Notes under the pieces: generated by a model
Databases searched by the model: none
The model's input: the letters and a program-made list of their open reading frames with translations, nothing else
What the model was told of the DNA's origin: nothing
Position numbers and translations under genes: made by a program
Part shown: positions 1-64,000 of the stretch, in pieces
Layout of the letters: every line of letters starts with the position of its first letter
Numbering within the stretch: the stretch's first letter is position 1
DNA from: Owenia fusiformis
Lineage: Eukaryota; Annelida; Polychaeta; Sabellida; Oweniidae
Direction: 5' to 3'
Assembly: GCA_903813345.2 (NCBI GenBank)
Contig: CAIIXF020000002.1
Span: 4,070,001 to 4,134,000, forward strand
DNA: 64,000 nt

Positions 1-689
1 GGAACAAAATTAAGCAATAAAGAAAGGTATGGTTTTGGATACTGAGAAATTGCTAGAATAACTGGATTATCAAACAGATTGGACTTTTACAGGATGAATT
101 TTCTATACTACACTAGACTTCAATCAAAGAGAAAAGGACAATTTTGATAAAACATTGAATTCTTTAGTGAAGTTATTTTTCAGATATATTTCAAAAAGGA
201 ATGAAAAGTAAACAAAATAATGGAATAATTGGAATAGTACACCACATATTGAAATATAGAGGTTTGTATATAATTTTCAAGTTTTAAAATTTTGTCTATG
301 TAAATATATATGAGATAAAACACATTCTTAAAACTTTCTAAGTAGCGTTTAACTTTAGATTCTATGAATATGTAAAGATTACAAAACTATATTTTTGAAG
401 CAATGTATGTTATTAAATGGTAACATAATCTCTTTTGTGGTAAAAAACTTTTTAATTCGGGAATCATGTAATACAATATTTTTGAGAAACATGGCCCTAG
501 AATTTGGAGATACAACTCAGAAAAATGGAAATCTCATAGTTCCCTGAGTTCTATGTAATGTATAGAAAATCAACTATAGTAAAACCTATACAAGTAAAAC
601 ACTTTTGGTTCTTAAAAACAAGTTCCAGGTACAGAGATTCATTTTACAGGAAATTTGTGAGAAACTGGATTTTGAAGTGTTCTACTTTC
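1..689. other. A+T-rich intergenic DNA, nothing recognised
   Basis: No convincing exon, RNA gene or repeat is visible on either strand. The sequence is A+T-rich and has no sustained reading frame of coding character. Confidence 0.6.
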
Positions 690-1125
690 AAAGGTATTCC
701 ACTTGTAAAGGTGTTCCACTTACAAAGGTGTTCCACTTGCAAAGGTGTTCCACTTGCAAAGGTATTCCGCTCGCAAAGGTATTCCGCTCGCAAAGGTGTT
801 CTACTTGCAAAGGTGTTCCACTTGCAAAGGTGTTCCACTTGCAAAGGTGTTCCATTTGCAAAGGTGCTCCACTTGCAAAGGTATTCCACTTGCAAAGGTG
901 TTCCACTTGCAAAGGTGTTTCACTCGCAAAGGGATTCCGCTCGCAAAGGGATTCCACTTGCAAAAGTTTCTACTTGCAAAGGTGTTCCACTTGCAAAGGT
1001 GTTCCACTTGCAAAGGTGTTCCACTTGCAAAGGTGCTCCACTTGCAAAGGTATTCCACTTGCAAAGGTTTTCCACTTGCAAAGGTGCTCCACTTGCAAAG
1101 GTATTCCACTTACACAGGTTTTACT
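690..1125. repeat. 17-bp minisatellite (about 25 copies)
   Basis: The unit reads TTCCACTTGCAAAGGTG and is repeated with a few substitutions (for example CGCTCGC for CACTTGC). Because 17 is not a multiple of three, every reading frame passes through the same 17-codon cycle, so overlapping open frames of 80-220 codons appear on both strands. They are a by-product of the repeat and have no independent coding support. Confidence 0.95.
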
Positions 1126-2879
1126 GTAATCAGGAGTTATCTAATAACATGACACCCTTGGTTTATTGGCAGAATATAAGGGAGAAGATCACAATTCAGT
1201 TAAAGGTGAAGCATCTCTAAATCTGATGTCAGATTATGTGAGAAGTTCAAAATACAATAAAATGTCAATAGTTGTTTTTAAATGTCACGCTAAGCGATAT
1301 TAAATATACCTTACATAGATAATGTCAGCACAGCCATGAGTTTCCTTACAAAAAATTTCACGGATAGGAATTAGCGAAAAATTCAACAAATGTCGCTGCG
1401 AACTGCCAAATTACATCACACAAACAAAAGTCAAAATAGATATTGTACATAGAGAAAATGATTCCCTATTACTTCATCAATTATTTTTTAAACTTTAAAC
1501 GGTAAACGGATCATGAAAATTTCCAAGGGCAGCCTCATGTATGTAACATGACTTCCAATAAACAGATCATCTATTTTCATTATTGCATATTTTCACAAAA
1601 CATGATACGATTCACCTTTTATTTACATAGCCTAGCCCAAAACTAATACACATCTATAAATCATTTGACTCTTTGGACTTGTCATTGTGTAAAAAATGTT
1701 ACTTCATTTTCTTCGCGATATGCTTATGCCAGCTCATACCATAGCTGATAAAGTTCTGATAAGAGCTAGATTGCAGAGAAATGAGACAAGAATGATCGAG
1801 TTTAGCTCATTAGTAAAGCCATTAATTAAAGTATAATGTAGTAATTATCCTAAAAAATACATAAACTTTCAATGGTTTCTATGGTGATATAAAACATGCT
1901 TTCATATATATCAGATTTATTTTTGTACATCATTCATCAAAAAGTATCTCGTAAAATACATATCAGGTCATCAAAAATTAGAATTCCCTACCTAGTCCAA
2001 ATTTTAGATATTGAAAAGAAAATTTCATTTAAAAAATACAAAAGTAAGAAAATTATAGGCTGTATTGAAATAAACCCTTTATAGCATAAAAAAATATTGT
2101 TTTTACATTTAAATGCATCTCATCTTTTTGAGACCATATTGTAACCATAGCGACGCATCAACATACTTAAGAGTCATATAAAGGTGACATCCTACAGTAA
2201 ATGTACAACCATGCGATGCGTCACTTGACACGTCAATTCGAGGGTATCCTTCAGAGAAAATATTATTCCATCATTGGTTTTTAACGGTATAAATAAACAG
2301 GATCATAATCCGATTGCAATTTATTGGATGCATGTCAAAGACTACAGGATAAATCTATGATTCTTAAAGACACGATAAAGTAGCATGAGATCATTAAACA
2401 GAGGTAAGAATCAAATAGATTGATCAGGCTCATGAAATCTACACGTTTTAAAGAAGTCATTATTATGAAGTTCTTATTATTTATTTTTGTATATTTCAAA
2501 TTTTATTCTTCAAGAAAGAACTGTTGAATTTTACATCACTTGTAGTATTTTCTATTGTAAACAACATTTGCTATGATATTATCTTGAATCGAGATATGTT
2601 TGAGTTGAAGTTGGCCTTTTCTATTGGCCAAAATGTTGTAGAATAGATGTGCTTTGTGACTGATAGATTTTGGTTTTGGGATCTTATATGGTTGCAATAT
2701 AACTTTTGACATTTGCTTCATGTATAATAAAGCAGTGTTTGAGATCAGTTTTATTGGTTGATATCTTTTATAGGGGTTGCTTTGGAATTTTTATTGTCTA
2801 ATGTTACCCTTTGTGTTTTCTCACTGAAGAGTTACATTGAAATCTCAGTTGATATATGAATGATCAGTTGATACAGAAG
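1126..2879. other. Intergenic DNA, nothing recognised
   Basis: A+T-rich sequence. The short open frames at 1896-2084 (+) and 2536-2721 (-) have A+T-driven composition and no flanking splice sites or motifs that would support coding. Confidence 0.5.
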
Positions 2880-3325
2880 TGAACCAAAGTCATACCAAAT
2901 ATCCTAGTCATGCCATTCATATAGTCATACATATATGTGTAGCTTAGACACTTTGTAAATATAGTCATTACATACACTTTAGTCATACCATACTCATAAC
3001 TTAGTCATGTCATATGGTCATACCATACAGTAAAGTTATACCATATACATGTAGCTTAGCCATTGTAAATATAGTCATAAGTCATAACATACTCTTTAGT
3101 CATACCATACTTATAACTTAGTCATACCATACAGTCATACCATACAGTAAAGTTATACCATATACATGTAGCTTAGACACTTTGTAAATATAGTCAAACC
3201 ATACTTATAACTGAGTCATATCATATAGTCATACCATATAGTAATATTATACCATATACATGTAGCTTAATCATACTATAAATTTAGTCATACCAAAGAG
3301 TTAATTCATACCATATAGTTAGGTG
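2880..3325. repeat. Degenerate AGTCATACCATA tandem repeat
   Basis: The words AGTCATACCATA and ATACATGTAGCTTAG recur irregularly in one orientation, with copies broken by small insertions. This is a decayed simple or satellite-like tract rather than a clean array. Confidence 0.7.
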
Positions 3326-3394
3326 TGCTTTATTTAGCATTATCTAGTCTTTATGAAACCTCTACTTTTTAAAATTTAATCCATATACAGTATA

Positions 3395-3648
3395 TTGGGT
3401 GTCCCAAAAGAGTCAGACACTTTTGGTACAAACGTCCAGAATTCTCATCGCGTTGCTTAGGTATGGAATCTTTTGGCATGCTATCTTAAATTTCTTAGTA
3501 CTCAGATAACATTTATTTGATCTTTTTTATATTTTGGCAACTTGCTAATGATACTCTTAGGCTACTTTGTACTCTTTTTCTGTGAATTTGGTTGAATAAT
3601 TGCTGAGAAATACCTGTCAAAATTGTCTCACTTTTTTGGGACACCCAA
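3395..3648. mobile_element. MITE of Tc1/mariner type, about 254 bp
   Basis: The ends are near-perfect inverted repeats: TTGGGTGTCCCAAAAGAGT at the left and the complement of TTGGGTGTCCCAAAAAAGT at the right. Both ends are followed outward by TA, matching the TA target-site duplication of Tc1/mariner elements. No transposase frame lies between the ends, so this is a non-autonomous copy. Confidence 0.8.
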
Positions 3649-5386
3649 TATTTCTGATTTCATAACTTTGTGTTCATGAGTCTTTTCGCAAAATTACAAT
3701 ATTTGTGAAAAATGATACAATTTTAATTCCTGTACATTATTACAATAATTTACTAGTATAATATACCATACGTTATTAAACCATTCATTAAGTATAGTTA
3801 TTGTGTTGTTGTACTTCATAACCAAATATCTACTTTTGTTTTTATTAGATTTAAACCATACATATTCCTGGTTTATTCAATTTCAATTTTAACAAGACCT
3901 ACAGTGATAAATAACACAGTTTTTTTAAGAAAAGACCAAATAAAATAGAATTCTTGAAATTTACATATTCAGCTCGATCAAAGGAAAACTCACATTGAAA
4001 TTATAAAGTCCTCGAAAAATATGCTAACAATTGTCAAAACTGCATTGAATGTAACAATAGTTACAAACATATACGCAAGTTCCTAACTTAAGGGTTATTG
4101 TTATTTTAGCAAATACAACGCACCTGAATTAATTCAAAAAGCAACAGAGAAGTTTTTCTAAAAGGGGAGCTTTAAAGTGACCTTTACAAGATATGTTATT
4201 TGAAGAAAATAGAATTGATGGCTCTATTGAAATTCTTGGTTTTTTACGTTTGTAGTTTTATCAAAGTAGAACTTTAAAAAATATAAGAGTATACTTGAAA
4301 TTCTACTTTTTTTGATTTTTTACTAGTTTTTTTAAATCTTAATCGTACTGGTAGTAATTAAGTACACACACATTGGAATATATATTGCTTTGATAGCCTT
4401 TGATAAGATCATATTAATAGGTATAAATTAAAGCACGTAAAATATTAAAATTCCAATTTAATGATGCAAATATATACTTGAAATTATGAAAACATACATT
4501 CAAATACTCAATTATGATGTAAATTATAAAATAAATAAACTCAACAACTTAGCACATTATAAATGGGTTTTCCTCGGGAAAGTTGTGAATTCATTAACAA
4601 GTTAGCTGAACCAATATTTACGCAGCATGTAGAGTAATCCAGCGGCATTCAATGTGAAGTATCAATCTCCCCAGTCGTGATTGGGTGTTGTTCACTCTTA
4701 AATAAAAATCTTAGTACAGGTGCGTGGAAACGTGAAATTGAGTGCATTAAAGTCAAACCAACAAGGAATAAAGTAAACAGGAATGTAATCTACACTGTAA
4801 ATTGTCGAGAAAAACAAACATCGAGGAATTTTAATAAAAATAAAACGAGATTGGCAAGAAATTTGCTGAAGAAAGTGGAAGTTTGAAACATGGTAAATGA
4901 ACAATTACTAATTGTAAATCTACTTGTCTGGATTCCCATCTAGAAAAATAAATAATTGCAATATAACGTCATTTGGACGACCATGAAGGATTTATAGATG
5001 CAGGAATCAATTAACAGAATTTCAAGGCATTTGATGGACAGTACAAAAGTAAGACATTAAATGAGATGGAAGCTTTAAAAACAATGCACAAATGTAAGTA
5101 AATACAAGTAGAAGTTTAAATGAAACTTTTAATGATACAAATCTAATTACAAATGCAATTGAACATTTTCATGTCAGTCTGGCCCATCTGAATTTTTCCA
5201 GTCGATTTAGGCATTTATGTTTGAACCAAAAATATTTTTCTGAGTACATCAGTAGTTGTTTTTCTGTTTTATGACACATTGATTTGTTTTCCAATCAATT
5301 GATTTATTTGACAAACCTGTCACAATTAAAACACGAGAAGAATTCTTTAACACTACATCAATGTGTTTTTCCTGAAAAAATATTAA
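3649..5386. other. Intergenic DNA, nothing recognised
   Basis: A+T-rich, with no exon or repeat structure I can support. The two overlapping opposite-strand open frames near 4677-4904 lack coding character. Confidence 0.5.
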
Positions 5387-5634
5387 AAAGGATGGAATAA
5401 ATTCAGACACTTATATTAAAAAGGTAGGATAAATTCAGACACTTAAAAAGGAAGGATAAATTCAGACACTTATATTAAAAAGGAAGGATAAATTCAGACA
5501 CTTATATTGAAAAGAAAAGATAAATTCAGACACTTATATAAAAAAGGTAGGATAAATTCAGACACTTATATTAAAAAGAAAGGATAAATTCAGACACTTA
5601 TATTAAAAAGAAAATATAAATTCAAACACTTATT
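5387..5634. repeat. 32-bp tandem repeat (about 8 copies)
   Basis: The period is 32 bp. Each unit contains ATAAATTCAGACACTTATAT followed by an A-rich stretch and a GGTAGG or GGAAGG variant. One copy is shortened to ACTTAAAAAGG. No coding potential is seen. Confidence 0.9.
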
Positions 5635-6066
5635 ATTTATTTGTAAATAGCAATTAAGAGTAATTAAGAATATAAAGAGATGATAAACATTCTAAACAAA
5701 ACAATGACTTTCTCGATTACAATTAAAAAGCACTGATCATGCTCAACTGACAGATGTATGTACTTTAAGGTTGACAATAATCAAGTTAAGTATATATTTG
5801 TGTTTTTAATTGATGTCATTGGCATCATCTAAAAATGTCTGTGACAATCAATGTGGAAAAGCAGTACATACTCTTAGCATAAGGCTGTTTCACATGGTTA
5901 GTATCCTTACGATAAAGACATAAGAATAAAGTAGGAAATATAAATACTTGATAAATATAACACAAGGAATTCTTTATAACTATTAGAGATTGGAGTGACA
6001 TAGAAAATTGGCAATCTAGAAAAGCAGTATATTCTGCATGGATAAAGTTGTTTAGGTAAGAATCTA

Positions 6067-6898
6067 CGAGGGGTGATTCAAAGGTAATGGAGAAAATATT
6101 ATAGGTATGCTTACTTCCACCTAATTTGTATGAAATTTGGTACAATTGTTTTCAAGAAAACTACCTTAAGACTGATTTCGACTTTTATGGTCAGAAACTG
6201 AAATTCAAGGCAAGATCAGGGTGTTTTGGTCTGAATACTGACAAGGAGCGATGGGGCCAAGGTAATGGGTTATGCAATTTATGTGATACGAATGTCAAGG
6301 ATTCTATCCAGCATCGTATGTTTGTATGTCCTCATTTTAACAATGAAAGAACTAACTTCTTTCTGAACGTGATAAACTCCTGTAATGAACAACTGTCATC
6401 TAGCCTTATTTCTGCTAAAATTTCAATTAAAATATGCTTGACCATGGGTGATAAAGCTTTCATTGACTGGGGAAATGAACAAGGTCATATTTTAGATCAA
6501 TGTGTAAAGAAATTTATATTCCCTATAATAAGGATTGATGTCTTTTAGTGACATTATGTATTTTAATTTTGACTGTAATTGTATAAGCATGTTTGTATGT
6601 GGATGCACCACATTTTCAATGTGTGTGCCACTGTTTTAAAAGTGATTCCAATAAATAAATAAAAAAACAAATATGAAAATGACAAAAATATTCAATAATC
6701 ATTCAAAAGTGGATTCTGCCCATAGCTACCCTAGTTACCATGGTCATGCATAGCTACAACAATATTGAATGCAGTTAAATAAGAATTTGAAAAGTAGTAG
6801 ATAATTGAATGACCTAATGTCTGTGAAAAAATTAGACTGATTGGGTAATGTTAAGTATGCCTTCAAAACTTTGTCTATTACTTTTGAATCACCCCTCA
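6067..6898. mobile_element. Mariner-like element ends enclosing other DNA
   Basis: The left end CGAGGGGTGATTCAAAGGTA and the right end (complement of TGAGGGGTGATTCAAAAGTA) are inverted repeats of about 23 bp, both flanked outward by TA. No mariner transposase is visible inside. Instead, the interior carries the 3' end of a non-LTR retrotransposon, so this looks like a non-autonomous element that was itself invaded. Confidence 0.75.
6126..6672 (+). pseudogene. LINE 3' fragment: C-terminal tail of a non-LTR reverse transcriptase
   Basis: The frame at 6126-6548 encodes about 140 residues ending in a natural stop. It contains KLKFKARSGCFGLNTDKERW followed by a CNLCD-x11-H-x4-C cluster (HRMFVCPHFNNER). 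This is the zinc-knuckle-like C-terminal tail typical of many LINE reverse transcriptases; the polymerase domain is absent, so the copy is 5'-truncated. A short 3' UTR runs into AATAAATAAATAAAAAAAC at about 6650-6672, consistent with the LINE 3' end. The fragment lies inside a mariner-like element and shows no sign of being a cellular gene. Confidence 0.8.
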
Positions 6899-7101
6899 TA
6901 TTATCAGACAAATAAGAAACAATTATTTAGTAATGGATAAGAAAATATATTGAGTAAATGTCACAATATGCAAAACATATTGCATATTATTCCATAGTTA
7001 GCATGATATTCATAGGATAACATGTGAAAATAAAAACGGTATTTTTGTAATCAGTGGTAAAATATGATATTTTTGACAAATTTTCACTTAACCATAGCAT
7101 A

Positions 7102-7155
7102 CGGTTTTTTAGCCATGACATACGACGTCGTATGCGATGGTTTATGGATTTTTGC
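7102..7155. repeat. Short palindromes, CATACGACGTCGTATG
   Basis: A perfect 16-bp palindrome (CATACGACGTCGTATG) lies within a wider imperfect inverted repeat pairing ATAGCATACGG with the CGTATGCGATGG side. It may be the core of a small foldback element. Confidence 0.5.
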
Positions 7156-7274
7156 TACTTCAGACTCAAAACGAGGCTAAGTGTCAATATCGCCGGATCG
7201 TTTGGAAAATTCGAATTAAATGACTTAATTTCCGACGATTCTGATGATGACTTTAACTATGGAATAAAAAGAAC

Positions 7275-7409
7275 ATCCTATGATTTACTCGTGATATGAT
7301 TTTAATCCACTCATGGTTATTGATATCTGCACTCTCTCGCTACGCTCCCTCGTGCAGATATCATATCCATTCGTGGATAAAAATCATATCACTCATAAAT
7401 CATAGGATA
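7275..7409. repeat. Foldback element with about 58-bp arms
   Basis: The left arm (7275-7332, ending GATATCTGCAC) pairs with the right arm (7352-7409, beginning GTGCAGATATC) with few mismatches. The short loop TCTCTCGCTACGCTCCCT is not A+T-rich like its surroundings. The end of the open frame 7054-7299 runs into the left arm, so that frame is not credible as a gene. Confidence 0.75.
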
Positions 7410-8894
7410 TCCTCTATTTCTATATTGCAACAATATTAAAGCCATTGGGATTTACGAATGACCTACTACCAAAGCAGGTAAAAATGTTAGTCGATGTTTT
7501 CAAAAATATGTGTGAATGTTCATCAAATTAAGTTTTCCCATTTTGAGCATCTTGCTACTTAAATTTTCAACAACTTCTATATATTTGATCAAATATTTCA
7601 ATTCTTACTCAGAAAGTAAAATTAGGATTATAAAAAAAATTGACATCTTTTTTTATTAAAATGGAATTCTACTACAAATAGACTTGTTTACAAAAGTGTT
7701 TCATTGTAATTGCTTTGATGTTCTGGGTTTCTATAAACAACCTTTCGTGTTAAATAGACTATTTAATTTTTGCTTTATAAACATTTTAATAACACCCCAT
7801 TGAGGGATAACACTTATATCCAATCATAAAATTACAACTGGCGATTACAATATAATAGGTGATCTTTATTTGAAGTTCATCTACTTCAAAAATGTATCCC
7901 CTCAAATTGAAAGATCTGATTCAGGTTTGTAATATTGACAAAATGTTTACATAAACAAAATATGAAAACTATGCCTTAGACTACAATAAGTAGGAATGTG
8001 TTTACAGACAGATTTAAATAAATATTGTCCCACCATGAAAGAAATTATGCTCCCCCAGGGGCTATGGAGCCCATTCAATATGACCTTTACTAGAACGATT
8101 GAGTGCAAACTCGTGAGGGAGAGCTAAAATTAGGTCACTTATATGATTGACTAAAGAGACAAGAAACTAGAACAAAATTTAGGTACACAGGCAAACATAT
8201 CCTAAAAATTGGTCTTGAACATGTTTCTTTCAAAAATTATAATATATGCGAGAATTAGGTTATTTTTCATAAATGATCAATTTAACATATTAGGTAATCT
8301 AAAATTAGAAGCAAAAAAAGATACTAAATATTTTATCAATGACTCAAGTCTTAGTCAGTAGCTTGACTTGACACATTTAACACTAAATAACACAGCATTA
8401 CAATAACTATTCAAAACTTACATGACGTATTCAATTTTGACAGGCGGTACTTTAAATAAAGTGAATGATGCAAACAGAAGATAAATGATTCAGATCGTAA
8501 TTTTTCTTAAATTATTGTTCAAAATAAGATGTTTATTTGAACTAAGTTGGTTCAAAAATCTTGTTTTAGAAATGTAGGGCGACCTGATTTTTATTTCATT
8601 GAATATAATCTTTTTGGTTTATTTAAATTATATAGTATAAATTTACTGAAGAATAATGTGTAATATAACAACACTAATTTGATTTGTAAGTTTTACATGT
8701 ACATGCATTGAACATTTTATATTATTTCTTTTCAAATAATCATACTAATTTAGTTTAAATATTTCTGTACTTACAGATTGTTATGCTACGTGATATTTAA
8801 TAGGATGACATCAATTGAATCATACAACACAATTAGCCGTATCTATAACCAAACTTAGCATCGATATGCAACAAACTTCCTGATCACTGACACC
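7410..8894. other. Region upstream of the 909-codon ORF
   Basis: No exon is seen. A good splice-acceptor-like sequence, TTTCTGTACTTACAG, ends at 8776, about 118 bases before the ATG of the next gene, so the 5' UTR may be spliced. No matching upstream non-coding exon could be fixed. Confidence 0.4.
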
Positions 8895-11624
8895 ATGGCA
8901 ACCATCAAAGAGACAACTCATTGTGAAACAAAGGACAAGCACAGCATAAAATATACTTCTAAAGTTGAACCAGTGCTAAAAGACAATTCTAAACTTCATC
9001 CTGAGAAAGATATATTTCCATATAGTACACTGGATACACAGAAAATGAAAAGAAGTTCTACAACTAAGAAAGGATCCCAAGACGATTCTAAACCACTGCA
9101 ATTGAATCTAAAGGTCAAAACACCAAAGGACAAAATGGTAAAGAATAGAAGCACATTGAAAGATAAAGATAAAATCGAAACTCCAATGAATGACTTTAAT
9201 CACAATAATGTTACTACAAACAGGAATGATGTTATCGTACAATATGATGATGAAGACCCTAAATATAATGGCACTACTATAGAGAGTAAAACAGGCAAGA
9301 AGATACACACGCAACGAAGCAAAGAAGTTGCTAAACTAGACTTAGAAAGAGAGAAAAATAGTGCAATGGAAATGACAAGTGATGAAAATGATGAATTATC
9401 AAAAGTTGTTTGGACAGACACATCTCCGAAACTGACACGACAAACTCTAGAATCTCTGAACGGGGAGACTCTTTCAAATGCTGTTGATAGCAATTCAAAA
9501 TATGTTGACCTTTGGTTGGATATTATGCGTGAATATGTCTGCTTATGGAAAGATATTGAGGATCGTGACACAACTGATGTTTCTGAACATGAAACTCCTA
9601 AACCTATTATGAGTCCAAATGGAGAGAAAACAGAGCAATGCAATGGTGCTTATAGCATTCAAACCAGTGCACCCCAACCAGTGAAAAACATACGTACCAC
9701 TGCATCAATAAACGATCCAGCTGAAAATGAACCTGAAGAAGAAGGAATCAAATACACTGATCTTGGTGAGATTTCAAATGAAACTCCTGAGTGCTATGAT
9801 AACTGGGACATTAATGACTTTACTCTTGTGGCTGATGATTCTGATGATGGTATAACTGATAACCCTGTGAAAACAGAACAGCAAGATCATTCACAAACTG
9901 AACCAAACTATCAGAAGGAAATTCCATTCATTGTAGCTCCTCAAACTAATGAACGCACAAAACTGTTAACTAAAGACATCAATGGTGTTTATCACCCACA
10001 AAAAACTCTGCACGAAAAATTACACAAATCGTATGTCGCAAAAACATGTGTAGACAGAGCAAAAAAATTACACAGAGAAAACATGAAACAACAACAAGTG
10101 GGAGGAACCAATGATGCTCAGTATTCTGAGCTATCACACAGTCCGCAATCTGATATCGATAGTGTTTATGCCTGGACCTTAAATGGAACAGAATTTGCTT
10201 CCGATAATGAGGATGCCCAGTTACAAAATCCAAGGAGGAAAATACCAACTATAAATGAAGAAGACTTGATATACGAAAGTGCAATCAACAATTGTCATAC
10301 TCCGTCACAACAAAACACCTCAACAAAACAGTTGACAAAGAAACCTGGGAAAAAACTGGCGTTCATGAGCCAGAATCGGGTATTAAAGAATCCACCAGTC
10401 AATCTCAAGAGAAATAAAACAACCTCAAAGGTACGTTCATATTCCGATCCGTCCCAAGTTAACTCGCAAGAATGTCCGTCCATTCATGATCAACGAGCTC
10501 ATGTGAGGTCACAAAGTGCAAAGATCCAAAAGCAACATACAAATGATTGCCACAGCAACAAGCCAGAAAGCTCCACTAGGTGGCAGCACAAAAGTTCAAA
10601 CAGCTCCAAACATTATATATCCGAAAGTGAGGCTACAGTTTACGAATTTGATAAAGTAATTCAAAGAAGAAGAAAGCGCGAAGAAAAACATTTTACCAAT
10701 CCCCTGAAAAACCCTGTCCTTTTAAATGGTGGAGGTAAATATTATATCATGGTTCCTCGACCAATAGAATCACTTGATTTTGATTCTGAGGATTCAGAAT
10801 CGGTACATTCCTATGATAGTCAATGTGAGGCATGTAACAATGGCAACCAGGAAACATTTTCAGACACTGAGTCAATCGAGTCTTTTGATAGCCAATGTGA
10901 GGCTTGTATTGAGAATCACAACTCAAGCCTTGCATCTAAGTCAAATACTGAGCAACGATTCTTGCCAAACTGGCCAAATCACAAACATAATGATCCCGAG
11001 GAGCATAAATTTATCAGCTCTCCAAAGTCAATGACATCACCAAGATCACTGAGTTCAACACCAAGGTCAGGAACCTCATCGCAAATGTCAATGACCTCAA
11101 CACCAAGGTCAAGGATGTCAATGCCAAGGTCATATCATCAAGAGGGTAACCAAGCCTATGTGTCATCTAAAATAGGTAACTCTTATCAACAGTCTAGATT
11201 AAACCCAGCATCTCTATCATACTCATCATACCCTTGTAGTCGTACTTCCGTATCAGCTTCCCAGCAAAGTGAAATTGAGTCCGATTACGGGACAGAATCT
11301 GAACATACAGCTGCATATGCTATAGGGCCGATCCACTCAATCCGAAGTGCACACGTGGACTTCCATAATGACTGTGATTCTGGTATTTCTTCCGTGAGTC
11401 TGAATTCATCAAAATCTAAACACAGTAGCACAGCAAGTGTTCAATCTATGCTTTGGGAAAGTCTAAATGGTGGAATAAAAAATAAACTGAAATTGAGAAA
11501 TTCCACATTTTTGACGCAACCAAATGGGAATGTTGAATACAAAGTGTCTAAGAAATTTCTCAATCATTACACATGTGAAATTAAAGCAGCAAATGATGGA
11601 CACTTACGTGTAACAAAAGTCTAA
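8895..11624 (+). CDS. Uncharacterised 909-residue low-complexity protein
   Basis: A single uninterrupted frame of 909 codons starts at an ATG in a strong Kozak context (CACCATGGCA). No known domain, signal peptide or membrane segment is recognised. The protein is hydrophilic and Ser/Thr/Asn/Asp-rich, as expected of a mostly disordered protein. The only ordered-looking segment is around residues 205-220 (YVDLWLDIMREYVCLWKDIE). A motif SYDSQCEAC / SFDSQCEAC occurs twice, about 24 residues apart (near 640 and 665), each preceded by an acidic Ser-rich stretch. A Ser-Pro-Arg-rich tract with repeated TSTPRS-like words lies near 710-755. A basic RRRKREEK patch near 595 could be a nuclear-localisation signal, but that is inference. 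AATAAA occurs about 120 bases after the stop (11744). The long intron-free frame contrasts with the finely split neighbouring genes; it may be a large terminal exon or a retrogene. Confidence 0.85.
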   Translation: MATIKETTHCETKDKHSIKYTSKVEPVLKDNSKLHPEKDIFPYSTLDTQKMKRSSTTKKGSQDDSKPLQLNLKVKTPKDKMVKNRSTLKDKDKIETPMNDFNHNNVTTNRNDVIVQYDDEDPKYNGTTIESKTGKKIHTQRSKEVAKLDLEREKNSAMEMTSDENDELSKVVWTDTSPKLTRQTLESLNGETLSNAVDSNSKYVDLWLDIMREYVCLWKDIEDRDTTDVSEHETPKPIMSPNGEKTEQCNGAYSIQTSAPQPVKNIRTTASINDPAENEPEEEGIKYTDLGEISNETPECYDNWDINDFTLVADDSDDGITDNPVKTEQQDHSQTEPNYQKEIPFIVAPQTNERTKLLTKDINGVYHPQKTLHEKLHKSYVAKTCVDRAKKLHRENMKQQQVGGTNDAQYSELSHSPQSDIDSVYAWTLNGTEFASDNEDAQLQNPRRKIPTINEEDLIYESAINNCHTPSQQNTSTKQLTKKPGKKLAFMSQNRVLKNPPVNLKRNKTTSKVRSYSDPSQVNSQECPSIHDQRAHVRSQSAKIQKQHTNDCHSNKPESSTRWQHKSSNSSKHYISESEATVYEFDKVIQRRRKREEKHFTNPLKNPVLLNGGGKYYIMVPRPIESLDFDSEDSESVHSYDSQCEACNNGNQETFSDTESIESFDSQCEACIENHNSSLASKSNTEQRFLPNWPNHKHNDPEEHKFISSPKSMTSPRSLSSTPRSGTSSQMSMTSTPRSRMSMPRSYHQEGNQAYVSSKIGNSYQQSRLNPASLSYSSYPCSRTSVSASQQSEIESDYGTESEHTAAYAIGPIHSIRSAHVDFHNDCDSGISSVSLNSSKSKHSSTASVQSMLWESLNGGIKNKLKLRNSTFLTQPNGNVEYKVSKKFLNHYTCEIKAANDGHLRVTKV

Positions 11625-11707
11625 ATTTAAAAAAATCAAAAAATATTCTTAATTGAACGCAAGATTATAATCTGCTGGGGTCTTGTTTTGTATTATTATA
11701 ATGCCAG

Positions 11708-11886
11708 TTCAGGAGTTTCTCTAGAATTTCTCACAGCAGGCTAAATAAATGAAAACAACAGGCAAAATTAATGGAAATCATAATTTTAACATGGAAAAGT
11801 TGAAAAGTCCCCAAAAACAACAGGCGATTTTGTGAAAACAACTGGTGAAAATCGCCTGTTGCCTGCTGCTAATGAAACTCCTGCAG
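11708..11886. repeat. Imperfect foldback sequence in the 3' flank
   Basis: CAGGAGTTTC near 11708 pairs with GAAACTCCTGC near 11878. Inner blocks (CAGCAGGC, AACAACAGGC) recur inverted as GCCTGTTGCCTGCTGC. It resembles a decayed foldback MITE and would lie in or just after the 3' UTR of the 909-residue gene. Confidence 0.5.
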
Positions 11887-11889
11887 TTA

Positions 11890-12504
11890 TATGTAATATG
11901 AACAACATTTTTTTTGTTCAATCTGTAGCATAATTAAGTATAAACCGTCCAAAATTAATATTATACATGAGAAACAAATACCATATAACATACAAATATG
12001 TTTATCTTAATGTTGTAGGTTCATATATTTATTTTCTATCAATTATATATAAAAAATTGTACTGTGAAATATACATATCAATATTATTGTAACTTACATG
12101 AAAAATATTTAATTTTAATAAAAAATATGTATAAAATATTTCAATTCTTTATTTTTTCAATCTTCCTCCTAAATACTGAAGTTTTAATTTTCGCTCTGTA
12201 TTCAAGTTTTCATTATTTAGGATATGTGTATTTGAAAGAGGGGCCACGTGGGGCAAGTAAAGCCATCTTCCCCTTTTCTCAACAAATGAAACATAAATTT
12301 CAGCAATCTTTAATCCATTCCCTATATCATCTCTTAGTTAAATCATGTATTGGAAAATTATCTTGAAAATTATCTTGAAGTAACACTACATGTTATAACA
12401 AAATAATATTCTCAAAGTATACGTTTGATTTTATTATAAAAACTAAAAAATATACTGCACTGATACATATCGATAAACATTATAATAAACATTAAGATCC
12501 AAAT
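11890..12504. other. Intergenic DNA, nothing recognised
   Basis: A+T-rich. The open frame 12064-12366 (+) consists mostly of Phe/Leu/Tyr/Ile/Lys codons from A+T-rich sequence and is not supported as a gene. Confidence 0.4.
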
Positions 12505-12749
12505 TGTCACCACCTGCCATTTGTTAGAGATGCCGAACACCAACTGCTGAATGCTGAACTGGGCGAACACCAACAACCAACTGCCAAACACTGTGAACAC
12601 AATATGCCACCATTTCCAGGTGGTGACATCAATATGCCACCACTTCCAGGTGGTGACATCAATATGCCACCACTTCCAGTTGGTGACATCAATATGCCAC
12701 CACTTCCAGGTGGTGACATCAATATGCCACCACTTCCAGGTGGTGACAT
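12505..12749. mobile_element. GTCACCACC repeat family, copy 1
   Basis: The element begins TGTCACCACCTGCCATTTGT and ends CCAGGTGGTGACA, an inverted terminal repeat of about 12 bp. The middle contains CCAAACACC/CCGAACACC words shared with two other copies in the window (13435 and 16547). The right part has expanded into the minisatellite listed separately. No protein frame is credible. Confidence 0.65.
12601..12749. repeat. 30-bp hairpin minisatellite, 5 copies
   Basis: Five tandem 30-bp units follow the pattern AATATGCCACCACTTCCAGG plus TGGTGACATC. Each unit contains CACCAC-TTCCAG-GTGGTG, a self-complementary hairpin, so the array can fold within or between units. It appears to be an amplified end of the surrounding TGTCACCACC element. 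Confidence 0.95.
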
Positions 12750-13434
12750 AAAAATCAGCTAAATTTCACGACAATACTGGCAGTTTTCTGTCAAATCTGT
12801 AACTTCATTATATTACACCAAAGTGATAGACATTCTTCTAAAAATCAATGACTCAGACGTTGTTTACTTCAATAGTAACCAACACTAACTTAATAGCATC
12901 TACGGGAAATCGACACTACACACCGATTTACGTCTGAAGCAAAGCCATCAACTATAACCATCATCCATCATTTTACAGAGGTAATTTTATACTAACATTT
13001 AGATGGAACATACTATTATAACATCATAAATATCCTACACATGTCGAAAGACATAAATTGAACGGGAAATTTTAGCCAGTGTAGGTTTCTAATATACTGC
13101 GACTTTTAGCTCGTCACAGGGGTGAGACGATTTGGTAGTTATATCAGACAATAAAATTATAAATCCTATCTCATTAGTCTCTTTATGGCATGTAACTCTC
13201 AATTAAAGTTCCTAAGTGAAAGTTAAAAGTATAGCAAATATATTTTACATAACGTAAGATGGTTTGACATCTACCTTTTATCGCCATGATATAAAGCCCA
13301 TATCTAAATGAAGCTTGAAACATGAAATGAAATTGTAGCAACATTATTTTATTGCTAATATGGTGACATCTACCTTGTTTAAAACAGATTTGATAAGAAT
13401 AAATATAATACAAACAAGGCATTAACATGCAAAA
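12750..13434. other. Intergenic DNA, nothing recognised
   Basis: No exon or RNA gene could be supported. The reverse-strand open frame 13183-13542 overlaps a repeat copy and is rejected. Confidence 0.4.
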
Positions 13435-13542
13435 TGTCACCACCTGCCATTTGTTACAGATGCCAAACACCAACCACAGAATGCCAAACACCAACCACAG
13501 AATGCCGAACACCATCCACCAATAAGTTACCACTTGTGACAT
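13435..13542. mobile_element. GTCACCACC repeat family, copy 2
   Basis: It begins TGTCACCACCTGCCATTTGT and ends TACCACTTGTGACA. The interior holds two tandem units of AATGCCAAACACCAACCACAG type. The upstream flank (GGCATTAACATGCAAAA) is shared with copy 3, so the family's true left boundary may lie further left. Confidence 0.65.
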
Positions 13543-13840
13543 AATACAAAAAAAATCCCATCATTTTTTAAAGGATGAAAATCAATTTCAGAAACTATAT
13601 CTCTTTTAACAAATAAGTATCAATGGGAAATAATAATATTTAATTAAAGCAAAATTTAGGAATGTCGGGTATAGTGAGATAAGTGATCTTGACCTTTTTA
13701 CACTTTTTAGGGTTGCAGATAGATGGTATCCCCAAACAGATTCAAATGTCGTTCAAGATGTCCCACCTTAAACTTAACCTATTTTCAGTAAGCATACATG
13801 TTGTAAAACCTTGCACATATTGCTATTTAATATCAATGTA

Positions 13841-14068
13841 CAGGGTGTCAAATGAATATGTTCCCCGTCCTTAATCTTAACATCCATATAATGTTGAATA
13901 ATTTTTTGTCTGCAAGTGATCTAAATTGTTCTTTAGCACATAAAAACTAGGCTTCATGGAACAACTCTACAAGAAGTTTCAGATGACTAGCTCAACTAGA
14001 GGCACTTTTATGCGCAAAAGTTCATACTCTTGATATTAAGGGGGAGAACATATTCATTTGACACCCTG
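13841..14068. mobile_element. MITE of Tc1/mariner type, about 228 bp
   Basis: Inverted terminal repeats of about 35 bp: the left end begins CAGGGTGTCAAATGAATATG and the right end is its near-exact complement ending CATTTGACACCCTG. TA flanks both ends. No transposase frame is present. Confidence 0.85.
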
Positions 14069-15425
14069 TAGACAACTATGCAAAAAGGTATGAAATGAAT
14101 TGAAAGGATAGAATGCCGAGTGTCAAGCTTCTAACTTTAGAGATTGGGGGACACCTTTTGTTGAACATGATTTCATATTTGAAAAATGATTAATTTTATT
14201 TCTTTATGGACAAGATCGTAAATTGAGATAATGTAATTTGAATGATGATATTTCACACGAGTAATAAGGAATTACATTTCCCCGCTAAAATATTTCGATA
14301 CTCAGTTTTCCTACTCAACTGGAATTAATTAGTTTCATACAAATAGAATATCAAATTCCGTATTATTATTCGTAATATTTTAAACATTGAATTTTTACAA
14401 TAGCAAATTACGTTTTTTCAATTACTCTGACGTCAAAACATAATTTTTTCATGATCAAAATGTAATGTTCACATATAGGTAATACAATACTCTACATTTT
14501 AAGGACAGATATAATACAGTTGACGAAATACATCATTTTTCTATTTAATGGGGTATACATCATTAAAGTACGCCACAGGAAGTGTTCAGAAACTTAACAT
14601 TTTTTATTCATTTTATTCGATCAGAAATGAATTCAATGAACAACATCAATCTCAATATTTCTCCAATTAAACGATTTATTTGATAGTTTCTCTTGTTGTT
14701 CGACATCTGCTATAACATATATTTTTCAATGTCAGTGTGCTAGTTAACTGACTCATGGCCACACAAGGTCTGGTAATAAAGGAAAAAATTATCAATCAAA
14801 ATCCAATAAAATTGACATTTTTAACAACAAAAATGTAAATCCCAAATGTTTTTCTATGGTAGCATTTTTGACGAGGTCGCTATTTGTTAGGTATAAAGAT
14901 TGAATAAGAGAGACATCTTTACAAACATAAGCAAACTAAATGAGTTTACATATTCATGTTATAACTAAGAAGATGTATTTGATCTGAAGACATCTAATCC
15001 TTATTTACTTTCACTAGAAATGTGTAATTGAATGATCTTAACCAAAATCGTATAGAGTATGAATGTTTGCGTGAATGCGTGATTAGTAAAATGTATAATT
15101 GTCCTCTAAAGTAAATCAAAGTTGGAGTTCATATAGGCCTACATAGATGCAAAACAGTAATGCCATTTTCCACACAAAAGTACATGTACCAGTATAACCT
15201 CAGATGGGGTTGGAAGAGGAGTCTGCGCTTTCATGTAGGAAAATAGTGACATTTGCTATGGGCGATAATAGAGAATGTTACAACTTGACAACTTTTATGC
15301 AGAAAACAACATGGCTGCAAATTCACCCTATTCCTAAATAGGTTTTAAAAACACTGTTTGATGTTAAATACATTAGTTTATTCATGTTGTATGAATGTGT
15401 GCGTTGTATCCAAAATTCAACCTAC
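14069..15425. other. Region downstream of the last recognised MRPL28 exon
   Basis: This is where the final coding exon of MRPL28 (minus strand) would be expected, but I could not find a frame resembling the C-terminal part of that family. No other exon, RNA gene or repeat is evident. Confidence 0.4.
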
Positions 15426-17731
15426 CGTTATTCCTTCAATATATTTCTGGTAACGTTTGTATATTTTTTCCCGTTTTTCCTCATCCTGGGGGTAGAGAGT
15501 TTTGTTGACGAGTGCTTGGATCATCTCCCTCTTGAGGTCCTTACCCAGCTGGGATTGGAGGTCACGCTCGTGAGTCTAGAAACACATGATATGTTGTTGT
15601 GGTTTATAAACAATGTATATATAAAAGTGAAAATGTGTACAACACATTTTTAAGAGGTAAAAATCATTTTTTGGCAATCAACAAAAAAGCTTTCCTCGGA
15701 CTAATATTTGAAATAAAAATGTGCCATAGTACAATAGTCCACCCGTGTAGCTCAGCGGTAGCCCAGGTACCTCTTACGCAATAGGTCCCGGATTCGATCC
15801 CCGGTTCAGGCAAGACTAAATTTGCTTGTTTGCGTGAAGTACTTCAGGGTGTTTGACTGAGTGGTCCGCAACTCATACAAAAGGCTGTGGTGTGTACTTG
15901 TATGTCTATGCATAAGTGCACATAAAAGAACACAGGGCTCCTTCAAGGAGGGGTTTCTGGGTCTATCTTCCATGTTAATTATGTAAATTACGACCGTATA
16001 TATACGGGACATACCCAAGAGGTATTGCTCACCTTCATTGGTGGTAAACAAAATACAATACAATACAATACAATACATTACTACAGTAGTTCAATGCTGC
16101 CATCTATTAAAGATATCAACTCAGTGATATTTCTTCAATCTTTCAGAAATATAAATGCATTTTTATTAATACAGTGAACACTCTGTAAACATTTGTATTT
16201 TTGAAGCACTGATTGTGATTGAAAAAACTCTCAAAGTAAATATTAAACCTGTGAGAATATCTTACCCCTAGAATGTAATGGTCGAACCCATATGCATCAA
16301 ACCTGTGAGAATATCTTACCCCTAGAATGTAATGGTCGTACCCATATGCATCAAACCTGTGAGAATATCTTACCCCTAGAATGTAATGGTCGAACCCATA
16401 TGCATCATCAATCAGATCAAGTGTACGTAAGGTCACAGTTATCTCCATCCAGCGATCGAGAATCTCACTGTACAGTGGCCTCTTTTGTAGTCGAGGTATC
16501 CAGAAGTGTGGAACTCTAAAATAAAAACAGGCATTACAATGCAAAATGTCACCACCTCTCACTTGTTACAGACACCAAACACCAAATGCGAAACACCAAC
16601 TGCCAAACACCATCCACAAAAAGTTGGAGACTGTAACAATATGTCACCATCAATTCACATGGACTTAATTTTTGCGATATTACTAGGTGTTCATTAGTCT
16701 CAAAATTCAATCCACATGAAAATTGCATGCTTTACATTTATAGTGTCTGGAATCCTATTTCAATTTGAATTTTCAACTTGGAGTAACCTTGCATATTCCA
16801 TCAAACACATTTACTTAAAGAAATGCATTAGTTATAAATACTGGTACATAGTGTCATTTACTCATTGCCAGGTCCTCTTCCCGGGGTCCTCTTGGTATAT
16901 GAAACTATGATTTCCTGCATAACTATTTATTTTACCTTCTCCTGATGGGATTCTTTTTTGTGTACCCTTCTATAATGTTCTCTCCTCCCCATAGACCCTT
17001 ATTGCGGTCCTTGGTTTGCTTTGTAAGTATTGGCTGGTACACTGTTTTAAATCTACAAAGAATAACATTAATACTTATAAAATCATATATTTTTTCACTT
17101 TTAAACTCTAGATTCACATGTGAGAAAAATCACAACAAAATACACTTTACCAAATAATAAATACAAAAAAAACTTTTTGGAGTTTCTTGGAGTAAAAATC
17201 ATACATATATTCGTTATTCATTAATATATTAAATTCAATTTCAAAACTCATTACATGTCACAAAAACACATTGTGCCAGCTAGATGTATGAATCCCAAAT
17301 CTGCACTCTTAAACTGCAGTACCGTACGGTACATTAAAAGTATGATACCGTACGGTACTGTTGGAGTATAGTGCTGAACAGTGTTCAGGGTAGTGCATGG
17401 TACTGTTTTAGTGTATAGTACCATACGGTACCACATTTCATGGTACCATACAGTACCATTTCCAAAATGGTACCTTACTTGGCTGTGTAGGTATGATCTA
17501 AAAGCAAATCCAAAAAGATCCTTACACTTTTCCTGAGCTTTCATTATACCAGTATTTATCCGTTGGAGGCAGATCATGTACAGGTTTGGGTGGTTCCCTA
17601 CTGAGGTCCTTATGTCTTTCCTGGTAGTGTTCAGGTAGAGATGCTCTGGCCCCTTCATCCCATTTCCTATAGTGTTTCCATGGTTTTTTCTTTGCTGATG
17701 AAGCAGCCGCCCTTGCAATCTTACTGGCCAT
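15426..17731 (-). CDS. MRPL28: Mitochondrial large-subunit ribosomal protein bL28m, four exons found, C-terminus not located
   Basis: bL28m is a structural protein of the large subunit of the mitochondrial ribosome. Four minus-strand exons join in frame: 17731-17526, 17052-16936, 16515-16374 and 15575-15426, with GT-AG introns of phases 2, 2 and 0. The start is the first ATG (17731). Family signatures, matched to the animal MRPL28 family from memory, are SLPEHY near the N-terminus, GLWGGE in exon 2, YSEILD and TVTLRTLDLIDDAYGFDHYI in exon 3, and LGKDLKREM plus IYKRYQKY in exon 4. The four exons give about 205 residues; vertebrate proteins run to about 256, so a last exon should follow the donor GTAGGT at 15425. 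Reading through that donor would stop after two codons. The donor of exon 3 lies in a 54-bp tandem repeat, giving three candidate donors. A SINE occupies intron 3 and a repeat copy lies in intron 2. Confidence 0.93.
15741..16078 (+). mobile_element. tRNA-derived SINE, full-length-looking
   Basis: The head resembles a tRNA gene, with an A-box-like TAGCTCAGCGGTAGC and a B-box-like GGATTCGATCC (15790-15800), the internal promoter of RNA polymerase III. A body of about 230 bp follows, and the element ends in a run of AATAC repeats (about 16051-16077). It lies in intron 3 of MRPL28 in the opposite orientation. A second copy without the tRNA head lies at 56989-57221 on the minus strand. Confidence 0.88.
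16261..16410 (-). repeat. 54-bp tandem repeat copying an exon end and its splice donor
   Basis: On the minus strand the unit holds the last 37 bases of MRPL28 exon 3, the donor GTAAGATATTC and an AG-ended segment CTCACAG. The copies place donors with first intron bases at 16373, 16319 and 16265. Because 54 is a multiple of three and the frame stays open, use of the second or third donor would insert 18 or 36 residues. The first donor gives the family-like protein. Confidence 0.92.
16547..16640. mobile_element. GTCACCACC repeat family, copy 3
   Basis: It begins TGTCACCACCTCTCACTTGT and continues with the CCAAACACC and CCATCCAC words of copy 2. The left flank AGGCATTACAATGCAAAA matches the flank of copy 2. 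The right end is less clear; GTTGGAGACTGTAACA may be a decayed terminus. It lies in intron 2 of MRPL28. Confidence 0.55.
17319..17470. repeat. Cluster of GTACCGTACGGTAC palindromes
   Basis: Within about 150 bp of MRPL28 intron 1 there are several copies of the palindrome GTACCGTACGGTAC or one-base variants (GTACCATACGGTACC, GGTACCATACAGTACC). The copies are spaced irregularly. They could be binding sites or a local amplification; function is unknown. Confidence 0.7.
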
Positions 17732-18930
17732 GAGCTTGGTGCTATATGTGACTCTTCTTGGTTATCTTATGCCCTATTGAGCTACGCACACTCTAAAAAT
17801 AGCACAAAAATCACATGATAGTAAAAACGGCATTCACAATGTTATGGAGTCAGAAGCAACCAGACTCCTGACATCACTGCAACCAACTTCTAATGTTGCT
17901 ATACTTAATTAGCTACATAGTAACAAATGCAACCAATAATAGCCAGGGTCACTCCAAACCTGGTTGCAGTTTGCACACTTCAGTCAGAAGCATCTTATTT
18001 GTTAAAAATGCAAGGTGTCAGGAGAAAACAGATTTTTGTGTTTTTTTTTGTAAAAATGTGATTATTTATCTGAAGAGTGTTGGCACATGTTAGGGAGTGA
18101 CTCTCCTCTTGCAGCTTTTGGGAAGCCATGAATACAAAATGTTCAACCTGTATAGGAATTGGCTGATGGTTTGTCAGTGTAGGCAAAGATCAAAGGAACC
18201 CTGCTGAGAGGCCCAGACGCTACTATAGCAACTATGCTATATCTATCCCATAGTGCACTGTGAAATTATGTAAACAAACCAGCCTCAGCCAATCAGAAGG
18301 GTTCCTGCTGCATAAATTAGTGTCTGTGAAAATGAAATATATCAAGGCACATATAGACAGAGTAGCTGAAGAAGCTCAAAGAACAAAACCAGATAAGCAC
18401 TGAACATCGAAGAAGCAAGACTTGCTGAAGGGTGATACTAAAGATTAGCAAAGGAGTTTCTTTCGTTGAAATATTTCCTGTTTTTGCAGACAAACAGTGG
18501 TTATCAAAACAGTGAGTTATTAATTAAGTGCTTCTTTAGTATTGTGATTTAATTGGAACTGTTGCAGGTGTGTTGTTTGCAATTAGAAGAGTACTTCCAT
18601 GAATATGAAATTGATTATAGCCTTAAAATCTTAGATATTCTAAATCTAAAATTGAAACGACGATTAGTAGAGCAGAATGACAGTTACAGATGACAGCCTT
18701 GAATCTGGGATGACAGTAAATTTGAATGATGAGCAAACTTAGAACTAAAGCATGTGTAACAACCTGAGGGCGCTTCAGGGGACCTGTAGCCTAACAAGCC
18801 AGATACAGACATAAAACGGAGTGTGCTAAATTCAATGGGGGTAATGGTTACACTTGTATTTATATACTGTATGCATGCTGCAGTTTATCTATAGTCCTGA
18901 GAATGTCCCAATAGGTTGTCAATACGGATT
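17732..18930. other. Region 5' of MRPL28, no gene seen
   Basis: This should contain the MRPL28 promoter, but no core element stands out. A CCAAT-type AGCCAATCAG occurs at about 18287, too far to assign. The short open frames here lack coding character. Confidence 0.35.
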
Positions 18931-19348
18931 AAGGTCAGGGTGCATGATGGGAAATTTTCTGCATTCCTCAATTGAGTCACATGTTATTTTTCAAACAAGA
19001 ATCACTCCTTCCCTTCATTGTCTATATCTTCCAGTTTTGCACAAAGAGTGCACTTATGTGCCTAGAAAAGACTTGTGAGAAGATTGTTTTGATAAAGTGT
19101 ATAAAAAACAAGAAAATTCAGTGAAAAAAATCAGAAAATTTTTAAAAAACTTTTTCACTAAATTTTCTCATTTTTTATACATTTTACAAAATAAACCTTC
19201 TCACAAGGCTTTTCTAGGCACAGAAATGCACTCTTTGTGAAAACTTGGAAGATGTAGACAATGTGGGGAAGGAGTTATTCATGTTTGAAAAATAACATGT
19301 GACTCAATTGAGGAATGCAGAAAATTTCCCAACATGCACCCTGTCCTT
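18931..19348. repeat. Long inverted repeat (foldback), about 200-bp arms
   Basis: The left arm starts AAGGTCAGGGTGCATGATGG and the right arm ends with its complement (CATGCACCCTGTCCTT). Matching blocks run inward through TCAATTGAGTCACATG and TGCCTAGAAAAG to a short A+T-rich centre near 19135. A transcript would form a long, slightly mismatched hairpin. The reading frame 18854-19078 is part of this arm and is not treated as a gene. Confidence 0.88.
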
Positions 19349-20159
19349 AAAATCTACCACCAAGAGTGAAATGACTGAAAGGAAAATGTCCCCATTCTGC
19401 AAATGAATGCATACAATTGGGGATTCAACTGCATAAAACGAATGCTAAAATACTCGGGGATTATTGATGAATATAATTTAGTGTATAAGCCATGGAAAAT
19501 TCTCCAATGTTGTAAACTAATCAGACGGACAAATTATAAAACGTTATCAGGACTATAGTCCTGTCACAGGATAGTCTAAGGTGCAAAATTTTTCTGAAAA
19601 CGGTTGAATGACAGCAAACTAAAGTAATCCAAAGTACACAGGAACCTGTATCAACACCAGACATCCATTGGTCACATCGACTGGTGGCCGAACACAGAAG
19701 AATAATGGCAATTTAAGAATTTGCTATATTCTTACAGGTTTTGCCATCAGAATCAGTCAGTTGCGTTGTGGTTGATTTTGACTGACTTCTGCCAAAAAAA
19801 AAAATTAATTTGTGTTGAATTAAACTTTTAACGTGTGAAGCAGAGCAGACAACATATCAGTAGTATGACACATACATTTTATTCCTGGTGGACGAGTGTT
19901 TAATGCCTTTAGATGTGACATAAACGTTAAATCTTTTGAAGAAATATTTTCCCGAACTTTTTTTGATCATGGAGCAACTCTATTATCGCCCATTTGTAAT
20001 CTCGAGCACCTGCTCACGTGACCTTTTCTTATTTCTTTAAAAACTCCACAAATACAATATCATGTTGAACAATACTACATTTGAATGAAGAAAATTGTAT
20101 AGAAATATCAATTAAGGCTAAATTGTATCTATCAATTCGCTGAAACGACGGGATTATAA
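19349..20159. other. Intergenic DNA, nothing recognised
   Basis: No exon, RNA gene or repeat that I can support. Confidence 0.4.
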
Positions 20160-20303
20160 AATCGAGAATCCTCGTAATTTCGTTCACCCAACAACCAGAA
20201 AAAAGTTTGAGTATGGCGGACGATATTATTTTTCTTGGATATTTTGTCTATCTTTGCACGTATACTGGATGAAATCACTATATGCGTCTCCACTTTAGCA
20301 GTT
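20160..20303 (+). promoter_or_regulatory. Possible non-coding first exon of the large plus-strand gene
   Basis: A strong splice donor (GTT then GTAAGTAT) begins at 20304 and could pair with an acceptor ahead of the coding ATG (candidates end TTCCAG near 21117 or CATCAG near 21144). The putative exon contains a 19-codon upstream frame (20213-20272, ATGGCGGACG to TGA). The following intron has repeated AGGCCTAG words. The left boundary is arbitrary and no core promoter element could be fixed. Confidence 0.35.
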
Positions 20304-21167
20304 GTAAGTATACATTGTGATATATTTTATTCCCCGAACTTTTGAAATTTGTCCAGAATCCTTTGCAAAAGTTGCATTTACCAAAAAGGCAAAACCAAAC
20401 TTCTCTGGAGAAATTCTCAGTTAGGCCTAGGCCTAGATCTAGAGTAAGTGGTGTATTAGTCTAGGTCTAAGCTAGAGCTAGCTGTAAGCCTAGAGTATTT
20501 CACTGGCAGGTTAGATTAGATCCTAGCTAAAGGAGGGTTTTGGTCATAATCACTGTGTTGGTGTATATTTCACCTTATTTTTTAACTTTAGTTGAGTCTC
20601 AATACTCTAAAGCATTATTTTGATTTAAAACATGGTCAGAATCACTTGCAAATTGCAGATATTGAGCTTGAAGCGCAAATTTTTTACTTTTTTGGGCAAA
20701 AACTCTGTTCATGGACATGACCTCATATCTATTAATTGATCGCCAAGAAATGTTAAAAAAATTCTCTGACAAGTTACAAAATATGAAAGTTAAATAAACA
20801 TAGAATATCACTTCAATCAAAGCCACTGGCATGAGAAAAAAATTAAGGTCTATGATGTAGAATTTTGGGATGTGCCAGCTCAGATTAAGATCTCATCCTT
20901 TGTAGATTCCAATTTATTTTTGAAATTTAAAAATAAAAAAATTGACAGACTGCTGGAATTGAAAAGATAACCCAACGTTGAAATAGTCCATGGTCAAAAT
21001 AACCCCTGACAAATAACATTAAAATTTGACATATTTCTCCTGTAATCTAATTATTCCAATTTGTTTGTTACTGCCAATAATATGCATCGAAGGATTTTCC
21101 CAAAAATTATGTTCCAGCTGGTGTCATGAAGTAAACAACATCAGACTCACTCATTCTACCATTCAAC

Positions 21168-24100
21168 ATGAGTAAACAAACAGAAGGACGTGATGTTAGT
21201 GGATCATTCCGCTATGGCTCAAGCAGAAAGATGGAGCTCACATTGCGGAAGGAACTCGATGATTTAACCAAGAAATCAATGTTGGAAATTGCTGAAATGA
21301 AAGCAAAACAAATAATGGAACAGAGGACAGATGCTGAGGAAACTACAAGGTTTGAGTGAAATGTGAAATTATTCACATGTGTTTTATAGCAATATGATAC
21401 GTAACAGTAAAATCTTTTTGTCTGAATACATGTACCTCTTAATTAATCTCTCAATGTGAATGGTCCCAATGGTCCCTTTTTAATTCGCCATAAACTTCTG
21501 TGTTAAAGAAACTCAAAGTGTGAACGTGCCAATCTGGACTTTTTTGGTTCGTCCACCCACAGACCCAAGTTCATTCCCAAGGCATTCAAATTAGACAGGT
21601 TTTACCATAATTTTCTAAAATATATTGGATATTGCAGGGTTCCCCCATCCAAAAATTCTTTCAAAATCATGCAGTTTTTCAACATTTAGAGCACTTCTCA
21701 AGTGATTTTAGCCATATTTGGGCCAAAATTGTCAAATGTGAATTCCCCTGGAAATTCTTGAAAACTGGGCCTGGTCATACATGTATATGATAGAAGTACT
21801 TGAACAACTCTGCTTTTTTTAAATTAATTTTTTAAACCATTTTGTGAAACTCTTACACTCCCCTCCATAATTTTGGCAACCTCAGCTCCTCCATTATGTT
21901 TCCATCAATATTATAAGTTATTTCACCGCCAGTTAAGTAAATAAAAATTCAAAGGTAGAGTCTTTAACATGTAGTTCAATGGGGGCGCTAAGGTTGCCAA
22001 ACTTATGGAGGGGAGTGTAGATACAAATCAGTGAATGGCTCCATGCATTGCGCTGTTGTATGTCTGTTTCAATTACCATGATGCGTGTAAGTAGTTACCA
22101 TTTTCACCACCAGGTCACTGATTCGGGGTAAATAACATGGCAGGGTATTAGAAAATTCTCTTAAAGTTGAATATTCATCAGTTTTTAGTTGTTCAATTTT
22201 CGTATTACCCTTATTTATCTGATAGCTATGCAAATTAAAACATGTCCTGTAAAAGAAAATATTATCTATCCAATATGAGAAAAGATATTTCATTTTTTGT
22301 GATTTTATAACATGGGGTCTATGGGGAATATCCCCAACCTAGAAATCACATTTTCAAAGAAAATTAAATTTTTAAAGTTGATAAACGCTTTTTAAAACCA
22401 CATATCTAGATGTAATTTTACATGTAGATCTCAAATATGAAACAGAATTTTTAATTTTTAATGACATAAATCAAGATTATTTCTATTATCTAGTCTATTG
22501 TTGCTAAATTTTGAGTTGAAAATCAAGTGCATGGTGGAACAAATCAATGCCAAACATTGTACACTGTACATGTACTTTATTCATATCTTAAATATAACGT
22601 TTCTTATCTCACTCTATATGTGTCTTCTAGGAAATTGAGCCCAGAATTCAAGCATCAAAAAGCTCGCAAGAAACTGAAGTCTCAGCCAATGTTTCATCCA
22701 GAATTACAAGACAGATTACCAGTGAGTATTATTCCACTGAAGGAAGTTCGTAGGGATATAGAAAAGCTGCCTGTCTGTCTGTTTGTTTTTCGGGCAATAG
22801 CACAAATACTGTTTAATCGATTTGGCTTCACAGTTTTGGCTACACAGTTCACATCTTCATATTAAAGATACTATTGTAAATTTCATACATAACAACAGTA
22901 TTTTAAACTTTTGTTTCTTAAATCTATTGTTTGAAAAGTCAACATTTCATTGCTTAACACCCACTAATCTCCCCAGCATTAACTCATTCGCTACTAAGGA
23001 CTTGATATGACGTCATAAAGCACATACGTTGACTACTAAGGACGTGATATCAAGTCCAAGCACAAACCCAATGTATTTTTTTGGGAATCTTGTAACCATG
23101 ACAACTTATAAAATGGGACTTAAAAAACTATTCATTCTGAAAGAGTATATCATATGCTTTAAAATGATATATAACACTATATATGTATGCCCATGTATAT
23201 ACAATATATATTATTTCAGAGGTACCATATATGGCAATTTTCAAAATATCGTCAGTATTATAGTGCTTTTTGCCCCAGTATTGAATGAGTTAAAGCAAGT
23301 GGGCGCAGCACCCACCTGAGATTTGAAAGCATGCTTGCACCCACCTGAAAATGAGAAAAATCATGAAAAATAGGCACAGTTTTCCAATTTTGGTCTGAAT
23401 TGTGACAATGAGAATTTTGCACCCACTTGAGAAAAAACTCTCGTAGAGACCACTGACACCCTTTTAATTATTTGCTATGTTATGTTTCAGAGTCCCCCTG
23501 CCAAACCAATACCCAATGTTCCCCCTTACAACCCACTTGACAAGGGTGAAGCGAGAGTTGTCTCAGCAAAGAAAACTAGATCCTACCCATATACAAAACC
23601 TGAAGTAGTGACGACTACAGGTAACTTAGCATTAGATGAGAAGCAAGGGAAAAAACATCAATAATATATATAATGGGAGGTTATCATGGTTAAATATGTT
23701 AGTTGTTTTATAGATTTAACGAAGGTCCTAACAATATTGCATGAATTACAATGTAATCAGATACCCTAAACAATGATCTGAAATCTGATGATATTTTCTG
23801 TATGCATTAAATGAAATAAATATAACACAATGGAAGTGAAAAAATGAACCAAACAAACACAATTATGGCATAGATAGTTATATTTTTGGTCAGTTTATTG
23901 ATACAAGCTAAGAAATGTAATAGCACACAGTAGTAATGTTTTATTTATTACGTGTACAAACAGTCTTCATTTTTTGAATATCACTTGATTTCAGTGGCAT
24001 CGTCACACTTTCTTCCTTAGTGGCATTCTCTTTCAGACTTGAAAAAACCTAAGGTGTCTAGTGTTGGTGTGGTTCCCTCCCGTAATACAGATGAAGTACA

Positions 24101-27100
24101 GGGTTTACATGTTGTAATGAAGGGGCGATCTGCCATTGGTATAGATGATCAGACCATTGATATGGTAAATCAGGTAAGATGCTACAGGGTTTACATGTTG
24201 TTATGAAGGGGCGATCTGCCATTGGTATAGATGATCAGACCATTGACATGGTAAATCAGGTAAGATTCTACAGGGTTTACATGTTGTAATGAAGGGGCGA
24301 TCTGCCATTGGTAAAGATGATCAGACCATTGATATGGTAAATCAGGTAAGATGCTACAGGGTTTACATGTTGTTATGAAGGGGCGATCTGCCATTGGTAT
24401 AGATGATCAGACCATTGACATGGTAAATCAGGTAAGATTCTACAGGGCTTACATATTGTAATGAAGGGGCGATCTGCCATTGGTATAGATGATCAGACCA
24501 TTGACATGGTAAATCAGGTAAGATGCTACATACAGGTTTTACATGTTGTAATGAAGGGGCAATCTGCCATTGGTATAGATGATCAGACCATTGACATGGT
24601 AAATCAGGTAAGATGCTACATACAGGTTTTACATGTTGTAATGAAGGGGCAATCTGCCATTGGTATAGATGATCAGACCATTGACATGGTAAATCACTTA
24701 TGATTCTACAGGGTTCACATCAATGTAATAAAAAACATGTTACTACAATAGTTGAGACTAACTTTATCAAGTCAATTTGTTTTCCATAATACTAAGATTT
24801 ATAGCAAATTCCTTTATAGGCTAATAAAGATAAAACCAGACCCACTCCCAGAGGCCCCATACTGGGTAGACCTACTGAAGAAGCAGTGGATTCTGGGCCT
24901 AAACCTGCTTTGCTGGTAGAGACTGGATCTGTAGTTTCAGCTCCCTTTGGTGTGCGTGCCAAACCACAAGCTAGGCCAATAACAGAGCTCACAACACGCA
25001 AGTTTATCAACAACAATTTTTTGTGAATTAAGTTTTTGGAAAAGAAACATACAAAGAAACAGAAAACGTTGTCAGTTGTCACTATTGAAAATCTTTTTTC
25101 AAAATCTCTAAAACAACATTTAAAGTTATAAAAAATAGTAAATGAATGATGAAAACATATTTTCAAACTTTAGATGGGGCCTTGAAGACAGTAAATTGTG
25201 TGCCTCTTCATTATCCCAACGAACGAAGTTCGGTAGGGATATAGTGAAGCCCTCCGTCCGTCAGTCCGTCAGTCAGTCCGTCCGTCTGTCCGGAAGATAA
25301 CTCAAATATCAGTTGACGGATTTTCTTCATATTTGTTGGAAAGATGTATATTGATGAATAGTTTTACGCAAAAAAGAATTTTTCAAGATGGCTGCCGCTT
25401 TAAAAATGACGGGACTTTTTCGCAAAAATCATACATTTTTCATTCTAAACCAAAGTAATTAATATTATTGTTTGAAATTTGGTAGTATATTTGCAACATC
25501 TATCTATTTCACATATATTCCGTGTTTTTCATCCTGACCCCCAGGGGCCGTGTATGGGGGTGAGGAAAACCGAAATTTTCACTAATTTTTAGATCTTTCT
25601 GAAGTATAGCTTTATTATACTCAAATGAAAGGCAATTAAAAGTAGATTGCAAATATTGTATCTTTTTTCTGATTCGAGCCTCGTAAAATTCAAAATGGCC
25701 ATCTAATGTACGATTTCGCAATAATTTTTCGATCCCTTCAAAGTATGGCTATATTATATTCAACTTGAAGGAATTTTGGAGTAGATCACAATTATGGTAT
25801 TATTTTTCAGATTTGTACCTCAGAAAATTCAAAATGGCTGCTTTGCAGGAATTCGCAATTCTAAAATCTAAATTTTTCAATTTTAACCAAAGTAATGAGT
25901 ATAATTGATTGGAATTGTGTAATTGATATTTTGTTCGTTGGGATTTGCTACTCCGCGGAGTTGCCGATATCTAGTTATGTTATTAATAATACAGGTACAA
26001 AGAAAAGGCCAAGAGCAATGCCAGATGATCGTGTATTTAGACAGTATGATGATGTCATAGCAGATATAGATGAAGATGGGAGAAACTTAAATGATTGGAG
26101 AAATCAGGATGAAGTTCGTAGCCAGGCCTCCAGTACTACTTCGGTATGAATATAAATTACAATATAAATAACAATAAAAAAGTAATAAAAAATAAAAATT
26201 TTAAAAATAACATGAAGACATTGGTCAATGCAAGTTTGGTTCTGCAGTTTATGCAAATCATAAAATTTGAAAAACATTACCTTTATCAGTAGTTATTGTC
26301 ATCATGTATATTACATATATAAATATAATCATTTTAATCTTGTGTATCTGCTTTAACTCTAACTTTGGTTAGTTTAAGTTGAAATCTGAAGATTAGTGGA
26401 AGGCCATTATAGTTAATCTATTCTTTCATATCAGGTTAAGTCAGAATGAAAAACTGTGTTACAAAGAATGAACAAAGGATCATGTTACTTTAAAACTGAA
26501 TCAAGGTACAAACTGTGATTCCAGGTTAATTCAGAATGGAAAATTGTGTTCAAGGAATGAAGAAAAATGGATCTTTTTATTTTTACACTGAAATAAAGTA
26601 CAATAAGTGTTCTTCCTTTATTAGAGTGCCAGAGAAAAAGTATTTTCAAATATCTAGGCACTCTAAGAGTTAAATTACTGGATGTAGTGAAATGAATATA
26701 TTACCCTCGTTTCTTTTTAGGTGAAATCAGCCAAAGAACTGCTAGAAGAGGCAAAGGGTCTCACTGCTGCAGGGGCAGATAAGATCTATATGAGACACAG
26801 TAAAGCCAATCTTTCCCCACCAGGCAGGAAAAACAATCAAAGCTTAAATGCATTGCATCCAAAAGGTAATGATGATTTAAAGGCTCTTGCTATACATCCA
26901 AAAGGTAATGATGATTTAAAGGCTCTTATTCTACATGCAGAAGGTAAAAATCACTTAAAGGCTATCGCTCTACAGTACATCCAAGATGAAATTGATTTAA
27001 AGGCTCACTCACTCTATATGATAACAATGATTAAAAAACTCTCACTGCACATCAAAAAGAGAAAAATTATTTGAATGGCCTCACTCACCCTATATCACTC

Positions 27101-30100
27101 TATATCACTAAGATAAAGTATATTAAAATGGTTTGAACTCACTTAGAGATGGAGTTGTGGAGATTATTTTTGTTAGGAGAGATGGTGCTTATTCTTGTAT
27201 TTTTTCATTTTTTACAGGTAGCAAGAGTAGCAAAAGTCGACATGATGATTCCATCCAGCGTGAGAAATCTGATGTCAGATCTGTGGATGAGATCATTATG
27301 GCTTTAAAGGTCCAATCAAGAGAGGGAACGTAAGGAGGCCAAGTATATAGTTAATAGAGTCAGTTATGGGCTTAGTGCCTTCACACCTGGTGCGCACAGT
27401 TGTACCAGATGGTTGCGTCAGATTGCTTCAAATACAACCAAAGGAGTGGTATCGATATGGTGAACTTTTTGAACACACGTTTCTCTTAAACCAGTCATCA
27501 AAACATTCTGAAAATCTTACACATTGTCAATTTAATGGTCATCTTTTGGATGGTAACATTATAATTTTAAATATATATACATGTATACACTTTTCTCTAT
27601 GTTGTTTTAGAAAACACATCAGACACTTCTTTTGTTCTTGGTATCATATGTTCAGAATGAAATGTAAGATCTATCCGAATCTCATTTGAACAAAACGACA
27701 TAAACACAACGTGTTTAGGTCTCTCAATGTTGTAATTGAACAAAGGAAAGTTTGGTTGATTTAAAAAAAATATCTTGTCAATGAAATAAAAGGTTCATCT
27801 TAATTTTTATCTATTTTGGGGGTTTTGTTTTATTTTTTGCATACTTTTTGTTAAATCAACCAAAATTTCCTTTGTATAACTATAATAATATTTAGAGGTC
27901 TAAGAAAATGTTGTATATGCTATTTTGTTCCAACAATGTTCGGAAAGACATTTTATTTCATTCTCAAGAATTGGTAGAAAGGAACAAAAACAATTGCACT
28001 AAAAAACAAAAAATGTTAACAAAAACAGTTATATAAAATATATATAAACAATTCAATTTTTCTCAATCAGTCAACATTACATAAAGGACCGTGTTTTTTA
28101 CAGAATGTTTTCAATAATTAAGAGAAAAACATTGTTGAATTCAGTTCACCATATCGATACCTATCCTTTCAAAATTTTCATGGGGGGAGAACCCCAGACC
28201 CCCCTGAACACTCAACTTGTGTTCCCATGTTGGTGTACTACTCATAGATATAGCGCTACGCCAATGATGGGGTATATCATTCCCGTCATTTGTTATTTCT
28301 TTTTTTTTTTTTTTTGTAGTGTTTATTTTATTTCAGTTTAATCTTCTTACATTTTACATTTTAAAGCAACCTCCAAACGTTCTTCCTTTCACACCATACA
28401 TTCCTACCCATCCATACCCGCTCATCTTTCATACATCCCAGTCAGACACATGCATACTGTAAATGTCACATAAATATAGAGGAAAAATCATGCCATAAAA
28501 TAAAGCATAGAACGCTATTTAAAGTTAGAAATCATAATTATCCAATTTGGAGCCCTCGGAAAGATACGCCCTATATTTCTTACATAGTAAGAATTTTATT
28601 CAGTGAAATGAAAGGTTTTAACATTTACAGTATGTGAGTTCAAAATATGATTTTTACTTTAAGTATGTGGTCTAAACTGATATTTAGAGATGCATGTATT
28701 ATAGTGGGCTTCATGAACAATCCTTAGTGGTTTTATTTTGTAATAAGGATAATAATTTTCAATTTCAAAACTGAATTCTTTGAGAAAAACATAATTTGTA
28801 CAGTTTGTATCGAATATGACATAAAATTCATGCGCCTTTTAGCTCATTGATAACTGAAATAAAACTATAAGTAAAATAAAATGCTCAATTTGACTATATA
28901 TTTACCTGTAGGGTATCTGAAGCAGATAGGAAGATCCAAGAGATCATGTCCAGAGTGATGTCCAGTGCAAGTGCTGTGCTCAGTGACATAGGTTAGTGAC
29001 ATTTGTATCATATCCACAGGTCCCAGGTTCAAATCCCACAAGTAGAGAATTTTGTGACTTTTTACATTTTCTATTTTTTTGCTTTTGTCTTAGATAAACA
29101 TGTGCAGGTATTTATAATGTTTGTTTTAATATGAAGAACATTAAGTTGTAAAAGACAAACTATTAGAGCTATATTAAACCACAATTTAACATAATGCTAT
29201 GCTTGTAATTTGTATTAAAAATTATTTGTAGTTTGGCAGTCATTAACAGAAACTTTGTAAACTTAAGAATGCCTCAATCAATTGCTGTAACATCATATTT
29301 TTTAAATCAAGAAGAGAACTTAGAATAGCAGGGCTCTCACTAGGCTTTCAGAGTGTGGCGCAGCACCTCAGTCTATTTAGGTCCCACCACAATGTATTGG
29401 CAAATTATGATTGTTTCCACAGTCTAATATTGACTAAATACATAGTAATAGCATGTGAAAAGGATAAGATATAACATAAATATGATTTATTGCCATTGAA
29501 CCACCATTCTGGAGATATTTCCCCCACACCTTAAATATTTCTTGGTAAAAGCCCTGAGTAATAGCCTCATGTCCCTTACATTCACTGTTAATCAATGTAA
29601 TGTATGACAATGTAAAACATCGATGAAAAATATATTCTTAATAGATATTTAAATAAAAATTGACTAACTGATTCACAACTTTATGAAGTTTCTGTTTATG
29701 GCTTCTTTAATGAATAGAAAAAGTTTAGGAGCATTGTTTGATATGTATTTTATGTTATCTCTAGATGTGTTATAAATTGAATAAAAACTTAGATCGTTGA
29801 TTGTAATGTTTATTACAGGGAACCGTCAAGTATCTGACCTCGAAAGTGTCAATGAAGGTAGATTTAGTTGCATGAACAGTTATATCTTATCATGGTTATT
29901 TACTAACATGTTGCATGAATTATTGAGTTGTCACTTTTTACTAATTTATTGCATGCACATTATCCATAGTTCCTTTTTTGTTGAAAACTCATTGCATGGT
30001 TATATATCCATCATTCAGGTTTTTTGCCATTATATGCACTATTTATGGCATGAAAATAGGTGTTTGGTACTTTAACTGGTCTCATTTTAGTGCCTGTTAA

Positions 30101-32933
30101 TTAATTTGGTATTTTGTCAATAGTCATTTTTTGCAAAAAGACCCTTGATAAAAAAAATTTCATCCAATGTCATTTATATCAATAGGCTCTTTTCTTCACA
30201 TTCTTTGATCATTGGATGAAAATCTAGACTGGTATTAACCTAAATTGGTGACTAGTGACCATATTACCAAATTATCATATTTCTACATCTTTTCTGTTCT
30301 ATTTCTTTTTACTTCTGAACTGTCTGAAAGGACTCTAAGATTAGTGTAGGACCTGTCATATAGATTTCTAAATCAAAATATATGGCAATTATCGTCAAAT
30401 TTATGCAAAATAAAATAATCAAAGCAAAATAAGGCCAGTTAAAACAAGGTTAAATTTTTGCATGAAAAAATATTCTGCACCAGGTTTGTAATTAGCATGG
30501 ACAATTAGGACCTTTACCATAAAATAATTCATTACATCAGCACTTCTCACTGTTTTACCTGTTTATCACATTTGTGTTACATTTTGACTCAATTCAAAAT
30601 CTCCATGAACAAAAGAATCTTACACAAAAATCAATTCATTGGCTCCGCACCATCTTGAATCCATTACTTATTGCATAAAATTACAACTGGTGTTTATAAT
30701 ACATGCACAACACATTTACACCATACATTTTGCAATCACTGTATCATAAATGCATTCTATGCACAATAGCTGTACATTGAATACTTCAACTCCAGAGTAC
30801 AGGGAGGCACTGTGTCGTCCATATAGGTAATTGGACGGTCAATACAGGCCTTCCTTTGTCCAACAATTACCTACATTGATGACATTGCCTCCCTGTCCTG
30901 TAACAAAAAGTAGAAATGTTTGGCCCCATGATTATACCAAAATTGTTATGATTATATAAACATGAAGCTGAAATGTTTGGTCTTTAATTTATACCATAAA
31001 TTGACCTACTGACTACTTACAGTACAAATAGAGTTAATTGCATATTAAAGCAAATTAAAGCTATAATTAGAATAAATAAAACTAGGTTAATATAAATGGC
31101 GCTGACTAGCAGCAAATATACCTTTAAAAATCAATATTTATAAAATTTCATTGAAAATCATCATACATTCATACAATATTTACAGAGGGCCCAAGACCAA
31201 CCGAGAACCTGGCACAAATGGAACAAGTCAAAGAAAAACTAGAAGAGGTTCAAAATGATGAAAAGACTGACATTGATGATAATATAATAGAGAAACAGAA
31301 TCAATCAGAGGAGAAAGGTAAGCAGCAATATCTTCTATATTTCATAAGGATTTTAGAAGTACTGGCCAACACATTAACTACAGACCTGTTCTGAACCATT
31401 GCCAACTGGCCAAGATGACAACCAACTACTCTGAAGCAGTGTTTGAGTACTTTGGATTGTGACAGATTTTGCTAAAAAATTGCCAGTTCTGCTTGACCAA
31501 AGCTTAAAAATTAATTATTATGAGATAATATGGACATATAATTCAAATATACACTGTAATTCAGATATAATATTTTTATCATCTTAGTGATATGAGTCAG
31601 GAATAGGCAGTGATATACAAATAGTAGAAATAATAGTGATCAATGAAAATATTTTCCATTTAAGTGCCCATACCAGAAATCATCATAGACAATGCTACTG
31701 TAGCATCAACAAATGAAAAGCCCTCAGAGAAACATGTCAGAATAGAGGCCCCTGGTGATGACACTAAACGAAGAAGGTCTAGTGTTACCGATGCCAAAAA
31801 TCTTTCCAAGGTACTGTAACAGCATCTTAGTACAATTAAACTATGATTCTTTTAAGTGAAGGGTAAAAGATAGATGTCTGAATATTGTTTGATCTCTTGA
31901 GTTGTTTTGACTAAATATAAAAAGATCTATATGTTTCTTTTGTAACAATAAATGGTTTAAGAGAATTGCATGGATAACATACAATGGTTAAAACACTATT
32001 ATCTTTATATTAAATTGGTAAATGCTTGCATCACAAAATATAAAGGGGACTACCATACTGAGAATATGCCAACTGTTCTTTTTGATTATTTTATTTATTA
32101 GGTTATCACCTCTGATCTCAAAGAGGTCCCGGAAATTGATCAAAGTGGAATAAAAATGAAAATTGACACTGATACTGGACAGATGATGATTGAGCCTAGA
32201 GTGGGGGAGGACTTTACTTTTACTGATACACCCTCCCCTCCTGGCACACCTCAGGTTGATCAAGAACAGGTTGGTGATAAATTCATTGTTTTTCGAGTTT
32301 GATGAAACGGTAGTAAATTGACATAAATTATAATGTATATAATAGTAAAACCTTTCTTAATGAGCACTTCTCTCTAGTGAACACCTGTGTTTAGTGAACA
32401 CTTCTTCAAGGCACATTTTACATTGACTCCTGTATAAATCCCCTCCCTGTAGTGAACTACACTCTACCTCCAGTGAACACTTTTTGTGGCTCTATAGGTG
32501 TTCACACGTGTGTTACTTCATTTTGTTTTTGTTTAATTAATTGCTTGCTTTATTGGTTTTATCTTGATGGAAATTGATTATATTCAAATGACCATAATAC
32601 ACTCTATGCATTAATTAATATAAATAAAACATTGTTCTCTACGTTTATACTGTAAAGGTTAGTCTAAAATCTGAGGAGAATTGAAATCAAAAGACTTGGT
32701 TTGTCAGTTTAATTTTGATGAAAATAACTTTTAATGCGAAATTTATTTCAGGCGCTGCATGACCTCCATCAACCAAAACATGTGACTTATGAAGATATAG
32801 TTAGTATACAAGCCAAAACAGCAGCATTATTTGACAGACCTAAGTTTAAAGTGACAGCCACTGGAAAAATCGCAAAGCCATTTGTACATGAGAATGTAGC
32901 CTCTTTTCTGTCGGCATGGAAACCAACTAGAAA
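21168..32933 (+). CDS. Exons 1-14 of the large plus-strand gene
   Basis: Exons: 21168-21349, 22631-22721, 23491-23620, 24037-24173, 24820-25022, a possible 17-base micro-exon 25174-25190, 25995-26143, 26721-26865, 27218-27329, 28912-28991, 29819-29857, 31186-31317, 31665-31810, 32102-32269 and 32752-32933. Each junction has AG/GT borders and matching phase. Exon 1 uses a weak donor (GTTTGAGT), chosen because it restores the frame into exon 2. The micro-exon is inferred only because exon 5 ends in phase 2 while the exon at 25995 needs phase 1. Residues include an acidic helix TENLAQMEQVKEKLEEVQND, an RRRSS basic/Ser cluster and a Pro-rich TDTPSPPGTP. Exons at 24037 and 26721 run into tandem repeats, so their true 3' ends could differ. 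Confidence 0.75.
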
Positions 32934-35900
32934 GTGAGTACCTTTTAGCTTACATGTATACACAATGCAATGCAATCACCTTCTTGTCTTTCCATCAGTT
33001 CATCTGTCTGTCTATCTCTCTGTCAACACATTGGTGACGCATTTGATTTAGTTATTGAAAATGTATTAAATTCCTGCACACAATTTTTGTCCCATTTTTT
33101 AGGGCTCTTTGTGATGAATTCTCTATTTTTCTAGAATTTGGCAAAAAATCATCCTCCGATCACAGGGCTTCAAAATCCAGAATATATTCTTTTTACCCCC
33201 TGCGATAAGCAGTTAGCAGTTCCCCGATTAAGAACTCGCAATCTTATTGGCTGTCGCAACACTGCGACAGAAATCATGTATATGTCATTGCGCATAATTA
33301 GACTAGATCTAGATCACGTGATTCAGTTTCATCAGGCGCTTCCAAATTGTTTATAGCAGAGGAAAGAAGGAGGTACGGATTCTGGATACTAGGAGGATGG
33401 CAAAAAATACAAGTTCAAAATTAGTCAGCTATAATTTAGTGTTTCATGGATTGGTTTTCTTGATTGAAATTCCTTGTTATCCCATCGAACGAAGTTCGGA
33501 GGGATATAGGGAACGCCTCCGTCCGTCCGTCCGTCCGTCCGTCCGTCCGTCCGTCCGTCCGTCCGTCCGTCCGTCTGGGCAATAACTCAAATACCGTTGG
33601 CCCGTTTTTATTCATATTTTGTACACATATACCCTATGGGGGTAGAAGTTCTGCTCGAAAGCCGATTTTCAAAATGGCCGCTCATTTAAAAATGGCGGCC
33701 ATTTTAGTGCCGATTTTACAGTAATTTAGGTGCAATATGTAAAAGTGTAATAGCAATATGTTTTAAATGTAAAAAAAATTATATAGGACATTAATAAAGC
33801 TAGAAATGTAGATATTAAAAAAGCACATGGCAGCCATCTTGAAAAATGGCGGCCTTTACTCGTTATTTTACGATTTTTGCTGTAACTCGAAAAGTAGTGG
33901 AGCGATTTCGTTCATATTTGGTATGTGAATACTATAAGCATGGCACACTGTCTAATGAAACTTTTGGTAGAAGGCGGCCATTTTGAAAAATGGTGGACAT
34001 TTTGAAAAATGGACGCCATTTTAACTTATTTTACTAAAACTCGAAAAGTAGTGGAGCGATTTTGTTCATATTTGGTATGTGAATACGTATAAGCATGGCA
34101 CACTGTCTAATGACACTTTTGGTAGAGGGCGGTCATTTTTCAAAATGGCCGCCATTTTAATGTATTTTACTATAACTCAAAAAGTAGTGGAGCGATTTTG
34201 TTCATATTCGGTATGTGAATACTGTAAGCATGGCACACTGTCTAATGACACTTTTGGTAGAAGGCAGCCATTTTGAAAAATGGCGGACATTTTGAAAAAT
34301 GGCTGCCATTTTAACTTATTTTACTATAACTCGAAAAGTAGTGGAGCGATTTTGTTCATATTTGGTACGTGAATACGTATAAGCATGGTACACTGTCTAA
34401 TGACACTTTTGGTAGAAGGTGGCCATTTTTCAAAATGGCTGCCATTTTAACGTATTTTACTATAACTCGAAAAGTAGTTGAGCGATTTTGTTCATATTTG
34501 GTATATGAATACTATAAGCATGGCACACTGTCTAATGAGACTTTTGGTAGAAGGTGGCCATTTTTCAAAATGGCCACCATTTTAATGTATTTTACTATAA
34601 CTCGAAAAGTAGTAGAGCGATTTTGTTCATATTTGGTATGTGAATATTATAAGCATGGCACACTGTCTAATGACACTTTTGGTAGAAGGTGCCCCTTTTG
34701 AAAAATGTTCGATGGGATTCGCTACGCTTTGGCGTTGCCGTTGTTCTGGTTGGATCATTGTGACATTCCCTGCATTTTCCCTAATGGTCCACCAATACTG
34801 TACACCATATAGACAGTATATACATAAACTTAAACAATATTATCTAATTACTTAATAATAATTTATTACAGAAATAACATATTTATCATAACAGTATCAC
34901 AAAACATATGTTCTGAAATTGAATGAACAATTCATCCAACAATGATATAACATATACCTTACGCATGATGCCCTGTTGATACAGTGGCCTGAGCCTTATA
35001 ATAAATAACTTCTAAATTCTATGTCTTGCACCAAGACCCTTGTGTTACCCTCCCTCTTGTAACACATTTATGCTATAGGTAAACAAATGGGTAATAAAAA
35101 GGGAGGAGACCAGATGCTTCATTAAAAAATATGAGCAAATTAACATGTAATATTTTACATTCAGAAACAGCACTTAGATTCTCTAAAAATATCTGACTGT
35201 GATAATGACATACATCTATCAATATGCTCTTTTTATGAAAATGAATAGGTAACACTTTAACTTTTAATATATATAACAAGTGTAAGTGTTTAACACGTGT
35301 TTTGTTTGAAACATCTGACCATTAGAACATCTGTTTCAGAAACATGATTCATGTCACTTATGTGAATCTATGGTTATGGTATAACTCTCAATATGCTCTT
35401 CTTTTATTCCATATTTTTTAACAATATATGTGTGCTCATTAAATTGCAAGACATATATCAATCAACATTTTAAAGATAGCAAAAATGACCTTACATAATT
35501 TGAATGAAAATCTACATTCATAATCTACTAACATTTTAATCTTTACATGATTGGATAAATAATTAGCTAATCCTATGTTTATTTGCCATGAGGATAATCT
35601 ACTTTTATAGAGACATGCATGTACTGTATATGAATAAATTCATTAAACATGTATAATGAACATAAAGTATTTTGAGCAGTTCAATATTGTGTAAATGTTT
35701 AACAAAAATAGATATAACTCTCATATAATAACATAATAATATGTAAAATTTAAATATGAAACTACAAGATAATTTGCACAGAATTATTTACATTTGTAAG
35801 ATTTCATGTACATTGTCTTACTGCTTAACTTTACAGTCATGTAGTAGCACTTATGAGATTTTGTAGGAATATTTACAATGTACTTGGTTTAAAATTCACA

Positions 35901-38900
35901 TTTAAGATTGAGATTCATATGGAAATCACTGCTTAAACGATGCCTTGAAGAATTGAATGTATAATTATTATGTCACATGTGTTCCTGTATCCTCAATCAT
36001 CCACATGTTCATCCAAAATGATGTCACTTTCAGCAACAATAATGTCACACAAGTTGCACTTTCATTCTCAAGAACAGCATCCATTTCACCCTCAACAACA
36101 GAATCACTCATTCTCAACAATAATGTTCCTTCCACCATCAACAGCAGTATAACTGTCTCCCCCAAACCAATATATCATTCACCCTCAACTACAATACAAC
36201 ACTCATCCTTAAAAAATTGTTTTTAACTTCATAATGTATTACTTTCACCCATTTAAAAAACACTTTTTCTTTAACTCATACGTTTTTGCTCCCTAAAAGA
36301 CAATTAAAAGAGTGTCACTTTTACCATTAACAGCATTAATCTTTTATTCCAGGTCAACTTGGGATTTTTATGTAACTCACTTAACTCAATCAATAGATAT
36401 AACTCATTCTCATTTGTGATTTTAGAGTTCTCTTGGATATTGCTAGCTATTGAGTAGTGTTTATGGACACCACACATGTGATTGCTTAAGTACTTCAATA
36501 TTCTGATTAATGACGTCTTCATTGTTGTTTTGCTTAGACAGTTCTTCCAGACTGTCTAATAAGGGGAATGCGTAAGTTTTCTTTATGGCCTTGTCTTTGT
36601 CTTCGTAGTAGAAGTAAACCATGCCTACTGCAATTAGTTTATCCCTATGTCGTGCAACAACAATAGATCCACTATCTCCTGGTTTTGAAAAAAAATTTCC
36701 ATCATTACCTTCTATTTCAATAGCTCCCAAAAACTTTGTACTTGTCATATTTCCCGATTCATCAGGGTATTTGATATTACCATTAAAATCAAAATCAGTT
36801 ATTTTTCCTTTTGTATGATCTGAAACTTGGCCAGTTTTCTCTACTTCGATAATACCTAAGTTTTCTAACATGATTTTGCTAATCATCCAATCACATTGTC
36901 TGTCGAAGTCTTCAAGCTGCATAGTTTCTACCTTAGAAATCAGAGCAATGTCGAATCTGACCTCACTACTTACATGATTTATTCCAATACTTGCCTTAAG
37001 TTTGCCTAGTTCTTCATATTTTTTATCAGATGGATGGAAAATATATATGGCTTCTTCATGATTGCTTTTCTCAATAACATGTTTACAAGTGAGAGCATAT
37101 TTATCTTGATTAGTTTCAAGAATGCCTCCTATGTTACCCTGCATTATTTCTGGTTCAGGGCCTAACCCATATGTTTTTTTTTTCCCAAGATGTAGTATAA
37201 TCGGTTCTTCCTCAGCTTTTTCAAAATTGAATAAATGTTTAGGAAGTTTCTCTTTTAGTTCTGATTCTCTGAGCTCATTTGTATAATGTATTGTGTATCT
37301 CTTTGCATTCGGTTTTAAACCAAAGCTTTTAACTCCTTCAAAATCTAGCAACATGATTTTTTCTTCTAATGCCAAAGTACACATCTCCCTTCCGGTATTA
37401 ACCACACATGGACAAGCATATTGATCCCCCACTTCTTTATCTTGTTCTATTTTCTTAGCTTTGACTTGATCACCAGCATTCTCTTTAAACACTCTTACAC
37501 AATCTTCTAATTCCCATTTGTGAGCAATCATCAGAGCAGTTTCTCCATCATTTGCTTGTTTGTTTACATCAGCCCCACATTTAACTAATTCCTTCACACA
37601 TTCTACTCTATCATTCATGACAGCAATAATTAATGCAGTTTTTCCATCATTCTTTGGCATGTCAACCTCAGCACCAAATTTCACTAATTCTGTCACACAT
37701 TTTACTCTGCCATTACTTGCAGCAATCATCAATGCTGCCTCACCATCATGATTCTTCCTGTTCACTTCAGCACCACATTTAACTAATTCCCTCACATTTT
37801 TAACCCTTCCATTCCTAGCAGCAATCATCAATGCAGTCTCTCCATCATTCTTTTCCATATTGACATAAGCACCATATTCAGTTAATTCCCTTAAACATTT
37901 TACCCTACTATTCCTGGCAGCAATCATTAAAGCACTCCATCCATCTGGTTTCTGAATATTGGTTTTAGCCCCATGTCTCAGTAACTCTCTCAAACATTCT
38001 AATTTACTCCAACTTGAAGCAATCATCAATGCATCCTCTCCATCATTCCTCTTGACATTTACATTGGCATCAAACATTAATAATTCCCGCACAAATTCTA
38101 CTCTTCCATTTCTTGCAGTAACCATCAAAGGAGTCTCCCCATCATTTTTCTGTAAGTTTATATCTACACCATCTTTAACTAGTTTTTTCACGCACTTTAC
38201 ATCACCATTCATTGCAGCATACATTAAAGAATTCCAATGATCTTCTGCTAGGAACCAACCATCTTTTACATTCTTCATGTCATCAAAGTCACTACAATCA
38301 CTCTCACCTATCACATTTTCATACTGTTGCCAGGGAAATGCTATAGAATCATCTGAGTCTGAGCCAGCATTATCAGAGTCACTAACAAGATTTTCCTTCA
38401 ACTTGTCACTCTTAACATATTTACTCTCAACATTCTTATCATTCTTTACCTTTGTACTCTCATCATCTGCTTCACCAATAACACTATTTGCCTCATCATT
38501 TGACTTTTTGGCATCTTTACCAATATGGCTACCCTGAATATCAACATCACTCTCATAGCTATCTTCATCATCACCATCATATCCCTCTATACCATTACTA
38601 TCATCATCTGTATTATCATCCTTATTGTCAATGTCTTCATTCTCATCATATAGAAATAGAGATTTTGCTGCATCAATTGTATGCAAACAGTCCATACTAC
38701 TAACATACACCTTCAGTATTCTAGGTATTTTAAGATGTCTCATATCATCTATGCTCTTTACAAGTGATCTTGCTGCAAGTGCTGAATACTTATGTAACAA
38801 TGTTGCTTTCATGCTTACACTTGTTTTTTCACATTCCATGCGCAAAAAACTGGAGGTTGGCTTAGATCTAATTATTCTGCTCATTAAATTTTGAGTACAT

Positions 38901-41900
38901 TTGCTACACTCATATATTAAAATCAGATTATATAGGATGACCTTTTCAGATGGTAAAAAGCATTCAAGGCTTGTCATGAATCTTTCTCTTAGATCTTCAT
39001 TCATCTTGCATAGGTCAAAATTTGCACCATAGGTAAGAAGGTATTCATAAATAATGCAAGTCTGACTAAACCGACTACGCTCAATTTTAGTAAGAAATAT
39101 TGCTGTTTTGCCATTTTTGTCTTTAGCTTTAATATTTGCCCCAGCTTGTAGTAGTGTTAGGCAGCATGTATCACAGCTTGACATACATGCATACATAAGG
39201 GCTGTTGTACCATCACTATCACAAACATTGACATCTGCATTACATTTCAGTAAAGTCTTGACACACTCGCACTGGTTATACCAACATGCATACATCAAAG
39301 CTGTCTTCCCAGTTTTATCAATTGTATTCACTTTCTCACCCAGCTCTATCATTTTCTCTATGATTTCACAATATGGTTGTTTTGAAAACTCCATCAAAAG
39401 TGAAGTATTATCCTCTTCCTGTTTTAAATTGTTTCTAATTTTCCCCCATTTTTGCCTCTTTGATTCATGATATTCATTCTCACACTTCTGAAATGAAGCC
39501 TGCCATGCCTCATTACTTGTTATATTAACCTTTGCATTGTTTTCTAGTAAAGCATCGATACATCTGCAGTTATATTGTGAAACTGCTATTGTTAGTGCTG
39601 TCTGGTCTTTACTTACAACATTCACACCAGCCTGTGCTTCAATCAATACCTGTATACAGTCATTTAGTTCCTTAACACTTAGTAATGTCAGTGTTAATGC
39701 AGTATATCCATCATTGTTCTGTATATTCATATCAGCACCACATTCTACTAATACTCTCACACATTCTACATTATCATCGTTAGCAGCAGCCATTAAAGCA
39801 GTCAGTCCATCTTTCTCCTGTATGTTCACATTAGCACCATTATTCACTAGTATTCTCACACATTCAACATTATAATCATAAAAATCATTCTGAAAAACAA
39901 GCATTAAAGCAGTGCATCCATGATTCTCCTGTATGTTCACATCAGCACCACCTTCTACTAATACTCTCATACATTCTACATAAGCATTTTTAGCAGCAAC
40001 CATTAAAGCAGTCAGTCCATCTTTCTCCTGTATGTTCACATTAGCACCACTATTCACTAGTACTCTCACACATTCAAGATAATAATCCTCACCCTCATAA
40101 TAATTCTGTAAAACAAGCATTAAAGCAGTGCATCCATGATTCTCCTGTATGTTCAAATCAGCACCACCTTCTATTAATACTCTCATACATTTTACAAGAT
40201 CATTCTCAGCAGCAATCATTAAAGCAGTGCATCCATTTTTCTTCTGTAAGTTCACATCAGTACCATATTCTACTAATACTCTCACACATTCAACATAATG
40301 ATCATCATATTCATCATATTTATAATAATCATTCTGAAAACCAAGCATTAAAGCAGTGTATCCATGATTCTCCTGTATGTTCGTATCAGCACCACCTTCT
40401 ACTAATACTCTCACACATTCTACACAATCACCCCTAACAGCACGCATTAAAGCAGTCCATCCAGCATTCCCCTGTAAGTTCACATCAGCACCACTTTCTA
40501 CTAATACTCTCACACATTCTACATGACCATTATAAGCAGCATACATTAAAGCAGTCCCTCCATCTTTCTTCTGTGTGTTCACATCAGCACCACCTTCTAC
40601 TAATACTCTCACACATTCTACATGATCATACCTACATATAGCAGCAAGCATTAAAGCAGTCCATTCATTTTTCTCCTGTATGTTCACATCAGCACCATGT
40701 TCTACTAATACTTTCATACATTCTACATTATCATTCCTAGCAGCAAGCATCAAAGCAGTCCATCCATTTTCCTTCTGTATGTTCACACCAGCACCACCTT
40801 CTACTAATACTCTCACACATTCTACATTACCTTTCCTAGCAGCAAGCATCAAAGCAATCCATCCATGTTTCTCCTGTATGTTTATATCAGCACCACCTTC
40901 TACTAATACTCTCACACATTCTACATTACCTTTCCTAGCAGCAAGCATTAAAGCAGTGCATCCATCTTTCTTCTGTATGTTCACATCAGCACCACATTCT
41001 ACTAATACTCTCACACATTCTACATGATCATTCAAAGCAGCAAGCATTAAAGCAGTGCATCCATCTTTCTTCTGCATGTTCACACCAGCACCACATTCTA
41101 CTAATTCTCCCACACATTCTACATTATCATTATGAGCAGCAAGTATTAAAGAATGCAATCCACTATAACTCTGCATGTTCACATCAGTACCACATTCTAC
41201 TAATAATTTCACACATTTAAATTTACCTCTCCAGGCAGCATACATTAAAGCAGTGGCCTCATTTATGGAATAAAACCAGGTAATTTTATATTCACTTTCA
41301 TACAAACAGTCTTTAATACCCGGAGAATGTTTAAGGAAAATCTGTAATATCTCACAGTAATTGTCATCTATCGTTTTGAAGACACAGTCTTTTCCATTCT
41401 GGCTACTGAAGTCTATGGAAGGCTCTGCTGTAAGATATGCTGCTATATATGCTGCATGGTTCATACCCATGTGGAAGAGAATCACCTTGAAATGATCCAC
41501 ATTGTCTATAATGAATGAAAATTATGTTGTTTTATATTTAACCAAAGGCAAAGGCCGATAGGAATAATTTTTAAATAAAGATGGCATGGTAATCGATCTG
41601 TGTTTATTTATAAATATTCTCTTAAAAGATAATACTGGATTCTGTTGGTGCTGCCATCTTTATATCCTCCCAGAACCTATGTATTTCAGTGGGTTCAATG
41701 TTTTTGATTTTTATCCCATCGAACGAAATTCGGAGGGATATAGGGAACGCCTCCGTCCGTCCGTCCATCCGTACGTACGTCCGTTCGTCCGTCCGTATGT
41801 ACGTACGTCCATCCGTCCGTCCGTCCAAGGCAATAACTCAAATACCGTTGGCTCGATTTTGTTCATATTTTGTACACATATACCCTATGGGGGTAGAAGT

Positions 41901-44900
41901 TCTGCTCGAAAGCTGATTTTCAAAATGGCCGCTCATTTCAAAATGGCGGCCATTTTAGTGCCGATTTTACAGTAATTTAGGTGTAATATGTAAAACTGTA
42001 ATAGCAATATGTTTTAAATGTAAAAAAATTATAAAGGACATTAATAATGCTACAAATGTAGATATTAAAGAAGCACATGGCAGCCATCTTGAAAAATGGC
42101 GGCCTTTACTCGTCATTTTACGATTTTTGCTATAACTCAAAAAATAGTGGAGCAATTTTGTTCATATTTGGTATGTGAATACTATAAGCATTGCACACTG
42201 TCTAAAAACACTTTTGGTAGAAGGTGGCCATTTTGAAAAATGGCCGCCATTTTAACATATTTTACTATAACTCAAAAAGTAGTGGAGCGATTTTGTTTAT
42301 ATTTGGTATGTGAACACTATAAGCATGGCACACTGTCCTATGACACTTTTGGTAGAAGGCGGCCATTTTGAAAAAAAAATTGGAAAATGGCCGCCATTTT
42401 AACGTATTTTACTATAACTCGAAAAGTAGTGGAGCGATTTTGTTCATATTTGGTATGTGAATACTATAAGCATGGCACACTGTCCTATGACAGTTTTGGT
42501 AGAAGGCGGCCATTTTGAAATTTTTTTGAAAAATGGCCGCCGATTTTAACGTATTTTACTATAACTCGAAAAGTAGTGGAGTGATTTTGTTAATATTTGG
42601 TATGTGAATACTATAAGCATGGCACACTGTCTATTTCTAATGACACTTTGGTAGACGGTGGCCATTTTGAAAAATGGCCGCCATTTTAACGTATTTTACT
42701 AGAACTCGAAAAGTAGTGGAGTGATTTTGTTCATATTTGATATGTGAATACTTTAAGCATGGCACATTGTCTAATAAAACTTTGGGGAGTAGTCGGCCAT
42801 TTTGAAAAATCGCCACCATTTTTATGTGTGTAATTTTACAAGTACGTGTGCGATTTTTCAAAATTTTTAGACGTGGCTACTTAAAAGCATATTATTCCTT
42901 CTGATGACAACTTGGCTAGTGAGCAACCATTTTGAAAATGGTGGCCTTTCTGGTGTGTTGTTTTATGATATTTGCTATTCGTTTGTAAAAATGCCAGCCA
43001 TTTCTGTTCGATGGGATTCGCTACGCTTTGGCGTTGCCGTTGTTCTGGTTTATCATTAGGGAGCATTTCAAAATTTGTTCCCAGTGCACTTCCAGTATGA
43101 AAAAAAAGTAAAACAAAAGTAAAATTATTCAAAAAATGAGCAGCTATTCATTTGTTTTATTCATTTCATTAATTCACAAGTCACAATAAACTTAACTTTT
43201 CCAGTATTAAACCTACTGCTGATAATGTACAGAAATACATTAAGTAGTTATAGAAATGACTATATTACACATCATGTTAACATAGTGAGACTTTAAAAAC
43301 AATGCATATCAACATTTCTCAAACACAGTTATGAGGGGGAGGGAGGGGGGGGGGTCACATATTAACTGTGCAAATACAGTTAATAATCTTACATTGAACT
43401 TTTGAGATGCCCCCTTAGTATGGAGCTAGGTACAGAAAATTGACTTTAATTTATGATATGATATACCACATTAACTTACAGGCTTAAAGTATATTAACAA
43501 AAAGAACCAGCACATACAATGGAAGTCAAACATGCTTCAGCGAGAAATTCATCGAAAGCTTATTCAAATTTATATTGACCAAATTTTTCAATCCTTGCCT
43601 GACATTTAGAGAAAATGTGTGAAAATAAACTAAAAGAATATTATTATATAAATGTGATGATGTGATATTTGATCTGGATATACATGATAGCAATACTATA
43701 TATGCTGTAAAATTTATTTAGTCTGTCATCACTCATTCTACTCAACCTACCTAAATATATAAAGACAAATTGAAATCTACATGTAAGTAATGAAGGACAT
43801 GAAGTTAAGGTTTCATAAATTTGTTTATAAAATTCGTTGGAAATATTTTCTAGTTACCATATTTTGAAATTAAAGGGGTATGAATTTCTTTTCATAATGG
43901 AGCAAATAGTAATCCTGAATTCTTAGCTTTTCCCCAAAGTTTTTGAGCTTTCCTCAATTTTAATTCATTTACTTGCCTGTATTGGGCATCTTTGGCTTCT
44001 GCAGCTTTTGTGCTTTTTTCTTTTTTCTATAGTATGGACCTATATGAATTAAAGCAGTGTGAAACTTTAATGCAATATGACTTAGGAGTACTAAGTGTCA
44101 TCACAAAACTCTCACAGTGTCCCTTTCAATCTGTTGAATATGCATGTGCTTAAAATATAAGATGATGATTTTATATTGTAAATTATATTGATATATTACA
44201 ACATCAATGATTTACATAAGTTACATATTTTATATACAGATGATGGGGTACATTCTACAAATTGATCTCTAGATTAGAATGTTTACTTTGTTTTACCATA
44301 TCGTACTTACGAACGATTCTTGGTGATAGAGTTATATCCACAGTGTGTGAGCCATCCCCTGGGTCCATTGAACTAGTATCTTGCAAAGTTGATTTCTCTG
44401 TAGGATCTGCCAGGCTGGAATCTGGTGCGTTTATCACCTCAACAGAGGCAGCTTGAATTATATCATCCTGACTCAAAATCACAGGACTGACATCTGGAAA
44501 TTCTGGAACGAATTTAATTTGTTTTAAACATTTGTTTCATAATTCCTTTTACTAATACAAATCTTGTATGAGCCTTCATTGATTCAGAATTAAAATCTCA
44601 AGTTGAACACAAGTGTATATTAATAGAGGGTTCTTGATGTTATCTGAAATATTTTGGAATACATTAATCTTTAAAATATCAATATGCTGCAACTTAATAT
44701 CTCATGCTAATATTCGGATTCTCCGGAATTGAATAAAGTCAAAAAATTAATATCAGAGCCAACTGATATACCTATATTGCTTATACATGTATAATGACAA
44801 ATGAGTGCTATAGTCTATTGACTTTTCAACCATTAATATTAGTGTAGATGACTGGGCCACTGACAAATCTCAGAATAAAAATGAAGGCCAAGACGTACAT

Positions 44901-47900
44901 CAATGCACCTAGCTTTTCATAAAAACATTGATTGATAATGTTAAAGACATTTGATTTCTTCGATTGGTCATAAGAAGTAGATTCTTCTTTTGCATCCTGG
45001 CAAAATCCAAATCATGCAAGGGTGCAAGGAAAACAAACACAAACTCAAGAAAAAACACAAGCTTGTTTGCTGAGAAATAAATACATTTTATGGGCATGAA
45101 AAGGGAAGACATACCAATTTGCAGTGATTACAAACACATATCTATACATATTATACAATATATTTAAACATTTTTGTTAGAAATGGAAATTTTGAAAAAT
45201 TAAAAAGTGAACATTTTAATAAAATCTTTTGAGAAAAATATTTTTCGAAAAAATGAACATTTTTGACAACAATGAATTGTTATTGTTTGTATTTTTCAAA
45301 AAAAGAAAGTGTTTCTGAAAAAGTAAAAATTTGGGGAGAGCCATGTGAATACTAATCAAGGTGAATACAATTTTTGTTGAGAGATTGTGTCAGTATCAAT
45401 TATATTTACTGTAAAAAGAATACATATTATATTAAATACTATGTTCTTATTGTCAGGAATATGATATATCATAGCTATGTGTGAATTAATATAGTTGTAC
45501 TTGCCTTCTTTTGACCTCTTTGATGAACCTATTTCAGTTTCATCCCCATCATGCTTTCTTTTGGCATTACTCAGGGTGTGGAGTGGACCTGTTGAAACAG
45601 AATGCTCCTGTATATCTAAAAACCTGACTAATCTGAAAACCTCCCAATCTGAATATATTTTCCCTACCATGATTTCCTCGCATTGAAACCTACTGGTATG
45701 TTAAAGAAATCTTGAAATGTGAACAATTCAAACACTTTCTTAAATGACTTACAGATTAATTTAAATCCTATTCCTATCTTAGTTATGGGAATATTCTGTG
45801 GGGCAATGCAACAAAAAATCATTTGAACAGACTTTTTATTTTACAAAAGAAATTCCTTAGGATAATGACAGACACTCCAAGAACTGCTCCTTCGAATCCT
45901 ATCTTCAGAAAATTCAAAATATTAAATATTTTTGACATAAATAAATTTCAGATTGCTACATTTCAAGAGAGAATTGATATACATTCCCATGATACAAGAA
46001 ATATAATTTGGTAATAATGAGATTTAGAACTTAAACTGGTCGTAAATCAATTGCAGTCAGTGGAGCAACACTTAATAATTCTTTATCAATACATTTTAAA
46101 AAGGCAAACTATATAAAACAGTTCGAAAAAATGATCAAAGGTGATCTTATTAATCAATACCAGTGATACTTTGTGCTTCCATCTGTTCTTTTCTAATTAA
46201 ATTCAAATTGCTTCTGATTTTTGATTTAATATATTTAATTGAATTGAAGATTATTTAAATGCCTAAAGCTATGTTGCCAAATCCAGAATCCTGTGCTTGC
46301 AAAAACCTTGGATTGTGAACTCCTCCCGCCACTCCCAATAGTGTTTTGATTAGACAGATTTTACTGTATATATTGAATATATGACTACAGAGTTGACCAC
46401 AATTGGAACAAAATCTAAATATATATCTCCATTGTAATATGGTTTACATCGTTTCCTTATATGTATATTCTATATAGTTTGATAAGAAGTGAATGCATAA
46501 TAACTCTCAATTCTTATTATGAATTCCCTCCAGATAAGAATATTAACCAGATTTTTTATTTTACCAGATTGCACTTACGGACGATTCTTGGTGACATAGT
46601 GCTTGAACCCTCTCCTGGATCAATAGGACTAGTATCTTGTATAGTTGAATCCTCACCAGGATCTTCTAGGCTGGAATCCTGTCCCTTCAAAGCCTGTCTT
46701 GAGGCAACTGGTATTATATTGCTCTGACCCAAGATCAGAGGATCTATATCAAGAAAACCTGGAACTTATGAATATTGTGTTAATCTTTCTTTTCATGGTC
46801 TTTTTGAATACATGGATTTAGAATTGAAACCTAGGTTAAGACACTGCTGACAATAAGGAATCCTCATAATGGTTGATGAATTGAGAATTGCCACCATTTT
46901 ATGAGTATGTAATTCCAGATTTATAGGTGAATGCCATTTGGACATAGAATATGGTGTAACCTCAGGTCATAAGTGAAATTGTTTGCAAAAAGGAACAATA
47001 CTTTTGCTTGGTATGTCCAAAATGATGATTTGTACATAAAGGGATTTGATCTTGTTGGGTGGGATTTGCTACTTTTTTGTAGTTTAAATAGTATCAATAT
47101 CATCTGAGTGATTTTCAAAGAATTAGAGCAACTTGGTGCTTCAGGCTTTTGAAATTATATGAATTCTGCCAAAAAATGATGTATGGACATATTTTAATCT
47201 AAAAAGGTCAAATTATGATTAAGCTCCCTGTTGAGAAAGATCACTATATGTTATGGTCTGCTACTGTATTATGTGGATATAACTTCCTACCTTTTTCTGG
47301 ATGAGGTATATCTTTCAAGCTTGGGCCTTCCTGTTGATGCAAAGAGCTGTCACCTTGTGTATCCAAGGTTTCAATTGGGTATACAGGCCCTCCATATGCA
47401 TCTTGCGTTCTTTGGGACTCTCCTAGAATAAAGAGAAAACATTCTAGCAATTGTATATTGAACCTAAAACGTGACAGAAATATTAGCCCATAAAATGATG
47501 TAAACTCAGTGCAAAAATGTTTATCTTGTCAATTCATCAATGTTCATCACAGTGATATATTTTTAGCTCACATGGTGAGCTTTTGCAATCACTCACTTGT
47601 CCATCTGTATGTCCGTCCGTCTGTCCATCCGTCCGTCCGTCAACAATAGTGGCACGTTTTAAAACCTCTGTCGATAGGATTCCTGTTTTAAGTTATTTCT
47701 GTTCAACATCAATACAGAAAACCCCCCTATGACTCCTGGTTCAAAAGCTCGCCTATTTTCAAAATGGCCGTCACTTTTGTCTCGCGAAATTCACTTTTAG
47801 CCCATTTCCTAGCTAACCTCTGTCGATAGGATTCCTGTTTTAAGTTATTTCTGTTCAACATCAATACAGAAAACCCCCCTATGACTCCTGGTTCAAAAGC

Positions 47901-50900
47901 TCGCCTATTTTCAAAATGGCCGTCACTTTTGTCTCGCGAAATTCACTTTTGGCCCATTTCCTAGCTTTACAAATAATTTCAGGTGTCCTACATGGTAAAA
48001 ATCCATGTCAATGTAAAGATTAGATATATGAAATAATTTTGTTACAAAAAATCAGCGAAAAATTGTATCCATTTTTTTATTTTCAGCCATTTTAGTTAAC
48101 ATTGATTTGTCTATCTGACTCGCGAAATCCACTTTCTGTCAATAACAGTGGCACATTTTAAAACCTCTGTCGATAGGATTCCTGCTTTAAGTTATTTCTG
48201 TTCAACATGAATTCAGAAAACTCCCCTATGACTCCTGGTTCAAAAGCTCGCCTATTTCAAAATGGCCACCATTTTTGTCTCGCGAAATTCACTTTTGACC
48301 CATTTCCTAGCTTTACAAATAATTTCAAGTGTCCTACATTGTAGAAATCCATTGCAAAGTAAAGAATAGATGTATGAAATAATTTTGTTACGAAAAATCA
48401 GCGAAAAATTATATCCATTTATTTATTTTCAGCCATTTTAGTTAACATTTTTTGTCCATCTGTCTCGCAAAATTCACTTTTGGACCATTTACCTTAAACC
48501 CTCTGTCGATAGGATTCCCATTTTAAGTTATTTTTGTTCAACATCAATACAAAAAACTCTCCTATGACTCTTGGTTCAAAAGCTTGGCTATTTTCAAAAT
48601 GGCCGTCACTTTTGTCTCGCGAAATTCACTTTTGGCCCATTTCCTAGCTAACCTCTGTCGATAGGATTCCTGTTTTAAGTTATTTCTGTTCAACATCAAT
48701 ACAGAAAACCCCCCTATGACTCCTGGTTCAAAAGCTCGCCTATTTTCAAAATGGCCGTCACTTTTGTCTCGCGAAATTCACTTTTGGCCCATTTCCTAGC
48801 TTTACAAATAATTTCAGGTGTCCTACATGGTAAAAATCCATGTCAATGTAAAGATTAGATATATGAAATAATTTTGTTACAAAAAATCAGCGAAAAATTG
48901 TATCCATTTTTTTATTTTCAGCCATTTTAGTTAACATTGATTTGTCTATCTGACTCGCGAAATCCACTTTCTGTCAATAACAGTGGCACATTTTAAAACC
49001 TCTGTCGATAGGATTCCTGCTTTAAGTTATTTCTGTTCAACATGAATTCAGAAAACTCCCCTATGACTCCTGGTTCAAAAGCTCGCCTATTTCAAAATGG
49101 CCGCCATTTTTGTCTCGCGAAATTCACTTTTGACCCATTTCCTAGCTTTACAAATAATTTCAAGTGTCCTACATTGTAGAAATCCATTGCAAAGTAAAGA
49201 ATAGATGTATGAAATAATTTTGTTACGAAAAATCAGCGAAAAATTATATCCATTTATTTATTTTCAGCCATTTTAGTTAACATTTTTTGTCCATCTGTCT
49301 CGCAAAATTCACTTTTGGACCATTTACCTTAAACCCTCTGTCGATAGGATTCCCATTTTAAGTTATTTTTGTTCAACATCAATACAAAAAACTCTCCTAT
49401 GACTCTTGGTTCAAAAGCTTGGCTATTTTCAAAATGGCCGTCACTTTTGTCTCGCGAAATTCACTTTTGGCCCATTTCCTAGCTTTACAAATAATTTCAG
49501 GTGTCCTACATGGTAAAAATCCATGTCAATGTAAAGATTAGATATATGAAATAATTTTGTTACAAAAAATCAGCGAAAAATTGTATCCATTTTTTTATTT
49601 TCAGCCATTTTAGTTAACATTGATTTGTCTATCTGACTCGCGAAATCCACTTTCTGTCAATAACAGTGGCACGTTTTAAAACCTCTGTCGATAGGGATTC
49701 CTGCTTTAAGTTATTTCTGTTCAACATGAATTCAGAAAACTCCCCTATGACTCCTGGTTCAAAAGCTCGCCTATTTTCAAAATGGCCGCCATTTTTGTCT
49801 CGCGGAATTCACTTTTGACCCATTTCCTAGCTTTACAAATAATTTCAAGTGTCCTACATTGTAGAAATCCATTGCAAAGTAAAGAGTAGATGTATGAAAT
49901 AATTTTGTTACGAAAAATCAGCGAAAAATTATATCCATTTATTTATTTTCAGCCATTTTAGTTAACATTTTTTGTCCATCTGTCTCGCAAAATTCACTTT
50001 TGGACCATTTACCTTAAACCCTCTGTCGATAGGATTCCCATTTTAAGTTATTTTTGTTCAACATCAATACAAAAAACTCTCCTATGACTCTTGGTTCAAA
50101 AGCTTGGCTATTTTCAAAATGGCCGTCACTTTTGTCTCGCGAAATTCACTTTTGACCCATTTCCTAGCTTTACAAATAATTTCAGGTGTCCTACATTGTA
50201 AAAATCCATGTCAATGTAAAGGGTAGATATATGAAATAATTTTGTTACAAAAAATCAGCGATGGTAAAAATCCATGTCAATGTAAAGATTAGATATATGA
50301 AATAATTTTGTTACAAAAAATCAGAGAAAAATTGTATCCATTTTTTATTTTCAGCCATTTTAGTTAACATTGATTTGTCTATCTGACTCGCGAAATCCAC
50401 TTTCTGTCAATAACAGTGGCACGTTTTAAAACCTCTGTTGATAGGATTCCTGTTTTAAGTTATTTCTGTTCAACATGAATTCAGAAAACTCCCCTATGAC
50501 TCCTGGTTCAAAAGCTCACCTATTTTCAAAATGGCCGCCATTTTTGTCTCGCGAAATTCACTTTTGACCCATTTCCTAGCTTTACAAATAATTTCAAGTG
50601 TCCTACATTGTAGAAATCCATTGCGAATTAAAGAGTAGATGTATGAAATAATTTTGTTACGAAAAATCAGCGAAAAATTATATCCATTTATTTATTTTCA
50701 GCCATTTTAGTTAACATTGATTTGTCCATCTGTCTCGCAAAATTCACTTTTGGACCATTTACCTTAAACCCTCTGTCGATAGGATTCCCATTTTAAGTTA
50801 TTTTTGTTCAACATCAATACAAAAAACTCTCCTATGACTCTTGGTTCAAAAGCTAGGCTATTTTCAAAATGGCTGTCACTTTTGTCTCGCGAAATTCACT

Positions 50901-53900
50901 TTTGACCCATTTCCTAGCTTTACAAATAATTTCAGGTGTCCTACATTGTAAAAATCCATGTCAATGTAAAGGGTAGATATATGAAATAATTTTGTTACAA
51001 AAAATCAGGGAAAAATTGTATCCATTTTTTATTTTCAGCCATTTTAGTTAACATTGATTTGTCTATCTGACTCGCGAAATCCACTTTCTGTGGCACGTTT
51101 TAAAACCTCTGTCGATAGGATTCCTGTTTTAAGTTATTTCTGTTCAACATCAATTCAGAAAACTCCCCTATGACTCCTGGTTCAAAAGCTTGCCTGATTT
51201 CAAAACGGTCGCCATTTTTGTCTCGCAAAATTCAATTTTGGCCCATTTCCTAGCTTTACAAATAATTTCAGGTGTCTTGCATTGCAAAAAGCCATGTCAC
51301 TGTAAAGAGTAGTTGTATGAAATAATTTTGTTACAAATTATTGGCAAAAAATTATATCCGTTTTTTTTCAGCCATTTTAATTGACTGAGAGACAGATGGC
51401 TTGAAATAATTTTGTAACAAAAAATCAGCAAAAAATGATATCCGTTTTTTTCTGTTACCATGTGAGCCCAGTACCGACGGTACTAATTTTATGTAAATCC
51501 ATAGTTATATTAAATAAGTTCATAGTATGGTAATATTAATTTCATTTGTTAGTGTTCATTGTCACAGACTGTATCACATTTTTTGTTTTAGATGTTTCGG
51601 TTGCAAGCTGCATCCATGATCACTACATTTAAATTAAAAAATTAAATTTTAATTCCCCATCATTGTACAAACAATATGTAGATGATGTACTAGACATTGA
51701 TGAATTGACAAATCATATAAATTCTATAGACATTGTCAAGTTTACAGTAGAAACAGAATCAGAGGGAAGACTGGCTTTCTTAGACACGCAACTTAACATG
51801 AATTTGGATGGTCCGATAAGATGTACTGTATATAGAAAACTTGCCACACAGACCAGTATTTAAACTTTCAATCACACCATCCTCTTGAACACAAATGTCA
51901 GTAATTTCTACGTTAATAGGAAGAGCAGATTTGATTTGCAGTAAACAGAAGGACAAAGTAGAAGAAACCTCAAATGTTAAAATAGTATAAGAAAGATGCG
52001 GTTATCCAAAATGGACTATTAAAAAGACACAGGAACCTTTGGAAAGTAAAGCAGATACAAATAAGGACAAGACAGAGATAAAAAAGGTAGTAACCATATC
52101 CTATGTGAAAAATGTATCGGAACTAATTAGAAGAATAATGAAGAAAAAAGATATCAAAGTAGCTTTTAAACCTATGAAAACACTTAAATGTTTTCGTTCA
52201 TCCTAAAGATAAAGTCAAACAGGATCGCAAAACCAATGTGGTATATCAAGTTCCATGCAACAATTGTAACAAAAGTTACATAGGAGAAGCAAGTAGATCT
52301 CCTTACACTCATATCAAGGAACACAAGACCGAAGAAGATAAGAAAATGAATAGCTACACTAGAAACAATAAAAAAGCATCATTTAATTGCTTTAATAAAT
52401 CAGCGATTACTGATCATATTCTCCAAGAAAACCACCAAATTGATTGGGACAATTATAAAATAGTTAGCAGAGAAAGGAACAGAAACAATAGGTTGATGAG
52501 AAGCCATTCACATAAGAAAACATAAAACTTCAATAGAGACATGGGCAGCACTTCAATTTAGACCACTGTGGGATGAAGTTATATCGCCATAGCAATTAAT
52601 TATTTTTTGACGTTGTTAAGGTTCAATGACATGATAAGTAGATTTACCTGTATTTTTTAACTGTTTCAAATTAAATTTAGTGATCATGGATGCAGCTTGC
52701 ATCCGAAACATCTAAAATAAAAAATGTAATACAGTCTTTGACAATGAACACTAATAAACGAAATCCATAGTTAATTTATAAATTGTACTTACTAGCTTCA
52801 AGAGGTACATGGCCAGAGTCTTTAAGAGCTTCATTGGATATATCTGAAGCATCTTTGGGACCAACTGACTCAGGATCTTGAATTTTAGATCTTGTCCCAT
52901 GCTCAATTAATTTTTCCTGATCCATTTCAACCCTTTTTTTAAATCTCCTTATGATGTATTTCACAGTGGCTTTTACTCTCCTTCCTTATTGCGAGACTAT
53001 GGGTGTGGCTGCGTTATTGTTTGCGCATGTCCACATTTTAATAGTGACGTGATATCCAAAGTCTAAGTTAATTCAAGATCCAACTGGTTTTTAAGTTATT
53101 TGTACAGGCACTAAAATAGTGTTCATATTGGGAGTTATGACTCTATTGTTTGTAGTTTTTATGATAGACCAGTTCATAGCTTTATTTCTAATCCAAAACA
53201 TGTTCTATGTTCTAAATAAGTGGTTGCAACTTGCTCTCTGTGTCTAATGACAATTATATGAATGTGTCGATACAACTTTCTTTGGGTTATGAGATTCTTT
53301 TTTGCTTGATATAATAATGGGTTTTGCATTATACCATGTTCACTTAGATTGGTTTGCCAACTTATATCTATTCCATTGTAGATGAGGAATATCTGCCTCT
53401 TCTGTATGACTATAAAGGAAATCCAACTTCCCAGTATGTACCATGTCTATGTATTTGTCACACTTTGCATAATATTATTATTTCAGATATGAGTTACATG
53501 AGAAGAAAGTAGGCCCAGATTTGGAGAGGAATATTCATCATTTCTGTATGACCAATGAGGATATCCAACTCCCAAAGGAACTACGAGGGACCATGAGGCG
53601 TAATTTGGTGGCAGGGAGATACCAGAACATGAATGAACAACCAGAAGAGGTGTGTTAATGATTTGTTTTTTAGGATAAGTGTTAAAAAGAGGAGAAAAGA
53701 TCAAAGAGCCGGTCAGTAGATTGGAAATATACATTTTGTGCCTTGATTGCTCAAAAGTTCAGGTTGTCTTGTTCTAAAAGTTTTTTGAATGTTAGTAGAA
53801 AAGTTAGGTCTACTTCCATTGGTTACCAAAGGTGTTCCATTACCTTACAGATATCAGATCCCCCCCCCCCTATATATTCATTTCTTCACTACCCCATCAA

Positions 53901-56900
53901 ATGAAGTTCAGAGGGATATAAGGAATGCCTCTGTCCGTACGTCTGTCTGGGTGATAACTCAAATACAGTTGAATCGATTTTGTTTTAATGGGCCCTATGG
54001 GGATAGAAGTTCTGCTTGGAAGCCAATTTTCAAAATGGTCACTCGTTTAAAAATGGCAGCCATATTTTAGTGCCAATTTAACAGTAATTTAGGAAGCTGT
54101 GATAGCAGTATATGTTAAATTTTAAAGATTATATAGGACATTAATGAAGCTAGAAATGTAGATAATTAAGAAGCACATGGCAGCCATCTTGAAAAATGGG
54201 ATTTTGTTCATATTTGGCATGTGTATAATATAAGCATGGCAAACTGTCTAATGACACTTTGGGTAGAAGTAGAAAAATGGCCGACATTTTTACGTGTGCT
54301 ATTTTACATTTTTAAAATTACTCAAAAAATAGTGGAGCAATTTTGTTCATATTTGATATGTGAATACTACAAGCATGACACACTGTCTAATGCCACTTTT
54401 GGGTTAATAACTCAAAAAGTAGTTGAGTGATTTTGTTCATATATGATATGTGAATACTCATAAGCCTTACACACTGTCTAATGACACTTTGGGTAATGGG
54501 TGACCATTTTAAAAAGTGGCCGTCATTTTTACTTTTTTTTACTGTAAATCAAAAAGTAATAGAACCATTTTCAGGGCTGTCAACTTGGGAACACTTAACA
54601 TGAGTGATTTACAAATGTTGAACACCTTTCTTTAAATTGCGGTTCAAATCTGAACAACTTGGTTCAAGTTTTGAACAGCTTAACCTCAAATTTTTCCCAA
54701 CAAAGGGGGAGGTAGTGTGGCAATGATTGAAGCAAATGCTTGACATAGGAAGAAATTTTGAACCAAATGCGTGACATTTATGGGGTTTGCGTAAAAAGTC
54801 TGAAAGGAATGCATTCTCTTTTTTGGGTTCGTTTTTTTGCTTTATTCGCGATGAATTTTATGTAAAGATTTTTTTAAAGTCTATCAACATAATGCGTGAT
54901 TTGCGTGATATTATATCATACACGCAAAATTAATGTGTGATTTATATTTTTCCAGCAAATGTGTGACCATCACGCCTAATGCGTGAGGGTTGACAGGCAG
55001 TATTTGATATGTGAATACTCAGAGGCATGGCACACTGTCTTATGACATTTTGGCTAGTAGGAGCCCATTTTGAAAAATGGCTGTCATTTACATGTACATG
55101 TGTGCGATTTTGTTGAAATTTTATATGTGCCTACTTAGAAGCAAATTACACTTTCTGATGACAATTTGGCTAGTGAGTAACCATTTTGAAAATGGTGGCC
55201 ATTTTTATCCACATTTTATGATTTTTGCTTATACTTCGTTCGTAAAAATGCCAACCATGGCTGTTCGATTGAATTTGCTACGCTTTGGCGTTGCTGTTGT
55301 CTAGTTGTCTATGATATTGAAAATTATTTGACAACAATATAGTCACAATCCAAACAGTTTTCTAACATTTTCATGATCACTTCACTTACCATAAATACTT
55401 CAGCAGAATCCTTTTTACTCCACTCCATGTCACATTTTAATTGCACATGCCATCTCAAACTGATTTATCAAAATTTTCAAATTCCAGTAACATAAAGAGT
55501 ATAGTGTAACCCTCTTAACTCTCATTTTGAAATGTTTCTTTATATGTTATGGTGACTTCAACACAAGCCCTCGCCCCTTGTTCAAGTTTATTTTATTGCA
55601 ACTTCAAATACTGTCAAACTGTATAGGTACTAATACAAAATGTATGCACTCTATATGACTTAGTGATTTCTATGACTTTCTATATGACTTAGTGATTCAG
55701 AAGAGAAATTTTTTAGAACTTTACACTTGTATATAGTACACTTCTTAAAGTTGTGTGCCTTTCCTAGTATTACTATATCACTACTATAGTGAGCCTTGAT
55801 GTTTGTGGAATGATGACAGTCTGGTTTCACATCAACAACCCCCACCTCTCCTACTAGACTCAACACATCAGATGCTTTGGCTGAACAGGAGGAAAAGAGA
55901 TCCCATCAGCCTTATATAGATATATATGATTGTTTGTAGAATGATGACATTGTTTGGTTTCACCCAACAACCCCCACCTCTCCTACTAGACTCAACACAG
56001 CAGATGCTTTGGTTGAACAGGAGGAAGAGAGATCCCATCAGAGACAGCGAATGTCTGCAGCTGCCAAACGAATCCTTGATAATGCAAAGATGGAAGCACC
56101 CTCTGGTGGCCAAGGAGATGATGAAACGCTTGAGGCGTGGCAGGCAAGAGCTCAACAATTGGTATTATACTTCTTTTCAACTATTGAATAATGAATATAG
56201 ATAATTTATTAGGTAATAGATCAATGATGTGATGGACTTTTATCTGTTTAAGTTAGCAATATGTTAAAAATGTCATAGCTATGATTTTTGATAATTTTGT
56301 TGTTGTTTTTACGCATATAAATACACATGATAAATGAGAGGTAAATCTCACTTACCTTCAGAATGTACCCCTTAGGCTATGTAGCATATCGTAAACTAAT
56401 TATGCTTTGAAGGAACCTTAAAATACACACAAAATTTATTCTAGTTTGATGCACCAGACATTAGCATTGAGGGAGAAAAGATGGATGTTAAGTGGGATGA
56501 GTCGAGGATGTACTGGAACCCTGCTCCTCCTAAAATGGACATTGCCCCAGCCAGAGTAAAGGATCATCTGTTCAGGTATAGTTTATGATATTCAATCATA
56601 GGGGATGGTGATCAGGTATATGACATTAATTATTCATATGATTAGACAAAAATACTGTTCCAAATATAGCATTTTTACTTGCAGTATTGTATGTTGTAGG
56701 CACAAATCTCAATTTATATACATTTTGTAAGATGTATGAATACATTAATGAGATAAAGATAACATTCATTTTAAGAGGGCAGCACCTTACATGAAATAGG
56801 GAACAAGAGAAACATTACATTTTTTGTACATTTTTTGAATTTAAAAGTGAGAAACAAAATAGATGGCATTATGTATTGAATAAACATAGTTTGTTTATTG

Positions 56901-59900
56901 ATTTGTTTGATTGGATTTGTACATTTTGTGGGTTTTCTTTAAATGTTGCCTTCGTGCATCATGATTAGAAACCTTAAATACACCGTTGATATTGTATTTT
57001 GTTTACTACCAATGAAGGTGAGCAATAACTCTTGGGTATATCCCTTATATGTATGGTCGTAATTTACGCAAATAATCTGAGAGGAACCCCTCATTAAAGA
57101 AGTCATGTGTTCTTTTATGTGCACTCATACACAGTCATACATGTACACATCACGGCCTTTTTATTACAAGTTGTTGACCACTTAGTCAAATACCCTGAAG
57201 TACTTTACGCAACAAGCAAATATCTGATATTTTCTATGATTCAGTGATTACCATGGTGCAGCTTTAGCAATGGAGACTGCTGCAACTACAGGCTTCCTAG
57301 GTGATGATGAAGAGACTATTGCTGAAGAGGAGGAGAGTGTATATGAATATGCTGATCCTGAGGAGATGGCCATGAAAGAAAGGTGAGCAACAGTGGTATC
57401 CTTTTATAAGTTTCTTAACAGGACATGAATGTGTAGTATACATTTACCCAAAAAGGGGTCTTCCACTTCATGTAATATCATTTGTATAATATTCTTTAAG
57501 AAAATAAATAAATAAATAAAATATTTTTAGTTTTTTTAGTAAATTATGTTCACTAATAGTTTTATTGATCCATCCCTTGCCATAGTTGGATAACACTTGT
57601 ATATTTTGGCAGAATGTTTAGAAATCAATATGATGCTATAATACAAGAATACACACTAAGAGCACCAAGAAAGATATGAATGCAAAACAGCATACTCTAT
57701 GTGACATGCAAAAAGATGTAATCTACAAAATGAAAAATCAAAGAAATCACCAATTAATTCACATGTTCCTATAAATATTTTTTACCCAGGGTTCTCCAAA
57801 GGAGGTACCATTCCTCCAGGGACCTCAGCAACCTTGAGAAGAGCAAGATACAAAGAGAGAAAGATATTGAAGAAGGAAAGTTAGATGAATTTGGTGAACC
57901 AATCAAGAAAGAGAATACAAATGAACCTGCTCAAGAAGGTGAGCACAACTGTATCTTACTCGTTTATTTTTTGAATGTCAAGGTCGCAGTAGCTTCAGTA
58001 TGATTACAGAAAATAAGGTGTATCAGGTCAAGTCTATTCATTGTTTAAGTTACATACCATTATGCATTACCATTAATTTTGGGTTATTTAGGATAAGAAT
58101 TAAAGCTCTGAACCTTTTATATGCCAGTGAATTCTTGAACCTTTTTTTAATTAAAATTTCAGAGAGGGCTGATCCAGTAAGCAAGAAAGCTTTGTCATTC
58201 GTTGAGATGCGTCGTACATACTCAATGGCACAATCAGCTATTGATTTAATGAAGAAGAAGAAAGAGGAAAAGAGAGAGATGACAGATCAGGAAATATTTC
58301 CTGTATTTGTCAAGGAGAGGTAAGCCAGTTATTTAGTAAAATTAACATCTATGCTTCTCTAAATAAAGAATTGAATATGGGTCATTCCTACCTAAAATAT
58401 ACTTATTTTGCATAGATCAGCCTAGAATAACAGATGTCTTCAAATACGACTATTTGATTTGGTTGATAAACATTTGATAAAACATGATTATTGTTCATAT
58501 GATTTTCAATATGTTTTAGGCGGAGTCAGTCTTGTCCAAATCTGCTTGGAGAGTTTGAGGAGTTTGTAATGATTCCACAGGATTTTAACACTGCTATGGA
58601 GGAGGTAAGGAAACCGAAAAGGTGTTCTGAGTCAGTAAAATCTATCTTCTCAGTAATTGTATGTAGTACTGAACAGTCTCTCTCCAATAATACAGTATTA
58701 AGGATAGATGGCACTGACTGAAAATTGCAATCTATAATACCTTTGTCAATGTATGAGGTAGAGTTATTATCAAATGTATTATATGAGTATATTAAAGAGC
58801 AATTGAGATCAGAACATGCGATGTAGGCAGAATACATTAGAGCTTTAAGGGGAGGGGGGTTAGTCCTTTTGAATGAAACACAATTGAGCTTGAGCTGAAA
58901 CACTTACGGTTTAAAAAAGTCTTTAGAATTTCCATTGATTGCTACATATTTGGAGTTTAGAGAAGTGTTGATGTTGTCTCTTGTATTTTAGGTGAAGAGG
59001 CACAAAGAGATGTTGCAGAAAGTGACAACTGAGAAAAAATTAACTCCTTTTGTCAAACCTCAAGTTACAATTGCTGAACAGGTAGGCATTTATGCACACC
59101 TTTCTAGGTGTTTAGGTAGAAATATGATACATGTAAGAAACAAGTTTACAACATGACAAACATAAAAAAAGTTATATAAGTACTTACAATGTTGATAATT
59201 GAATAAACACAAGGAGCACATGTGTTTCGAACTTGCAACTTCGTGATAAGGTATAGCTACATGTAGTGTTGACTACTACTCAAATCAGCATTTTGAAAGA
59301 GACAGTGACCATTGGAATCCTTTATTTTGGGTTAAATACTCCAAAAAACTTTTTTTCATTTTCTCATTCTCAGATGTATGCTGTTTGAATGCATTGCACT
59401 TTTTATTTTGAATTATTTGTAACATTTGAAAGCCCCACAGCACTGTTAACCCAAATTATTTTTCATTTTGTAATTAGGAAGGTGATGCCAAGGTAGTGTA
59501 TTAACATGGACTTCTTGTTGAAAGGCTTTTGTAACATGTACTGAGAACTATCTTGCCTTATCTTTAGTACCCAAAGAAAGGCAAAGATGAGTCTGCTGTA
59601 TGCATGGTTTAATTATGTGCTAATGTTTTATTTTGTGAATTTGGTGAAATCTGTTAATTTAACTTGTTTATAAATCTATTTAGTTTTATTGTCTTCTGAA
59701 CTGCTAAGTTGAAAATTAAAAACGAAATTGCAGTATAATTAAACCAGATTATACATGTTACATGTTAATAGTGAATATTTTATTTTGTCAAAAGTGATGT
59801 AGGAGTAACAAAGAAATGTGCTTAAACTATCATAAAAACACTATTTCATTTTATTATGTCCCCACCACATAGTGTGGGGCCATATTGTCGGCCTAGGCGC

Positions 59901-62900
59901 GTCCGACTGTCTGTCCGTCTGTCTGTCTGTCCGTCCGTCTGTCCGTCCGTACGTCCGGGAGTTTTCTCCAAAACCGCTACAGATATCACCTTCAAATTTT
60001 CAGGGATAACTTATGAGTGCCTATAGATGTGGATGAAAAAAATTTAACTTGAAACCTACTTCCTGTCGGCCATTTTGAAGTCAAACGCTAAAATCCTTGT
60101 CTGCAAACTTTAAGAAAAACTGCGTCATAGTTGCTTTTAAAACTTTAACATCTTGTTCAGCTCACTTCATTCTAGATCTGATTAGGTTTTGGACCTGTTA
60201 GCTCAGTCGTGTCAGCCATTTTGAATGTCTTAAGAAAAGTTAGCGCGCGATAATACTTTGTATCATATTGAATGGTGTTTTTGAGTTTTCATACTTAAAC
60301 TATTTAGCAGCTTTATAAATAATTTCAGATGTACTTTGTTGTAAAAGCCTACTTTATTGTTAACAGTAGTTATATGTGATAATTTTGTAAAAAGAAATCA
60401 GCAAAAACTCATAAGGACTTTTTTATTGTCGGCCATTTTGGATTTTTCGGTCCTAAAATCTTGTCTGTGAAGTCTTGTCTGCGCGTTTTCAGGTGAACCG
60501 TTTGGTGGATCAATTTCAAATTTTCAGGGATGATTCTTAGTATAAAAATCTAGATCTCATTAGTTTTTTGGCCTTCTGGGTAAATGTCAAGGCAGCCATT
60601 TTGGATTTTCCATCCTAAAATCTTGTCTGTAAAGTCTTGTCTACTCATTTTCAGGTGAACTGTTTGGTAGAACAATTTCAAATTTTCAGGGATGATTCTT
60701 AGTATGAAAATCTAGAACTGATTAGTTTTTTGGCATTCTGGGTAAATGTCAAGGCAGCCATTTTGGATTTTCTGTCCTTAAATCTTGTCCGGCTGTAAAG
60801 TCTTGTCTACGCATTTCCAGGTGAACCGTTCTGTAGATCAATTTCAAATTTTCAGGGATGATTCTTAGTATAAAAATCTAGATCTCATTAGTTTTTTGGC
60901 ATCCTGGATAAAAGTCAAGGCAGCCATTTTGGATTTTCCCTCTTAAAATCTTGCCTGTAAAGTCTTGTCTATGCGTTTTTAGGTGAACAGTTTGATAGAT
61001 CAATTTCAAATTTTCAGGGATGATTCTTTGTATGAAAACCTACATCTGATTAGTTTTTTTGCATTCTGCGTAAATGTTAAGGCAGCCATTTTGGATTTTC
61101 AGTCCTAAAATCTTGTCTGTAAAGTCTTGTCTACCCGTTTTCAGGTGAACCGTTTGGTAGATCAATTTCATATTTTCAGGGATGATTCTTAGTATGAAAA
61201 TCTACAAACAGATTAGTTTTTTGACATTCTGGGTAAATGTCAAGGTAGCCATTTTGGATTTTCCATCCTGAAATCTTGTCTGTATAGTCTTGTTTACATG
61301 TTTTCTGGTTAACTGTGTGACGGATCAATTTCAAATTTTCAGGGGTGGTTCTTAGTATGAAAATCTAGAACTGACTAAATTTTTGGCATTCTGGGTAAAT
61401 TTTAAGGTGGCCATTTTGGATTTTCCATCCTCAAATTTTGTTCGTAAAGTCTTGTCTACTCATTTTCAGGATAACCATTTGACATTTTGTACACATTTGT
61501 GTTCTTGTTGAGAGGAATACAGGTACCTGGTATTTTTTCATTGTCTAATTATGTAATGTCAGAGGCCAGTAGCCAGGGTAACTTTGCGGGTAATGAACAC
61601 CTCCCCCACCAAATAATTCTTTCAAAATATTGGCTGTCTTTAAGTGATTTAAGGCCAAAGTTATCAAATGCCAATCCCCCTCGAATTGTTTGAAAATTTA
61701 AATGGGGCAGGTGTCATACATCTAAACATATGACATATGTTCAACCAGTCAAAGGTTGAGAAACATGATATAATAATGTTACATTTGGATTTGTTATTGA
61801 CTTACTCACGTTTGGCTCAAAATGAAATAACAATTTCCTTGTTATTTGACTGTATGCTTTGCTTTTAGGTATAGTAGTGCAATATGGTGTTTCAAAATGT
61901 ATTTACTTCCAGATGAAGAAGATAAAAATGATTTTGAGACATCATACTCCACTTTTTTATGTATTTATTTTTTATTAACTTTTTTGTTTATTTGTTTTAA
62001 AGTAAAAGAATGACCCATCGTTGGTGTTGTTTGAATTTAGAAATATGGAAATATACATTGCATATCTATAGGCCCCATGTTTTCCTTCCAATAGCACAAC
62101 AGAGTAGTTTACTTCAATGATAGGGGATATTGGGGATCATTGAGCAACCTACCATTAGAAGAGATATACAATATTCCAAATGGTGTAAGATGATGTTATC
62201 CAAACTGGCCTCCCTTTCCTACCTATTGTTGTAAAAGTACATTGTTATCTCCAATTAGCCCATTGTATCCCTAATAGTCTGATATATAATCAATTAAACT
62301 TGTGCATTATTTCATGTATAACTAAATGAAAAAGCTCCTGTTATTGAATTTTTATTGATCAATCACATGGTTTACAAGACATTCATTAATTATGCCTAAC
62401 CCAAATAATGTTTTACTGTAATCATTTTGCTTATATATTTTGAGATGATATTAATCATGTAATTAATACATATCACAATTTGTGTCTCATATTGCACATT
62501 CATGTTTTACAATCCACATGTATATGTATGTTCAGTTAGATCTGATTTTTAGTCCCAACCCCGACAAATGTTTTTCACAGAATGGGATAGTATGCATCGG
62601 GGTCGGGACTAAAAATCAGATCTTGTTCAGTTTACACTTTCAATTTGCACTTCACAATTAATTTACTTTAAGAATATATGTATATTTTACTAACAGTTTT
62701 ATTTTATTGCACATTTTTTAGTTGATTCTTACCATACTGTACCTGAATCAGTTTTAATCAAATACTGATTTCAATAAACAAAACAACAAATTGAAACACT
62801 TTTGGGAACTATTGGATGTAGTCACCGAGCCTGCTTTTACATGATATGAGGGCTAACATGTGATATATTGTTCCTGTGTATATTTGTTATTCACTCGTAG

Positions 62901-64000
62901 TTATTAATTCAACAAAAAGCTAATAAATATTTTTATTGAAATATTTATTTTGTTTTTAACATTTTTGATATGTACATGTAGCTTGATGACATTAAGCTGG
63001 AGATTGAAAGATTGCATTATTGTTTGCATGAGTGTTTTTAGCATCATATACACATCACTTTTCATGAATGGCACATGAATAAAATACAAAACATTGGTTT
63101 TGAATGAAATATGTATTTAATTTGATTTTTTTCTTTTGCACAGAACCATATTTTCACATATTCAGCACAGTCTATTTTTTGTCTTTGTAAGTATTGAATA
63201 TATTGTGTTCTCTGAACCTTTTTTTTATTTTCCAGATCAAAGACAACGAAGAACAGTTCAACCAGTTTGCCATGGTGTCCCAAAAGAAAGGTAAGCACAA
63301 TAGTCTCTGCTATTCTAATTACTTCAACAATTCAATTATGATGATATAATCACAACATCATTGTCACTTTTATTCTAGCATTTTTATTAACCAAATAATT
63401 TCGAAAGTTTCTAAAAACAACTAAAAAGATTATTAAAATTTTGAAAAAATCAGACTTTGCCCTGGCCCTGTATCTTAAGAAAATCGAGGATCTTAGAAAA
63501 GCTAAAAAATTTCCAATTTTGCCTCAGGCCTTCACTGTTTGGTTTGGTTTACCTTTAGATGAGAAAACTCCTGCAGAGCTGGCTCTGGAGGCTGGAAGAA
63601 ATTATGTGTTATTACCAAAGAACAAAAAGTAAGTACATTGCAGCAATAAAGTGTCTTTAACATTTTTTCTAGTACTTTCAATATTGTTTATGATTTCAGA
63701 TCAAACTTTGATCAATTGATATGTATTAAATTCACTTTTGGACTTTAGATATTTATTATTAGTATATAGGTACCCTTTTAAATTGTCATAAGTTATGCAT
63801 CATTGAGTAATCTTAATTAACCTTTAATCTAAACTTTGCTTTCTATAATTTCTGTAGATCAAAAGTTGATAAAAAGAAAAAGAGGAAGGTAACTGATATG
63901 GCAAGACTGGAGCAGATTGAGAGGTTTCTAAAGATACCAGCAAGACCCTTACAGCGTTCTATGTCTCTGCCTAGAGTTAGAGGTCCAATAGAATATGAGC
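21168..64000 (+). CDS. Large multi-exon gene of unknown function, 3'-incomplete
   Basis: About 28 plus-strand coding exons can be joined by phase from the ATG at 21168 to the right edge, giving about 1,139 codons with no stop. I do not recognise the family. The protein is highly charged and mostly disordered in appearance, with Lys/Glu-rich helical segments, RSQSCPNL- and RSMSLP-like Ser-Pro words, and a more ordered stretch near the right end (FTVWFGLPLDEKTPAELALE). No signal peptide or membrane segment is seen. Introns are long and repeat-laden. The 32934-53486 intron contains a whole antisense gene, and the phase (2 into 2, completing a Lys codon) is preserved across it. Three exons are overlapped by tandem repeats that copy a splice site. 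A role as a cytoskeletal or ciliary scaffold would fit the composition but is only a guess. Confidence 0.8.
21856..22017. mobile_element. MITE of Tc1/mariner type, 162 bp
   Basis: Inverted repeats of about 28 bp: the left end CACTCCCCTCCATAATTTTG is mirrored by the right end CTTATGGAGGGGAGTG. TA duplications flank both ends. It lies in intron 1 of the large gene and has no coding capacity. Confidence 0.85.
22736..22805. mobile_element. Pearl/HINE-type left-end fragment
   Basis: GAAGTTCGTAGGGATATAG followed by CTGTCTGTCTGT and GGGCAATAGCAC matches the 5' part of the complete HINE elements in this window (AGTTCGGAGGGATATAGG, CCGT run, GGGCAATAACTC). No core repeats or right end follow, so this is a truncated copy. 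It starts 15 bases after the donor of exon 2. Confidence 0.65.
22983..23289. mobile_element. TTAA-flanked MITE, about 307 bp
   Basis: The element is bordered by TTAA at 22979-22982 and 23290-23293 and has short inverted ends (CTCATTCGCTACT versus the complement of CTCATTCAATACT). A TTAA duplication is the hallmark of piggyBac-type transposition. The interior contains a repeated block GACTTGATATGACGTCA / GACGTGATATCAAGTC. No transposase frame is present. Confidence 0.65.
24101..24705 (+). repeat. 86-90-bp tandem repeat, 7 copies, each with an exon end and splice donor
   Basis: The unit comprises 72 bases identical to the end of exon 4 (starting GGTTTACATG and ending GTAAATCAG), then the donor GTAAGATGCTACAG. 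Five copies are spaced 86 bp; the last ones are spaced 90 bp through an inserted TACA. Every copy except the last keeps CAG|GTAAGA. The 72-base part is 24 codons, but the 14-base spacer is far too short to be an intron, so only one donor at a time can be used. Confidence 0.95.
25212..25977. mobile_element. Pearl/HINE-type non-autonomous Helentron, subfamily with CCCAACGAAC ends
   Basis: Left subterminal inverted repeat ATCCCAACGAAC (25213-25224), then AAGTTCGGTAGGGATATAG, a CCGTCAGT/CCGT run, two or three degenerate core units containing CAAAATGGC, the right repeat GTTCGTTGGGAT (25933-25944), a hairpin CTCCGCGGAG (25951-25960) and the end GATATCTAGTT. This order is the diagnostic HINE/pearl layout. 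It lies in the intron before exon 6. Confidence 0.82.
26850..27110 (+). repeat. 39-bp tandem repeat at the end of exon 7
   Basis: The unit contains CATCCAAAAGGTAATGATG, in which AAAAG|GTAATG is the exon 7 donor. Two units are near-identical, a third reads CATGCAGAAGGTAAAAATC, and further copies decay to the right. 39 bases equal 13 codons and the frame stays open for about 70 codons, so the array could be coding (HPKGNDDLKALAI repeats) or intronic. Confidence 0.85.
30799..30897. repeat. Hairpin element, about 100 bp
   Basis: ACAGGGAGGCACTGTGTC at the left pairs with GACATTGCCTCCCTGT at the right. The inner AGGTAATTGGAC pairs with GTCCAACAATTACCT. This is a compact foldback, perhaps a MITE, in the intron before exon 11. 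Confidence 0.75.
33478..34751. mobile_element. Pearl/HINE-type element, complete (CCCATCGAAC ends)
   Basis: Left inverted repeat ATCCCATCGAAC, AAGTTCGGAGGGATATAGG, then about 12 CCGT units, then a lead-in with GGCAATAACTCAAATACCGT and about six core units of about 140 bp. Each core contains AAAATGGCCGCCATTTT-like palindromes and GTGGAGCGATTTTGTTCATA. The right end is GTTCGATGGGAT (34707-34718), a hairpin ACGC-TTTG-GCGT (34724-34735) and TTGTTCTGGTT. The RPSVRPSV reading frames over the CCGT run are artefacts. It lies in the 20.5-kb host intron. Confidence 0.9.
34752..36341. other. Host intron beyond the nested gene's 3' end
   Basis: A+T-rich. A C/A-rich tract around 35980-36210 has degenerate CCATCAACA / CTCAACAA repeats and creates several overlapping open frames on both strands; none is supported as coding. 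Confidence 0.4.
36342..36347 (-). terminator. Candidate polyadenylation signal of the nested gene
   Basis: On the minus strand AATAAA occurs 114 bases after the TAA stop (36463-36461). It is the nearest canonical signal downstream of the stop. The cleavage site itself cannot be read from the sequence. Confidence 0.5.
36461..52925 (-). CDS. Nested antisense gene: ankyrin-repeat protein with C-terminal trypsin-like protease domain
   Basis: Six exons: 52925-52793, 47422-47291, 46758-46579, 45588-45505, 44502-44311 and 41505-36461, about 1,921 residues. All five introns are phase 1; the fourth uses a GC donor (GCAAGT). The start is the ATG of MDQEKLIEHG. Residues 1 to about 240 are acidic, Ser/Pro-rich and probably disordered; exons 3 and 5 are paralogous. 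The last exon encodes about 17-20 ankyrin repeats (TALMLAA, VECVRVLVE, GADVNIQ), an acidic Asp/Glu linker, eight more ankyrin repeats, and a chymotrypsin-fold domain with LTCKHVIE (His 1716), FDIALI (Asp 1759) and PGDSGSIVV (Ser 1852). Spacings of 43 and 93 residues resemble chymotrypsin (45 and 93). No signal peptide is seen, so it probably acts inside the cell. Ankyrin arrays bind proteins; the protease substrate is unknown. The whole gene lies in one intron of the plus-strand gene. Confidence 0.88.
41712..43050. mobile_element. Pearl/HINE-type element, complete, second copy of the CCCATCGAAC subfamily
   Basis: It has the same layout as the copy at 33478: ATCCCATCGAAC, AAATTCGGAGGGATATAGG, an interrupted CCGT/ACGT run, about six core units near 140 bp, GTTCGATGGGAT (43006-43017), the ACGCTTTGGCGT hairpin and TTGTTCTGGTT. 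The two copies match closely over the left 300 bp. It lies in the intron before the final exon of the nested gene. Confidence 0.9.
43892..44026 (-). CDS. Candidate isolated terminal exon
   Basis: After an acceptor-like CATACTATAG, a minus-strand frame runs 44 codons to TGA: Lys-rich, then AAEAKDAQYRQVNELKLRKA, then QKLWGKAKNSGLLFAPL. Its composition is strongly protein-like, unlike the surrounding A+T-rich intron. It requires phase 0, whereas the nested gene around it splices only in phase 1, so it does not fit as an alternative last exon of that gene without another small exon. It may be a relic, an alternative end, or part of an unrecognised gene. Confidence 0.35.
   Translation of the reverse strand, partial: KKEKSTKAAEAKDAQYRQVNELKLRKAQKLWGKAKNSGLLFAPL
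45765..46166 (+). pseudogene. Truncated LINE: C-terminal part of a non-LTR reverse transcriptase
   Basis: The frame YGNILWGNATKNHLNRLFIL, then LQKKFLRIMTD and IFRKFKILNIFDINKFQ, is a typical region C-terminal to the polymerase domain of LINE reverse transcriptases. A stop near 46014 and a frame change interrupt it before the final stretch RKSIAVSGATLNNSLSIHFK, which ends at the stop at 46164-46166. Polymerase and endonuclease domains are missing. It lies in the intron between exons 3 and 4 of the nested gene, in antisense orientation. Confidence 0.82.
47565..51487. mobile_element. Large HINE-type element with a higher-order tandem core
   Basis: Left end AGCTCACATGGTGAGC, a CCGT/CTGT run, many tandem monomers of roughly 250-350 bp each containing CAAAATGGCCGTCACTTTTG or a variant, then the right inverted repeat ACCATGTGAGC (51457-51467; complement of 47566-47576) and a perfect hairpin AGTACCG-A-CGGTACT (51470-51484). 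The ends differ from the CCCATCGAAC subfamily, but the layout is the same. It fills most of intron 1 of the nested gene. Confidence 0.85.
51508..52760 (+). mobile_element. Decayed Penelope-like retroelement
   Basis: Two protein blocks remain. At 51663-51840 is a reverse-transcriptase stretch with the catalytic YVDD and the following LAFLDTQLNM motif. At 52188-52522 is a GIY-YIG endonuclease-like domain (VYQVPCNNCNKSYIGEASRS, then IKEHK, then SAITDHILQENHQIDWDN). RT plus GIY-YIG defines Penelope-like elements. The frame between them has stops, so the copy is dead. About 95-bp inverted repeats flank the coding part (left about 51545-51640, right about 52665-52757), and AAATCCATAGTTA is directly repeated at 51495-51507 and 52761-52773 as a probable target-site duplication. 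Confidence 0.88.
53385..53440 (+). pseudogene. Possible decayed duplicate of part of exon 15
   Basis: After an acceptor-like TTCCATTGTAG, the sequence AGGAATATCTGCCTCTTCTG then TATGAC and ATCCAACTTCCCA resembles the interior of exon 15 (AGGAATATTCATCATTTCTG, TATGAC, ATCCAACTCCCA), about 100 bases upstream of it. It has no clear donor, and its phase does not fit exon 14. It looks like a partial, decayed tandem exon copy. Confidence 0.4.
53487..64000 (+). CDS. Exons 15 onward of the large plus-strand gene
   Basis: Exons: 53487-53651, 55990-56161, 56445-56575, 57245-57382, 57790-57938, 58163-58319, 58520-58604, 58992-59081, micro-exons 59478-59492 and 59568-59597, 63236-63290, 63454-63628 and 63858 to the edge. 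Exon 15 has two overlapping donors (GTGTGT at 53650 and GTGTTA at 53652); only the second keeps frame into exon 16, unless a small exon was missed. The stretch is rich in Glu/Lys/Met, with AMETAATTGFLGDDEE, an acidic EEEESVYEYADPEE and a final Lys-rich KKKKRKV, a nuclear-signal-like run. The last exon continues beyond the window with no stop. Confidence 0.75.
53890..55307. mobile_element. Pearl/HINE-type element, older diverged copy
   Basis: Left CCCATCAAATGAAGTTCAGAG then GGATATAAGGAATGCC, a short CCGTACGTCTGTC run, decayed core units (AGTGGAGCAATTTTGTTCAT and similar), right GTTCGATTGAAT (55263-55274), hairpin ACGCTTTGGCG and end TTGTCTAGTT. The inverted repeats no longer match, and an unrelated stretch near 54560-54990 interrupts the core. 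It lies in the intron after exon 15. Confidence 0.78.
55797..56042 (+). repeat. 132-bp tandem duplication of the exon 16 acceptor and exon start
   Basis: CAACCCCCACCTCTCCTACTAG followed by ACTCAACACA occurs twice, with acceptor AGs at 55856-55857 and 55988-55989, each followed by about 55 bases of near-identical exon sequence. The upstream copy runs into an in-frame TAG after about 27 codons and has no evident donor, so it is probably a pseudo-exon; the downstream copy opens the complete exon 16. Confidence 0.88.
56989..57221 (-). mobile_element. SINE copy lacking its tRNA head
   Basis: Read on the minus strand, it matches the body of the SINE at 15741-16078: ATTTGCTTGTTGCGTAAAGT, then CAGGGTATTTGACTAAGTGG, ACATAAAAGAACACATG, TACCCAAGAGTTATTGCTCA and GTAAACAAAATACAAT. 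The tRNA-related start is missing. It ends 23 bases before plus-strand exon 18, so it supplies much of the sequence around that exon's splice acceptor. Confidence 0.88.
59867..61490. mobile_element. HINE/pearl-type element of a third subfamily, right end not found
   Basis: It opens with CCCCACCACATAGTGTGGGG, then CGGCCTAGGCGCGTCCG and a CTGTCCGT run. A lead-in with a TTTTCAGGGATAAC motif follows, then about six tandem units of about 163 bp, each with GCAGCCATTTTGGATTTTC, CTTGTCTGTAAAGTCTTG and TTTCAAATTTTCAGGG. The period fits the ~160-bp cores described for bivalve pearl elements. No right inverted repeat or hairpin is evident, so the copy is probably truncated. Confidence 0.7.
62538..62624. 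mobile_element. 87-bp hairpin MITE with 8-bp target duplication
   Basis: AGATCTGATTTTTAGTCCCA and its complement form a stem of about 27 bp around a loop of about 33 bases. The direct repeat GTTCAGTT stands on both sides (62530-62537 and 62625-62632), an 8-bp duplication as made by hAT-type transposases. No coding capacity. It lies in the long intron before the exon at 63236. Confidence 0.75.

Follow-up and report, generated by a model that had tools for sequence, protein, structure and literature searches.

A probable antisense ankyrin-peptidase gene within a 20.5-kb intron of a TPR-repeat gene of Owenia fusiformis

Nesting of one gene in an intron of another, on the opposite strand, is common in animals. 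In the part of PMC8467205 available, most nested pairs are reported to be located on opposite strands, and the internal genes are described as typically short and intronless. For one ctenophore, a survey of 1,058 genomes (PMC8527503) gives 1,654 hosts with 2,357 nested genes between them, and 12.24% of exonic bases, close to primates and some arthropods; a title in its reference list refers to Gart of Drosophila, paired with an opposite-strand cuticle gene. PMC3786989 describes 2mit as nested in timeless2 and puts nested genes at about 6% of the genes of Drosophila.

The locus analyzed here resembles these animal nested intronic genes (Gart/cuticle gene, 2mit/timeless2) in that a whole protein gene would occupy a single intron on the opposite strand. 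The window, that is, the whole stretch of 64,000 bases that was analyzed, lies at C2:4070001-4134000; the genome comprises 498,259,871 bases and 525 contigs. According to the gene models, both of them protein-coding and on opposite strands, the nested gene lies wholly inside one host intron. The plus strand would carry one gene in which TPR repeats come after a long N-terminal part of low complexity, and its 20.5-kb intron would hold a complete, separately coded minus-strand gene with its own start, stop and polyadenylation signal, predicted to encode an ankyrin-repeat protein of 1,937 residues that ends in a trypsin-like peptidase domain. Taken as a whole, this arrangement is considered likely. 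It differs from the typical internal genes outlined in the available part of PMC8467205, since the nested gene extends over 16.5 kb and contains six introns, and the case is unusual only in size and intron number. It adds one example to a common gene architecture, at the large, intron-rich end, and it would have more weight if related species allowed the union of gene and intron to be dated, or if the ankyrin-peptidase family proved to be a defence system.

The nested gene runs on the minus strand from 52925 to 36461 and comprises seven exons, one more than the six counted in the preliminary description of this DNA. As stated there, the exons join in frame, giving 5,814 nt and 1,937 codons with a single stop codon, at the end. 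The features of this gene are the following:

52793-52925, minus strand: exon 1, with the ATG start at 52925
47291-47422, minus strand: exon 2, placed by the splice and phase chain
46579-46743, minus strand: exon 3, which resembles exon 5 in part (82% over 51 bases)
45505-45588, minus strand: exon 4, with the GC donor gcaagt
44311-44502, minus strand: exon 5, placed by the splice and phase chain, part of which resembles exon 3
43977-44039, minus strand: exon 6, 63 bases, with the GC donor gcaagt that is also found in a relative on C4
36461-41505, minus strand: exon 7, with ankyrin block 1, an acidic linker, ankyrin block 2, the peptidase-like domain and the stop codon
36464-37420, minus strand: peptidase-like domain, 319 residues, with H114, D157 and S250 in GDSG
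36343-36348, minus strand: AATAAA signal shortly past the stop codon, starting at 36348

All six introns are in phase 1; the donor is GT in four of them and GC in the other two (after 45505 and after 43977, gcaagt in both). Exon 7 is included in a 1,686-codon open stretch. Ankyrin matches in the nested protein were above the Pfam cut-off (Ank 585.9 bits, Ank_2 639.8 bits), with matches down to E 4e-197, and the presence of two ankyrin blocks and a peptidase-like domain with conserved H, D and S agrees with the ankyrin-protease product proposed previously.

A small codon model, trained on 26,135 coding and 25,548 noncoding nucleotides and scored by leaving one out, gave the highest score to the used frame in six of the seven nested-gene exons. 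Exon 6 (44039-43977) was not best in its used frame (0.7 versus 3.0 and 3.1 bits), and it is supported instead by its counterpart in the C4 relative, which also begins with PYYRK and agrees with it in phase and in the GC donor gcaagt. This relative, located on another chromosome, is included in the 10 matches obtained with the nested N-terminal part as genome query, among them C4:1115379-1115597 (56%), C8:9743582 (35%) and C272:20736 (32%). It has the exon 6/7 split, in phase 1 and with the GC donor, as in the nested gene, and its large exon starts in the same phase. Residue agreement between both genes was 50% over 1,059 aligned codons. The NG86 method yielded dN 0.41 and dS 1.30 over these codons; for the last 400, which cover the non-repeat linker and adjacent sequence, dN was 0.32 and dS 2.39. 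In these values dS is near saturation, the ankyrin repeats are possibly misaligned between copies and the first 90 codons have no dS value. Constraint on the nested gene is clear despite the near-saturated dS, with differences from the C4 relative that are mainly silent. Because of the splice junction in common with this relative and the dN/dS constraint, the nested gene is, as judged from sequence, real and protein-coding, and not a retrocopy. A retrocopy origin was rejected on account of the six introns, one of which (exon 6/7, phase 1, GC donor) is common with the C4 relative, and the same intron upholds the previous statement that this is not a simple retrocopy.

It seems improbable that the minus-strand gene is a copy in decay or without transcription, a reading suggested by its location among repeats and by three relatives (L018, L019 and L020, all those fetched) that stop where the window protein continues after ...DGWFL; against it, the reading frame stays open for 1,937 codons and every exon has its splice sites, the dN/dS of the gene versus the C4 relative is well under 1 and the peptidase triad is kept. 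Beyond ...DGWFL, the window protein extends into the second ankyrin block and then the peptidase domain, and no peptidase match was located near L018, L019 or L020 among the 25 matches listed. The tail of this longer form may have been gained by the window copy or lost by the other copies. The second ankyrin block is closest to the first block of the window gene itself (46.9 and 48.2%), with 39% for an ankyrin-peptidase gene at C8:5.91 Mb. Fusion with a C8-like gene was considered as the source of the second block and not retained, since internal duplication or homogenisation explains it equally well and its best match is the own first block. A reverse-transcriptase-like open frame, named by eye, is found beside the C4 relative (L018:7948-9999, minus strand).

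The host chain has been followed on the plus strand from 25995 past 64000 and includes 20 exons joined without a stop codon. The host exons, the intron that holds the nested gene and the repeats of this intron are the following:

25995-26143, 26721-26865, 27218-27329, 28912-28991, 29819-29857, plus strand: host gene, left part, from GT/AG ends, phase and codon score
31186-31317, 31665-31810, 32102-32269, 32752-32933, plus strand: host gene, left part continued, from GT/AG ends, phase and codon score
32934-53486, plus strand: host intron, 20,553 bases
33470-34760, plus strand: repeat copy that contains a tandem array, left of the nested gene within the host intron, from sequence comparison
41708-43057, plus strand: second copy of this repeat, in intron 6 of the nested gene, 87% over most of its length and in the same orientation
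51640-52525, plus strand: broken retroelement-like fragments in intron 1 of the nested gene, with no Pfam match
53487-53649, 55940-56161, 56445-56575, 57245-57382, 57790-57938, 58163-58319, plus strand: host gene, right part, from the phase chain
58520-58604, 58992-59081, 63236-63290, 63559-63628, 63858-64000, plus strand: host gene, right part continued, from the phase chain

The other 17 listed host introns range from 200 to 4,154 bases. Exons at 23491-25030 are located near the left end and their join to 25995 is not settled, so this position is a provisional left end. The last exon of the window (63858-64000) runs on to base 64013 in the numbering of the neighbouring 10 kb (L001) and is followed by TPR exons; the host exons beyond the window showed TPR matches over the Pfam cut-off, and all 13 further host junctions checked into L001 fit in phase, some sites of the host chain having been chosen to fit. 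With the leave-one-out codon model, the used frame was top-scoring in 32 of 32 host exons. The host is single copy in the genome, each exon being found only here, except for one partial extra copy. When the 852-residue host part was compared with solved structures and with Pfam, one chance match was obtained in each (E 0.27 and 0.19). From its TPR layout, TTC6 was considered as the identity of the host; this candidate was discarded, as no search supported it.

Joining in phase of exon 32752-32933 to the exon at 53487, with completion of a Lys codon, had been proposed before and is confirmed by the splice sites: the donor AAA/gtgagt leaves two bases over and the acceptor ttcag/A completes AAA (Lys). 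The exon chains and codon scores also sustain the coherent, phase-checked coding exons described on both strands at this place. The proposal of an antisense gene in one host intron is therefore retained as far as the gene models fit, and is reduced to a likely one regarding the single host transcript, given that no homologue spans the junction. Neither PDB nor Pfam contained a protein or family spanning it, and no host copy, joined or spliced, was detected elsewhere in the genome, all 15 matches being at this place.

These results bear on a different arrangement, in which the plus strand would carry two genes side by side, the left one ending after 32933 and the right one starting before 53487, on either side of the antisense gene, with nothing nested. 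The lack of a spanning homologue is in its favour, as is the fact that phase agreement at the 32933/53487 junction alone is expected 1 in 3 times by chance; moreover, unspliced 32752-32933 reads AAG TGA through the donor and could in principle end there. The strong donor and the ttcag acceptor in the right phase argue against two genes, and so does the right exon, since no in-frame ATG lies between it and the nearest stop codon upstream. A search for plus-strand acceptors in the host intron able to open an in-phase end exon revealed 919, of which 254 (253 in a recount) had at least 20 codons. At 5 bits or more there were 34 phase-compatible candidates: 18 antisense to nested exons, 9 in the retroelement-like stretch and 7 unexplained. 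These seven, which would favour two genes, are weak, and three of them share one end; the best, with a pyrimidine-rich acceptor, reached 9.6 bits (44033-44153). Simulated noncoding sequence (30 runs, 14,741 bases) gave 2.8 candidates on average and a maximum of 6, with a best score of 13.6, so the seven are slightly above this control. An alternative end exon close to 32933 (33103-33208) fits in phase and was rejected with a score of -0.8 bits. Start-exon candidates with the right phase and a fair donor were 10, scoring 4.8 bits at most, and the best four are partly in a repeat copy. A short weak exon could be missed, because the scores of real host exons go down to 4.8 bits. The segment 53348-53437 was also considered as a decayed copy of the exon at 53487 and discarded, as this exon found no second copy. 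Overall, two separate plus-strand genes are judged unlikely, and the left and right plus-strand exons probably belong to one transcript, a continuity favoured by the phase fit, the absence of a convincing alternative exon and the chain that continues into the TPR exons.

With one host transcript as the preferred reading, the nested gene could have arrived by duplication at the DNA level, or the intron could have grown around it. When the two sides of the nested gene within the intron were compared for an insertion footprint, the longest among the matches listed had 12 exact bases or, allowing one mismatch, 15, which is chance-size, and the word insert used in the preliminary description is not borne out by these flanks. 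Misassembly, which would have put the ankyrin gene artificially inside another gene, is very hard to credit: there is no N in the window or in the next 10 kb, and the local repeats are short enough for long reads, if such reads were used. Regarding expression, the nested gene would be transcribed from its own promoter, and the pair would most likely behave as two independent transcription units, each spliced separately, with a pairing that has no function. Interference between nested and host transcription is a conjecture.

The peptidase domain matched 25 stretches in the genome (35 candidates scored), corresponding to about 21 places after merging neighbours. Sixteen loci (20 of the 24 other rows of matches) were fetched, and 13 of them were aligned with the window copy (n=14); L009, L011 and L014 were left out since they are split over two frames, with the H, D and S motifs visible in their pieces. 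T111, H114, D157 and G248-G251 are invariant in the 14 aligned copies, all of which present the H, D, S triad with GDSG. The 14-copy profile matched chains of rice NAL1 (NARROW LEAF 1, a plant trypsin-like peptidase) with E 1.5e-9, covering the GTLG...HV and KxGxxTGxTxG...GDSGS parts, and more weakly plasma kallikrein (E 8.5e-4) and factor Xa (E 0.0015). Pfam matches among the 14 members (E 0.1 or better) corresponded to Nal1_C (7 members, best E 8.7e-7), Trypsin_2 (5 members) and Peptidase_S64 (4 members). The likeness to NAL1 lies in this profile match and in the members with Nal1_C; in contrast to NAL1, the window copy is under the curated Nal1_C cut-off (16.5 versus 26.1 bits), is joined to ankyrin repeats and occurs in an animal. 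The trypsin/chymotrypsin (S1) peptidases share the H, D, S order with GDSG, a likeness in motif and profile; the single-sequence fold model had a pLDDT of 33.7, too low to show a double beta-barrel. These comparisons point to a peptidase family distantly like plant NAL1, a side result of some interest.

The pairing of ankyrin repeats with this peptidase is not unique to the window, because a 740-residue open frame at C8:5.91 Mb also contains ankyrin repeats running into the same peptidase domain. In that gene (L003, C8:5906500-5912500), the peptidase part is in two overlapping frames, which indicates an intron or a break. By analogy, the ankyrin blocks would probably bind a partner and the tail would cleave protein. 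A more speculative proposal, which we regard as doubtful, concerns an expanded family of intracellular trypsin-like peptidases in animals, distantly like plant NAL1, to which the nested gene would belong. Ankyrin repeats precede the peptidase in at least two members (the window copy and the one at C8:5.91 Mb), and this sensor-plus-protease layout could represent an undescribed immune or stress effector. In the window it would take a longer, possibly fused form on the strand opposite to a TPR gene, and the transcription of either gene could damp the other. Trypsin-like domains and ankyrins are described separately in conflict systems in the available part of PMC8195603. An immune role for their combination was not adopted from this source, whose available part does not describe this peptidase family.

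Other features were observed in the window and beside it. The segments 33470-34760, 41708-43057, 53930-55307 and 25211-25292 belong to a single repeat family, whose copies carry a TCCG run and, internally, a tandem array of ~140 bases. Intron 1 of the nested gene contains a long tandem array at 47598-51379, with units near 340 bases, and the fragments at 51640-52525, which by eye we take to be Penelope-like. A 921-codon open frame without Pfam match is located at 8859-11624 (plus strand), and a tandem array of 17-base units, with several frames open, at 677-1119. Partial copies of exons were also found in or beside the host gene: a partial copy (96%) at 55833-55909, upstream of exon 55940-56161; an array at 24037-24696, in which a likely exon (24037-24173) is followed by six more tandem copies, with 96-99% identity, of its final 77 bases and donor; and, as a third partial-exon array, a TPR-like exon that recurs, donor included, in 120-base units at L001:9230-10000, up to the end of the fetched piece.
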